Below are positions 1-64,000 of a stretch of DNA of 64,000 bases, piece by piece. Source of the DNA: Isoetes taiwanensis (Eukaryota; Streptophyta; Lycopodiopsida; Isoetales; Isoetaceae); the NCBI GenBank assembly GCA_021234155.1, contig JAJEKV010000059.1, forward strand, positions 1,159,844 through 1,223,843, in the 5' to 3' direction. How positions within the stretch are numbered: the first letter of the stretch is position 1; the number at the start of each line of letters is the position of its first letter. The notes beneath the pieces were generated by a model. It worked only from the letters and a program-made list of their open reading frames with translations. It did no database searches and was not told the DNA's origin. The position numbers and the translations under genes were made by a program.

Positions 1-880
1 AGTGTCAGACCCATACCCGGCCTAGTTCACTGGCCGGCTATTAGGCCTAGCTCACTGAAGGAGTCCCGGTAGCCTTTTATGCTCAGGCGAGACCCCACCC
101 CACACTTCATCACCACGGCTCCTTGTCTGGTGCTTCAATCATGCCATAGATTCCACAGCTCGGTGGGATCTTGTACAGAGGCCGCAACTAATGGGAATAA
201 TACAGGGCTCTATCTAGGAGCATACTACAATACATGGGCTTAGAGGTCTCTACCCCCCGTAATCCCTACTTTCTGGAAGAACTAACAGAGATACTACCAA
301 AGATACATCCATCCATCCATCCCAGAGCATAATCAATTGTTGAGAACAGTTCTAACTATCAAACAAGGGTTAATCATCATCAGAGACAAGCAAAGAAGCC
401 TGACAGAGGCGACAACCTACTAGAATCACAACTAAGCTAACTATGTACTAACCGGAACCATAGCTAGCTCCACTATCCCTCTGGGTCGCCATCCTTCTGG
501 CTGGACAGGGTCGAACAACTTCTCAGGGTTGGGCAGCACCTCCTCCTCCATCTCCAATTGCCCCAAATCGAATTGGGGCAAATTGGGGTGCAACCCCCAA
601 TTTGGGTGTCCCAAATTGGAAACTCTGCCTTGCCCAATCGATTTGGGCCAGGTGGCGACTTTAGGTTGGTTAATATTAGCTAATTTGGTATTTTAGCCCT
701 TTTTAATATTAGGTTAAGCCCTAAATTCGAATTAGGGTTTTAGGTTAGGTTTCCACTTTAATAATGAATTGTTAACATAGCTAACCTTAGCTTATGAATA
801 ATTAATGTGCCACTAATTATTCATAATGACGTGTCATGTATTTATACTCAAAAAGGCGTATAAATATATGGAACGTCACA
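1..880 (-). mobile_element. Element A 3' LTR (partial, cut by window start)
   Basis: This is the 3' LTR of a minus-strand LTR retrotransposon. It matches 14,610-15,499 almost base for base over long stretches, including the CCCCAAATCGAATTGGGG block and the tail ending in GAACGTCACA. On the minus strand it begins TGTGACGTTCC directly after a polypurine tract, as a 3' LTR should. The part of the LTR left of position 1 and the outer target duplication lie outside the window. Differences from the 5' LTR are mostly small changes at CG-containing sites. Confidence 0.88.
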
Positions 881-893
881 TTCTCCCCACCTT
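881..893 (-). other. Element A polypurine tract
   Basis: On the minus strand this reads AAGGTGGGGAGAA and is followed at once by the LTR start TGTGACG. It would prime plus-strand DNA synthesis in reverse transcription. The same AAGGTGGAGA-type tract sits next to the 3' LTRs of elements B and C. A 20-nt imperfect palindrome, TGATGCTG-TCCT-CAGCATCA, lies just inside it (899-918). Confidence 0.85.
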
Positions 894-3800
894 AAAAATG
901 ATGCTGTCCTCAGCATCAAGACTACTCTTGTTGCAGGGCAATATATCGTACATTGGAAGGAAGTCTCCCCTCCTTAAAGAGATATCATGAGATTATAAGT
1001 CACACAGACGTTGTCATGTTCAAAGTGATTAAGTTTGAAATGATGTGATATAAGAGATAGAGGTATCGATCAGACATGATCATCGTTTAGGACTGTCAAA
1101 AATCAACAGTCAGGTTTGTGAAAGTCTCACTGTTTCATTCGTGGTGATGAGTTCTTTATCTTATTTAGAAATTATTCTTTCTATACCCACGGGTAATTGA
1201 TTATATATTATGGACAAGTATAGATATAAGCAACTTCTATTTGTTCTTTTAATATAAGGCAGACTTATTTAATCGCGGAGTGTTTAGTAGAAAGTCATTC
1301 TAATCATATTAAGTTCTATGTATATGTCTATTGTATTCTCCCTTCACCTTGCAATTCATTTTATTACAGCCAGCCCTAATTTAATTTTGTATCAAAATTT
1401 TGTTTTCCTATTTTGTTAGAGTTTTAACAACGCGTATATTGGTATCGTCAGTGTTTTGTACTATTTTTGCCATTTTTACCTATATACTCTAATGTTAATT
1501 ACAGACAGACGTTCTTCATCATTTACTATTCATAACCTTGTTATAACATTATCTAAGTCTCATTATTCCCTTAGAAGTTTGTGTAAGACATATATGATTA
1601 TCTCCTTCTATTATATTTGACTATGTGGTTAAGTAACTTTCTCCTTTTGAGTGTTTTTAATGTTTCCACACTCCACACTCGATCCATATTTTACACTTAG
1701 TTGTAGCTGATGGCCAGACCCTGATATGCGAGGGGTAAAGATCCTTAGAAAATGAGACTAGATTGTTGATATAAATGTTGGTTTGATTTCAAATAAAGTT
1801 CTAAGGTGCCAAGACTCCAATTGCGATATTGCTGGCTTTAAATACTCATGGTTAAAAACTTTCGTGGAGCTAAATCTAAAGTCATGGATTCAAAGCTTCT
1901 ATCTAATAATGCTCCAAAATAGAAAGGGTATACACATAATGGAGGGTTTTCGAGGTGAACTAATAGAATAGAATACAAAACGAGCTTTACCTCACATGAG
2001 CACAGATATTAATTCAGTAGATATATGTATACATTTATTAGAGATCTAGATGTTCCTACATTGACATCGCACACATACGACGGAAGCATCGAAAACATGC
2101 CTGGTGCTTCTTACGAGGATTGATTTATCGTGCGGCATATATTGCCATTCTACGTAGAGAGATCACTTTAGAAGTGTAGGTCTCGACAATGGTGGTGAAG
2201 GTATAGAATGTTGACTCGACATTGTATAGCTATTGCTACTTGAAGCGAGGTATGATTCGTGGAACGGTAGAGAATAATGTTCTATGAGGATGTTAATCCA
2301 TAAACTATAGATTATAAATTTACACATACATTGTGTTTCGTAAGGGGATTGATGTTGATGAGGCGTGAAATAAAGATGCAAGATTCTGGGGCCATCGAGA
2401 TGCCGGATAACAGACTGGATAATAATGCGGAACGTAGTTTCCACACAAGGTCAAGAGAAGACAATTGGTAGGAGGAGGCGCAAGCCTCTAAGAGTTGCAA
2501 GGTATGTTGGATTTTTGGTTAAGCTAGACTATGAAGGCAAGTTGACCCCCAGCTAATGAGACACAAGTGGTTAACAAGAGGGACTTGAAAGTTGTTTTAA
2601 CAACGTTTCAAATATAGACAATTTGGAGGGAGACTTTGAATAAACCAAAATCTGGAGTATGGACAAGGTAGGTGCCCAATGAACATCTCAGCCAGGAGAA
2701 TGTGTTCTGGACTTGGTATCGTGTGTGTATCTCGAGGAGTAGCTCCGCGTTATAATATGCGTATTTAGACCATTTAATGGTAAAACATAGCAAGAAAAAG
2801 AAAGGGTGTATAATAGGACTTTTAGTTCAGATCCCATACAAGACGTTAAATATATCCACTAGGACTTAGAGTGGCATCTGCCCCTGTGGAATTTGTGACT
2901 AGAGCTTGCGGACCAAGGCAAATGAAGGCTAGAGAGTCTAGAAAGTGTGGTGTCAAAACCACAACATGTTTATGGTACCAACTAACGGAGTTAAGGAATT
3001 AATTTGGTGGCAAGTATGAACATAACTAGGTGGCTATGTCAACGGAGTACATAGGAGTCTAGACTTAGGGTGCACACATGTTTCTATATCTTATAATAAC
3101 AACGTAGTGGTTTCAGATGTTTGAAGGATTTAGTAGTATTTCATACTACACTAATGAGGAGATCGAAGATGTTAATTGTGATATTCAGATGTATATCATA
3201 TTAAAAGATAGAAGAATAGCCGTACAAGGTGAGTGAAACATTACTTGACAAGGTGTAAAGAATAAGCATAATGATATGCTTATACGAAGATATTGGGTTA
3301 GGTATGTTTTAACAGAGATAAGCATTCAAGCTATCCCAATGGTTAAGGTTGACTATCTTAGATACGCCGTACTAAGGGAGATGAGAAGAGTTTAAATCAA
3401 TGAAAATAGCTAGGGTAAGTCTAGCATATACGGTGATGTCATATTCAAAAACATCCCAAGGATGCTTGGAACGGTATTGGAATAACCGATATTGAGAGCC
3501 TAACTACTCAAAGGTTGTAGATACCAATGAACTACTTCAACGTTATAAGCTGAGAGCATTTATTTGGTTTTGGAAATAAAAAGATGTTTAAAATATCGCG
3601 TCTCCCTAATGGAAAAAAAGAAGGAGTACGATGGTGATTATACCTTTAGGAATAACCGAGAAGAGGGCAATACATAGCAATTGCAAGTCCCGATAAGAAT
3701 CAAGACGAGGTGTACAGATTAGAAGAGGTGAGATTATATAGACCAATAGTCCATATATGCTAAGAGCTACCCTACTCGCGGGAAACAATTCTAGATGATG

Positions 3801-3949
3801 AAGTAGAAGGCGGAGGATCCGTTGCCTTGAGGCATAGACCCGTTAGAGATTATGACTGTGGAACTCTGAAGAGAGTAGGGAATCGGATAACTACATGGCG
3901 GTTACTAACGAAGATTGAAACATTGGGTTTTCCTATTAAGAGACTGAGA
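894..3949 (-). other. Element A interior, 3' part, no recognisable coding
   Basis: AT-rich sequence between the PPT and the nested LINE. Only short open stretches occur on either strand. None shows gag, protease, RT, RNase H or integrase motifs. I read it as the non-coding interior of a large LARD-like non-autonomous element, or as very old decayed pol. Confidence 0.5.
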
Positions 3950-4785
3950 TTTTTTTTTTTTTTTTAAAGTAAGAGTTGGTTTTGTCATTAATTATAAAAT
4001 CTCAGAGATACAATGTAATAGCATGCCCTTAAACTAAGCATACCAAAAAGTGTATCAGAATCAGCCACTAACAGTAATAACAGGACACTTAGAATAGTTT
4101 GTATCCAGTGAAAAGGATGAGTCAGAATAATGAGCAGCTACACTTAAGAAGATCCGATGGTACTCCCATTCTTGGAGTATAGAAAAATTTTGTAACCTCT
4201 GCAATGCCGTGTAGAATTTGATAACCTTGAGAGAGAACTGATAACCTGCCAAAATTGAATCCACCAAAAAGGTAAGCCAGCTCTAAATCAAATAAGAGCA
4301 AAGACGTGTTTCCTGGAGAATGGGCCAACAACAAGGGTATATCAGGTCTGGGATGAGAAAACAGAATTGAAGTATGCATTGAATCCATCTGTAGTCCCGA
4401 AAAGATAATGATTGGGTGCCCAATTGTTATGATAGCATAGACGGAACATGTCTCTTCCTTCCAAGAGCAAAAGAAGAGAACCATAGAGGTCGGCCAACAG
4501 TTTGTGGTTATAGTACATGGTTCTGTACCTAGTCAGCTGAGTCTCATTAAGAAGGAAATTGTTGACTGACAGAAACATCCAAAGGCAATGAAGTTGCACA
4601 ACCTCTCTGCAAAAAATGCTCGCCCACATATCTTCACTTTCTTTCAGATGTCTCCTATGCCCTTTTTTCATGAGAAAAGAATCCATAGAGGAGGCAATGT
4701 CATTCTCCATAATGTGATCAGTTGAAGTCCGACCAAACGAGATCGGTCTTTGTCGAATTTGTTTCTCCCCTCTCCACGCAGGAAT

Positions 4786-7700
4786 TCAAGATACTCTAGG
4801 ATCATCAGTGAGAAACAAATTAGAATCCACAACATTAAGATTTGAAGCAAATAAACTGTAGTGTCCACTAAACTGCCCAAAGACCTCCCATTTCCTGTCA
4901 AAGTTAGTACCAAATTTCTTTTTATGAGCAGTTGCAATAGTCTCAAAGTCAAACTGAAAATGCATCTTAATCCAAAAGATAGAAGGATTCTTATGACCAT
5001 ATAACACGCGATTTCTTGCTTTCCAAATATTCCATAAAGCTATGTAAATGATTGAATTTGTAAACATATCATTATGTTGAATAAGGGATAGAAGATCTCC
5101 ATTATTCCCAATACCAAATCTAGCAAAGAATCCAGTTCAAAAAAATCATCTAACTTACAAAGAAAAGAAAATATGAGAAAAGTCCTCTAGATTGTTACAG
5201 CTTTAAGGGGCAATTTGTCGAGATGTTAGGATTTCTTTTGGAAACAGAGACCAGATTATTCAGACCGCCATTAGCAAGTAAACCGTGATAAAATAAGAAA
5301 TTTTTGGAGGACAATAAGAATTCCAAACATTATAGAAAAGACTCTTAAGTTTGATCATAAGAAATAGACCATTTTAGCATAGCTTTGCAATTATCCATGT
5401 TAGAGGACATAGCATTATATACATCCTTCACTTTGTAGACTCCTTTTCCTTTTTATAGTCCAATGGGGTTTATCAGATTGGGGGATAAGTTTGTGAGAAA
5501 GGGTTTAATAAGAGCATAGATTTTTTATCGATGATGTACCTCCAATCATACCCTTCAGCCTAGTCCAAGAGATAACTCTCCCATCAATAATCAAGTCCTT
5601 AAGGTAAAGGAAACCAGCCTCAGACCACTTCTTATATATTCTAGGATGCTTGATGGCAAGAATGGGAGGATTTTGCTCAACTAAAATTGGATTCCGTAAG
5701 ATTGTAGTATCTTCATGAAGCTTTTCCCTAGCAATAAAATGGAAGTTAGGAGAGATGACATTCCAAGCCTTGATAAGATTACACATAAGGGGAGAAATAT
5801 TAGTGGCGTGTCTCAAATTGATTGAAGGCGTAATGAGGGAGCAAGTGCTGAATAGAGGGGTGACCATGAGGATGACTCAGATTAATCCAATATCTGATGA
5901 ATTTACAGGCCGGAGAAGGATTCCCATGAATTGATTTCCATATAAACTTCCCAGCAAGAGCTTGTGCTTGTCCTGAAAAGATTTTGCATCCTAAACCACC
6001 GTAAGATTTCGAAACTGCGATAGAATTCCAGTTGACCAAATGACTACCTTTCCAAATAAAGTTTCGAGGATTTTCTCAAGCTCCAGATAGACACATTTTG
6101 GAGCCACCAAGGCTGTTGAGAAGTATACATGAGAGCTAGCAAGAACAGCATTAGCAATAATAGTTACGCACGCTAGAGAAAGATAGTTCCCTGTAATTGT
6201 TCGGTTTCTTTTTATTCGAGGAAGGATAGGATCCCAAAGACCTTTGATAGTATGATCCATAGCAAGAGGCATACCTAGAAGCTTGGTTGCCTGATTGGAG
6301 GGGAGGACATTTATCCCAGCTAAAGTTGGAGTATTGACATCTCCAATAATCAAACTTTTGTTCAAGTTCAAATGGATACCAGATGCAGCAGAGAATTGAC
6401 CTAAAATCTTGAGGAAGAGATTGATGTTTTGAAGATCAGCATCAAGAAAGGAGAAGGTGTCATCAGCATATTGGAGAATGGTGATACTATCATTGGAATT
6501 TGGTAGATTTAGGCCTTTTTAAATGAGCTGAATTTCGATAATGCAAAACAACCTTAGTTAGGAGTTCAGCAGCCACTAAGAATAAATAGGGAGCAAGAGG
6601 GCATCCTTGCCTTACTCCACAAGAGAGAGGGAAGAAACCAGTGGGGACACCATTTATAAGAATAGCTGAGTTCGATCTAGCATTCAGACCATGAATAAGA
6701 TTAATAATCTTTGGATGGAAACCAATTTTGACATTGCAAAAATCCAGAAATCCCACCTAACTGTAATCAAATGCTCTCTTGAAATCTAATTTAAGGAGAA
6801 TGCAATTTTGATTTGAAATTTTATTCCCAAGAGACTCTCCATAGCAGCCACATAGTTATCCAGAATGAATCTATTTGGAAGAAAAGCAGATTGAGTTGGG
6901 CTAATATTTCTTTGAAGAAAGTTTTTGATCCTGAGAGCAATGATCTTGGCACAAAGTTTATATGTAATGTTTGTGAGAGAGATTGGTCTCCAGTCTTGGA
7001 ACTTTGAAGGGTGATCAACCTTAGGAACCAAAGTTATCAGGCCACTGGAAATAGAAGGATGAAGATGATTAGAGTTCCAGAAGGCAGTAACTAGAGAGAT
7101 CAGGTCATTTCTGAGAATGTCCCAGAATTTGATATAAAATTCAGCTGGGAAACCATCAGGGCCAGGAGATTTACCATTACTAAAGGACTTGAGGGTGTCA
7201 TAAATCTCATTATGGGAAGGAATGGCAGCCAGAGACTCGTCCATGGATTCCAGAGGATCAGGTAAAATATTATTGACTAAGGAATAAAAGTCATTTGCAT
7301 CCGAGATCTCATTGGGAGGAATTGGTTTGTCTTTAAAAAGGTCCATGTATCTACTCTTGAAGAAATTAGCAATGTCAGAATGAGAATTATATTTAATATC
7401 CTGATCATCAATAGTCTCAGTAATGGAGTTTCTAAGAACTCTACTTTTGGCTACCCTGAAGAAAAAACCTGAGGAGCCAGAGTCCATATCATTAGTATAT
7501 TTGATCTTGCATCTAATTGCAGAGCCTTTAGCTTCAATCTCCTCAATACTTTTGATTTTTCTCTCAAGAATTTCTTCCCCTACTTGAAGGTTAGAGCTGG
7601 AAGGATCATTTTGGAGTAAGGATCTAATTTCTTTCATATACATGAGGAGCTGGTTTTTTTCCTTGCTGCACTTATCTTTGATAAGCTTAGACCAGTTCTT

Positions 7701-8650
7701 AATCCATCTTTTGACTTCCTTGATTTTAGAGTAGAAAAGCTTCATAGGAGGCATAGAGTTACCAGCAAACCTAATGGTCAGCTCATCATAGAAAGTTCTG
7801 AATTGGGAGCAGAAATTTTCATTCTCGAGAAGAGAAGAGTTAAATTTATAAGGAGTGCTCCCTCTCTTTGAATCCTAATAGCATGGGAGGTATGAAGGAA
7901 TTGAGGCCGATGGTTCTAAATGGAGGTTCCTTCATCACTTGTTACATAACTATTGTCCCAAAAGGCTGTAGATGGATTGGAAACATAAAATCTGTCAAGA
8001 GTGCAATAAACCCTTGCTCTATCTTTTTGCTTATTAGACCAAGTGTAGGTGGCAGTGGAAGAGGGAATATGAATGAGATTGTTATCAGAGATAAGCAGAT
8101 CAGTTAGCGCTTTTCAGCTTGAGGACATATTTATTTTATTTCCCAACTTAAAATCCCAAGAAGGGGTATTATTGAAGTCTCCAGCAACAATCCAGTTGTC
8201 TATAGTTTGAGATCCTAACCAACTATTAATTTCACTCCATATAGGTTCCCTATCTTTTGGAGAGGTAGGGGCATATATATTGATGATTCCAAAATTGGAA
8301 TTCGAGACAGAGCAAATCATAGCCTGCCAAGCTTTGGAAGGGCTATTGTAGAAGGAGGAATGCTTGATGTCTTTTTTCCAAACAATGGCTAAACCACCAC
8401 TAGCCCCAGAAGAGTTAATCCAGATTGAAGAAGAAGAAGGGTATATCCAATCCCCCAAATTGCTACATTCAAAAAGAGGGAAGTTTAAGCTCCCCTGAAG
8501 AAGGATTATATCAAAGATTATACATCCCGATTTGAGCAATAGCCCTTCTTCTTTTCAAAGGACCTTTATGCCTCTAAGGTTCGTGAAAGGATCTTCATTA
8601 TAAGAAGGAAGATAGAAAAGGCAATTTATAATCTATTCTTTCTTGATTTT
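4786..8650 (-). pseudogene. LINE ORF2: endonuclease-reverse transcriptase, broken
   Basis: Remnant of the LINE ORF2 polyprotein, which nicks target DNA and copies the element RNA by target-primed reverse transcription. The endonuclease domain lies at about 8,114-8,539 (GGLAIVWK, IINIYAPT, WIVAGDFNN). The linker runs to 7,754. RT occupies 6,360-7,754, with SPGPDGFPAEFY and WRPISLTN motifs, GVRQGCPLAPYLF near 6,600 and the catalytic YADDT block at about 6,450. The thumb and connection continue at 5,505-6,371 and a WNIWKARNR segment at 4,786-5,067. Several frameshifts and stops break the frame, so no active protein is expected. Below 4,786 open frames exist in the RNase H position but I could not recognise the fold. 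Confidence 0.85.
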
Positions 8651-8698
8651 CTCTTTCTTCGGTATTTTGAGCGGGATTTTTATTTAGACCGCACAAGA

Positions 8699-9480
8699 TC
8701 AATCCCAGTTTATCTCCATCCTTTTAGATGATTTTTTCACGTGATCGACTCTTCTCGATTTAGGATCAATACTAAAATTTTCATTTAAATATTCTTTTTT
8801 ATCCCAGTTCTCTTTGTCACTCCCAAAACCATCATTATCACTATAATCAGAACATCCTCCAGGAAAGAATTGAAACATAGGATTAATGTTAATAGGGTTT
8901 ACATTAACATTTGAAGGAGCGTAAGTAAGAACTTGCCTCGGTACTTTCTTTTCTTGAAGCTCCACAATTTGAGTGTCTTCGTGGGTATCAGAACAAAAAT
9001 CGAGCAATCGAGTAGCAAAAGTAATCATTCCCCATCTCATTTATTGTAAGTCCCTTCAAAAGTGAAATTTGTGGAGCGAGATTTTGCAGAGAGGCCATCT
9101 GCTCAGCAAACTTATCTGATATTCTGATTGGACTTATAGAGGAATCCATCACAGGAGAGTCAAGGTCAATTAGGGAGGGCAGCTCTTCAATGTTTGTACC
9201 AGCAGACTGAGTATGTATAGGAGAAGTGGCTAAGGGATGGAAAGGTGAGGGACAATTTTGGGAAACACTTTTTTTGCTATTATTTAATTCAGTAATCAAG
9301 CTTACCATTAAGGTCGATAATACACCGAAAGGATTAGAGCAGCTTGACTTTGAAGTTGACTTGCCGATGTTCTCAATCTTGAGTCAAATCAGTTTCTTGG
9401 CGGAGCGCTGCGCCTGCGCTAGGGCGATGAATGGGGGGAGGAGGCCGCCCTTCTCCTCCTCGACCCAAGATCAAGCATGA
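8699..9480 (-). pseudogene. LINE ORF1-like region
   Basis: Two overlapping minus-strand open stretches (8,699-9,040 and 8,988-9,308) lie directly upstream of ORF2, where an L1 ORF1 (RNA-binding chaperone) belongs. They are rich in Ser, Asn and Asp. I see no zinc knuckle or RRM motif, so the assignment rests on position. More upstream sequence to about 9,480 is open but GC-rich and unlike the rest. Confidence 0.4.
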
Positions 9481-9850
9481 CCATCCCTTGCATAGACGAA
9501 TCCCTAATCTGATGCTAGTGGGGTTTGCCAATGGCCATGGGGTTTCTTTCTTGAAAGAATTTTGCGATTTTGATTCGTAAGCGACTTCAAGGCGGTCTTT
9601 TCGGTTTGTGTTGGTAAGCCACTAACGTGGCTTTTTGCTTTTAGTCTTTTAACAAGAATGATGATTTTGTTTAAGCAAATCACACCGAAAAGGGCGTGGA
9701 GCCTATAAGGTGAAGCAGATTTAAGGTGAATTAGAAAGAAAGCAGTTTTTGGTCTTCTTTAGGGAATCTTTTTAGATGGATCCTCCGACGATGGTTTTTT
9801 CCCTCCTCTTGCTCTTTCTTGCTAGCGGGAAGATTTAGGGATGTTTTCTT

Positions 9851-12800
9851 GGAAAGAGCCAGGTAAGTTCTTGGTCACAATTTTTAGTTTTAAAAACAGG
9901 ATGTCGGATTGTTTGATATTGCCGAAGCTAGGGAGTGTTGGTGTGTCGTGAAGACGCTTCCATATCAAGACCTGGATATCATGAGCCAAACTTTAGGGGA
10001 GTTTTGGTGGTTTGGGTCGTGTCTAGCCTATTGCAGTTGGCCGACCGGCACTTCCCGACAATGCAAAGATCTCATTTCAATCTCACATTTGGTAGCAAAA
10101 CGCTAATTGGATTATAGTTCAAGCATTTTAGCCTCTCCGAAAGCAAAGCAAGGGAGATTGTTCAGTTACCCTTTGTCTCTTTTCTCTGCATTTCTAAATT
10201 TGCAAGAGGTTCTTGAAGCACTCAAGATTTGTCTACAACTTGTGGAAAATGCGGAATTAACTCCTGTAGTATTCTATTTAGCTAAGAAGATGTTCATACT
10301 GTAGTATTAGTTGGATAGAAGAAGAGGTTGTGAGAGCCGTATGAGTACTATAGCTGCAGACATGATTCAGATCCATGAGGGATCCTTTGTACTTTATTCA
10401 TATCTGATCCATGAGGGATCTTTGTATTGTAATTCTTCCAATCTGTTCAATACCTGGAAAGGATTAGAGCAGTTGACTTTGAAGTTGACTCTGATGTTCT
10501 GACACTGAGAGATTTTAATGCCTCCATGTACAACATTTGAAGTGATCAAAAGTTGAAGGTGACATGGTAACTTAAAAAAATAGGTTAGTTGTGACAAAGC
10601 ATGGCGAAATACGAAGGATATTTAACTGAAGGACCCTTTAGAAAAGGCCTTCGATTGTGGTAGAAATGTTTGGAATTATGGCATAATCCCGTGGGGGAAA
10701 TCATAGTTTATGTACGGGGTTAAAGTGCCATGAGGCACTAAAGGAATGGTTGAAATAGCTAGAGACCCTGTCAAAATCTAGGCAACATATACAAGTCCAA
10801 CATAAAGTTGGCCCCTGTCCATTTGGGAAGTAGGTGGCGCAGCCACATCATAAAGGTACATAGGCAATGGGTTTTGTTTGAAAGAACTACGATGGTTTAT
10901 AGTTTAGCTAAGTTAGAGCAGAGCCCTAGCATTGTGGGATGTGGATATATGTTTATTATGTACATATCATGTACACATACGATAAACATCTTAACCAAAG
11001 TTACTAATGAAGGGTCTGGAGATATGTTCGAGATGTGTAAACAACATTCAATCTGTTGCAGGCTAAGGTATGATGTCGTAGGTGGCACTTGAAATAAATG
11101 TCAACGGCCACTAGAATGAAGCTTAAGATGAGGGGGTTGAATAGTACAATAGTACAATTGCAGGATAGGGGCTAGAAGTTCGATTGTGTCTTGCATAGAC
11201 ACCCAAGACTAGCTTTCCCACATGATCCATACCCGGATCAGGCAGAGGTCGAGCTAGAATAAACAGGACTCGAACATTGATACAAGTCCGGGTCATATCA
11301 AACGTAGGTAATTGTAGGGAGACTCACAAAATACCAGGCAGGCACCTTGATGAGTCCAGGTAATTTACGAAGGCTCACCCGCTCTTAGGCCATGACTATG
11401 GCTTAAATGAGGATGCCAAGTCATTTGGAATGCCAGAACAACGTTATAGCATCATGACAGAAAAATGTAATGACTAACATTTCCAGGATGTAGGAGAATG
11501 TTGAATCATAACCCCCAATGATAGGTGGGTTAACAATATAGGGAACATATAATAGCGGCTTGGAAGCCACAAGACGATTAATGAATACGTAACGGAGTAA
11601 ATGGACTAGTGACGCTACTGAATAAAGGTCATAGCCAAAGGGTAAAATGTGTACGCTGTGGCAGGCGTAAGGGTCAGAATACTGAAAATTGATCATAGAC
11701 GCAGAGAACATATTGAAGAAGAGAAGGAATAAAGGCCCTTATAAATGATATTTAGCAATGTGGATATGAAGGACCTAACATGAAGGGTGGTCTTTGCTAA
11801 CATACAAAGATAGACTTGCGGCTTGAAAGGCAGCAAGAGCTGAAAAACTCTTTAGATTTCCATGTCCTAGGACAACATGGTGAATTGAATTCACCAAGGA
11901 CATTTTTAATAAATAGATAAATAGGTAGATAGCATTTATATGTCATGCCACATTGGCAGCGTCCATGAGGACATATGACTGACCCCCAGAGACTTGAACA
12001 CAAGATCTCTGAATAGAGGAGACCTATCTTGAGAGGTCTTTGGGTGGCACTGTCCTTTGGGATATTCACATAATCCCTTGGAATATGTAAGTTCATTTGC
12101 AGAACTTAAGGATGACTAGGCATTTTAAAAAATACTTTGCGCGGACCATATCTAGATACTGTAGAAGGAGGTGAGTAATCAACAATGGTTGGAGGCAAGT
12201 GGAATGTATGGAAGAACAACTCTAAAAGAGGGTAGACCGCTGTCAGTCTGACGGCGTGTAGCGCAGATAATTAATTACAGGTGTATATGCGGTGAAGCTT
12301 GGCACAAAAGGATACCAAAGTTTGTACCCGGGATTGATTGGAATAAGAGATGACATTGTTGTTGGGGGTCCAACACAAGCGTTCACTACGTATTACAGAG
12401 TTTGTATCGTGGTTTGGGCAAATGGTCCATAAAAAGAACACGACCATTGAGAAGAAGTAGTGAAGGGTGGTAGGATTAAAGCTACCCATGGTCTAGAGGG
12501 GTGCTGCATGGCAGTCGCTAGTTGGTTGGGCGAAAAGAGATCCTTTCTCTGGGAAATGAGACGAGTCAAGGTTTAGACACTAGAGAGAGACAATGTTAAT
12601 TATAATTATGTCTATAAAACATTACTTATATAACGTTGAATAAGGTCTAATATAAAGCATATGAATGTAGTATGGATTGGATCATGGCAAGGCCCGAAGG
12701 AATTGTGTTATCAAGGCATCTACCAAAGGAAAAAAAAATAATAATTAAAGTTATAGGTCGAGGAACGCCGATAACTGGACATTATTATCGTCGCCTAAAG

Positions 12801-13189
12801 AATATCCAAGGATATAACACATGCTGCTATTCTAGAGAGTTGCCCTGTCGTTAATTAAATTCTGGAATTAGTCCCACCAAGTGAGTTGATGTTATCATAA
12901 CAAGTTGGCCGGACTTGCTAGATTACGTCGTGTCATTTGGTCGGTTTATTCCTAGGGGATACTAGCTTTATATATGGTTAACAGTTATCCCGTTGACTAT
13001 GGCAGAGAGAGATCGACTTCCGTGGCTATGGCAAGACTGCTTACTCCGATGGCTATGGCGAGAAGAGTTTGCTCCGGTGGAGTTGTTTGCCTCCACAACG
13101 TGGGTTTACCAAAGGCACGCCTCTAATTTAAATATGGAGTAGATGCACTATAAATACTAGAAAAGGTGCTATATCCTTTCAAGAAAGAA
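9851..13189 (-). other. Element A interior, 5' part, no recognisable coding
   Basis: No gag-like frame is visible on either strand although this is the gag position for a minus-strand element. A short tandem of GATCCATGAGGGATC occurs at about 10,368-10,423. A 30-nt segment beginning AAAGGATTAGAGCAG occurs at 9,331 and again at 10,457. A degenerate minisatellite built on GTGGCTATGGC lies at about 12,995-13,075. Confidence 0.45.
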
Positions 13190-13265
13190 GTTAGCTTATT
13201 GGTAAAGGTGTTGGCTTGGGTGCAGAAGGTCAGGGGTCAGTCCCATGATGTACCTTTTTCTTAAA
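13190..13265 (+). repeat. tRNA-like SINE head 1
   Basis: The sequence TTAGCTTATTGGTAAAGG resembles a pol III A box, and GGGGTCAGTCCC about 35 nt later resembles a B box. The arrangement matches the tRNA-derived head of plant SINEs, followed by a T-rich tail. It lies in the 5' leader of element A. A true tRNA is unlikely because arms and anticodon loop do not pair convincingly. Confidence 0.4.
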
Positions 13266-13339
13266 AGAACGGCTAATTGGACAAAACAGAAACTAGATAT
13301 GTATAACAAAGAGATAGAACATATATATATATATTACAT

Positions 13340-13440
13340 AAAGAAAGTTGGCAAAATGGAAAGAGTGTTGGGTTGGAAGTAGGAGGTCACGGGTTCAAAA
13401 CATGGGCGGAAAGGGAAAAGCTTTTTTTTTTTCTTTTTAA
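13340..13440 (+). repeat. tRNA-like SINE head 2
   Basis: A second copy of the same arrangement: GTTGGCAAAATGGAAAGAG (A-box-like), then GGTCACGGGTTCAAAAC (B-box-like), and a T-run at about 13,421-13,431. It follows the first head by about 150 bp in the same orientation, suggesting a tandem or dimeric SINE. Confidence 0.4.
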
Positions 13441-13877
13441 AACGAACGCGTATTTTTATACGCGTGACCATATGGGGTGCTGTTAGCGTTATACGCTAAT
13501 AACTTTCGAAAAGAGACACCCTATCCGCTAGCAGCGCCCCTTTTGACTTTTCGCCTTGGTGTTGCCATTTCGACCCCGGGAAACGTGTCCCCTAGGGTAT
13601 TTGGGATATGCCCGAGCCGTTGGAGCCATTTTCGCCTTCATCCGAGCTACCTATAAAAAGTTATGGCCCATCTAAACCTGGGTCCTCCAACTACACCTTT
13701 TTTCCCTCCAAAATCACCCTAAACTTCCTAAACCTCAAACAATTTGTTACATCAACCTAGCACAAGACTAAATCGCCGAAAAGTTAGGCAGTCCAACTAG
13801 CTTAAACTCCCACTCAACTACCGAACTAACGGTTTAGAATTTGGTCAGTGCTATGATTCCGGTCAACCAAAATCATG

Positions 13878-13889
13878 GCTCTGATACCA
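13878..13889 (-). other. Element A primer-binding site (initiator tRNA-Met)
   Basis: On the minus strand this reads TGGTATCAGAGC, the complement of the plant initiator tRNA-Met 3' end. It lies one base inside the 5' LTR. It fixes the orientation of the element and marks where minus-strand cDNA starts. Confidence 0.92.
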
Positions 13890-13890
13890 C

Positions 13891-15499
13891 TGTGATGCTC
13901 CCAGAACATATACGGTGCACCGGACGTATACATACGGGATTTCCCCCTCCCATGGCAACCAATTCGCCATGAGCAGGGCCCTCCGTCTAACTCGGGCCAT
14001 CTATAGAGAGATGCCCGGGTGAAGGACACGAAGGTGTCATTCGGCCCACGCCTTCAATGGGACTCCTATGTCGCGGAATCGCGCATACAAGGTTAGCATA
14101 CATCATAATCATATAAATAACAACCACCACGAAGGGTGGCACATCCATCCAACTGATAACAACAGAGAAAATGCATTTAATACTAGAGAAAACTCCCCAA
14201 ACCCAAGGTTCTACCCGGCTCAGACTCCAGTGAGGTTCGACTGACGGCTAGGTCTCAAGAGATCAGTAGACCGAATCTTGGCATGGCGTTGGCTGGCATA
14301 GAACATCGGCTAGGGTTGTCCACTCCATCCGCCCCTCCTGTGCACACACTTTGATGATGAGTCGAATCAAGCTATGGCGCCATTGTAGCCTTCCCAGGAG
14401 ACGCAATCCCAAGGCATCACCCCGGGACTACTCGGGTTACATCTCCCTGGGCCCGATGAAGAAAGTCGGGAAGTGTCCCTTTCCAGAGTCGCAGTGATTC
14501 CATGGGTGAGCTAGAGAATACGTGCCGCATCAGCAACCTCCGCATCCGTACCCGACCTACTCCCCTAAATTTACACAAAGTACAGGGTGATCACACGTAC
14601 TGTACCTGTGGGAGTGTCGACCCATACCCGCCTAGTTCAATCGGCCTGGGCTATTAGGCCTAGCTCAACCAAGGAGTCCCGGGTAGCCTTTTATGCTCAG
14701 CAGACCCCACCCCACACTTCATCACCACGGCTCCTTGTCCGGTGCTTCAATCATGCCATAGATTCCAATTTCGGTGGGATCTTGTACGAGGCAACCAGAC
14801 TAATGGGAATAATACAGGGCTCTATCTAGGAGCATACTACAATACATGGGCTCAGAGGTCTCTACCCCCCGTAATCCCTACTTTCTGGAAGAACTAACAG
14901 AGATACTACCAAAGATACATCCATCCATCCATCCCAGAGCATAATCAATAGTTGAGAACAGTTCTAACTATCAAACAAGGGTTAATCATCATCAGAGACA
15001 AGCAAAGAAGCCTGACAGAGGTGATAACCTACTAGAATCACAACTAAGCTAACTATGTACTAACCGGAACCATAGCTAGCTCCACTATCCCTCTGGGTCG
15101 CCATCCTTCCCGGGCCGGACAGTGGTTTAAGCGAGCTTCTCGGGGGTGGGCAAAGCACCTCCTCCTCCATCTCCAATTGCCCCAAATCGAATTGGGGCAA
15201 ATTGGGGTGCAACCCCCAATTTGGGTGTCCCAAATTGGAAACTCTGCCTTGCCCAATCGATTTGGGCCAGGTGGCGACTTTAGGTTGGTTAATATTAGCT
15301 AATTTGGTATTTTAGCCCTTTTTAATATTAGGTTAAGCCCTAAATTCGAATTAGGGTTTTAGGTTAGGTTTCCACTTTAATAATGAATTATTAACATAGC
15401 TAACCTTAGCTTATGAATAATTAATGTGCCACTAATTATTCATAATGGCGTGTCATGTATTTATACTCAAAAAGGCGTATAAATATGTGGAACGTCACA
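13891..15499 (-). mobile_element. Element A 5' LTR
   Basis: 1,609-bp LTR. In element orientation it starts TGTGACGTTCC at 15,499 and ends GGGAGCATCACA at 13,891, with canonical TG...CA ends. It repeats the sequence at 1-880. The base after it on the plus strand starts a possible target duplication, AAGAG (15,500-15,504); its partner is outside the window. Terminal bases and general layout resemble the LTRs of elements B, C and the solo LTR, so the families are related. Confidence 0.9.
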
Positions 15500-15626
15500 A
15501 AGAGTTCAATGGAAAGGATGTGGAATTTTGTGTAATATTTCATTGAATGAATTGTGCCTAATATGTGATTGAATGTTATAACTGTATTTGAATAATATGG
15601 GATTGAAATGACAGAAAACATACCTC

Positions 15627-17240
15627 CAAGAATCACTGGTTTTTGGAAAAAAAAAAAAAATTGAAGGACGACAAGCTTTATTCACCAACTAAAACCAGAG
15701 CAACATAAAATGCAAAGACAGGATTATAACCCCAGTGGACAAACCGATCCAACTGAGCACAACCACCTGTCTATGCAAAAGAATGAATCTGAAGGTAAGT
15801 ATGCCAGATCAGTACTTTCTTCTCTTGATCAAGAGAAGAACAATTGTAAGCCATAACAATTTTATTTTGTGCCCACTGAAGAACAATCTCATCTGCAGTA
15901 TCTACACCTTAAAGATAAACAACTTCCTTCTCTTCCAGATTGACCATAAAAGCCAGCCACGTGCGAGATGAAAAGCTCGTTTCCATAGTTTGGGCCAAGC
16001 ATCAGGATAGATAGCAAGCAACATTTGCTGGCTAGATCTAGACGTGCCAAACAGGGTCAACAACCAAGACCATGCCTGCCGAAGACGCTCACACAAGAAA
16101 AAACAATGCTCAATACTCTCAACCCTTTGCTAGCATAAAGGACAGAGCTCTGAAATCCGATTATCCATTTTATGGACTGACCTGTTGACTCTGAGGCATC
16201 TATGGATCACTTGCCACCACAGAACTACTACTTTGGGATGAAGCAGCTTATTCCATACCCATATCCAAACACTTTTCCAGTGTGGCTGAGGGACCTGAAG
16301 ATGCCACCTATTAGATGGAGGCAGGATCTCAGAATGCACAAGCAATTTATACACAGAAGACACAAACCGCCCTGGCTGAATATCCTGATGGCAACCCCAT
16401 ACGACGACCTCAATCTGTGGACCAGAATCCTGTGGCAACAATGCAGCAATATGATTCCAGATTACTCTGTCCCATCTGTACAACAAGAACTTTGTTCTAA
16501 ATGCTTCCCATGACATGAGATGACCAGACTCATACCAAGCTGCAATAGTGCTGATACCAGCTGCTACCCATCGTCGTTGAGTCTTTGGATGAACAACCAC
16601 ACTTAGAGGCACATTCTCTGGAGTGTCCTGCAACGGAATCCACCAGCATGGAGCGGACAACTGAAGACATGCCTCAGGATTAATATGGAAAAGAGACCTG
16701 ACAGTGTCCCAAGCAGCAAGCAATCCCTTCAGAAAGGGAGAAGCATTAGGATATGGATGCATATGATAAAGCAAAGCCCAAGGAAGGAGGGGCTTAATGG
16801 TGGCCTTATGAAATGGGAGACAATGCTGAATCGACTGCACCAACAACCTCAGGCCAGGAGAATCATCCTTACCAATGAAAATCCTCCAAATGAACTTTGA
16901 TATCATCACCTTGCTTTGGAGATGAAAATCCAACATATCAAGACCACCAGCTGCCTTAGGTCTAATGCACTTCGCCCAAGCTACCTTGACCACCGCTCCT
17001 AACTCATTTCCACCCCAAATAAAATTTCTGACGATACGCACGATCTCCTCCATCTTACATAGCGGAGCTAATAGAGCAGACGCCATGTAGACATGAGTAT
17101 TACTAGGAACACATTTAGCCACAGTGACTCTACCGGGCATGGACAGCCAAAACAAGTGCTTTTGCAACCCACTAATGATTTCATCCCAAGCATCTGAAGC
17201 AGAGACGTGGTTTTTGGAAAATGGCCTGCAAGAATCACTG
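15627..17240 (-). mobile_element. 5'-truncated LINE insertion with 12-bp target duplications
   Basis: The 12-mer CAAGAATCACTG occurs at 15,627-15,638 and again at 17,229-17,240, flanking a LINE fragment read on the minus strand. The interval holds only the C-terminal part of ORF2, so it is a 5'-truncated copy. Its 3' end has an AATAAA signal (minus strand, about 15,678-15,683) followed by a run of T on the element strand instead of A, which is odd for a LINE tail. Exact insert ends are uncertain because CCAAAAAC occurs at both. Confidence 0.7.
15902..17228 (-). pseudogene. LINE ORF2 C-terminal fragment with zf-RVT domain
   Basis: An open minus-strand frame runs from above 17,228 to 16,130. 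It encodes the RT thumb/connection region of a LINE ORF2 (GRVTVAKCV, NFIWGGNE, TQRRWVAAG, ATFLLYRWDR-type motifs) into the zf-RVT zinc-binding motif CPLC. One TAG at about 16,130 interrupts it. Reading on in the same frame gives ESIEHCFFLC, completing a CxxC...H...C module, then ERLRQAWSWLL. A single stop in about 440 codons indicates a young copy. The first 50 or so residues above 17,228 are flanking sequence read through by chance. Confidence 0.85.
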
Positions 17241-18684
17241 ATTCTTGAAAAGAATCTATGCCATGTGGCACACAGAGATTGGCGGATGGGGCAGAAAATG
17301 CCCCACCCAAATTTTACGTTTAGGCTATTTTGTTTGATGCCAAAAATTTCTGTGGTCGACACCTGGCATTCTTGCTCTGCAAGCAATCCCTAGCCCTGTA
17401 TAGTTCCACGAGTGCCCCTCTTTCGTCAAACAGAATGGCTCATTCTACAGCTGCTTTGCCATTCAAGATGGCTCTGTCTCTGATTTGGCTGCCCTGCTTT
17501 GCCTACATTGCCCAAAGATTAAACCACCTCAGACAGGCCATCACAAATATCCTCAAATGCACTATAATGAAAGCCAACAACCACATTACAAAATCATCGC
17601 TACCGGATTGATGGTCCATGGATTTCGGTTTTATATGCAAAATTCCATGAACATTGACATTGAGCATCAGCTTGTTGTACCAAAACTTGTATCTCAAGGT
17701 CCTGCAACAATATCCTTTTACCACCCATTTTATATTCATGGCAAATCTGAGTTGTCTTGTATACGCCACTGCCGAACTCTTTTCTTTGTTTAGTGTTATC
17801 CATATGCATATAATTCCTCTAGTTTGTACAAAGCATGCCCATGGCAAAACAAATTACGAAGTGTTATGTTTGAACCCAAATAATACCTTATTCCACGAGT
17901 TCGAATTTTATGTCTCCATTTCATCTAAGCAGACTATGCATTTTTTTTGCCTGGGACTACTTGTGGCATTTGACATTTTCTTGTCATAAATTGGACTTTT
18001 ATCATTCTGCAGACCTCTATTTTATCCAAAAACTTGTTAACAAAACAATATACTGCCTTCCTGCAAGTCTCGTGCCTGCCACGATTTCTCTGTTATCAAG
18101 AGATATGGCTACTCCGGGGGCTCCATCTCCTTTCAAACTGGGCACGCATACCATGTAACACTTGTTTAGCATTTGGTTTAACATAACCCATTTCCACAAA
18201 TAAGCAGACTACCATAATCATCACGAGGAGGACGATAATAAGCTCCAGCTTTCTTACCTGCCATTTTACTCAGAAAAACGTCTTATCTCATGGCAAAAAA
18301 CATAAAGGTCTAGAGTTAGGATATAGCTTACTCCGTACTGCTATAAAGCTAAAAGAAGAAGAGTACTGGACCCTGTCACAAGAACTCCGCCCATATTGGA
18401 CTGTTTATTTAGGACAAAAGCGGTCCCCATGATTGCAAATAAATATTTTGAGCACGAGTTTTAAACTATGGAAAACTATGGAACATGTCGGCATATTATG
18501 CCTTGACCTTCAGGAATGTCATTTGCAACTGTTGTTACCTCTGCTAATAACCGCAATACAATGATTGTTTTTTTTTTAGTATTCTATTCTACAATGCTCT
18601 GTTAAATGCCTCCCTGTGGTTCAGAATACCACAAATCTATATACGCTCCATTTTCTTTTTTCCTTTTCGAAGAATCACACTTAC
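17241..18684. other. No gene recognised
   Basis: Low-complexity-free intergenic sequence with only short overlapping open frames on both strands. Several overlapping frames at 17,485-17,989 show no domain, no codon bias I can see and no plausible splice structure. Confidence 0.5.
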
Positions 18685-18890
18685 TTGTGACAACTTGAAG
18701 TCTCGCTGCTAGAGACTGGATTATGAGACCAGAAATTGTTGCAACCAAAATGACCCACAGTAACTGCAAGAAACCATATGTAGTCGTAGATCTCGCAAAC
18801 TCTTTCTTTCTCAAGCTTAAAAAAGAGAAAAATCTATGCATTTCCTTACTTGGAAATGGTATTGAGCCCCTGCTTGAAGATTGGTCTGGA
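18685..18890 (-). pseudogene. NRAMP metal-ion transporter remnant, two exons
   Basis: Two minus-strand segments splice in frame to NRAMP-like protein. Segment 1 (18,890-18,850) follows an acceptor TTTACAG and encodes QTNLQAGAQYHFQ, ending at GTAAGG. Segment 2 (18,763-18,685) follows TTTCTTGCAG and encodes LLWVILVATISGLIIQSLA, then ARLQVVT, ending at GTAAGT. This matches the NRAMP family region after the DPGN motif, the first transmembrane helices of proton-coupled Mn/Fe transporters. The 41- and 79-nt exons keep phase. I found neither the DPGN exon upstream nor the following exons, so this is a gene fragment or relic. Confidence 0.65.
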
Positions 18891-20312
18891 CTGTAAATGG
18901 GAAAGACTCAAAGCATCAAATCTAAAATGCGAAGTGCATGTTTCTAATGCTTTTGGACTGATCGAACTCATAGTTTGTATGAATTACTGTCGAAAATCTA
19001 GGGATCAAGAATAAGTCCACAAAAATGGCAATCGACTTGCTTTAGGGTAATCTGACCAGCAATGCATTTTAGAACAAATCTATCACAAAGATATGCCGGA
19101 AGCCTAAGACATTGTTGGACCTAAATTTTTCTCAAAAAGATCCTTCAGTATATGCTAATAAAACATCCCAAATTACCTGAGATGTTCCATTGACAGCAAA
19201 GGACCACACTCCGACTTCTGCAGCAGATCATATGAGACTGGAAAGGAGTCCAGGCTACTTACATGTGTCACGAGTTCCCCTTTTGTGTTTTTTGTCCCTT
19301 TTTTACCATTCAATGTGAAACTTCAATCTGGACGATCAAGATTCAAAGCCCCAAATTTCCATTGATTTTGACGGCCATGATTGAAAGCCCTAATTTTTAC
19401 ACCTTCCTTGCACCTGCCTGCCTACAATGGATGGCCAGGATTGACCTTGCCCCCTCCATCCAATGGTGTGGAGATGGTGCTGGATGCCCCATGCATGGCC
19501 ATCTGATGACCCTTTTATGGCACCCCATGACGTGTCAGGATCTGGAGCCTTCATTTTTTTTTTCGAAAGGTGGGGATTTAAGGGAATCCATGGGTATGCA
19601 TGCATGGGGTGCGTATGGGGGGGCATGAGAAACCCCCCTCATCCTAATACCCTTATAAATATTAGGATATAGATAAAGATATGGTGGCAAATAAATGCAC
19701 ATGCCACCTCAACTAACACCTCGTGATTACAATAAATGCTTGCGTGCACATGTATGCCACCTAACCACATGCATAGGAACTTCTTGTCACCTTCCTCTCT
19801 TATAGTTGAACGATCCAGATTTCACCTTCCCCCATCCACCATATGCATGGTGCATGGCCCATGCATGTATGTGCATGTGTATGCATGTGCACATCGTGGC
19901 CATCCATGCATCACATGGGGTGGAATTATAACAACCCTTGATTTTGTCATTTGACGGCTAGGATCAATCTCTATGAAACATGACCCATGGGATGACAAAA
20001 CCATGTGTATATATATTAGTAGTGATACCTGATATACATCCATCCACCCATCGATAGAGAAGATCAATGGAGAGTTTTAAAATACATAGCAAAGAAAATG
20101 AATAACCTGAAGTGTGATTTGGAAGCCACCACTGCTTTTAAAATACCATTTATAGAAATCTCCCAAGATTTTTTATTCTAATTTCTTAAAATTTAATATT
20201 CTCTTCTATTCTATTCTACTCTAATGAAATCCAAGAGCGCTTTTGCATTTTCCTTGGAGTCCCTATATCCACATATGGTTAAACACAGAGATTAAAAAAG
20301 AAAGGAATGAAT
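18891..20312. other. Intergenic, rich in ATGCATG-type sequence
   Basis: No coding structure found. Between about 19,480 and 19,910 the sequence is full of CATGCATG-like words, including an exact CATGCATG at 19,599-19,606, which is the core of the seed RY element. Many copies and purine-pyrimidine alternation suggest simple-sequence drift more than regulation. Confidence 0.45.
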
Positions 20313-22554
20313 TCAGAACTGGCCAAATGACAAATGGCATTGTGAGCTAATATTAAATTGAGGATCGACAAAGCGGCTCTTTAGAAAACTCATAGCTGTT
20401 AGACGATTAAATCCTTCAGTAAAATGGATACCATCCCAACTGATGTAAGCAGAAGCATTGTTGCAGAGCGGAGACGTGGGCAAGCTACATTGACCAATAG
20501 GGTGGCCCAATCTTCCACCTCCTCCACAACATGCCACTGTAGTGCCCATTGGATCAAGTCCTAAGGTGCATCAAGACGATACATTAAACAACAATGACAA
20601 TGACACTGATAACAACGACAATGACGAGGACAATGACAACACAATCACCCATTTCCATTCTAAGGCCATGTTTCTATAGCTCGAAATATGCAACATGGAC
20701 GGAATAACTTAGGCCTTAGTGTTATTTATGGATGTCGATAATTGAGAGATTATAGCTTTATGTTTTACAATGTGAGCAAATTCTCATACACATAAAGAGT
20801 TTCATTGGATGAATTAGGATTACTAGATGATACACAGAATAATGGCAAATCCAAGTTGAAAAATATGTCTTCATGAATTGTCCTGGGGTTTTCTAGATCG
20901 AGTTTTGCAATTTGGCTCCATTGCTCCCCTAGAATAGAGAACACCCTGAGTGTGCTCGTTTGGAAAGCGAGGACTTGCAGGCAAGGCAGACACAAGTCTC
21001 GCCCCTATTTTCTTGCCAATGATAACTTGGCTTCAAGAACTCCTATTTCTTATGAGCACTTCTACGTCCCCATCTTTGGGATGATTTTTGGAATTAGGAT
21101 TTTCGTATGATCTTTTTTTCAAGATAGATAGAATTTTAACCAGAGCAAAAAACCAGAGCAAAAAAAAAGGGCCAACATATTATGCAGGACCGACTTACCA
21201 TATTCGGAAGGATGAGCTACAGCGTCCATGTGAAGGCTGTAGAAATCGGCATGCCAGATCGTTGCATCTGGAAATTGAATTCTTATCTTCTCCACAGATT
21301 CCAGCAGCAGGGTATTGTACAATTTAACCGCATTGTTATGCTCTATTGAACAGCCAAATGGGTCGTAATCGGACGCTTTTCCGCTCCCAAAATTGCTCAG
21401 AAGAAATGGCAGACAGCCCACTGCCGGAACATTTACCACGAAAAATTTCCTGCCTCCATTTTCATACAGATCCTGCAAACATAAACCCATAAATCACTTT
21501 TATTCCATATTTCAACATCATTCCATAATGTGGCAGCAAACTCGCTCGTACTTCTCGTGAATTTCAGACCGGCACTGGCACTGCCAGCCAGTTTGAAAAA
21601 CCCAACAAAAATTACTTAATGGGCCCTTTTTAAAAGCATCTCTGTTTTTTTATTTTTATAATCTGATCACTTACATATATGGCTTTCGTTACAGCTCCAA
21701 TTGCCTCTGGCACTACCTCTGCCTTCACCCTTTCTACTGTGTAATTGTTATACCTATAGTTTTGCATAAAATCATTTACGCCAATTGCTATGTAGTACAA
21801 ACCATTTGAAAATGAATCGTTCTCTGGCAGATTTGGATTGTTTTCTGTTCCAAATCATATGTATCTTTTTCTGGTTAGAGCTGGAAAAACAAGATTGTGA
21901 AGAAATTCAGTGTAATACCTGTTGCAGAGACTGATTCTACGTTTGATTTGAAGAATATGTAGTTGTTGATTTGCCTGCCTAAATACATGGGAGAATTTAT
22001 GGTCGTATTCCTTGCTGTAGCTCCCGATACAGCGAAATTTACTCCATGCTTGAAATTTGGATTGATGTTCATGAAATATGGGGAGAATAAGGGGAACCCA
22101 AAAGCTTGAGCTGCATGATATAACAATCAACACAACGTATCAGAAAAAGCAATTGCGTGATCCAATTGTATGGAATATCTCCACAAGTTGCTTGCATAAC
22201 CAAGTAGTCTAATCAAACATATGATGGATGAAACAAAACAGAAAAAACAGAGAAGTTGATTTTTTTTATTTTATTTGGATATGAATGAATGAATATCATT
22301 GAACATTATTTGATTTGCTTACCTATGAAGTCGATGACAAGGCGGCCATCACAAGCTCTAAAGCGCAGGCGCGGTATGCGCCTTATATCGGATCCGAAAC
22401 TGAAATTTGGAATTGGAAACAAGTAAGGCCCATTGCCTGTGTCTGTTAAAGAGTCCCCAAAGAGGAACATGGCAGGAGGACACACATTTCCTGCTCTACA
22501 TCCTCCTAACACTAAACAGATTATGACAAGGGAGGAAAAAGCATCCATAGCCAT
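20313..22554 (-). CDS. GDSL esterase/lipase, five exons, apparently intact
   Basis: SGNH/GDSL hydrolase, probably secreted, cleaving ester bonds in lipids or acylated metabolites; the exact substrate is unknown. Exons on the minus strand: 22,554-22,323, 22,110-21,919, 21,844-21,675, 21,472-21,199 and 20,560-20,313. All introns are GT-AG, and the joined frame is 1,116 nt (371 residues), normal for the plant family. An N-terminal hydrophobic stretch (about residues 6-20) looks like a signal peptide. Block I is FGDSLTDTGN with the catalytic Ser, block II has GATARNT, block III GVNDF carries the Asn, and block V is WDGIHFTE with the catalytic Asp and His. HPSEYG|LDP and ACCGGGG join correctly across intron 4. 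The segment DIRRIPRLRFRACDGR departs from the usual G(R)-(P)TGRFSDGR, so function should not be assumed. It is the only complete host gene seen here. Confidence 0.9.
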
Positions 22555-22664
22555 AGTCTATGTGCTCCAATGCTTCATTCAAGCTCTATTTGGATTGTGC
22601 TCAAGCTTTACTAGTTGAGATTCTGTCTGCTTCCCTTTGGAAAAAAATATCCTTGACAACTCAC

Positions 22665-22700
22665 ATGGTCAACCTATGTCATATGGTCAACCTATGTCAT
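22665..22700 (-). promoter_or_regulatory. Two W-box cores in an 18-bp tandem repeat upstream of the GDSL gene
   Basis: The unit ATGGTCAACCTATGTCAT occurs twice in tandem, about 110-145 bp upstream of the GDSL start codon. Each copy holds TTGACC on the gene strand (22,667-22,672 and 22,685-22,690), the WRKY-factor W-box core. A third TTGTCAAGG lies close by. Promoter function is inferred from position and motif only. A weak TATA-like ACATATATGC lies at about 22,703-22,712. Confidence 0.4.
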
Positions 22701-22920
22701 AGCATATATGTATTTAACTTTGTTATTGCACATGCACATGGTGAAATTAATTTTACCCTTAATGTTGTGTTTTGGCATATCATGACCCCTTGGAAATCTT
22801 GCACGATGGAATCATTTAGCTGTCTGGATCGCACCACATCACTACATTCAGAGTAATTTAATTTCACCTGCACATGCACATGTATGTAATGATATACACT
22901 ATACAACAAATATTGGTTGT

Positions 22921-23035
22921 ACTTAGTGTACTTAGTTGAGATACACCACTTAATCAAAGACATGCATATGATGGCATACTTAGTGTACTTAGTTGAGATA
23001 CACCACTTAATCAAAGGACATGCATATGATGGCAT
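22921..23035 (+). repeat. 57-bp tandem duplication
   Basis: Two adjacent copies (22,921-22,977 and 22,978-23,035) beginning ACTTAGTGTACTTAGTTGAG and ending in GATGGCAT. They differ by one inserted G. The near identity points to a recent replication slippage or unequal exchange. Confidence 0.9.
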
Positions 23036-24250
23036 CTCCACAAATATACAAATATAATACAACAAGAAATTTATCGCGGCGGCCTATTTAGAGAAGCAAA
23101 TCAATTTTCTTATTTTCTTAATCATCTTCTACATATTGCATCAATGTTGAGTTGAACCTGCATTTTATGACCTTGTATTCTGGTGCATGTACAATAGAAA
23201 GCTGCTGATCCTAATGACAATAAGATCCCATCCAATGATAACCAATGGGTTTTATGGGGGACACCCGTATCCAATGGTCTGACCACTAATGTTCTTTAGG
23301 GGTATCCTTTGATGGTAATGACCATAACTCTTTTGGTGATGAACCAAATTGGAATGTGTTTTTTAGAAAATTGTAGGTGAGGATGATACATTCCCATCAA
23401 AGCTAAAATCGCATGAATTGAAGTAAGGATTTTAAAGGTCTCCTAAATTCTTACAACCTTTTTTTTTTGTGTATTAAGAATTACATAACTTGTGATTCTA
23501 AATTCTAATTGCTTTTAGTTTTGACCTCTGATTCGGATGATTTTAGCTTTGATGGGAAGATATTATCCTCATTTACAGTTTATCTGAGAGACACATTCTG
23601 TCCTTTGAATCGTCACAAAATAGTTATGGCCATTACCATAAAAAATACTTAGCAAGAACATAAATCTAAAGCAAGGGAACTCCGTATTCAATGGTCTCTA
23701 CTTATAACACCACTATGATATACTATGGCATGGTTCTACGATTTAAGCTACTAAGGCTTGCTATCTATAACTCAATATACTAATATGTAGGGGTCAATAA
23801 CTTAAGCCAATATATGTTCAAACGTGGCTTCAAGTTCTATCCCTAACCAGGAAACTAGGTCTCTAAAAGGTGGACTCTATGGTCCCAATAGTCTATATTC
23901 TAAAAGGTGAAGGCATGCTATAGTATGGTCGAATCCTAGATATAACTAATATAAATGCATGGGGTTATGGTTCGAAAACTTAGACACTGCCGGGGCCTGG
24001 GTAACCCCTTAAAAAGCAGCAGTATCAGAGCGATGGCGGCCAAAACACAGACCCGGCTGGCTGAGTTCCAAGATTCTACTGCAATCCTTTTGGAACTATA
24101 TCAAGGCTACACTACAAGAGGAAGGGGGTATTAGAGTCAGTTTTAGAGTCTGACCCTTGTTATAAACTTAGACACAAAAATAGGAAAAAAATCCTTAAAA
24201 TGACACTATGGCTGACGCTACAATTGGCTCTAAGTTCAGTCGTTTAAACG
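23036..24250. other. No gene recognised
   Basis: AT-rich sequence with no convincing frame. A PBS-like AGTATCAGAGCGATGG at 24,021-24,036 could be a relic of a retrotransposon leader, but I cannot find LTRs around it. Confidence 0.4.
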
Positions 24251-24299
24251 TCAGAATTAGCATTAGAATTTAGCGTCAGTTTTGTGGAAGACATAGAGT

Positions 24300-24680
24300 C
24301 ATGATTAGAGTCAACCATAGTGTTATAATTAGAGACATCTCTACCATCAACATTAGAGTTGACATTAGAGTCAACCATAGTGTTAGAATTAGAGACATCC
24401 CTACCATCAGCATTAGAGTCAATATTAGAGTCAACTATAGCGTTAGAATTAGAGTCAACTCGACTATCACAATTAGAGTCAGTATAGAGTCACAATTAGA
24501 GTCATTTATAGTGTTAGAATTAGAGTCAACTCTATCGTCACAATTATAGCCAGAATTTAGGCAGCACTAGCATCAGTTTGAGGGTCAGGAGTAGCGTCCG
24601 AATAGAGTATCTATAGCGTTAGAATTAGAGTCAGTCAGTATGTCATAATTAGAGTCAGTTTTAATGTCAGGATAGAAGGC
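24300..24680 (+). repeat. Degenerate minisatellite, about 62-bp period
   Basis: The phrase ATTAGAGTCAACCATAGTG recurs at about 24,304, 24,366 and 24,428, with a weaker copy near 24,497, and GTTAGAATTAGAGTCA-type words fill the gaps. The plus frame stays open through 24,301-24,549 and reads as Ile/Arg/Val repeats, a by-product of the repeat rather than a protein. Copies at the right end are more diverged. Confidence 0.8.
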
Positions 24681-24998
24681 ACTCTTTGTGTTAGTTATAC
24701 CAGCATCTCATGCATCAGTCCATGAGTCAGCCCATACATCAATTCATGAATCAATTATCCCACATCCCTTTCTTTTAGTCATATTAATTAAATTAAAGGG
24801 AGAGACATTTAAGTTGTAAATTTATATCTTATGAACTCAGGAATATTGAAACACATTCTACAACTATTTTAATTATATTTTACTATTGCAACAAGAAACC
24901 ATAAAATATAAGTAGCAAAATTCATAGTATTGCATAAAGTCTACAAAAACCATAGAATATAAATAGAAAATTCCATAGTACATAGTTGAAAAGAGACG

Positions 24999-27106
24999 TC
25001 AAATACTGAAATCAATGATGTGATCTAGCAATCTTCTTGTATTTCTCAATGTTCCGCCGAGCAATAAGTTTTGCAATCTTCCTGATGAAGCGCCAATATC
25101 ATTCTCACGCGTGTAGTAATTTTCTGCATATGCATCGCCCTCATCAACAGATCCCCTCTCCCCTTTGTCATGATCATCTTTATCCAAGTGGTCCTCCTTT
25201 TCCATTGGCTCCTGGAATGAAATAGTTATGACACTTATAAATCTAATAATAAATTACAAATGTGAAGATCAAAAGTAAAGTTTGATGAATACCTCAAGAG
25301 GACGATCTTCCAACACCTGTTGTTCTTCATGCATGTCTTCATCCTCTTTCTCATTCCCACCTTGATCTCGATCCTCAACTTGATCCCGATCATCATTTTG
25401 ATCTCCATTACGGTCATCTCATCATCCTCATCCTCATCCTTATCCTCGTCCTCCTCGTCCATGTCCTCGTCCTCCTCGTCCATGTCCTCGTCCTCGTCGT
25501 TGCGTCACCCCCATCCTCATAATTTGGATCCTCATCTTCCCCTTCGTCTTCATCATCCTCAACCTCTTCTACTATGTCTTTCTAATATGGAAAGTAGAGT
25601 GTAAAGTTAACAGGACACATGGAATAATAGAATAACAAAGAAAATATTTAGATGCTACAATGTCATACCATACCTTATTTTCCTTTTGTGTTCGGCTCCT
25701 TGCTTTTGGTCCACAAAAATCTCGAGGGTTAAATACAAAAACCAAATGAAATAAAGATAAGTTAGATGACTTACAAGGAAAAAAAAGAAAAACTTACTCA
25801 ATAACTTACAAATCCTGGCTTTTGTCCATCCTCAATCATCATTCCTCTGTACGCTTTGTACCCTATCGGTTTAATTTTGTGCAAGATTTTGTCTCCCGAG
25901 TAAAGACCCCAAGCTTTGAAATTGAAAATTGTATCGCATAAAAATAAAGTAGATCATTAATCTAATTAATACTTTAACCAACATTTATACAATACCATTG
26001 AGCATAACAAAAAACAGAAAAAAATAAGAGGTATATTATACATATGCTGCATGTATTCCATCGCATCCCCCTCTTCCAGTCTTTGGAACATATTTCCTAG
26101 CAGCTGTAGCTCTCCTTTGATGCTCATGTGGTTGGAACATGGAGGCTTTGAATATTTTCCATGTCTCTTCCCAGATGTTAATGGGCCTGCATTTTATTCC
26201 TTTGCATATCTTTTTGCACAAGTTGTCCCTATATTTAAGTGCGGATTAGTATATGCATATATATAATGATAAGTGTAAAAAAGGAAAAAGAAAAAGGAAG
26301 AAGCCAAAGAATTAGATAAAGTTGGAGAAAGAAACATACTTCCAACGATTCCATCTCTTCGCCATAATTCCAAGAATGTATTCCACAAAAACACCCTTTC
26401 CATAAGTCCTCTGCACTGCTTCGACAGCTTCATATTTTCGGCTTTGCTTAACTTGTGGCCATGTTTTGTTGATCTGAGTACCACAATAATGCCGCATGGG
26501 AATTGCACAAGTATTTGTAAAGCCTCGTCCCTGCTCGTCCATATGAAGGCTACCTCCCTTTGAATAGAAGACCTATACCAACACCTATTTGAGCATTACT
26601 TACATCTCGACACAATAAAATTGATCATATCTCTCCTTTCGGAGGCTTTGTAAACTCGATCTCCATTGTTGTTTCCTCCTCGCGGTCACTCGAGTATGCA
26701 TCCTCGTCTATAGTGAGTGGATGTTGTTCAATGCTTAATGAGTCCTAGCGCTTACCCGTCCAATGAGTAGAAGAAGAACGGCTAGCTCTTCGCTTCGAGG
26801 ACTTGGCTATTGACGGGGTAGACTGTAATCTACTGGCAAGTTGTTCTTGCATCACCTATTGGCAAGTATTCGAGCCATGTCCTCGGAGGTAGAGGTAGTG
26901 TTGGACACCAATGGCCCTTTGCCCTTTTTGCTTTTCCTTGTTATCACTAGAAAAAATAAGAAAATATTAGAATTTAAGAGATAATGCAATCGAGATAACA
27001 TCAATGGAGAACAAGCAACCCAAACTAGTAAAGGCGAGAAACAACTCACAACAATAAATCCACCAACTCGAAACAATAGACTTTGACAAGGTTCCAATAT
27101 TAACAT
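24999..27106 (-). pseudogene. Plant transposase-like (CACTA/Transposase_24-type) gene remnant
   Basis: Several minus-strand open stretches in order look like exons of the accessory transposase protein of plant En/Spm-type elements. They are a Lys-rich start (26,852-27,000), a segment with GRGFTNTCAIPMRHYCGTQ and ILGIMAKRWNRWK (26,330-26,542), a segment with a Trp-rich helix and RRATAARKYVPKTGRGG (26,036-26,221), IKPIGYKAYRGMMIEDGQ (about 25,815-25,910), a strongly acidic Asp/Glu tract (25,420-25,500) and a tail at 24,999-25,205. Resemblance is in layout and a few motifs. I did not find terminal inverted repeats or the main transposase. Confidence 0.4.
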
Positions 27107-27263
27107 GGTATTGACATGGTTCCAATATTGAAATTAAGATGACTCGAAACATTGGGCTTTGACATGGTTTCAATATTGATATTAACATCTCAAAGAGGCT
27201 TGTTGACAAATGTAAGCCACTGTTTTTATGCAGCTGTAGTGCAAGGGCCAAGCCATTTCTCAA

Positions 27264-28053
27264 TTGCTAACACCCTATTCTTAAGATACCTTGTCAAAAC
27301 AACCACAACTTAAAAAGCAATGGTATATTTAATATACCGCCACCATTGTAACAATGAGATAAATAAAAATACTGTAGCTTTTGCAGGTAATGTAGCATCG
27401 GCCTGTGCAAGCAGCTGAACTTGACTTTGCAAATTCCAATCAAAGGTAGGCCTAAACCTCGTGGTGGTGAATTTCAAATACTGACACCATGCTCAATTGA
27501 ATTGTTATCCAGATTGTTATCTAGGGAACTGTTATTGCCATCAGTGCCATCATGTGCTGTTACTGCCATCATATCCAGATTTGATTGGGTAAGTCATTTA
27601 ACCAAGTCAAGGGCCCCCGTAATACACCCAAGGCCGTTTACCATAGTTTAAACTTGTCACGGGGGGAACTTTGAACATGTAAAGCACTTGCATTGTTAAC
27701 TGACCAGCTTGCTCCTGAAGGACTATATTTGCAATTTCTTGAGCATCCAGAAGTAGCATGTGTTCCTAGGCTAAAGTTTCTGTAGTGCATACAGCACCTT
27801 CAGCTTAAGTTTATTGTAGAAGTCTACGCATATTATATAGCAGTATGCTATCATGTTCCTACGCATCCAATAAGGCTCTTAAGACATGGGGTTGGTTACC
27901 AGAACTTCAGTTAAAGCAAGAGTCCTTGAGCACATAAATCAGCTTCCAACCCTTTCGCGTGCTTGAAATGTATACCTACCATTCCTACTTGTATATTTCT
28001 ATATTATTTATCCTGCAGTCAACCACAAGAAATCATTTTGATAAATCTATGCA
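27264..28053. other. No gene recognised
   Basis: Intergenic sequence between the transposase-like remnant and the solo LTR. Short frames only. Confidence 0.4.
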
Positions 28054-29370
28054 TGTGACGTCCCCTACTTCCTCTACGATTCACACATCGTATTAGAAGG
28101 CGGAGCATATCCCCTGTCAGCCAAACTGGTAGGGGCCATCCACCTGACACCACTCTAAGTGGAATGAGCCAGCAAAAGAGTGGATGTGTCATTCACCCGT
28201 CTCTCTTCGGGTCGACATAGCTGCGAAAGCATGAATAAACATGAGCAGATAATATCAATATATCAATACAATCACCTCAAGGTGAACACATCATAATCTT
28301 CACATATACAACAACATCAACATGAGCAATAACAACAAGGGAAATGCTACCCGGGGCTCAGACTCAAGGGGGTTCGACTAACGGCTTGGGCCTCCAGAAG
28401 TCATTGCAGACAGAATTCATGGCAAATGGATTTGGCTGGCATAAGAACATGGCTGAGGGTAGTCCACTCCATCTGCCCCTCCCGTGCACACTTTGCAGAG
28501 TAGGTTGAAAAGTATTGGGACCTGACCATAGCCTGCCGGGTGCATAGCCAAAGGGGCTACTGCTGGGTTGCATTTCCCCAGTCCCAATGAGGCAGGAGGG
28601 GAGTCACCTCCCCTCCAGAGGCATCCATGCCCATCACAGGTGGCTAGAGGGCCACTGCCCGTATTCGACTTGAACCTCATGGAAGGTGACGCATCACCCC
28701 AGAGGTGTCGAGCTCATGCCTTGCCCACACTGAGTGACAAGCCATTAACCCTAGCCCACATAGACCCCTGGTAGGCTTTACACACCAAAGGGGTCAAATC
28801 ATGATGGGACAAGTTCCTCCTTGTCAACCGGTCTAGCCCCGCCACCAACAACCAGGCGGGCTCCTGTGTACGGGCCGCATGTATTTGGGAACTAGTAGGC
28901 TGTCTAGGATCATCTGTTATATAGGCTTTAGGCCTCTACCCCCCTTCCCAATACATGGAGGTCACAGAGTGAAATACCAACATCATCATAGAACTGAAAT
29001 GAAGAATAACATCTAATCTATCTACCTAAACATCCAGAGTTAGGTTCCTTTATTAGGGCTTATGATCTCGGGATCTGTAAGGCCTCTACGGCTGAACTAA
29101 CATGCTAAACCAGCTTATTGCCTAACCAAAAGGCGGCTTTGCACAACAAAATGACTAATTACCTGCTACTCGACCTGCTCCAGATCCTTGGAATGCATCC
29201 ATGCCTCTGATCCTGCTGAAGACTGCTGCTACTCGAAGATCTGTTGTGCAAAGGCAGCTTTTCAGAGCCTGGCAATGCGAATTGGGGTCTTGGCTTGGCC
29301 GAAATGGCTCAAGAGAACCCTAAATGCGAGAGAAGGAAAGGAGCTCAAGGAAAACCCTAAATGCAAAGAG
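28054..29370 (-). mobile_element. Solo LTR of the element B/C family, U3 missing
   Basis: Minus-orientation LTR starting TGTGACGTCCCC on the plus strand, closely matching the element C 5' LTR (63,395 onward). The match to the element B LTRs is reverse-complement. No PBS lies beside it, so it is solo. Homology ends near the leader-proximal AAACCCTAA-type repeats (about 29,320-29,370), and the U3 part is absent. No target duplication is apparent. Confidence 0.8.
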
Positions 29371-29397
29371 AAGAAAGATTTAGAAGCACAGTTTCAT

Positions 29398-29428
29398 TAT
29401 ATATGGACTTCTTGTAAGTCCATATATA
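29398..29428 (+). repeat. Perfect 13-bp hairpin
   Basis: TATATATGGACTT, five-base loop CTTGT, then AAGTCCATATATA. It sits just beyond the recognisable solo LTR end and could be the end of a small palindromic insert or simply AT-rich chance. Confidence 0.75.
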
Positions 29429-31829
29429 TCTCAAATTGCTCAAAAGTGTGTAGAATAGAGGGTATTTAGTACAAAGTAAGTCCCTTCAGATCTGAAATTA
29501 CCACGGCAACTAGAAAAAATGGTGTACTTATGTAGAATAAAATCATGTAGAACTACATTAAGACAGTACAAATATACATAAATATTTAATTTTGAAAGGT
29601 TCACATATAGAAATTGACATTCAAATAGGGTATTTCCCAGTTTGACAAGTTGTATTTAAATATTACCTTCTGCTCTAAGATTAATAGAACACAGATTAAA
29701 AGTTCATAGACTTTATGAGCTAACATTAGGGCGGATTTGGGGTCTCAAAATGGCCTCCTATCAGCCATTCCACGTCATATTTCCGCTCCTTTTTTCCCAT
29801 GCCACCTAGGATACCAAAATCTCATCATTACAGATTTACTTGGAATATTCTCCCGGAATAAGGGGGATTGCGCATTCATGGCGCCATATGTATTTAATTC
29901 TGTTGGTTGTCAGACAGGCTGATGCAACATGTGGCGCTTTTAATAAGCCACTTGCATTATAGCATACCTGCAACTCATGACGGTGCCTCTTGATTTGTCA
30001 GATACCAAGCGTGCGTGTCACCGATTCTTGCGCTATTTTCATTTAGAGGCCATGGCCATACAAGCTTCCCGCCTTCCACATTTCAAAATTTGAATGTATA
30101 GGTTGAAGCTTTGTATCAGACTTTCTTTTCGAGGCGCTGCGGCTGCGCCTTATGGGTGGTTCACATGGAGAAGTTTAGGCCCTCCGCTGAGTTTACGCGA
30201 GTCAAGATCGATTAAAAAATTTAGCGGCCAGATCAGCCTACATAAGTTGGATCTTGCAAGGGCTGATTTTCCAAAACGGGGCTGAATTTTTTTGCCTCGG
30301 CCAAGTTCAGCGAGGTTTTAAGCCGGCCATACCCATGATTCATCCATGTGAACCCAAAGATTAAGGGATCTTTACTTCATCCCAATACAGACTTTCCGCC
30401 CCTACAATTCGAAATTTGAATTTGCTTAATGTATAAAAGCACGGATTGTAGGAGAATGGACTTTTCGATTTCCATGTGCACGTTGCAAATTTCAAAAATG
30501 AGGTTAGTACGGACGTTCGGCTCACACGAAGCGAATTGTGCTGGGGCATAAAAATTGTACACCTTCATTTCGCGCCGTGCGATCCACGCAGTATGGAGGA
30601 TCCAACTGACTCACGAATATGCTCCAGTCTTCAATCGCAAAAAAGGAGGTCTAAAAAATAAGAATTTAGACCTCGACGTGTTGTGTCTTGCAGGCTCAAA
30701 AAGTGTTGACATCTGGGCAGATGGCAGTTTATATCCATTGGATCCGTCAAGAAACCGTCATTTCAGGACGTTTCAAGTTTAGTCCGATTTTGTGGTGATG
30801 GTAACTCTGGCCTCCTAGGATATTGTGAGAGATTGAGAGAGGATGAAGGCATTCGGAATCGAATACATTAGAGGTAATTTGAGATCTCATTTTGTCCCAT
30901 TAAGGGATGCTTAAAAAGCCACATCAGCTTTTTAAACTGTCCAATAAGAGAAGAGCTCCAGTGTATTTTATTCCAGTATTATGTGGCAGCAGTTCTAACT
31001 AACTTTTGCAGTGTCATTTTTCTACTATAACTTTTGATCAAAAACTCCGATTCGAACACTATTTGTGGCAATGGATTCGTCTCCTCAAGATCTTTCTAAT
31101 GACAACCCATTGTTATATCTTTTGGGATGTAAATATATAAGAAAAGAGCAAAAAACCATATTTTTTAAGGTTAACACATATGGCTTGTATTGAAATACAT
31201 CATAACCATATATCACTTGAAAGATCTTTTCATTCTGCATCTAATGCAACAAACGCCGCAGCATTTTCATGAGTAGATCAAAAGTTATAGGGAAAAAACG
31301 ACAGCAATGAAGTTGTTAATGCTACATTAATTGCAGTTTGATGTAGAGTACTCATTCTATTGGAGGATTCTTATGGGGACAAAAGGAGATCTCAAATTAC
31401 CTCTAATGCAGTTCCTTGAGATGAGCTGCTTCCGATAAGGAAGGGGAAATGTCCGTGAAGATGCTAATAAATGACATTATACTTTGCAATGTGAAGGGTT
31501 TATACATTCTTGAAGTACAAAGGTTATGGTGTTTGTGTTTAGATACCGCTAATACAAGAAGTCTTTGACTACCTTTAACAATAGATTCTTTTAAAACTCT
31601 ATTGCTATTTAAATTATAGCAAAAATGAGTCTTGAAAGCCTTTAAGTAGTAGAAGAACTCTTTGACTAGTTATCCATTTGATGACCATTTTTTAAGAAAA
31701 TATGATATGTGACGTTCTTATATGCAAACATTCATAAAATTTATGAACATTGAAGGTCAAAGCCATCCTTGTTTAAAGAGGATTTATGATGCGAAATCTT
31801 CATGCGCAGAAGTAATTGCATATAAGAAA
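29429..31829. other. No gene recognised
   Basis: Short frames on both strands, none with domain motifs or splice-supported continuity. Confidence 0.4.
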
Positions 31830-32672
31830 TTCGCCTGGTGTGATCCTTGCGTAAAAAAGTAAATAGAAACACAAATATTCAACTTACAACTTAGCGTAAA
31901 AAAATAGTATTTTAATAAACCAACACTTTATATACGAACACTTTACACTTTAAATAAGATATTTCTTTCTTTCCTTTTACTTGAAAGCTATTTTTTTTTC
32001 AAGATGGATCATACCAAGTTTAATAATACATATAAAAAAAAAGGGACACACTAAATTCGCATGGTGTGATCCACTTTCTTATTTGTTGTCAAATTAAAAT
32101 TAAACACAAGTACTCATTCCTATTTGTATCTAAAATGCTTTACCACTCTTAAGTACATAAGTCATTATCCCTTTTCAAAGAGCATATTATTTTTCAAGAA
32201 GGATCACACCAAGTTTAATAGTACATATGCAACAAAAAATGGAACACACTAAATTAAGATCGTGTGATCCCACTTTCTTATTTGTTGTCAAATTAAAATT
32301 AAACACAAGTACCCTTCTCATTTAATGCTTTACCACCCCAAGTGCATAAAGTTATTAGTCCTTTTCAAAGAGCATATCTTTTTAAGAAGGATCACATCAA
32401 GCATCCTATTTGCATCTAAAATACTTTACCAACTCTAGTAGTACATAAAGTTATTAGCCCTTTTCAAAAAGCAAACACTTTATCAATAAATGAGCACGCC
32501 ACATATCCACACTTAACTTCAAATAAGACACATATATATTTCTTTTATTAAAAGATAATCAAAGTAATTTTACTATAGGAAGTCATGTTTTTTTCCAAAA
32601 AGATCACACCAAGCTTAATTTTGTATAAGCTAAAAGGTTGGAATATACTAAATTCGCATGGTGTGATCCACT
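31830..32672 (+). repeat. Degenerate repeat built on inverted GGATCACACC / GGTGTGATCC pairs
   Basis: The decamer GGATCACACC (or a one-base variant) and its exact reverse complement alternate. Pairs start at 32,006/32,063, 32,201/32,261 and 32,601/32,660, each 57-60 bp apart. Unpaired copies are at 31,837 and 32,389, with further copies at 33,372 and 33,432. Between members the text AAGTTTAATAnTACATAT and CACTAAATTCGCAT is shared, and ACTTTCTTATTTGTTGTC follows. Each unit could fold into a hairpin. It looks like a decayed family of small inverted-repeat elements. Confidence 0.7.
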
Positions 32673-34181
32673 TTCTTGTTTGTTGTCAATAGATAATAAC
32701 ACCAAGTCCCTCATCAATAGTCTCCCATTTGCATATAAAATATGTATCATTCCAAGTTATATTATGTTTTATGAACTTAACTTTTTCAAAGAGGGTCCCA
32801 AAGCAAAATACAAACACATAATCAATAAGCCAACACTTTACCAACAACCAAAGCTTTATTAAATAAGATTTTTATGTTATTTTATCAAACCTAACAATGT
32901 TTCCATATGTGACACTTTGAGTTAACTCGATCCAAAGGCTCATGAAAGTTTACATTTTATACAATATGTCTTTGGAGCTTTTGTGTTGTGGCATTAGTAA
33001 ACACCTCTAATGGAGCAAATATTTTGTAACTCATTTTTTCAACAACCCTGGATGCACGTCTTATCAAACATTTCTTCATTGCAAGGACACCATTCTCATA
33101 AGGCTTGCACAATTCGCTTAAACGAGGTCATGGGACGACTTTCAAGCTCGGCTCCCACAATTTTACAACGTAAAACTAGATGTCCATTGCCCTGAATGTA
33201 TATCTTGGAAAAGCATGTCTCTTATGTCCATATGTTAGACAACAACGATGCCAAGAATGCTTTTCCCTAGTCCCAAATCCCCCACATCCGATAAATATAG
33301 CCCAAAGAAAAAATATTTGATTCGGTGAGTGAATATAAATCAAGAAGAGGGAAGAAAAAAAAAAGAAGCAAGGATCACATGACGCTTGAAATCTCACTAC
33401 ACATTTACAAAGTGCATATGCATTTTCGCATGGTGTGATCCACGTGATATTGAGGGTGCAAATTTGCAAATATCCTCCTCTTCAAACCCCTTCCCCCCTC
33501 CCTTCCCTTTTTTTTTTTGCAATATACTATCCATAGCATTTATTTTGAACCTATAGTTCTACCTATTCATTGCATTATGAATGTCGCCCGGCGATGTAAC
33601 TCTATAGTCATCCTTTTTAGGATAGCATTCTCACCCACAAGCCTATGGATAGATATCCTTCCACCGTCATGCCTTTATTGTTTTGTAAGTGATGAACTGC
33701 AGGAAGCAATGTAGGAGTACTAGGAGCAATGATGGATGCAATTAGAGATACAGACGGTCGTTGAATTGTAAGAATGAATGGCAGGAGCAATAACGATGAA
33801 TGGGAAGAGCTGAAAAGTAGGAAAACTTCAGAATGAAAATTTGGGTAGTAAAAACATGGCATGTAACGACGTTTGTTTGTCCGACATCGCCTCGCCGTTG
33901 TTGCTTAACTCTATGCTCTCGCCGCGAAAAACACGTGACACTATTGAAGACTTGGATTCCAAATGAAGAGCGAAGGCGGAGAGGATGCACGTAGCAGCGC
34001 TAATGTGAACAATGGAAATCTTGGTGCCAAAATTTGAAAAGGTGGTTGGTGCATGTGGGCATGTGCACAGTAGGCGGGAAAAGTAGCCATTATTTTGGTC
34101 CGCGATACGATTTTCGAAAAATGCGGGCCATTAATGTGGTTGCAATAAATGCACAAACATGTCCTATGAAATTTCGCCATG
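32673..34181. other. No gene recognised
   Basis: AT-rich intergenic sequence leading up to element B. Apart from the 33,372/33,432 copies of the inverted decamer I see nothing to annotate. Confidence 0.4.
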
Positions 34182-34186
34182 TGGAT
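34182..34186 (+). repeat. Element B target-site duplication, left copy
   Basis: TGGAT here and at 47,173-47,177 flank the element, the 5-bp length usual for Ty3/gypsy integrases. Confidence 0.8.
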
Positions 34187-35747
34187 TAGACGTTCCAAAG
34201 ATAATATACCTAACACGATATATTATATCAAGCCACGTTACACGCATACGTCACAAGTGACATGTACTTGAGAGTAGGACAACGTTGCACCTAGGAGCTA
34301 AAGGTTGCACCTAGGGGGCAACCTTGGATGTTGGGTATGTAATTAAACATACACAACAAAAGGTTCCTTGTGGATGCCCTAACCTAGATAGGGTCTATAT
34401 AAGGGCTAAAACCCTAGACCCTAGCTCTCCTTTCACTTTGCCAATTAGGGTTTTCTAGAGCTTCCTTTCCTCTTTTCATAATTAGGGCTTTCCCCGGGCC
34501 AATTCGCCAAGGTAAGGCTCGAAATCGCATTGCCAGTTCAAAAGTCGGATTTGCACAACAAAGTTGCCGAGTAGCACCGCTTTCGCAAGATCGGGAGCAT
34601 GGACGCCTTCCAAGGATCAGAGCAAGCCAAGGAGCGGTGTATCTAGTTGTTCTCACAGCAAAACCGCCTTTAGGCATGGCAATATACGGTTTAGTATGTT
34701 AGATCATCTCCGGAAGCCTCAGAGATCCCTAGATCCGAGACTCTAACGAATGAACCTAACATTGGATGTTAAGTAGATAGATTGATATGATTCTCTATCT
34801 CTGCTCGCGGATATTGCATGTATTCCACTCTGCGGATCTCCTTGTTGTGGGAAGGGGGTAGAGACCCAAAGGTCGTGGTAGAAGATGCTCCTAGCATAGC
34901 ACCTTAGTTCCCACGTAAAATGCCGCGGTATGTGAGCCCACCGGGCCGTGGGTGAAGGGGCAAGGCCGGTTGATAAGGAGGAACTTGTCTCATCGCTGAC
35001 TGACCCTCCCTCCGGTAGTAAAGCCTATCGGGGTCTTTGCCGGCTAGGTTTAATGGCTTGCCACCGCGTGTGGGCAAGGCATGAGCTCGACACCGTGGGG
35101 TGGTGGATATGACCTTCCGGTGAGTTCAAGTCGAATAAGGACAAGTGGCCCTCTAGCCGCTGCGATGAGCATGGATACCTCCGGAGGAGAGGCAACTCTC
35201 TTCCCCGCCCATCGGGGTTGGGGAGATGCAACCCAGCAGTAGTAGCCCCTCCGGCTATTCACCCGGCAAGGCTACGGCCAAGTCCCAACACTTTTCAAAC
35301 CTACTCGCAAAGTGTGCACAGGGAGGGGCGAATGGAGTGGACTACCCTAAGCCATGTTCTATGCCAGCCAAATCCATTGCCATGAATTGCCTCGCAATGA
35401 ACTCGGAGGCCCTAGCCGCCGGGCCATCCCCTTGAGTCTCGAGCCACCGGTAGGACCTTCCCTTTGTATTATTGTTATGAAGGTATTGCCGACTCGTGGA
35501 TGTTGCTATTGTTATGGTGATTATGTTGTATATTATTAGTTGTGCTCACGCTTTGTTTGTTACGCTTCCGCAGATAGGGTCGCATCCGATGGAAGACGGA
35601 TGAATGACACATCCACTCTTCCCTTGCCGGGCTCGGCCCCATGGGAGTGGAGTCAGTGGATGGCCCCGTCGTGCACCGCTAGTGGGGAATGCTCCTCCTT
35701 CGAAAGTAACGATCGCGGGCATCATATAAGGAGTAGGGGACGCCACG
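34187..35747 (+). mobile_element. Element B 5' LTR
   Basis: 1,561 bp, starting TAGACGTTCC (the usual TG start mutated to TA) and ending GGGGACGCCACG against GGGGACGTCACA in the 3' LTR. It contains a TATA box and a run of AAACCCTA-type repeats around the expected transcription start. The start was placed by the TGGAT duplication. Confidence 0.88.
34396..34403 (+). promoter_or_regulatory. Element B LTR TATA box
   Basis: TATATAAG about 210 bp into the LTR, followed by the AAACCCTAGACCC block where transcription would start. In the 3' LTR the same place reads CTATATGGGC, a decayed box. Confidence 0.65.
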
Positions 35748-35748
35748 G

Positions 35749-35760
35749 TGGTATCAGAGC
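35749..35760 (+). other. Element B primer-binding site (initiator tRNA-Met)
   Basis: TGGTATCAGAGC, complementary to the initiator tRNA-Met 3' end, one base after the LTR. This exact 12-mer is shared with element A. Confidence 0.93.
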
Positions 35761-35961
35761 ATGATCTTGGCATCCAAGATCGAAAGACCGCCATTTTCCC
35801 TTTAGGACTAACAAGAGATTCGAAGTCTTGGGGTATAGCCACCCAAGCAAGAGCTTCGAGCAATTGGGAAAATTTCCAATTTTTGGGTAGATTTTAGCTC
35901 CATGATAGATTGCTAGTGAAGTGTAGCATCTTTCCCAACCTAAATTGGTTAAAAAAATAGG

Positions 35962-36243
35962 CCACCCCTCACGAGTGCGCCAAAGACCATTCGGCCAAGA
36001 AACCGATTCTCCCAGCGCATTGCGGTGAGTGGTTGACCTCCGCTGACCCTAGTTAGGTGTCCCAATTAATTAAGATAATGGTGTAGTTGGCTTATTCCCT
36101 TAGTTCTGGATAGGTTTGTATATTATAACACTAAGAAACTCCCCGTAAATTGTAAAATAGCCTCTGAAGCGAGCCGACCCACAGAGGCGCCAAAGACCAT
36201 TCGGTTGGTAATCCGACCGCCCAAAGACTTGTGTGAGTGGTGG
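35962..36243 (+). repeat. Leader hairpin modules, two copies (element B)
   Basis: Copies at 35,962-36,035 and 36,173-36,243, about 211 bp apart. Each opens with CCACCCCTCAC-GAGTGCGCC-like sequence and closes with GCG-(T)G-GTGAGTGGT, which are complementary, so RNA or single-stranded DNA can form a long outer stem. A smaller inner stem lies around TTCGG...CCGA. The module lies between the PBS and the H3-like ORF, where retroelement packaging and dimerisation signals occur. Its function is unknown. Confidence 0.8.
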
Positions 36244-36462
36244 GTGTTTTGGAGTATGGTGAGCCCAAATGAATGCCTCGTACCTTCGCTAATGCCCTAG
36301 TTGTTTTTTTTCCCCATATGAATTGCAGGTCCCAACCCTAAATTCCACCTCCCTATAAATACAAAATTAGGGTTCCCATTTTACCCCCACCTTTCCCGGA
36401 GAACAGCTCGCCCAAGAAGACGATCTTCAGGCGCCAAAGCTCGAAACCCGACAAACAAAAGC

Positions 36463-37673
36463 ATGGCACGGACGAAACAGACTGCCCGCAAGGTTATGCC
36501 ACCCGGTTATGTGAGCCAGAGGGGAAGCCGTCCGGACGTAAGGCCGACGGAGGCAAGTGCACATCGGGAAGAGGAGGCACCGGTTGAACCACCTAACCCT
36601 AACCCCTCAAGAGCGTGAACAGTGTATCGGAGAACCTTTGATCGGGAGGCGGACGCCGGGGGCGGAGCCGGCGGAGGGAGCGGGCCGAGGGAAATCTTCG
36701 GGATAATGAAGAACCACAAAGCCAGAACCAAGAAGAAGAAGAGGGAAAGAGAAGAAGGCGAGCCGAGGAAATCCAAGGCGGAGCGTCGGAGGGAAAAAGA
36801 AGAGCGAAGAAAGAGGAGGGAGGAGAAGGAACAGAAGAGGGAAGAGAGGAGGAAGCGCAAAGAGGAGCGGGAGAGGGTGAGAGCAGAGAAGGGTAAAGAC
36901 CCGAAAGTGCCGGCGGAGAAGCCGAAGAAGAAGAAGACACCGGCCGCGGCAGTAACCATACAGGAGCCGGATCCTGAGAAGCCCCCATCCTCGTCCGACT
37001 CCGAACCTGAGGAGGGAGCGGGAGGACACGAACCAGGAGAAACTTCGGGCCCTTCAAACCCAATACCGGAGGAAGAAGACCTGCGGGCCAATGCAACCGC
37101 CTCTATCCTAAATGGCCATCGCCGGCACCCCAAATGACAAAGACTAAGAAACCAAGGCCGCAGAGGGAGTCCTATGCGCTGAAGCGGGACTTGCAGTACC
37201 GGAAGGAGCTAAAGGAGTATACTGCGTACATGAAAATGTATGAAGAATACTCCAAATATTACGAAGAACACAGAGTGAAGACCATTGAGGGAGGTCGGCC
37301 AACGAAGAAGAACACGTTGAAGAGGCCACCGAACACCAACCCCTCCAAGAAGCCATGAAAAAGACCGGGCGGACTCAAAATTCGCGAGGGCGCCCAAGAA
37401 ATCAAGCACTTCCAGCAGAGCTATGGCTTCCCTCATTCCTGCAGCCCCCTTTGCACGCTTAACGAGGGAGATTTTGCGGTGAGTTCACCCATCCAAACGG
37501 GTCACGGACGACATGTTGCTCGTGACCGCAGAGGCGTCTGGAGCAAAGACATTACACTACCGAAGACTTCTATGCGTGGTGCTCAACACGCTAAGAGAGT
37601 GACTTGCATGCCCAAGGATATTAGACTAGCTCAGTTTATTAAGAAGGAGGGCCCCCCGAACTATTGTAAATGA
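36463..37673 (+). pseudogene. Histone H3-like fusion ORF of element B (H3 tail + charged segment + H3 fold)
   Basis: An ORF of about 403 codons between PBS and gag. It opens with ATG and MARTKQTARK, identical to histone H3 through K9, followed by V instead of S10. A TGA at 36,616 (probably from CGA) interrupts, then the same frame runs to 37,137 through a Lys/Arg/Glu-rich stretch ending in an acidic PPSSSDSEPEE block. The frame moves by one base near 37,134 into a Tyr-rich block (YMKMYEEYSKYYEEHR). It then reaches the H3 fold: alphaN QEIKHFQQ (37,398), alpha1 LIPAAPFARLTREIL (37,423-37,480), alpha2 KRVTDDMLL (37,495) and alpha3 HAKRVTCMPKDIRLAQFI (37,587-37,650). HFQ and LIPAAPF resemble CENH3; loop-1 length and MPKD resemble canonical H3. 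Stops at 36,616, 37,356 and 37,478 fit CGA-to-TGA changes. Nucleosome incorporation is untested. Confidence 0.9.
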
Positions 37674-37799
37674 CCTTTTCTTTGGTATAAGTCTATAATT
37701 TTGATAAATAAATAAGTCGAATCGAAGTTTAAATAGGGTGTATTGTCGTAATTCTACATTTAGAAATAGCAAAATTCGGAACAAACCAGGCATTTTGAT

Positions 37800-38283
37800 C
37801 CCACCCCTCACAGAGTGCACCCCAACCCATTTGGGTTTGCAAACCTAATCCCACCCCTCAAGACCGGGTGTGAGTGGTTGAGCATGGTTTGGTGCCAAAT
37901 CTTGCCTAAATGCAGAAAGTAGCTATACTATTCGACCTAACTCATCCTAGTTAGTAGGAATTGACCCCTAATCTGCCCAAATTGGCCAACGCCGGGTCAA
38001 ATGGAGCTCCACCCCTCACAGAGTGCGCCCCAACCTCGGGTTTGCAAACCGATCCCACCCGGCAAGATCAGGTGAGTGGTCGAACCCCAAACTCCACCAC
38101 AACTTGCCCAAATAAGGTGTAGTAAAGGCTCAATCCTATCTATCTCATGAGATATCCGTGATTATGTCTTTAGTTCTCTAGTTTAGCATCATTAGTGACC
38201 TAAACAGTAGCCCACCCTCACGAGTGCGCCCCAACCCATTCTGGCTCAAAACCGATCCCGCCTCGGGCGACTGCGGTGAGTGG
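37800..38283 (+). repeat. Second hairpin array, three copies (element B)
   Basis: Copies at 37,800-37,880, 38,008-38,082 and 38,210-38,283, period 202-208 bp. Each has CCACCCCTCACAGAGTGCGC-type opening and GGTGAGTGGT-type closing arms. The first two carry GGGTTTGCAAACC-like inner arms in place of the TTCGG inner stem. The array begins about 125 bp after the H3-like ORF, mirroring element C. Confidence 0.82.
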
Positions 38284-40193
38284 TCTCGTCCGAATTGATC
38301 CAAGTTGTCCTTAGACTAACCAAAATCATTGCTTAGGGACCCTTAGGAGCATTTCCAAGCTCAGTTAGCCTACAAATCATACCTCTAGACCTCGAAAAGT
38401 CGAGAATTGTAAACCTAAAATTTTCCCAAAATTAGGGTTTTGCCTATAAAGGGGAACCCAAGTGTCATTTGCACCTTCCAACCTCGCTCTTCGCTCCAGT
38501 TTTCCATTTCTCTCGATCCTTAGGGCGCCTCAGACTGGCTGTCATCCCCAGCTCCTCGATTGCTCATGGCCACTTCTTCATTCAAGCGATGGTACAAAGC
38601 CACGGCCATCTTGGAAGCCGACATCGACTGTCTTCATTTGTCTTCCGAAGGGAACTTGACATTGAGGCCACCATCAACGCCACTCCCTTCTACGAACATC
38701 ATGTCTGAAGTTCCATGCCAAGATAGGACCCTTTCTCGTAGAACTCCCACCTTGTGTAGGGTATTTTGCACCTAACACTGCCCCTCAAGTCAGCCCCCGC
38801 AAGATATCCCAAATGTAGATAAGTACTTAGAGAATAAAGCAACCGCCTTCCCAACTACATGTCCATCTCTCACAATAGGAGGAGGTACTTCTCCTATACA
38901 AGAAATGCCAGCCATCTTTCTATCTCTTCGGGTCAAACCCAGATAGGGGAACCCCGGTGCCGCCTTTTAGAAGTTGAACCCATAGCCATGGCCGCAGCAG
39001 AGGAGGAACGGATGCACTCGAAAGCACGACAGCAAGAAGAAGAGGAGGAGGATGAATATAATCAGACCTTTAAGACTTGGATCTAGAACAGAGAGGCGCC
39101 AGCGTAACAAACAGATCCAAAGCTTCAAAGAGGGACATGCGAAAACAAGAAGAGCCCCACCCACTGGGGGGGCATTACAAGCTTGACTTCGGTGTTCATA
39201 GTAAGCGAGGCATATCTAACCCTTCACGCACATCAAGAATCTTCCACAAAGGTCGGTGGCTGCAGGCCTTAGGGTGGATGAGATTTTACACCTTCTACGA
39301 CAAAACAGTGTGATCTCGACGATTTCATCGATCGAGAAGCCCGTGACTTCCCTATCAAAGATAAGAGAAGCCAAGACCTTCACCTACGAGACATCATCGA
39401 TATAGAGGCTTACGCAGGGCATCGATGCATGATGATGGGCGAAACGAATTGCCCCCTGAGGAGGAGTTCATGGCAATTCAGAACAAATGGGCATCAAAGG
39501 CAAGTCCACATCAAAGATTATTACCGAAGCTCGCCAACACCCATCCCAAGCAAAGATGGAGGCGATCAACCTAAGGAGGCTGGTGCACCAAGACTTCGTG
39601 AGAGCTAGAGGAAATACCGATTGGATGACTTCGGAAGGCAGGGCAACTTCCTCGTCTGCGAAGAAGAACGGGGGCATGATAAGGCGCCGGATACTACCTT
39701 CTTGTCGGGCCGCCGGAAGAATAGCGTTATTCACCGCCAATTTAGCCCAAGAGGTGAAGAAGGGGTCTTTATGCTTATCGCCCTCTCAGGTTTGGACACC
39801 ATGCACGATTACCTCCAAACATCGACCATGTTGTCCCGATCAAGAGAGCGATTGCATTGACCATCTTCGACTTCGCCATCCCTTATAGGCGTAGGCGATT
39901 GGCAAAGGATAACCGCAGATACATCGGATAGGAGAATTCAAGACATGGAGGCAAAGACTCCAAGGAGGAACGTCAACAAATATCCTCGTGAACTTAACAG
40001 ATCATTAGGTACGCCCAAGTGAAGAAATTTTTGAGGACCACCGATTACCTCAAGAAGTTTGAAGAGTAAAAGTTTATTAATTTGCATGTAAAAGTTTATT
40101 ATATATGAATATAATATATATCTCTTTTTGTATATAATTGTTCCCTCAAATTGTATAAACAAGTAAAACAACGAACACACAAAACAAGAACTA
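38284..40193 (+). other. Uncharacterised segment between the H3-like ORF array and gag
   Basis: About 1.9 kb with short open frames at 38,462-38,775, 38,859-39,086 and 39,487-39,888 but no family I recognise. The start ATGGCCACTTCTTCATTCAAG (38,566) and an acidic QQEEEEEDEYN block (about 39,030-39,060) suggest decayed coding. An AT-rich patch lies at 40,075-40,160. Element C has no counterpart because a LINE fragment occupies the place. Confidence 0.5.
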
Positions 40194-41445
40194 ATGATCG
40201 AATGTACTCTAATGTGCATGCAGCTAGAGTACCTAGAAACCTTGATGAACACAGTGCAGAGAACAAGGACGCACTCCCCACCAAGGCGCTTCCTTCCCGA
40301 GGAATTTGGCGCCGTGAGACTGGCGCGTAACACCGAGGAGGAGCTATCCCAAATCGACCGACGACATCCACGCACATATAAGGGCATTGCTAGGTGGGCA
40401 AAGCAGCCAGCAGGGAGGACAGACTGTAATGTGCCCTTGCCGGAAACGCCACCTGGCCGAACAAAGGCAACGAAGGAAGAGAAGCGTATGAGAAGATCTC
40501 CTAGCTCGGGATCCTCAAGCTCCAAATCTGATACGTGACCGGCATCGAAGAGCAGAAGAAGAGGCACGAGGTCGCCGGCAGGATCCAAACCGTGACAGGA
40601 CAGATCACGACCGATTACTGTAAGAAAGTTGACTCTGCCCTTAGTAATGTGTGGAAAGCCGTAGTTAGAGCAGTTTTAGGGAAAAACCAGATCCGAATGG
40701 AAGCAGAGGTATGGCTGGATGAGATGAGTGAGTATGGCAACGCTTCTATGGCATGAAAGATAAAGACAAAGGCAGGGTAGCAAAAAAGAAAACCTCAAGG
40801 GGTGCAGCCAGAATTTGGTGGAAGGGGTATGCCAAAGCACATGGGCCGAAAGGGACAGTTGCAAATTCAGGAAGTTTGCCAAGGCGTTCAAACATCATTA
40901 TGTACCAAGAGAACATAAGTGCAACATGATGCAGCAGTTTTATAGGCTGCAACAGGGCAACAAATCAGTCCAGAAATACACGGAGGAATTCATGAGACTA
41001 AGGCTTTATGTGCCAAAGTTGAGTGAAAAGCATGCGGTGGAAGGCTATATTGAAGGCTTGAACGATGAGATCCGCAGCTTGTAAGGGCAATAAACTCCGT
41101 CCAGGTGGTCGAGGCGAAGCAAAGGCCATAAGTTTGCAAGGAACAAGTCCACAAGAGCAGGCTTCAAGGCAGCAATATTTCCAGGATAAGGGGAAGAGCA
41201 CAGGGGGCTATAGCCCAAGGGCGGCAAGCCCAGTAGCTAGCAAGACGCAGTACAATTCAAATTATGGGAAGCAAGGCAACACAAGTAGTGGCAAGCAGGA
41301 AAAGAAACAGGTAAGCTTCAAGGAGCAAGGAGCCAAGTCTAACTACTCCCTAAGCGGTGAGGCAATTTCGCAGTCCATTCCCAAGGAAAAGAAGTGGGAA
41401 TGTATAGAAGCAAACGTGTTTCAGATGCTTCCAGCAGTAGTATAG
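40194..41445 (+). pseudogene. gag: Gag polyprotein of element B
   Basis: Capsid-type gag of Ty3/gypsy. A basic, proline-rich N-terminal part (40,194-40,538) is followed across frame changes by GKNQIRMEAEVWLDEM (about 40,680), RGAARIWWKG (about 40,800) and an intact stretch at 40,815-41,084. This has FRKFAKAFKHHYVPREHK, QQGNKSVQKYTEEFMRL and AVEGYIEGLNDEIRSL, the diagnostic Retrotrans_gag core. The C-terminal part to 41,445 is Gln/Lys/Ser-rich. I do not see an intact CCHC zinc knuckle. Frameshifts break the product. Confidence 0.88.
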
Positions 41446-41559
41446 GACCAACAATCGCCCGATTATGAATGCGGCATTGGCGAGCTGGGATGGGAGACAC
41501 CATCTGACGCAGACGACGACGAAGCACCGGGATTACATCCATGGTGAGTGTCACATCTT

Positions 41560-41985
41560 TCAAAACTATTGATACGGTGGAATGCAGAAAGTCAAGATAA
41601 AGTGATCTCAACGACCGAAAAGCCCAAGAGAAATCCTTTATAGTATTGATAGACTCGAAGCGGGGCCATAATTTTGCATCCCCTAGGATGGTAAGCATGT
41701 TGAAGTTAAAGCCGTTAAAGTCCAAGCCGTGCCGCTGGTGTTAGCCAATGGAGCAATTAGGCATACAAATGGGAAGAGAATAAACTTCAATGTAGACTTG
41801 CTGTGTGTTAATGTTGCATTGGGAGCGAAGTCATGAATATAGGCAAGTATGATCTCATTATTGGAATGGAATATCTTGGACCAGCCAGGAGCAATCATCG
41901 ATTGGGGAAACGTAAGGTGACCTTTAACAACGCCAGAGGGCAAAGTCATCGAGATCACGTGTAAAGAAGTAACCCCAATCATGCA
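41560..41985 (+). pseudogene. Retropepsin (protease) region of element B
   Basis: Between gag and RT. A degenerate active-site motif ID-S...GHNF occurs near 41,650, followed by LVLANGAIRHTNGKRINF and then YDLIIGMEYLDQPGAIIDW (about 41,845-41,905) in another frame. These are the ANG and IIGM(D/E)(W/Y)L signatures of gypsy aspartic proteases. The catalytic Asp-Ser-Gly is distorted by an insertion at a CG site, and frames are broken. Confidence 0.7.
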
Positions 41986-42113
41986 ATGCATGAGTAGCTT
42001 AAAAATTGCTTAAGTGCATAAGAAAGCGGCCCAGGTGGCCTATCTCCTAAGCTTGAGCTCCAAGATCAGAGCCGGAGAGAAATAAAGAGATCAAAGAATC
42101 TAGCAAGCTTCCC

Positions 42114-42876
42114 ATGCCAATAGCAAAGTTGATCGAGGAATTTCACGACTTGTTCCCTGATGAGATTAAGCAGCTTCCGCCCTATAGAGGAGTCGAGTGT
42201 GAAATAGCACTTGAACCTGGGACGAAGCCTACAAGCAAGGCACCTTATAGGATGTCAACCGAGGAGTTGACAGAGTTAAAAAGCATTTTTGCAAGAATTG
42301 CTAGACTTAGGGTTCATAAGACCTAGTGTCTCCCGCCTCTGAGCCCCTATTCTCTTTGTGAAGAAGAAGGATGGGAGCCTTAGGATGTGCATTGATTACC
42401 GCCAGTTAAATAAGCACACCATCAAAAATAAGTATGCCTTGCCTAGGTCAGATGACTTAATGGATCAGTTGCAGGGAGCAAAGATCTTCTCCAAAATAGA
42501 TCTCAGATCAGGATATCACCAGATTAGGATCAAGGAGGAAGACATTCATAAGACAGCGTTCAGGACAAGATATGGGCACTATGAGTTCACAGTTATGCCC
42601 TTTGGATTGTCTAATGCACCAGCAACATTCATGAGATTAATGAACGACGTCTTCCGCGAATTTCTAGATTCCTTCATCATAGTCTTCTTCGACGATATCT
42701 TGGTTTACAGCAAGTCTGTGGAGGAGCACGCCCAACACTTGAGGAAGGTGCTTGAAAAGTTAAGAAGGCATCAACTCTTTGGCGGTTATCGGCGCCACCG
42801 CGAAACGGAAAGAGTGGAGTACTTGGGGCACGGATCACAAAGCAGTAAGGCATTTCCACACGCACCGCGAAGATAG
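42114..42876 (+). pseudogene. pol: Reverse transcriptase domain of element B
   Basis: RNA-dependent DNA polymerase. The pre-RT segment LIEEFHDLFPDE and LPPYRGVECEI lies at 42,114-42,326. After a short break, 42,358-42,876 gives [48 protein letters not shown] and the catalytic FFDDILVYS block. All catalytic Asp residues are present. The frame is lost at about 42,780, where the sequence should give the thumb motif. Confidence 0.93.
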
Positions 42877-43521
42877 AAGCCGCGGATCGGGCTGGCCGGC
42901 ACCAAAGAATACGATGAAGTCGAGCTTCCTAGGGCTAGCAGGGCTATTATAGAAGATTTGTCAAGAATTTTGCCAAGGTAGCGCCGCCATTAACGGATCT
43001 CACAAAAGGTGGGAAGATAAAAGATTGGGCAGCCCATTGGCAAAAAACAAGGCCCGAAAAGCATTTGAGACGCTTAAAGGAAGCTTTGACGATGGCGCCG
43101 ATTGGTCTTGCCCAGATCCCACCAAAGATAAGCTTGTAGCAACAGATGCTAGCAGATAGCGACAGCGCAAATTCCTCATGCGCAGGAGGAAAGAGTAGTG
43201 GCCTATGATTCCAAGAAGTTGAACGACGCCGAGCAGCGCTACCCAACGCATGATCAGGAGCTCCTGGCTATAGTAAGGGCTTTAAGAATTTGGAGGCATT
43301 ATTTATTGGGAAGAAAATTCCAGTTAGACACGGATCATCAAAGCCTCCAATATATATTTACGCAGCCGCTCCTTAATTTGAGGCAAAGGAGATGGATGGA
43401 ATTCTTGGAAGAATATGACTTTGAGATAAGTTATAAGCCGGGAAGCTCAATGTGGTTGGACGCCCTTTCCAGAAGCCCTTGGCAACCTGAATTCATTGTA
43501 ACGCCATATCAACACTTGTAA
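42877..43521 (+). pseudogene. pol: RNase H domain of element B
   Basis: The connection region (FLGLAG, then KDKRLGSPLA, AFETLK) is frame-broken. RNase H follows: LVATDAS near 43,136 supplies a catalytic Asp, then an open stretch from 43,198 gives SKKLNDAEQRYPTHDQELLA, FQLDTDHQSLQYI and [16 protein letters not shown]. It ends in WLDALSR, the usual (A)DALSR junction to integrase. It would degrade RNA in the RNA-DNA hybrid. Confidence 0.9.
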
Positions 43522-44800
43522 GTGAGTTTGGCAAGAAGATTGAGGAAGCATTGCCGACGGACCCCGACTTCAAGGAAGTTTGGGCCAGCCTTCCAAAGAG
43601 GCCAGGACCCATAAGGAAAGGGAGATGTTCAGCACTATAAGAAGGAAGGGAACTTGCTATATTATAAAAACAAATTGTGTGTACCCAAAATCTTCGAAAG
43701 TTAGAAAGCTTATTTTGAATGATACACACAATAGTCCCATAGCAGGGGCATCGTGGTTCATGAAGACATATTTCAAGATTAGAAGCAGATTTATTATTGG
43801 CCCGGCATGAAGAAGGAAATAGCAAGATATATAGAGAGTGCCGATATGCCGCCAGACAAAGGGCGAACAACTCGGATCCGGGGGCCTTGGAACCATTGCC
43901 CGTGCCAAATGCTAAGTGGGAGGTGATAAGTATGGATTTTATTATAGGACTCCCAAGAACAAAGCAAGGGGCAAAGATGCCTTGATGGTGGTAGTAGATA
44001 AGTTGTCAAAGATGGCACACTTTGTGCCGCGGCAGACAACAGATAATGCATTAGACACACCAACCTATTTGTTAAGGAGATTTTAGGCTCCATGGCATGC
44101 CAAGGGAGATAATCTGAGGATAGAGACTCCAAGTTTATGAGTGCCTTTTGGCGGGACCTATTCACCACCATCCAGACGAAGCTTTGATGAGCACGGCATA
44201 TCATCCCCAAACAGATGGTCGAGGCGGAGAGGACAAACAGATCATCGAAGATATGTTAAGAAGCTATGTATGGAACAAGCAATCCAAGTGGGATGATTTC
44301 ATCTACCTAGTAGAGTTTGCCTACAACAAAGACTAAAGCGAGAGTCATCGCAGATGAGTCCTTTTATGATTAATTACGGCATCCAAGGTGTCTTACCCGG
44401 ATACTTGGCACAACCTCGCGGTCCAAGGTGGAAGTCCCCGCCAGATGCTTTGGAAATGCAAGACTTGGTGGAGGAAGTGAGAGGATATCTCGCCAAGTTA
44501 AGAAGGTGCGTAAAAGCACGGCCTAATAGACAAGCATAGAACGGTAAGAGAATTTGAAGTGGGAGACAAAGTGTGGTTGAAGATCAAAGTCAAGCAGGCC
44601 AAGCTCAAGATCGGCAATTGCAAGAAGCTTGCTCCAAGATGGGCTGGACCCTTCTTAATAGATAGAGAAGAGAGTAGGTAACCAATCCTACAAGTTGGAC
44701 TTGCCAAAGACATCTTAAGATACATAAGGTTTTCCACGTAAGTTTGCTAAAGAGGCACACCCCAAACCCAGGAAATATTGGAGACAAACGAAGTTTTAGA
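43522..44800 (+). pseudogene. pol: Integrase of element B, chromodomain lost
   Basis: The zinc-binding N-terminus shows THNSPIAG and FMKTYFKIRSRF (43,715-43,800). The core has NAKWEVISMDFIIGLP with the first catalytic Asp (about 43,905-43,960). STAYHPQTDG follows at about 44,187, but the expected QTE(R) Glu motif is scrambled by an indel. The C-terminal GPY/F-like part is VREFEVGDKVWLKIKVKQAK...LAPRWAGPF (44,540-44,655). After EMTCYG (about 44,810) the chromodomain present in element C is missing, while the downstream AAGGTAGATTA sequence matches C again. A deletion removed the domain. Confidence 0.87.
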
Positions 44801-45548
44801 AATGACATGCTACGGGTGCTCTCTAGGACCAATTCTCTAGGGCGTGGTGTAATGTCAATGTAGGCATGACCGCGTTTTCCGCTTGTTTGAGTGGAAGGTA
44901 GATTAGAAGTCTACTGTCCCCACGGAAGTAGACGACCTCGAGAAAGGAGGTCATTGAGAGATGCATTGATAGGAAAAGCACCTTTAGCCCCATATATCCT
45001 TTGATAGGAGGAATCTATCCCTTCCGCCCCATATACGGGAAGGATATCCTCCCGATGGGCAACTAGAGGTGTAGGCATGAGCGGCATATAGGCATATAGG
45101 CTTATCTTTTCGCCGGGATGGGAGAAACATAATCTTCCTATGCCTTAGAAGAGATATGCCTTGCATCCATATAATTGTATTTAATGGGTGGTTCCCTTAC
45201 AACCAACCCTTATAATAATAATTAAAATATATACTAACGTGAAGCGCACATCCCGCAGCAACTAGAAGGACCGAAGCGGCGAGGAGGGTAGCGCTACAAG
45301 AACTCACAACGCATAGTTTTGCAATAATGTGTTGTGAGGAGGGACGAGGAAGTTTTTTTAGTTAAAACCTTAAAGCTATAATTGACCTTAATTTTGTTAT
45401 AGTCGATTATGAAGTAGAGGACGGAAGAGCCTCTCACCATAGTACAATTACAAAGTAAACTATAAAAATTACCGGGGTGATTAATATAATATGGATATGT
45501 AAGTGTTGTAATTGCGGGATATGCGGTACCCAAGGTGGGGAGGCAGCG
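44801..45548 (+). other. Element B 3' non-coding region
   Basis: Matches the corresponding stretch of element C (for example CCCACGGAAGTAGAC and AGGAGGTCATTnAG). No ORF of note. A TGATGCCG...CGACATCA imperfect palindrome closes it (45,549-45,569). Confidence 0.6.
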
Positions 45549-45572
45549 TGATGCCGAGGGGCGACATCAAGT

Positions 45573-45587
45573 CAAGGTGGAGAAGAA
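45573..45587 (+). other. Element B polypurine tract
   Basis: CAAGGTGGAGAAGAA immediately before the 3' LTR start TGTGGCG. Confidence 0.88.
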
Positions 45588-47172
45588 TGTGGCGTTCAAA
45601 AGATAATATACGCCCCAATCACGTATATTATACTGTTATCGTCCTGCATATGTCACAAGTGACATGTACTTGAGAGTAGGACAACGTTGCACCTAGGAGC
45701 TAAAGGTTGCACCTAGGGGGCAACCTTGGATGTTGGGTATGTAATTAAACATACACAACAAAAGGTTCCTTGTTCATCCATTTCCAAATGGCCTAAAGCC
45801 ATTTGCCCATGTGGATGCCCCTAACCTAGATAGGGTCTATATGGGCTAAAACCCGAGACCCTAGCTCTCCTTTCACTTTGCCAATTAGGGTTTTCTAGAG
45901 CTTCCTTTCCTCTTTTCGCAATTGGGGCTTTTCGGGCCAATTCGCCAAGGTAAGGCTCGAAATCGCATTGCCAAAGTTGAAAAGTCGGATTTGCACAACA
46001 AAGTTGTTGAGTAGTAGTTTCGCAAGATCAGAGCATGGACGCTTCCAAGGATCAGGAGCAAGCCAAGGAGCAGGTATCTAGTTGTTCTATTGTGCAAAAC
46101 CGTCTTTAGGCATGGCAATATGCGGTTTAGTATGTTAGATCATCTCTGGAAGCCTCAGAGATCCCCTAGATCGAGACTCTAACGAATGAACCTAACATTG
46201 GATGTTAAGTAGATAGATTGATATGATTCTCTATCTACGTTACGTGATATTGCATGTATTCCACTACGTGATCTCCTTGTTGTGGGAAGGGGGGGTAGAG
46301 ACCTAAAGGTCGTGGTGTAGAAGATGCTCCTAGCATAGCACCTTAGTTCCCACGTAAATGCGCCCGGTGCACGTGAGCCCACCGGCTGTGGGTGAAGGGG
46401 CAAGGCAGGTTGATAAGGAGGAACTTGTCTCATCGCGGACCTAAGCGGGTAGTAAAGCCTATCGGGGTCTTTGCTGGCTAGGCTTAATGGCTTGCCACCG
46501 CTAGCGTGTGGGCAAGGCATGAGCTCGACACTCGTGGGGTGGTGGATATGACCTTCCGGTGAGTTCAAGTCGAATAAGGGCAAAGTGGCCCCCTAGCCCT
46601 GCGATGAGCATGGATACCTACGGAGGAGAGGCAGCTCTCTTCTGCCTCATCGGGGTTGGGGAGATGCAACCCGCAGTAGTAGCCCCCTCGGCTATTCACG
46701 GCGGGGCTACGGCCAAGTCCCAACACTTTTGACCTACTGCGCAAAGTGTGTGCGGGAGGGGCGGATGGAGTGGACTACCTAAGCCATGTTCTATGCCGCC
46801 CAAATCCATTGCCATGAATTCATGCGCAATGAACTCGAGGCCCTAGCCGTCCGGGTCATCCCCTTGAGTGCGAGCCCGGGTAGGACCTTCCCTTTGTATT
46901 ATTGTTATGAAGGTATTGCTGACTCTGTGATGTTGCTATTGTTATGGTGATTATGTTGTATATTATTAGTTGTGCTCACGTTTGTTTGTTACGCTTCCGC
47001 AGATAGGTCGATCCGATGGAAGACGGATGAATGACACATCCACTCTTCCCTTGCTGGCTCTGCCCCCATGGGAGTGGAGTCAGGTGGATGGCCCCTGTCA
47101 GGCAGCTGCCAGGGGGAATGCTCCTCCTTCGAGTACAATGCGGGCATCGTATAAGGAGTAGGGGACGTCACA
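45588..47172 (+). mobile_element. Element B 3' LTR
   Basis: 1,585 bp, TG...CA. Relative to the 5' LTR it has a short extra segment around 45,776-45,812 (CATTTCCAAATGGCC region) and many small differences centred on CG-containing words; the remaining sequence is nearly identical. Confidence 0.9.
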
Positions 47173-47177
47173 TGGAT
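47173..47177 (+). repeat. Element B target-site duplication, right copy
   Basis: TGGAT, matching 34,182-34,186. Confidence 0.8.
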
Positions 47178-47493
47178 GCCAAGTAAGCCTGCTCCTCTTT
47201 CTACTTGCCAACTAATACTGACTTTGGAAAAAAATGCGCAAACATCATTGGTCGCGAGAAACATGACGTGGAATTCTGGCATCCAAGATAAGGGCCATTT
47301 TCAGACCCCAAATCCGCCCTAATGCATCAACTTCAAATGAGGGCCCTTAACTATGAGCCCCCAATTTAGTTGGCTTATATAAGCATTTGGCTACACCCAT
47401 ATGAAAAAAGTATATTAAATTGGAAAATTGAATAAGAAAACAATGGACGCGGAAATATAGGTCTAACATGCAATTCCCAGGTTAGTATATGGT

Positions 47494-48533
47494 AAATAGG
47501 GCGATCGCCCAATTTTAGCCTGAGGACATGCCTGGTTATCTCAGCAAATCCGGATTCTGAGTAAACTCACTGCTATAGTGGGTCTGGCAGGCATCGATCT
47601 CACTGGCAATAGCAGCAGCCGTGGTCCCATAAATTAGTAAATGATGGTATTCATATCAATAATCCTTGTTATTATGCTTGTTATTATGATGTAAATATGT
47701 TTAAATAGTTATATTATTGAGAGACCACATCGGTGACCTCCTAAAAACAGCCGGATGGACTAAAACATAACAAGACTGTACATTGAATTTATGACGTGTG
47801 GGACTGTATGCCAGAAACTGGATCTGTGTTGTCGCCGACCTGTACAGAAACGAATAATGAAGGAGTGAATTGTGCGTCGAAGCAAAACCGGCCAACATAT
47901 GCCACACCTTGAATGTAAGCATGAAATTCAATAAATCTTGGATGCTGGCTGCCGATTTCAGTATTTAACTAGTTGCTAGGCATATCCAAGCTTCATTTAG
48001 TGCAAATTCTCAACAGTAAAGTTCTGGGTTTTCTAGCCGGTATGTCTTGCTCTAAAAGGATTCTGTAGAAGCGGTAAATTTGATTCTAGTTCATAGCAAA
48101 AGTTTGGTTGCAGTGAGCAGAAGATTTAGCAGAAGATTTAGCCAGACGCTGAAGCTTGGTTGTGCAGCAGAAATTTGACTGGGCACTCATTTGATCCAAG
48201 TCCAGTGATATAAGGGAATAGATAAGGCAAAGGAAGTCTGCCCAACTAATTGGAAGTTAAAATTGGGCGACCGCCCAATTTAGCCTTCACAAACTCTGTA
48301 TAAGCTCTGTTTCACAACGAATTTTAGCCTGAACATAAAGTTTAAGCTCTGTTTCATCTTACTAGAACAAGGTCACACACAACTGACTTGAGAGTAAATT
48401 CGGCGATCACCCAATTTAGCCTCAACAAATTCCAAACATAAGCTCTGTTTCATCATATTGGAAAACTTGCTGAGCAGATTGAAGACATGAAACAAAGCCC
48501 ATGCAGTTTAAATTGGGCGATCGCCCAATTTAA
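47494..48533 (+). repeat. Four dispersed copies of a GGGCGATCGCCC palindrome
   Basis: Copies at about 47,497-47,514, 48,260-48,281, 48,396-48,417 and 48,508-48,533. The last is a perfect 26-bp palindrome (TTAAATTGGGCGA followed by its complement). Most are followed by TTTAGCCT and, 20-30 bp on, by AAGCTCTGTTTCA. So a larger unit with a palindromic head is repeated. No gene is visible in this interval. Confidence 0.8.
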
Positions 48534-48590
48534 GCCAGAAAATCCCAACTCTTACATCAGAAGCAAACAAAATGGAACTCTTACATAAAA

Positions 48591-48653
48591 GCAAGGCCAC
48601 AGGGGAATCGAACCTCCAAGGCATGAGGCCCTACTCTAGCCAAGCCCCATTCA
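48591..48653 (-). repeat. tRNA-like SINE head
   Basis: On the minus strand GGCTTGGCTAGAGTAGGG resembles a pol III A box, and GGAGGTTCGATTCCCC contains an almost perfect B box. The layout fits a tRNA-derived SINE or a tRNA relic. Acceptor stem pairing is not convincing. Confidence 0.45.
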
Positions 48654-49739
48654 TAAATAAATAAAAACAATCAAAACATGCAAGAACGGAATGGAAACTA
48701 AGAAGGAAGAATAGGCAACAAGGATCCAGAATAGGGTCTTGGCCTTAAATTTGCAGGAACTAAGATTGAATCTACAGGAGAAAGGATTCGCTGCTCTAAA
48801 GCAGATGAATCGATGATCTGGAGGCCTGAATACATGATCGGATCTTGCTATTCGATTGCGCAATGCCGAGATTGCAGTTTTACTTTTGTAGCCATTTAAC
48901 CACAAAAAGAACCATTTGCCAATCTTACAAGAGGGAACAAATAGAAAGAAGAGAGAAGTAACAAATAGAAAGAAGAAAACCTGTGAACTTCCTCCTCTAC
49001 CATTTGGGAACAAGCTGGTCTTAGAATGGGAAGTGTTCGTCTGAGAGATAAGCGTCTCGTCATCGCCCATCGCCCATATCGCCCATAAGGTAAATGGTTG
49101 TGATAAGAAAGAAAAAGAAAAAAAGGGGACGAATAGAAAATGGACACGCACGTCTTTTTCAAATTTAAAATTTGAATGCAAACGTGACGTGACTTTAATA
49201 TTTCACGTCCGTTGACACGTCCGTCAGTTTTTAAAATTCAAAAGTTGTCCCACTATCAAGTTCCCCCCTTTTCGCCAATTTTTAAAATTCAAAATTTCTC
49301 CCTTTTTCAAGTTCCCCTTTTTCCACAATCGAAAGGTTCTCAAGCTCTCTCACGGCTGGGGCGCAGAGGAGCATCTGATCACTTTGGATCTAGCCAATAT
49401 TATACAAGTAAATCTATTTGGATTTTGACGATAATAGTACATTTAAATACCATTGCAAGAATGTTTATTATAAAAGTGTTGCGGCATGCATTGCTACACT
49501 GGTGATGAGGTGCTGAGACACACCTTAGGCTTCAAAATAAGGTAGGAGCTTTCATTGTTTAAATCCCAAAGCTGGAGTGGTATGTGCTAACGATGTTGTC
49601 ATCAATAAACTGTTATGCTACTAGCTTGGCTCAAATGTGATGGTTGCAAGTGAAAAATATGGCTCGGGATGCTGCAGGCAACCATTTTGGTAGCTCAAAT
49701 TTGCCCAACGAGTTTAGGGAGGTCCAATATCATGCAGGG
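48654..49739. other. No confident gene
   Basis: A 176-codon minus-strand frame (48,651-49,181) is open but is Phe/Leu-rich and contains no domain I recognise. A start at about 49,070 (MGDDETLISQTN) leading to a GGAAGTTCACAG|GTTTTC donor-like site could be a first exon, but nothing continues it. Confidence 0.3.
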
Positions 49740-49980
49740 CCGGTGCCCAATTTGGTGAGCCCAAACAGGGCCAGACGCTCAATTGGGTCTGCCCAAATTG
49801 GGCAGGCGCCCAATTCAAGGGCTTTTTTTTTTTTTTTTTTTTTTTTTTGTGGCCCTTAAATTGGGCGCCCGCCCAATTTGGGCTGACCAAATTCAGCACC
49901 CTCGCTACTTCGGGCAATTTTGAGGGGCAATAATTTATTTATTTTTTGGCCCTCAAATTGGGCGGGCGGGGCAAAATTCT
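49740..49980 (+). repeat. CCCAATTTGGG-type repeats around a long T-run
   Basis: Words of the CCCAAATTGGG and TTGGGCGCC type occur repeatedly on both sides of a T-run at about 49,824-49,848. GGGCGCCCGCCCAATTTGGG lies right of it and GGCAGGCGCCCAATTCAAGGG left, so the flanks are inverted copies. The vocabulary matches the palindromes at 47.5-48.5 kb and the CCCCAATTTGGG block in the element A LTRs. Confidence 0.6.
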
Positions 49981-50619
49981 CTCTCTCCCTCCCTCTCTTT
50001 CTCTACATTTTCATCAATTTTTGGTATAATTTGCATGTGTTTTATGCTTGAAAGCAAGGCATAGGCCATTGTAATGATATATCTTTTGCTGTTTTGCAGA
50101 TATGTACGTATACAGAGATGGATGTCTGGTTTTAAAAGGGTTTCTCCGCAACGGCAATTCACAACCACCTCATTTAGTCCCAACTAGCTCATAGTGTTGA
50201 AAAGGTGTTTGAAGTCAGGGTTACAGCCTATGACCAGTTTCTAAGATTGAATATTGGGTTCAATTTGCCTAGCAATCTCAACTTTTATTCTTGGACTATT
50301 TCATTATATATGGACTACTACAATGCCAAAGCTATATGTGCCATCCACAACTTGAACTACTGCATCGCGGGCGCACTTTCATCGAAGTTGGCACTATCTA
50401 TTGTTGGTATACCGGTGGGCTCGCTATAAGAATATGAATGTCCATTTGGTGAGCCATATATGAAGGTCTTACTGTGATATTTCTTTTGCAACTGGACGAT
50501 TCATTCGTACAAAACAGAAATAGGTATGTGATTTTATATCTTTTATATCTTTTATATCTTTCAATAAACATGTGCGCATTTTTTATGATGATAATGAGAG
50601 GTTGACCGGCCACAATGGG

Positions 50620-52227
50620 CCTCTAGTTTCTGAGTTTAACACTAGAGTTGTCAGGTGGAACCAGAAATGGTCCATTTGCAGTGTTCACTTTAAAATTCAC
50701 ATAAAATCAATGGTACAAAATCTATTCAAACCCTTCCTAGGAGTTCATATGTGGCAGTTATGGTCCACTAGAAAAATACCTAAAAATATATAGACCTCCA
50801 TTCTTGTAAGTTATACTCTAGCAAACTCAGGGGGGGGTCAAGTGCCAAAAGCTTCATGTTTACATAAAGTAAAACTGTCTCAACAAAATGATTTTTTCAA
50901 TTTTTTTTATTATCATGATATGTTTCTACACGAGATAGGAAAAACGACACAAAAAACCACATGTCAATCCGAAGTCTGTGAAGAAAGATAGGGCCATTCA
51001 AACATGACAGGGTCAAAACTGCTTTCTGCCTCCTCAGAACCAATTATGGTTCCCAGAAGGCAGTTGTAGTTTAAATACAACAACTTGTACAAGGAAATGC
51101 ATTTTGAGCTAATATTTGATACATAAGCAATTGACAAGTTTCTTCATCCCATAAAAATATTGGCTGGCCTTGAATTTGGCGTTTGGACTTTCACTTTTGA
51201 TCTCAATTTTAGGTAACTTGTAATAATGATTAATATTTCCCCATATAGAGCAAAACTTACTCTAATATGTCCTCCAAAAAATCATAGTACGAAAGTTCAA
51301 AATGATATGAAACCAATGCAAAAACAAGGTCATTAAAAAAGCAAAAGACATGGTCACAAGAAATCAAGAAATGTTTCTGTACCTGAGCCCATTATTGGTC
51401 CATAGGTCCATTTAAAATCAATAACTTCCTTATGTTAATTAATCTGAAGTTGAATCTTGGGATATGAATAGCTTCTGATTTACTTTAGTAATGAAAATAT
51501 TTGTTGATCATAACCTTGAGATTTGGATTAAACTTTATAGTATCAAATTCAAATATGTCTTCTATGTTTATTCTAGATTTATGCCTTGAGGCGTGACTTT
51601 GAAAAAACACATTCTCAAAATGTCCCATGTCATGAAAACAATGCAAAAAAATTCAAAGAAAAATATGGAAGTTTATGACTGTAAGAAGTCAAATTAAACT
51701 GCTATGTGCAACTCCACTTGCAGACCATTATTGGTCCACAGGACTGGAAGTTTAAAAATTAATAGAGGCAACATCTTGATCAATTTTGATCTCAACTTTT
51801 GAATATAGTTTATGCGTACCGTTCTCTATAGGGTAAAATTAATTGGTTAGACGAGCTTGCATAATTTGAGGGCAATGTTTAAGCACGAACAACTCTGAAT
51901 TTATGGGGTATTTATTCGCCAATTGAATCGACACGGACTTTCACTTACATCTTTCAAAAATTATATTATTAAAGGTAAGAAACCATGGTATCATTATGGG
52001 GACAAAATGGATAGGGCTAGTGAGAGATATATGCTCTATACAATTGGTCTAGTTATGGACCATAAATGGTTCATGCTTAATTATATTCGTATCTTTCAAA
52101 TAGTATGTTATTTCGATATGAAAATAGAGAGTTATATTGCAAAGGAAGGCCCGCATTCATGAAAAATATAGTGTACATAAAAGATACCCTACTTGTAACA
52201 ATATCCTATTAAAACTCTAATGCTTTA
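50620..52227 (+). repeat. Degenerate repeat with about 340-bp spacing
   Basis: A motif like ATTATTGGTCCA(C/T)AGG recurs at about 51,040, 51,390, 51,727 and 52,052, with earlier variants near 50,667 and 50,757. TTTAAAA-like text follows most copies. A further cluster of GGTCC/GGACC words lies beyond the Helitron at about 56,300-56,345. No coding capacity. It looks like an old tandem array that the Helitron entered. Confidence 0.4.
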
Positions 52228-55200
52228 CTAGTAATGGTGCCCAGCGTTGCTGGGCTTACGTTGGGGCCTTATAAATGTTTTGGCCGCAATGACTTTCTAA
52301 AGGTTTAACAACGCTAAAAAGAAACATAGCTCCTTCATGTTACACAATGTTAATTTGGGCGGGAACACAAATTCGAAATAGCATTCAATACATTGCAAAT
52401 GTTAAAAGAAGTTAATCAATTGGTTCGTGACTTGCATATGGGTTGTATGAGTTCTTTCTTTCTTCACTTTCTATTATACTTGGCTTGACTTCCAACATGA
52501 TATGAAAAATTCCCATTAGACTCCGTCTATCTTGCATAGCGTCCATGTGCAAGATAGCACATCCCATGCCATGAGTAATATCTCTATGTCGATATGAGTA
52601 AAATCTTCATGTTTTGCATGAAGAATGTGGATACCTGTATAATTAAAGTTAAATTTAATATTATGAGTGCACTTAGTGGGCATGGGCAACCTAACACCTC
52701 AGCTGGATATCTTTAGACATTTACATGTATGCATGACATGTTGTTTGGTAGGATCAATCGTCTCTATATTTGAGTATCATTGCTCTAGCAAGGCATCACA
52801 ACATGACTGTCATAAATAAATAATAACCTGCAAATATCAGTATCATTTGCTGCATACATGGCAGATTGGTATTAGAAATAGAAGAAATTTATTTGGTTAG
52901 TCTGGTTTTTTGCATTGGCATACTATTTCACATGTTTGAAACTTGACCATGAATCGTAACTTAACTGGTATCTTCCATGCACCTTTACAAAGGTCCAAGC
53001 CCTGCCATCTTAGATGCATCTGGCTGCAATAAGTTTCTTTTCGAAAATGTAAATTGTAATAACAAACGGCTACAGCTGAGAAACATACGTACCCTAACAT
53101 CGTCAAATGAGAAAATGCATTCAGTCTATCAAGAAAAATTCCCTAACCAACGCATATTTTTCACTGCTCTATACTCAAAGCCATTTCAAATGAGTTGAAA
53201 AGAAGGGGTTAAAATATTAAGGTATTTCATACCTTAGAATAGGTCACAGATGTATTTTCCTGCTCTATGTAGAGGATTGATGATATGGTTTCACAGAATT
53301 TGTGCCATTGAAGTGGTTATCAATGTGCTTGCTCTTCAAAAGTACCTATTGCATGTAATGAAGGGCCTACAAATAATGCTGCCCCTGGCCTTTTGCTTCG
53401 TTCTCTTGTATCCTCTCATTCACCTTTGTACTTAGTGCATGCATCTGCATTAAACAACATGCAGTAAGTTACATCATGTAATGTAAATAGAAAATGCTAT
53501 GAGAAAATGACAATTTAAGAAAAAATTCAGAAGAAAAAAATGTAAGAAATACCTTCAAAACAGAAGAGTGCAAGTCCATACAGATCTGCAGGCGTGTGCT
53601 GCCAGCTGTAAAATGTAAAATCTAAGAAAGCTGAGCAAGCTGTAATATGGCCATTTGAGAAAAAATTCAGAAGAAAAAAATGTAAGGAAGCTTGATCTGC
53701 ACGAAATACCTTCAAAATATAAAAGTGATAGTCCATACAGATCTGCAGCATGTCTATCACATATGATTCTGGCCCTTATTACTCAGTAGTGCAGTAGATG
53801 GCAGCTTTGCAAAATTTCATTCTCAGTAATACAATACAAAGAAAATGAGCATAGGTGTGACTCAAACACTACAAACAGCTCTGAAATAAATACATGTAAC
53901 AATACCAGAACCCTTTCTCCTACTCCATCTCTCAAAGCAATCTTTGTGTACATTATCACCACATACCATACAAAATACCATAGGCTCTGAAATGTTTCCA
54001 GCTTCAGTTGCCATTGCCTCCTAGAAAACTGGGCAATCCCCTTCAACATTCTGCTGCACACGCTTTAAAATGTTTTCTAACCTTTTGAATCTGCAAGTAA
54101 AATCCTGTATCTTTTGAATAGGTCTGCAGGCCTTTTTGACTCAAATCCTGTATAATCCATCACCCCATTTGCATCTTAAAGTTGGGCATCTTCATGTTGA
54201 TCAACCACAAATATGCTATTTCAAATTTCAAAATATACCACCATTACCATGGCTATAACATGACACATTTATATCCTGATGGGAGCAGCTCTTCAGCTCT
54301 TCAGAAGGAATCATAAAAGTCATTTCCTTATCAGTGCTGGCCAGCCGAAGATGTTGTTTTCTACTATCAATTGTCATAGTATGTTTTCCAGTTCCTGTGA
54401 ACTTTGTATTTCTGGGCAATCATTCTACTACAATTTGTAACAAATAGAGCACATTTTGCGTGATGTGCAATTGGTCCATAGTGCAGGCAGTTACACATTG
54501 TATATCCAATTTGCTCCTGCAACTATTTAAACAGAAGAATAATGGCTGTCTAATCATGGTGTAAACACACGAAAGAAACTAACAGCTGCAACAGGATGTC
54601 CACCTTGCCCAAACATACTGAGGTCGGCCACCGAGGTCAACACAGTTATTAACAAAGGAAAGGATGAGCTTGATGCCATGACTGGAAGCTTCAGAAATAA
54701 CGAAATCCAAGCCCTGGCACCAAATTCAAGTTAGCATTCAGAAAATGGAAAACCAAACTACATGAAGTAAGTAAGTAAATTTTCTATTAAGGAAGCAAAC
54801 CTGCAGGGCATGTTGATCGTAGACTCCCAAGGAGCTCTGCATAGCATTGTATCCTCCGTCTTTAAAAGCTCAGGCTAGATAGATCAAAGATCGATACTGC
54901 AGAAGTTTGCTGAAGCAGAGCTGTCGTTTCTAGCAGGAGAGCCACTGTAGCTGGTTCCCTTCAGAATCCCATGTAACAGGATGAAGCCGTCTATGTATAT
55001 TTTGCTTTCGAGATGTGGAAAACTCAGACCCATTGAAACTGCAGAATCGATGGGCTCTACTGTGACATAGATGGAGCCGGATTAATCCAGCCACAATGCT
55101 TCAATCCATTCCGCCATAGCCAAGCTTGCGCCATAGCCAAGGTTAACCTAGAGCTGCTCCTGCCGCAAAAAAAAAAAAAGCCCTAGGAAAGGTAATTAGG

Positions 55201-55300
55201 AAACGATGCAGATGATGCCACGTGGCCTGGCGGAATCTCAGCCGCCCAATCTAGGGCGCCATTCAAGATAGACATACACTATAATTTTATAATATAAAGA
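52228..55300 (-). mobile_element. Non-autonomous Helitron
   Basis: On the minus strand it begins TCTTTATATTATAAAATTA at 55,300 after an A and ends CTAG at 52,228 before a T, the A|T insertion and TC...CTRR ends of Helitrons. A 17-nt hairpin GCCCAGC-AAC-GCTGGGC (52,239-52,255) lies 7 nt before the CTAG end. Length is 3,073 bp with no Rep/helicase, so it depends on another element for rolling-circle transposition. It carries mannanase exons. A direct duplication of about 138-bp period lies at 53,513-53,750. Confidence 0.8.
54600..54870 (-). pseudogene. Captured endo-1,4-beta-mannanase (GH5) gene fragment
   Basis: Two minus-strand exons inside the Helitron splice in frame. The first (about 54,870-54,801) encodes AFKDGGYNAMQSSLGVYDQH-type sequence and ends CTGCAG|GTTTGC. 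The second starts after GGTGCCAG at 54,713 and encodes [20 protein letters not shown], then [17 protein letters not shown]. This matches plant endo-beta-mannanases (GH5), enzymes that cut mannan in cell walls, around the CRTWAFNDGG...GLDFV(I/V)SEA(R)...SLVNN region. A TGA stands where Trp of TWAF is expected. Other exons were not found, so it is not functional. Confidence 0.75.
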
Positions 55301-56639
55301 TAGCAACAATGGATATACCAGTTTTATACTAGTAAAAAATAACCATGTTTATCCGTATTTTTTTTACTGGAAAGCCACACAACCTACATACGGGATCTAT
55401 ATATATGTCCCTTGTTATATTTTGAACTATTTGAAAGGCTTATTTGGAGAAATGTAGTGTGTCCTCTACAAAGCTGAAAAAGACGCATCAAAGGTCATAT
55501 GGTTTAATTTTTTATTCTTAAACTTCACGATCTTCACTTTCGTTCATCAATAAACATCACTAGCCAGTAAATGATGAGTTTTCAGCCTATAAGTTTGGAA
55601 TTAACTCAATTTTTTAACCTCTAATGTGTTAATCCTATGGTTGTACATCATCTTTAAGTCTAGTTAATTGCATGGCTAAACCCTAATTACACTATATGCA
55701 AGTTGATAGAGTAATTTTCTATGTAGATATAAGAAGAATGCATCATTTATTACCCTCGTGATACTTACAAGTAGTGATTTTGGAGCATTTTAACATATAA
55801 TTTTGTCCTAAATTCTGTATAGGAAATTCTCTATTAGATTTTGAAGTTGATATAACTTATGAACACTCCAAAAAAACATAAGATCGTACTTCATTTAGTT
55901 ACGAATCCATAGCCACAAGAACTAACCCAAAACTTGTAATAATAAGAGAGAAATAATTCCTAAACCGCACGCAGCATTTTTGAATAAAATAGGGTTTGCC
56001 GGCTTCCACGGACGTTACATGATAGCAACCAAAGATGAAAACATACAAATCAATGTGTTCTATCATAAATTAACAAATACTTCCAATTTTAGCAAGGTTT
56101 GGGCCTGTTTGTGCTATGAAAATCCAAGAACGCAGTTCTGGACTGTTGCAGAAACTGTCAAATTCTCTAATATTTGAACAATCACTACATCATATAGGTG
56201 AGTTCATTGGCCTTGAAATTCTCGAAGGTCATTAAGAATCAAGTAAGGATTGATATGGTGGTGATATATCCCGAGTATGGTTTAAGTGGCAGTGGGTCAA
56301 CTGGACCAATTCTGGTCCATGGACCAGGAATGGTCCCTAGGACCACTCTAGTGTTAAGAATGGGCCGTCATGTGCAACACAGCATCAAGCCATCACGACG
56401 AGGAACATTGGTTCATGGAAGGATAGACATATACCAAGATTCAATCCATTCAATGATTTGACGAAGTGCTCCTTCCGACCCATCAAACAAGAAGAAGATA
56501 CCCAATACTGTCAAGATACCCGTGCATGCTGTTGAGGCATATACAACACTCGCAGGGGATGTCAGTTATTGTATGAAAAAGAGTCATTGTTGCGACAATT
56601 AAAAAAATGGTCCATAAATTCAAGTTTTGTCCAAAAATA
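55301..56639. other. No gene recognised
   Basis: AT-rich sequence between the Helitron and element C. A dense GGACC/GGTCC cluster with a TGGTCCATGGACCA palindrome lies at about 56,310-56,326. Confidence 0.45.
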
Positions 56640-56887
56640 ATGAAATTGTGCTTTTAGGGTTTAAGGAGAAAGCCTTTATATAGAAACCCTTAGGGTTAGG
56701 TTAATATTGGCCAAATGGGATTTCGCCATTTGGCATGGGGTTTATAGTTGTGTGTGTTTATTAAACATGCACAACATTCGAGGTTGCCCCCTAGGTGCAA
56801 CGCTTTGTGGCTCTCAAGTGCATGTCATCATGACATGTACGTGTGACGTGGCAGTATAATATACGTATTCGGGTCGTATATGTCACA
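56640..56887 (-). mobile_element. Element C 3' LTR, partial
   Basis: In element orientation it starts TGTGACATATACGACCCG at 56,887. It shares the TGACATGTAC / TTGAGAG / GTTGCACCTAGGGGGCAAC text of the element B U3 and has a TATA-like CTATATAAAGG at about 56,675-56,685. Similarity fades near 56,640, so R/U5 is missing. Confidence 0.75.
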
Positions 56888-56900
56888 TTCTCTCCACCTT
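56888..56900 (-). other. Element C polypurine tract
   Basis: Minus strand AAGGTGGAGAGAA directly before the LTR. The TGATGCTG-AGGA-CAGCATCA palindrome is just inside (56,905-56,924), as in element A. Confidence 0.85.
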
Positions 56901-57625
56901 GACTTGATGCTGTCCTCAGCATCACGCGTCTCCCCACCTTGGAAATCTGCATATCCTGCAATCATATTCAATATATATACAATGTTTATAATGCAATTAC
57001 TTCAAGGTAATATTTTAATTTATCGTAACACATCCTTGTTAATTTTGTACTATGGTGAGAGGCTCTTTCGTCCTCTACTTCATCATCTATTATTCACAAT
57101 TTTTTTTTTTTTTTTTACGACTTATGCCATTATTATAAACATAGTTCAAAATTTCCCTAATTAAGGTTCCGTATCGTCTCCTTACAACATATTATGACAA
57201 AATTATGTGTTGCAAGTCTTTGTAGTGCAATCTCCCTGCCGCTCGACTCTTCTATTGGCCTGCAGGTTCAACACTACGTCAGTATACGTTTAATTATTAT
57301 AAAGGTTGGTTGTTAGGGAACCACCCATTAAATACAATTACATGAATGCAAGGCATATCTCCCGGCATAGGAAGATTATGTTTCTTCCATCGTGGCCGTG
57401 GAGACAGCACCCTATCATGCCTAGGATGCTCACTCATGCCTACACCTTTAGTTGCCTTTGGCGTGGAGGATAGCGTCCTTCCCGTATTTGGGCGTGAAGG
57501 ATAGAGTCCTCCCCGTAGTAGGCATTGACTAGAGGTGCTTTCTTATCAATGCAGACCTGAATGACCTCTTATCTCTCAAGGTTGTCTACTTCCGTGGGAC
57601 GGAAGTAGACTTTTTAATCTACCTT

Positions 57626-59293
57626 TCACTCACCTATCGAGTCAATGTCGACTACTTCGGTGACGAGCCAACCCTTGCATTGCTCCATGAATTGGGGGTA
57701 CTGCTTCTCCAAATCTGATTGTAGTACCCACGTAGCGTCTTCCACAGGTAAGTGCGTCCATTTCACTAGGTATTGGAGAAAATGGGATCTTCTTGTCTTC
57801 CTATAGGCCCTGTCAAGAAGAACCTCTGGGACGATTTCAAGCGGGTCGTCCGTCATTTCCAGTAGCTCAGTTGTCTCCAATACTTCCTCTGGATTAGGAG
57901 TGTGTCTCTTTAGGAGACTTACATGGAAGACCCTATGGATTTTGAGATGTGCTGGCAGATCCAACTTCTCGGATTGGGTACCTACTCTTTTGGTTATCCT
58001 GAATGGCCCAGCCCATCTTGGAGCAAGCTTCTTGCAATTGCCGATGCGGAGCTTGGCCTGCTTCACCTTGATCTTCAACCATACATTGTCTCCCACCTCA
58101 AATTCCCTTACTGTCTTGTGCTTGTCGGCGATGCTTTCCTGTCTACTTCTTGCTGCTAGGAGGTATCCTCTCACCTCCTCCACCAACTATTGCATCTCCG
58201 AAAGCATTTGCTGGGAGACTTCTACCTTGTACACTGGATTGTGCTAAGTATCCGGGGTAAGACACTGGTACCCATAATTGATCATAAAAGGAGACATCCG
58301 CGATGACTCCTGCTTGGTACTGTTGTAGGCGAACTCTACTAAGTGGATGAAATCATCCCACTTACATTGCTTGTTCCAAACATAGCTTCTTAACATATCT
58401 TCAATGATTCTATTGCTTCGCCCCGTCTGACCATCTGTTTGCAGATGATATGCTGTGCTCATGGAAAGCTTCGTCTGGATGGTGGTAAATAGGTCCTGCC
58501 AAAAAGCATTCATGAATTTAGAGTCTGTATCCGAAATTATCTCCCTTGACATGCAGGCCGTGGAGTCTAAAAATCTCCTTAATAAATAGGATGACAGTAT
58601 CCAATGCAGTGTTTGTTGTCCTGCACGGCACAAAGTGTGCCATCTTCGACAACTTATCGACCGCCACCATCAGGGCATCCTTGCCTCTTGCTGTTCTTGG
58701 GAGCCCTGTAATGAAGTCCATGCTTATGACTTCCCACTTAGCATTTGGCACTGGCAACGGCTCCAAGGCTCCTGGGATTCGGAGTTGCTCCGCCTTTGTT
58801 TGATATCTGGCACTCACGAATGTCCCTTGCTATCTGCCTCTTCATGCCGGGCCAGAAGTAGCTGCTTCTAATCTTGAAGTATGTCTTCATAAACCCTGCA
58901 TGCCCTGCTATGGGACTATTGTGTGTATCATGGAGGATTAGCTTCCTTACTCCTGAAGATTCTGGTACACATAATTTGTTTTTATGGTATAGCAAGTTAC
59001 CCTCCTTATAGTGCCTGAACATCTCCCTTTCCTTATCAGTCCTGGCCTCCTTACAAAGACTTGCCCAAATTTCTTTAAAGTCGGGATCTGTTGGCAAGGT
59101 TTCTTCGATCTTCTTGCCATACTCACTTGTGACATTGCAATGCGTCCTTGTCTTCAACGACTTCCTGGAGAGCGCATCTGCCACTACATTGAGCTTACCC
59201 GGCTGTAGATTATCTCAAAGTCATACTCTTCGAGAAACTCCATCCACCGCCTTTGCCTCAGATTGAGGAGTGGTTGTGTGAAAATATATTGGA
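57626..59293 (-). pseudogene. pol: RNase H end and integrase with chromodomain, element C
   Basis: The RNase H tail ([12 protein letters not shown], about 59,230-59,290) runs into integrase. Zinc-binding N-terminus: THNSPIAGHAGFMKTYFKIR (58,860-58,930). Core: KWEVISMDFITGLP (about 58,720), DTDSKFMNAFWQDLF (about 58,510) and QTDGQTGRSNRIIEDML (about 58,420). The catalytic Glu expected after DGQT reads Gly. C-terminus: VGDNVWLKIKVKQAK, LAPRWAGPFRI, then a chromodomain at about 57,690-57,830 (HFLQYLVKWTHLP, EDATWV). Chromodomains of chromoviruses bind methylated histone tails and steer integration. Frames change twice and the Glu change would abolish integration. Confidence 0.88.
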
Positions 59294-59294
59294 C

Positions 59295-61045
59295 ATGCCA
59301 CTGGCAGGAAGAATTGAAGACACCTTCTGCCAAATAGCTCGATCCCACCTTAAAAGGAGGAACTTAGCTCTAAACCCCTCCCATGTCAGCAACTGCCTTT
59401 GATTATTATACCAATCAGATATCATATGCACACCTGCTGCTCTCCATCGACGTTGTGTCAATGGGTGGACTGAAGCAACCAGAGGACCACCATCCAATGG
59501 AATCCACCAACAACTTGCAGTCATGCTAGTGTGCATAAAGATGGTGAAATTGAAAGCAGTTATGCAGGTCCCCATGCAACTAGCAATCCTCTAAGAAATG
59601 GGGATGCATTAGGGTATGCGTCGATGGATAAAAGCGAGCCGGGGAAAAAAGTGGCCTAAGAGGCCGAGACCCAAAAAGAAATGCACATTTGCAAAGGCGA
59701 TGGCGGGGAACCGAGAGGACTCGACCACATTATTCAAAATTCTCCAAATGAACTTAGAAATCATCACCTTGCTTTGCAAAAGAAAATTGATCATTCAAGG
59801 CGCCAAAAATGTTTTGACAACATGCACTTTTCCCAGCTGACTTTGACGGTAGCACCTTCCTCTGTTCCCCGGATGAAGTTCGACAACCACGGCGAGAAGT
59901 TGTATCTTTGGACTGTGGAGCCAACATGGCCGAAGCCATATACACATGGGTCTTTGCTTAAAATTGACTTAGCCACAACAATTAGATCACGCCATGGAAA
60001 GCTTATTTGTGGACCATCAAAAGGGTGCTTTTTCAAGCCCTTAATCATTGCCTCCCCCGCATCTCGATGAGATATGAACACCTACTGGGGATACGAGAAG
60101 TTTGGTTGCTTTACCATGGGAAGGATCTTCCATGGAAACATGGTGGGCTGGAGAGTCCAATGCCCATAGTGATGTACATACGCCAACCCATAAAATACCC
60201 GGATGCTAGGGAAAAGGAGTCCAACAAAGGAAATGGCGTGCAAATTTTGCTCATCGCCCTCAAAAAAGGAAAGTGTCATCCGCATATTGATTCTGGATCT
60301 CCTGCGACCCATTGTTCATAGGAAGTCCATGCAAGATTCCCTCTGTGTGGCAAGAGAGAAGACACGGGCAAGGACCTCGGCCACAAGCGTAAATAACAAT
60401 GGAGCTAAAGGGGCAGGCCGACGGATGCCACGACCCACTGAAAAGAATCTTTGAGGGTTCCCCTTGGAAGAGAATAGAAGAGCGAGTAGAATAATGAAGC
60501 CTCATGACATCAGCTGTGAATTGTGCACCAAAACCAAAGTGTAAGAGACATTTCTCTAAGAAGGCCCAGTCAACACTGTCATAATGCTTTTGCAAAGTCC
60601 AGCTTCAAATATACAATTTCATGGCCCTGAAGTCGAGCCCAGTAAATACCTTCATAGGCAACAGCTACATTGTTTAATATGCACCGTCGTAGCAGAAATC
60701 CTGACTGTGTAGAGGATATAGAATCAGCAAGAATATCCCGAAGCTTTTGTGCATAAGCTTTGGCAAAAATCTTGTACACAGAAGATAGTAAGGTGATAGG
60801 GCGCCAGTCCGAAATTGTTGAAGGTTCCTTACACTTAGGAATAAGAGAAATGCAGCCCGAGTTGAGAATTTTGTCTAGACGTATTTGCCTCTTGAAATTC
60901 TGAAACGCGTCGTACACATCATCGCCAACACAATCCCATAACTCCTGAAAGAACTCCACAGGAATACCATCAATTCCAGGATTATTTTGAAGAGTGCATC
61001 TCCTAAGGATCCTATTGCAACAAATTTCATCTAATTTGGAGAAAG
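59295..61045 (-). mobile_element. LINE ORF2 fragment embedded in element C
   Basis: Minus-strand LINE RT sequence: NNPGIDGIPVEFFQ (about 60,980), CISLIPKCKEP and WRPITLLSSVYK (60,800-60,880), LKLDFAKA, YADDTFLF (about 60,265), VKVSWEKCM, TQRRWRAAGVHM and [10 protein letters not shown] (about 59,330). Both ends are cut: the 5' end joins a spacer before the hairpins and the 3' end joins the RNase H remnant. No poly(A), terminal repeat or target duplication is seen, so this is not a normal LINE insertion. Confidence 0.85.
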
Positions 61046-61074
61046 TTAGGACAACTTAGGACAATTATAGTGTG

Positions 61075-61352
61075 ACCACTCACACAGTGCGCGAGGAGCA
61101 AATCCGAGAATGGCGGATTTGGACTGGGTGCACTCTGTGAGGGGTGGGGCCTTGTTTGGGTCGAGGATGATGCCAAACATGCAAACTAAGGGTGAAATCC
61201 TGCTCATCTCGTCGAGATAGGTCGGATTGTGCCCTTACTTTCTTCATTTGGTCAAGTTTTAGCATAGATTAGGGGCCGACCACTCACACAGTGCGCGAGG
61301 AGCAAATCCGAGAATGACGGATTTGGTCTGGGCACACTCTGTGAGGGGTGGG
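61075..61352 (-). repeat. Second hairpin array, two copies (element C)
   Basis: Copies at 61,075-61,148 and 61,278-61,352, 203 bp apart. In element orientation each reads CCACCCCTCACAGAGTG(C/T)GC...AAATCCG, a loop around CATTCT, then CGGATTT...GCGCACTGTGTGAGTGG. Outer arms of about 18 bp and inner arms of 7 bp pair, giving a two-step hairpin. Confidence 0.88.
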
Positions 61353-61491
61353 CCAAAAACACTGAGTTTTGCTCCAAATTTGGTGATTCCAAGTGCAGAA
61401 GTTATTAATACAACCTAGATAATTATGATTTAACACATTAACATGGCAAAAAAAATAAATTTGTATTTACAAAATTATTTACAATAGACTA

Positions 61492-62672
61492 TTAGTCTTC
61501 CTTCTTAATATATTTGGCCAGCTTCATATCCTTAGGCATGCATATTACCCTTTTTGCATGTAGGGCACATGCTACCGAATCTTCAAAATGCTGGACGATC
61601 TTCTGCTCGGCCGCCTCCTATAGCGCGAGTAACATGTCGTCTGTTACTCGCTTGGTATTGTTGAATTTCTGGAAGTGTCGGATCTCCCGAGCAGCTCTGG
61701 CAAAATACGAGTCCGCCTTTCTCCTAATGGGCTTCCTCGGAGGTGCTGGTCTTTCCGGAGGCGGCTTCAAAGTATTCTTCTTAGTAAGCCTGCCTCCTTC
61801 CACATAAGCGACCCTGTGCTCCTCGTAATATTTCGAGTACTCCTCGTACATTTTCATGTACTGGTTATACTCTTTTAGCTTCTTCCTGTACTCAAGCTCG
61901 TGCTTGAGTACATACAACTCCCTTGCAGGCCTCGGCTTCTTCTTATCTGCTGCCGGGTGCTTGGGTGAAGGCCATCTTGGGTACGGGGGTACCTCTGCTG
62001 TAGGCTCCTCCTCTTCGTTACCTGCATTCGAGGGTCCGGAGCCTTCAGCTAGGATAGGGACCCTTATCTCCTCGTTTGACTCAGTGTCAGAGGAGGAGGG
62101 CGGCTTGTCGGACTCTTGCTCCCGTATGACGACTCCTTTTACCGGCGTCGTCTTCAGCTTGCGCCGGGTCTCCTTGGGTAACTCGGGGTCTTTCCCCTTG
62201 TCCTCCTTCTTCTTCTGGCGCTCCTCCTTGCGTTTCCTGTGCTCCTTCTTCTTCTTTCTTCTCTCCTCCTTGTGCTTTCTACGCTCTTCTTTCTCCCTCC
62301 TGCGCTCCTCTTTGGTCTTCTTGACCGCTACTTCTTCTTCATTCCTTTTCCTTTTCAGCCCCTTCTTCTCCAACCTCTTCAGCTCCCTCTTCAGCTCCCT
62401 TCTCAGTTCCTCTTCAGTTCCCTCTTATTCGTGGCCTGGCTCGCTCTGGCTCCCAAAGCCCTCCTGTGTCTTGGGCTGCTCCTCCTCAATGTCATGGGCT
62501 CGCTCCTCCTCCTGGTGCTCCTGGGCCTCCTCTTGGGCGTCTGGATTGGCTTCTACGCCCTGTTCTCTCCTGGCTCATTCCTGAGCCTGTCTCGCCTTCT
62601 GTTGGGCTGCTTGCTCCTGGGCGCTGACATAGTCCTCAGGACGGTACGGGCAGTCTATTTGGTTTGGGCTAC
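61492..62672 (-). pseudogene. Histone H3-like fusion ORF of element C
   Basis: Homologue of the element B ORF, about 393 codons. At 62,672 the H3 tail survives as A-Q-T-K-stop-T-A-R: the start Met reads Val, Q5 is TAG and K9 is Thr; PEDYVSAQ follows, matching PPGYVS of B. A stop near 62,430 precedes a long open stretch (62,373-61,618) with the Lys/Arg/Glu segment, the PPSSSDTES block and YMKMYEEYSKYYEEHR. The H3 fold is ARAAREIRHFQK, DDMLLAL, a TAG in place of Gln, EAAEQKIVQHFEDS, then HAKRVICMPKDMKLAKYI, ending at TAA (61,492). Compared with B it lacks about 22 residues covering alpha1, so even the restored frame would give an incomplete fold. The stops fit C-to-T decay of CAG codons. Confidence 0.88.
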
Positions 62673-62890
62673 GTTTTGAATCAAGGCAATCGGCTTCCTA
62701 GCACCTAAAAATTGTCTTCTGGGACGAGGAGCTGCTTGCTGGAGGAGGTAAGTGTAAATGAGGAACCCTAATTGTCTACTTATAGGTAGAGGGATTTTAG
62801 GGTTTGGTCCTGCAATTCCATATTATGTCATTCTAGAAGGTATTAGTGTAGATATGATGAGTACATTAGATTTATTTAGCCAAAAAGCAT

Positions 62891-63180
62891 CCACCACTCA
62901 CACGGTGCGCGAGGAGCAAATCCGAGAATGGCGGATTTGGTCTGGGCGCACTCTGTGAGGGGTCACCACTTTTTGGGTCCAATTTTCAATTTATAAAGAG
63001 TTTCTTAGTGTTTTAACATGCAAAACTAGCTCAAATCTAAGTGATAAGTTGAACTGCACTATTAGATTATCTTAATTATGCATCTATCTAGGTCAACATG
63101 GGTCCACCACTCATACAGTGCGCGGGGAGCAAATTCGAGAATGGCGGATTTGGTCTGGGCGCACTCTGTGAGGGGTCACC
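62891..63180 (-). repeat. Leader hairpin modules, two copies (element C)
   Basis: Copies at 62,891-62,968 and 63,104-63,180, 213 bp apart, between the PBS and the H3-like ORF. They are nearly identical to the 61.1-61.35 kb pair and have the same nested AAATCCG/CGGATTT and outer stems. Confidence 0.88.
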
Positions 63181-63381
63181 TCTTTTTGGCCAAATTTGGT
63201 TGGGTTTTTTGCTAAAACTTACTAGTACTAACTTAGCATTAACCTATTGCTGCACTAGAGATTGGAAAAAATTTTCCCCAATTTTTCGAGGTTCATGCTT
63301 AGGTGGTTATTCCCAAGACTGGAAGTCTATTGTTAGTCCTACGGAAATGGTCAGTGCTCGATCTTGGTCTACCAAGGTCAT

Positions 63382-63393
63382 GCTCCGATACCA
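63382..63393 (-). other. Element C primer-binding site
   Basis: Minus strand TGGTATCGGAGC, one base different from the TGGTATCAGAGC of elements A and B. One base from the LTR. It still indicates initiator tRNA-Met priming. Confidence 0.88.
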
Positions 63394-63394
63394 C

Positions 63395-64000
63395 TGTGAT
63401 GTCCCCTACTTCCTCTACGATGCACACATCGTATCAGAAGGCGGAGCATTCCCCCTGTCAGCCAAACTGGCAGGGGCCATCCACCTGACACCACTCCCAG
63501 TGGAATGAGCCAGCAAGGGAAGAGTGGATGTGTCATTCACCCGTCTCCCTTCGGGTCGACCTAGCTGCAGAAGCGTGAATAAACACGAGCACATAATATC
63601 AATATATCAATACAATCACCTCGAAGGTGAACACATCATAATCATCACATATACAACAACATCAACATGAGCAATAACAACAAGGGAAATCCTACCCGGG
63701 GCTCAGACTCAAGGGGGTTCGACTGACGGCTTGGGGCTCCAGAAGTCATTGCAGACAGAATTCATGGCAAATGGATTTGGCTGCATAAGAACATGGCTAA
63801 GGGTAGTCCACTCCATCCGCCCCTCCCGTGCACACTTTGCAGAGTAGGTTGAAAAGTATTGGGACCTGACCGTAGCCTGCCGGGTGCATAGCCAAAGGGG
63901 CTACTGCTGGGTTGCATTTCCCCAGTCCCGATGAGGCAGGAGGGGAGTCACCTCCCCTCCAGAGGCATCCATGCCCATCACATGCGGCTAGAGGGCCACT
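63395..64000 (-). mobile_element. Element C 5' LTR, partial (cut by window end)
   Basis: On the plus strand it starts TGTGATGTCCCC and matches the solo LTR at 28,054 onward almost throughout. The remaining 5' portion lies beyond the window. Confidence 0.9.

Follow-up and report, generated by a model that had tools for sequence, protein, structure and literature searches.

A captured histone H3 as an accessory gene of a Ty3 retrotransposon clan in Isoetes taiwanensis

Background

Viral histone mimics exist, and in plants H3K9me2 and CHG methylation form a loop that jointly silences transposons. Among transposable elements, fungal hAT DNA transposons of Pyrenophora tritici-repentis, and of Pseudocercospora fijiensis and its kin, carry histone H3 according to two reports (PMC6710886, PMC3538342), the former of which describes these H3 copies as either recent (26, 23 seemingly coding) or inactivated by RIP. 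A Ty3/gypsy lineage of orchids contains an additional ORF with an AlkB domain, thought to counter host control (PMC12786077, in excerpt), and the VANC proteins of VANDAL transposons are anti-silencing proteins encoded by the elements themselves (PMC10398659, in excerpt). Furthermore, H3 with methionine in place of lysine 9 (H3K9M) has a dominant effect, in that the K9 methyltransferase becomes trapped on it (PMC5030085, in excerpt).

A preliminary description of the DNA studied here knew of no described retrotransposon with an H3-derived ORF. Searches of the open-access literature agree, in that no LTR retrotransposon with a histone gene was among the papers listed, the fungal hAT elements with H3 being DNA transposons (PMC6710886, in excerpt). 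The word histone is absent from the main text of two Isoetes genome papers (one of them PMC8566536), of a review on additional ORFs in plant LTR elements (PMC7264820) and of a review on gene capture (PMC13317346). In this paper, we describe a window of 64,000 nucleotides of the Isoetes taiwanensis genome, i.e. the whole stretch of DNA that was analysed, together with related loci elsewhere in the assembly. They belong to a Ty3 clan of the chromovirus type that has almost certainly captured a host H3 as an accessory gene, which encodes a fusion of an N-terminal extension and an H3 fold. The published assembly, made from ONT 9.4.1 and Illumina reads with a pilon step, comprises 1658.30 Mb in 204 scaffolds and 909 contigs (PMC8566536, in excerpt); our own searches were run on an assembly of 1,658,258,908 bases in 1110 pieces.

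Results

Two family members in the window

The window contains two members of the family, elements B and C (Table 1). The histone ORF of element B begins past the PBS and far ahead of gag. The preliminary description had read in it, in this order, an H3 tail, a Lys/Arg/Glu-rich segment, a block rich in Tyr and four H3-fold helices, and all of these were confirmed at 36463-37649; they lie in the correct order in three different frames with internal stops, so that copy B is broken and unable to make the protein. When the last histone piece of B (37359-37673) is taken alone, it stays below the Pfam Histone cut-off (E=0.0023, 18.6 bits vs 26.4). Decisive for the histone assignment is element C (see below), a copy that the preliminary description had missed along with the genome-wide family; uninterrupted relatives elsewhere in the assembly give strong Histone matches as well.

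The charged segment of B (36619-37137) gives a weak match to CAF1A_acidic (Pfam E=0.0067, below the cut-off), the acidic region of CAF-1 p150, which is part of a histone chaperone; charged stretches often match through composition. The differences between the two LTRs of B concentrate at CHG trinucleotides (CTG 4/5 + 13/14, CAG 7/10 + 9/12, CCG 24/29 + 8/13), compared with 13/27 + 7/21 for CGG and 3-35% for ten others. They reflect either mutation or basecalling error at methylated CHG, and the frameshifts and apparent age of B may be in part an artefact.

Table 1. Features of elements B and C in the window
Feature	Position	Strand	Remarks
Element B	34191-47171	+	degraded Ty3/chromovirus-type, about 13 kb
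Element B, 5' LTR	34191..35746	+	87.5% identity to 45593-47171
Element B, PBS TGGTATCAGAGC	35749..35760	+	exact match; presumably fits initiator-Met tRNA; H3 ATG 714 nt downstream
Element B, H3 N-terminal tail MARTKQTARK	36463..36492	+	
Element B, Lys/Arg/Glu-rich segment	36619..37137	+	own frame, stop to stop
Element B, charged block	36766-36900	+	inside Lys/Arg/Glu-rich segment
Element B, Tyr-rich conserved block	37164..37277	+	
Element B, H3 fold (alphaN/alpha1/alpha2/alpha3/alphaC)	37398..37649	+	two frames
Element B, fold piece EIKHFQQ	37398-37418	+	
Element B, fold piece LIPAAPFARLTREIL	37432-37476	+	
Element B, fold piece KRVTDDMLL	37495-37521	+	
Element B, fold piece HAKRVTCMPKDIRLAQFIKKE	37587-37649	+	
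Element B, gag (capsid)	40764..41084	+	Retrotrans_gag E=1.1e-14, Ty3_capsid 3e-9
Element B, reverse transcriptase	42343..42876	+	RVT_1 E=8.4e-36
Element B, RNase H	43153..43521	+	RT_RNaseH E=6.5e-29
Element B, 3' LTR	45593..47171	+	LTR pair alignment
Element C, 5' LTR	63395..64000	-	extends beyond window; 77.7% to B LTR
Element C, decayed H3 tail VAQTK*TART	62643..62672	-	still aligns with MARTKQTARK
Element C, charged segment, Tyr block and alphaN	61618..62424	-	one 268-aa open stretch, stop to stop
Element C, alpha2-alphaC of H3 fold	61495..61656	-	one internal TAG
Element C, integrase end, SH3, chromodomain and 3' LTR start	56747..59293	-	Integrase_H2C2 1.1e-14, SH3_Tf2-1 2.6e-19, Chromo 2e-9 (Pfam)

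Element C lies on the minus strand, with its histone region at 62672-61495. From 62424 onward it reads in a single frame with one TAG in the fold, further stops are found at the tail end, and comparison with relatives indicates that alpha1 is absent from its fold. The 268-aa open stretch has no Pfam match alone. The 72-aa fold stretch, with the TAG taken as X, matches Pfam Histone (E=1.3e-11, 45.3 bits) and PDB H3 chains (E=1.9e-12). B and C agree in both the Tyr block and the fold.

Repeats flank the H3 ORF on both sides in C (61063-61362, 62881-63189) and in B (35961-36217, 37801-38256), with a spacing of 201-213 bp, which is close to the nucleosome repeat; in C, three of the four repeat copies are inverted repeats with arms of 32-45 nt. 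By analogy with VANC systems they are possibly candidate binding sites. A search for their 19-nt motif in 20 type 1 loci (described below), allowing up to 4 substitutions, gave no match. Elsewhere in the window, the repeats at 1-880 and 14613-15499 are 95% identical and probably belong, as LTRs, to another element; the minus strand has an exact PBS-like site at 13889; and an LTR-like stretch in minus orientation at 28049-29372, of which 28054-28656 is 95% identical to the 5' LTR of C, is either a solo LTR or a displaced LTR of C.

A genome-wide family

The histone region is not confined to B. A search of the assembly with a type 2 query (a fragment of C; 8891 candidates, 150 scored) returned 299 matching pieces, where one copy may yield two pieces. 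A search with PF00125 gave 8705 first-look candidates, and among the 150 that were scored, 38 contain a stop-free frame of 396 aa or longer, and the top 15 resemble host H3 genes; eight host-like H3 loci that were fetched encode two distinct 136-aa proteins. Related matches in the assembly number hundreds, many with open frames of about 400-490 aa. Uninterrupted relatives match Pfam Histone strongly, both those of the B/C type (L031, E=3e-21; L039, E=3.5e-23) and those of sister types (L025, E=3.2e-42; L026, E=3.9e-39). Element C and this genome-wide family rule out both a chance resemblance to H3 and a one-off random insertion.

The pattern MARTKQT[A/T]R-x-[V/A] has 421 matches in the assembly, and its reversed control none. 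Among seven of these places that were fetched, two are decayed (L045, L049) and one is an unrelated ORF (L047), so the 421 matches are not all working elements, or even elements. The unrelated ORF opens with MARTKQTARVAG, either by chance or, possibly, because it too makes use of the H3 tail peptide. Three protein searches of a set of 5.8 billion proteins gave no match at the threshold used. The second of them returned only 21 candidates despite a common H3 word, which indicates that the set is probably poor in eukaryotic H3s and that a null result there says little.

Sub-types and architecture

At least five sub-types can be told apart, i.e. 1a, 1b, 1c, 2 (to which B and C belong) and 3. In types 2 and 3, a free N-terminal ARTKQTAR is followed by the charged segment, the Tyr-rich block and the H3 fold. 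Types 1a, 1b and 1c have an N-terminal domain of about 250 aa ahead of the fold, the type 1 order being N-terminal domain, Gln/Glu-rich linker, a tail-like stretch (e.g. RTKHPSTGGKS) and a near-canonical H3 fold. The fusion ORF is present in 20/20 fetched type 1 loci, which were picked for long frames; in L016 and L018 the N-terminal domain is only partly in frame. The three type 1 sub-types differ by this domain (1b comprises L023 and L026-L028, and 1c comprises L054 and L056; L055, fetched with these two, is counted as 1a by its start). The domain has no relative in the PDB (best E=0.71), and 48 pattern matches in IMG/VR yielded none that was confirmed. Type 1c starts MAPTKSTVDP or MAHTKSAPDP (L054, L056), and 1a starts MPRFKLTVDL; these starts could be remnants of MARTKQTARK on the type 1 domain. 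Type 3 (L043, L044) is intermediate; L043 is fully open, and L044 has its tail in another frame.

In 15 of the 20 type 1 loci the H3 ORF is preceded, at a distance of 596-881 nt, by an exact or one-mismatch PBS; none was found within that stretch in L010, L016, L023, L026 and L027. Downstream of the H3 ORF, L011 encodes gag, protease, RT, RNase H, integrase and a chromodomain (E=6.3e-8) in long open frames. The slot between PBS and gag is seen for 1a, for 1b (PBS via L028) and for B, and in the loci read the H3 ORF and gag-pol are distinct frames. A majority of the type 1 loci read also have a conserved ORF2 (MARPTLQQWYLDGEHWDP..., e.g. L015:4075-5520) between the H3 ORF and gag, which is without a Pfam or PDB relative (best PDB E=0.53) and was not detected in B. 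Over 175 aa, the RTs of B and L011 share 80% identity, and part of the LTR (64-167 bp among the 60 matches listed) is shared at 73-91%; hence 1a, 1b and 2 belong to one clan. The H3s carried by types 1a, 1b, 2 and 3 may go back to a single origin, which was not rejected (p-AU 0.195). A capture of the hAT type was rejected, as the ORF is LTR-flanked with gag and RT downstream and no hAT family appeared in the Pfam matches of the ORFs scanned.

Selection on the H3 ORF

The H3 accessory ORF is kept by purifying selection. All pN/pS values cited here were obtained with no sequence pair dropped; an earlier run, in which saturated or short pairs were dropped, leaving 35/91 pairs for the type 2 fold and none for the tail, is not relied on. 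At the same five loci, pN/pS was 0.054 for the H3 fold vs 0.045 for RT; the N-terminal core, at three of these loci, gave 0.152. When every copy was counted, the fold gave 0.104 (20 type 1) and 0.150 (14 type 2), the Tyr block 0.119 (14 relatives) and the charged segment 0.400. Near-saturated synonymous differences raise all these ratios, and the choice of open frames lowers them. As the copies had been picked for their long open frames, they give no estimate of the intact share.

The 14 type 2 loci were selected by Tyr block and open frame, not by the tail, and the H3 tail is present in all 14 (0 or 1 mismatch to the codon pattern). Five other copies (L043, L044, L046, L048, L049) were fetched via the tail pattern and are biased for it, and L045 and L047 were left out of the tail analysis. 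Over the 14 loci, pN/pS was 0.098 for codons 2-9, 0.473 for codons 11-15 and 0.616 for the K9 codon, which indicates that A1 to R8 are guarded and that the guard stops at K9. Changes within A1-R8 occur in single copies (L030, L031, L032, L033, L036, L038). Open H3 ORFs also stand beside LTR pairs with few substitutions, in L020 (38 mismatches in 1448 aligned columns) and in L011 (48 mismatches in 1786 columns, with 131 gap bases). The preliminary proposal, in which a gene of the H3 type was captured by a Ty3 element and has since been retained there as an accessory ORF in the slot ahead of gag, is borne out by this selection and by the architecture of the relatives.

Position 9 of the tail

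ARTKQTAR is the peptide read by H3K9 methyltransferases, and K9I acts like K9M. Of the 14 unbiased type 2 copies, seven have I at position 9, four have K and three have M; in the five further type 2/3 copies picked by the tail pattern this position is K in 2 and I, M and V in one each. When the first 100 of the 421 pattern matches are divided by the following residue, the 63 with Val have K in 25, M in 16, I in 12, V in 8, and R and L in one each, and the 37 with Ala have K in 31. The position of S10 is occupied by V, T or A in the 19 copies read. An intact K9 is found in B and the copies closest to it, in the two type 3 copies and in the 4 type 2 copies counted above. The tail of type 1 is internal and partial, and its RTKHPSTGGK seems to be an H3 tail without TARK, with the K9 context deleted.

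H3 or CENH3

The folds of types 1a and 1b are 81-88% identical to canonical or host H3. For the type 2 fold, mean identity is highest with host H3 (48%), followed by Arabidopsis CENH3 (43%) and CENP-A (41%), and L043 is 60% identical to H3 vs 42% to CENH3. A longer loop 1 is a feature of CENH3, and no such insertion is present in types 1a, 1b, 2 and 3. HFQ and LIP-type residues are common to type 2 and CENH3; H53/F54 match Arabidopsis CENH3 in 14/14 type 2 and 2/2 type 3 copies, and P63 does so in 13/14 type 2 copies. The tree separates types 2 and 3 with CENH3 from H3 with type 1 only at a support of 85/81 (not starred), based on CENH3 references other than that of the host and with long branches meeting. 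The host CENH3 was looked for in the assembly and not found, the search being swamped by element copies. The CENH3 label of the preliminary description, which rested on the HFQ and LIP residues, is hence not upheld as a plain identity: the loop-1 insertion is missing, the fold is slightly closer to H3, and the tree, which placed type 1 with H3, is undecided for types 2 and 3.

We also compared the folds with the interface, DNA-contact and core residues of H3. Residues of the H3-H3' interface are kept in 131/144 (1a), 36/36 (1b), 122/126 (2) and 16/18 (3) cells, DNA-contact arginines in 110/112, 24/28, 61/98 and 11/14, and core positions in 146/160, 40/40, 104/140 and 14/20, respectively. Type 2 has altered P63, V84 and H103, with Pro at R63 and His at L103 each in 13/14 copies. 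By these residues type 1 could enter nucleosomes, whereas type 2, having lost some of the DNA-contact arginines and core positions, may not form ordinary ones.

Discussion

The preservation of the ORF by selection suggests that a borrowed histone would be used to handle or escape silencing chromatin. The best mechanism we can offer is an H3 mimic that would resist or block H3K9 silencing, a reading that we consider plausible, though short of probable. The accessory protein would pair with H4 and would enter or cap nucleosomes on element DNA or nearby chromatin, where it would present an H3 that silencing enzymes cannot use. The many type 2 tails that keep ARTKQTAR and have I, M or V at K9 would form a methyltransferase trap; type 1, its K9 context apparently deleted, would offer nothing to mark; and the element would in this way resist or block the loop of H3K9me2 and CHG methylation. 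Trapping by H3K9M and the silencing of plant transposons through that loop motivate this anti-silencing reading, and the intact K9 of B, of both type 3 copies and of 4/14 type 2 copies indicates that blocking K9 methylation is not the whole function. That the clan maintains a standing H3 variant as a counter-silencing device, with M/I trap tails in one lineage and the K9 motif dropped in another, is a proposal we make tentatively and think rather unlikely.

Alternatively, the H3 fold may tether cDNA or integrase to H4, chaperones or nucleosomes, and so serve packaging or integration targeting together with the integrase chromodomain. This is a serious possibility that on balance we doubt. The conserved fold and H3-H3' interface, the chromodomain of the elements and the location of the ORF upstream of gag are in keeping with a tether, and the near-canonical fold of 1a/1b suits nucleosome entry better than a tail decoy; yet a tether leaves the separate constraint on the type 2 ARTKQTAR and its hydrophobic K9 unexplained, and the ORF is apart from gag-pol in the loci read. 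It is improbable that types 2 and 3, as derivatives or mimics of CENH3, steer the element to centromeres: the matching residues H53/F54 and P63 and the position in the tree agree with this, but the missing loop-1 insertion and the identities to H3, that of L043 included, do not, type 1 is plainly H3, and the tree was built on CENH3 references other than that of the host, with long branches meeting. A passive passenger, i.e. a captured H3 fragment without function, is very improbable. Sequence capture is common in LTR elements, for example with 1343 transduced sequences in sorghum (PMC13317346, in excerpt), and the copies in the window are pseudogenes; purifying selection on fold, Tyr block and tail, the many copies with open frames, the presence of H3 across diverged sub-types and the little-changed LTR pairs beside the open H3 ORFs of L020 and L011 all speak against it.

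Histones are usually regarded as the property of the host, and here an H3 belongs to a family of parasites, in which it has diversified and is maintained by selection. The clan makes it testable whether transposons alter nucleosomes themselves, rather than their readers or writers, to escape silencing, and it provides naturally occurring variants of the H3 fold and of its tail, with K, M, I or V at position 9, that may reflect genetic conflict. If the counter-silencing reading is true, these proteins would be a natural counterpart of the K-to-M oncohistones, and element chromatin would consist of unmarkable H3. There is also a consequence for annotation, as only the best 15 of the 150 scored H3-domain rows look like host genes.

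A captured accessory gene in a retrotransposon is of a known kind; what sets this clan apart is that the gene is a histone. Like chromoviruses, the clan has LTRs, PBS, gag, protease, RT, RNase H, integrase and chromodomain; unlike them, it has an added ORF for the H3 fusion, placed ahead of gag and behind the PBS in the sub-types read that far, and type 1 has ORF2 besides. With the fungal hAT elements it shares a host H3 captured and multiplied by a transposable element, but the Isoetes clan is a retrotransposon and its H3 is fused, diversified and under purifying selection. The AlkB ORF of orchid elements is likewise a host-type domain in an additional ORF, but it is an RNA demethylase and no histone. 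VANC, which is not known to be a histone, is a plant transposon protein that reverses silencing of chromatin and acts through repeated target sites in non-coding DNA (PMC10398659). Its anti-silencing activity has been demonstrated, whereas that of the element H3 is only inferred. Finally, type 2 resembles the H3 K9M mutants (PMC5030085, in excerpt) in having M (or I) at K9 of an H3 tail, and differs from them in that its tails are natural, transposon-encoded and part of a fusion of about 400 aa whose effect on the methyltransferase is putative.
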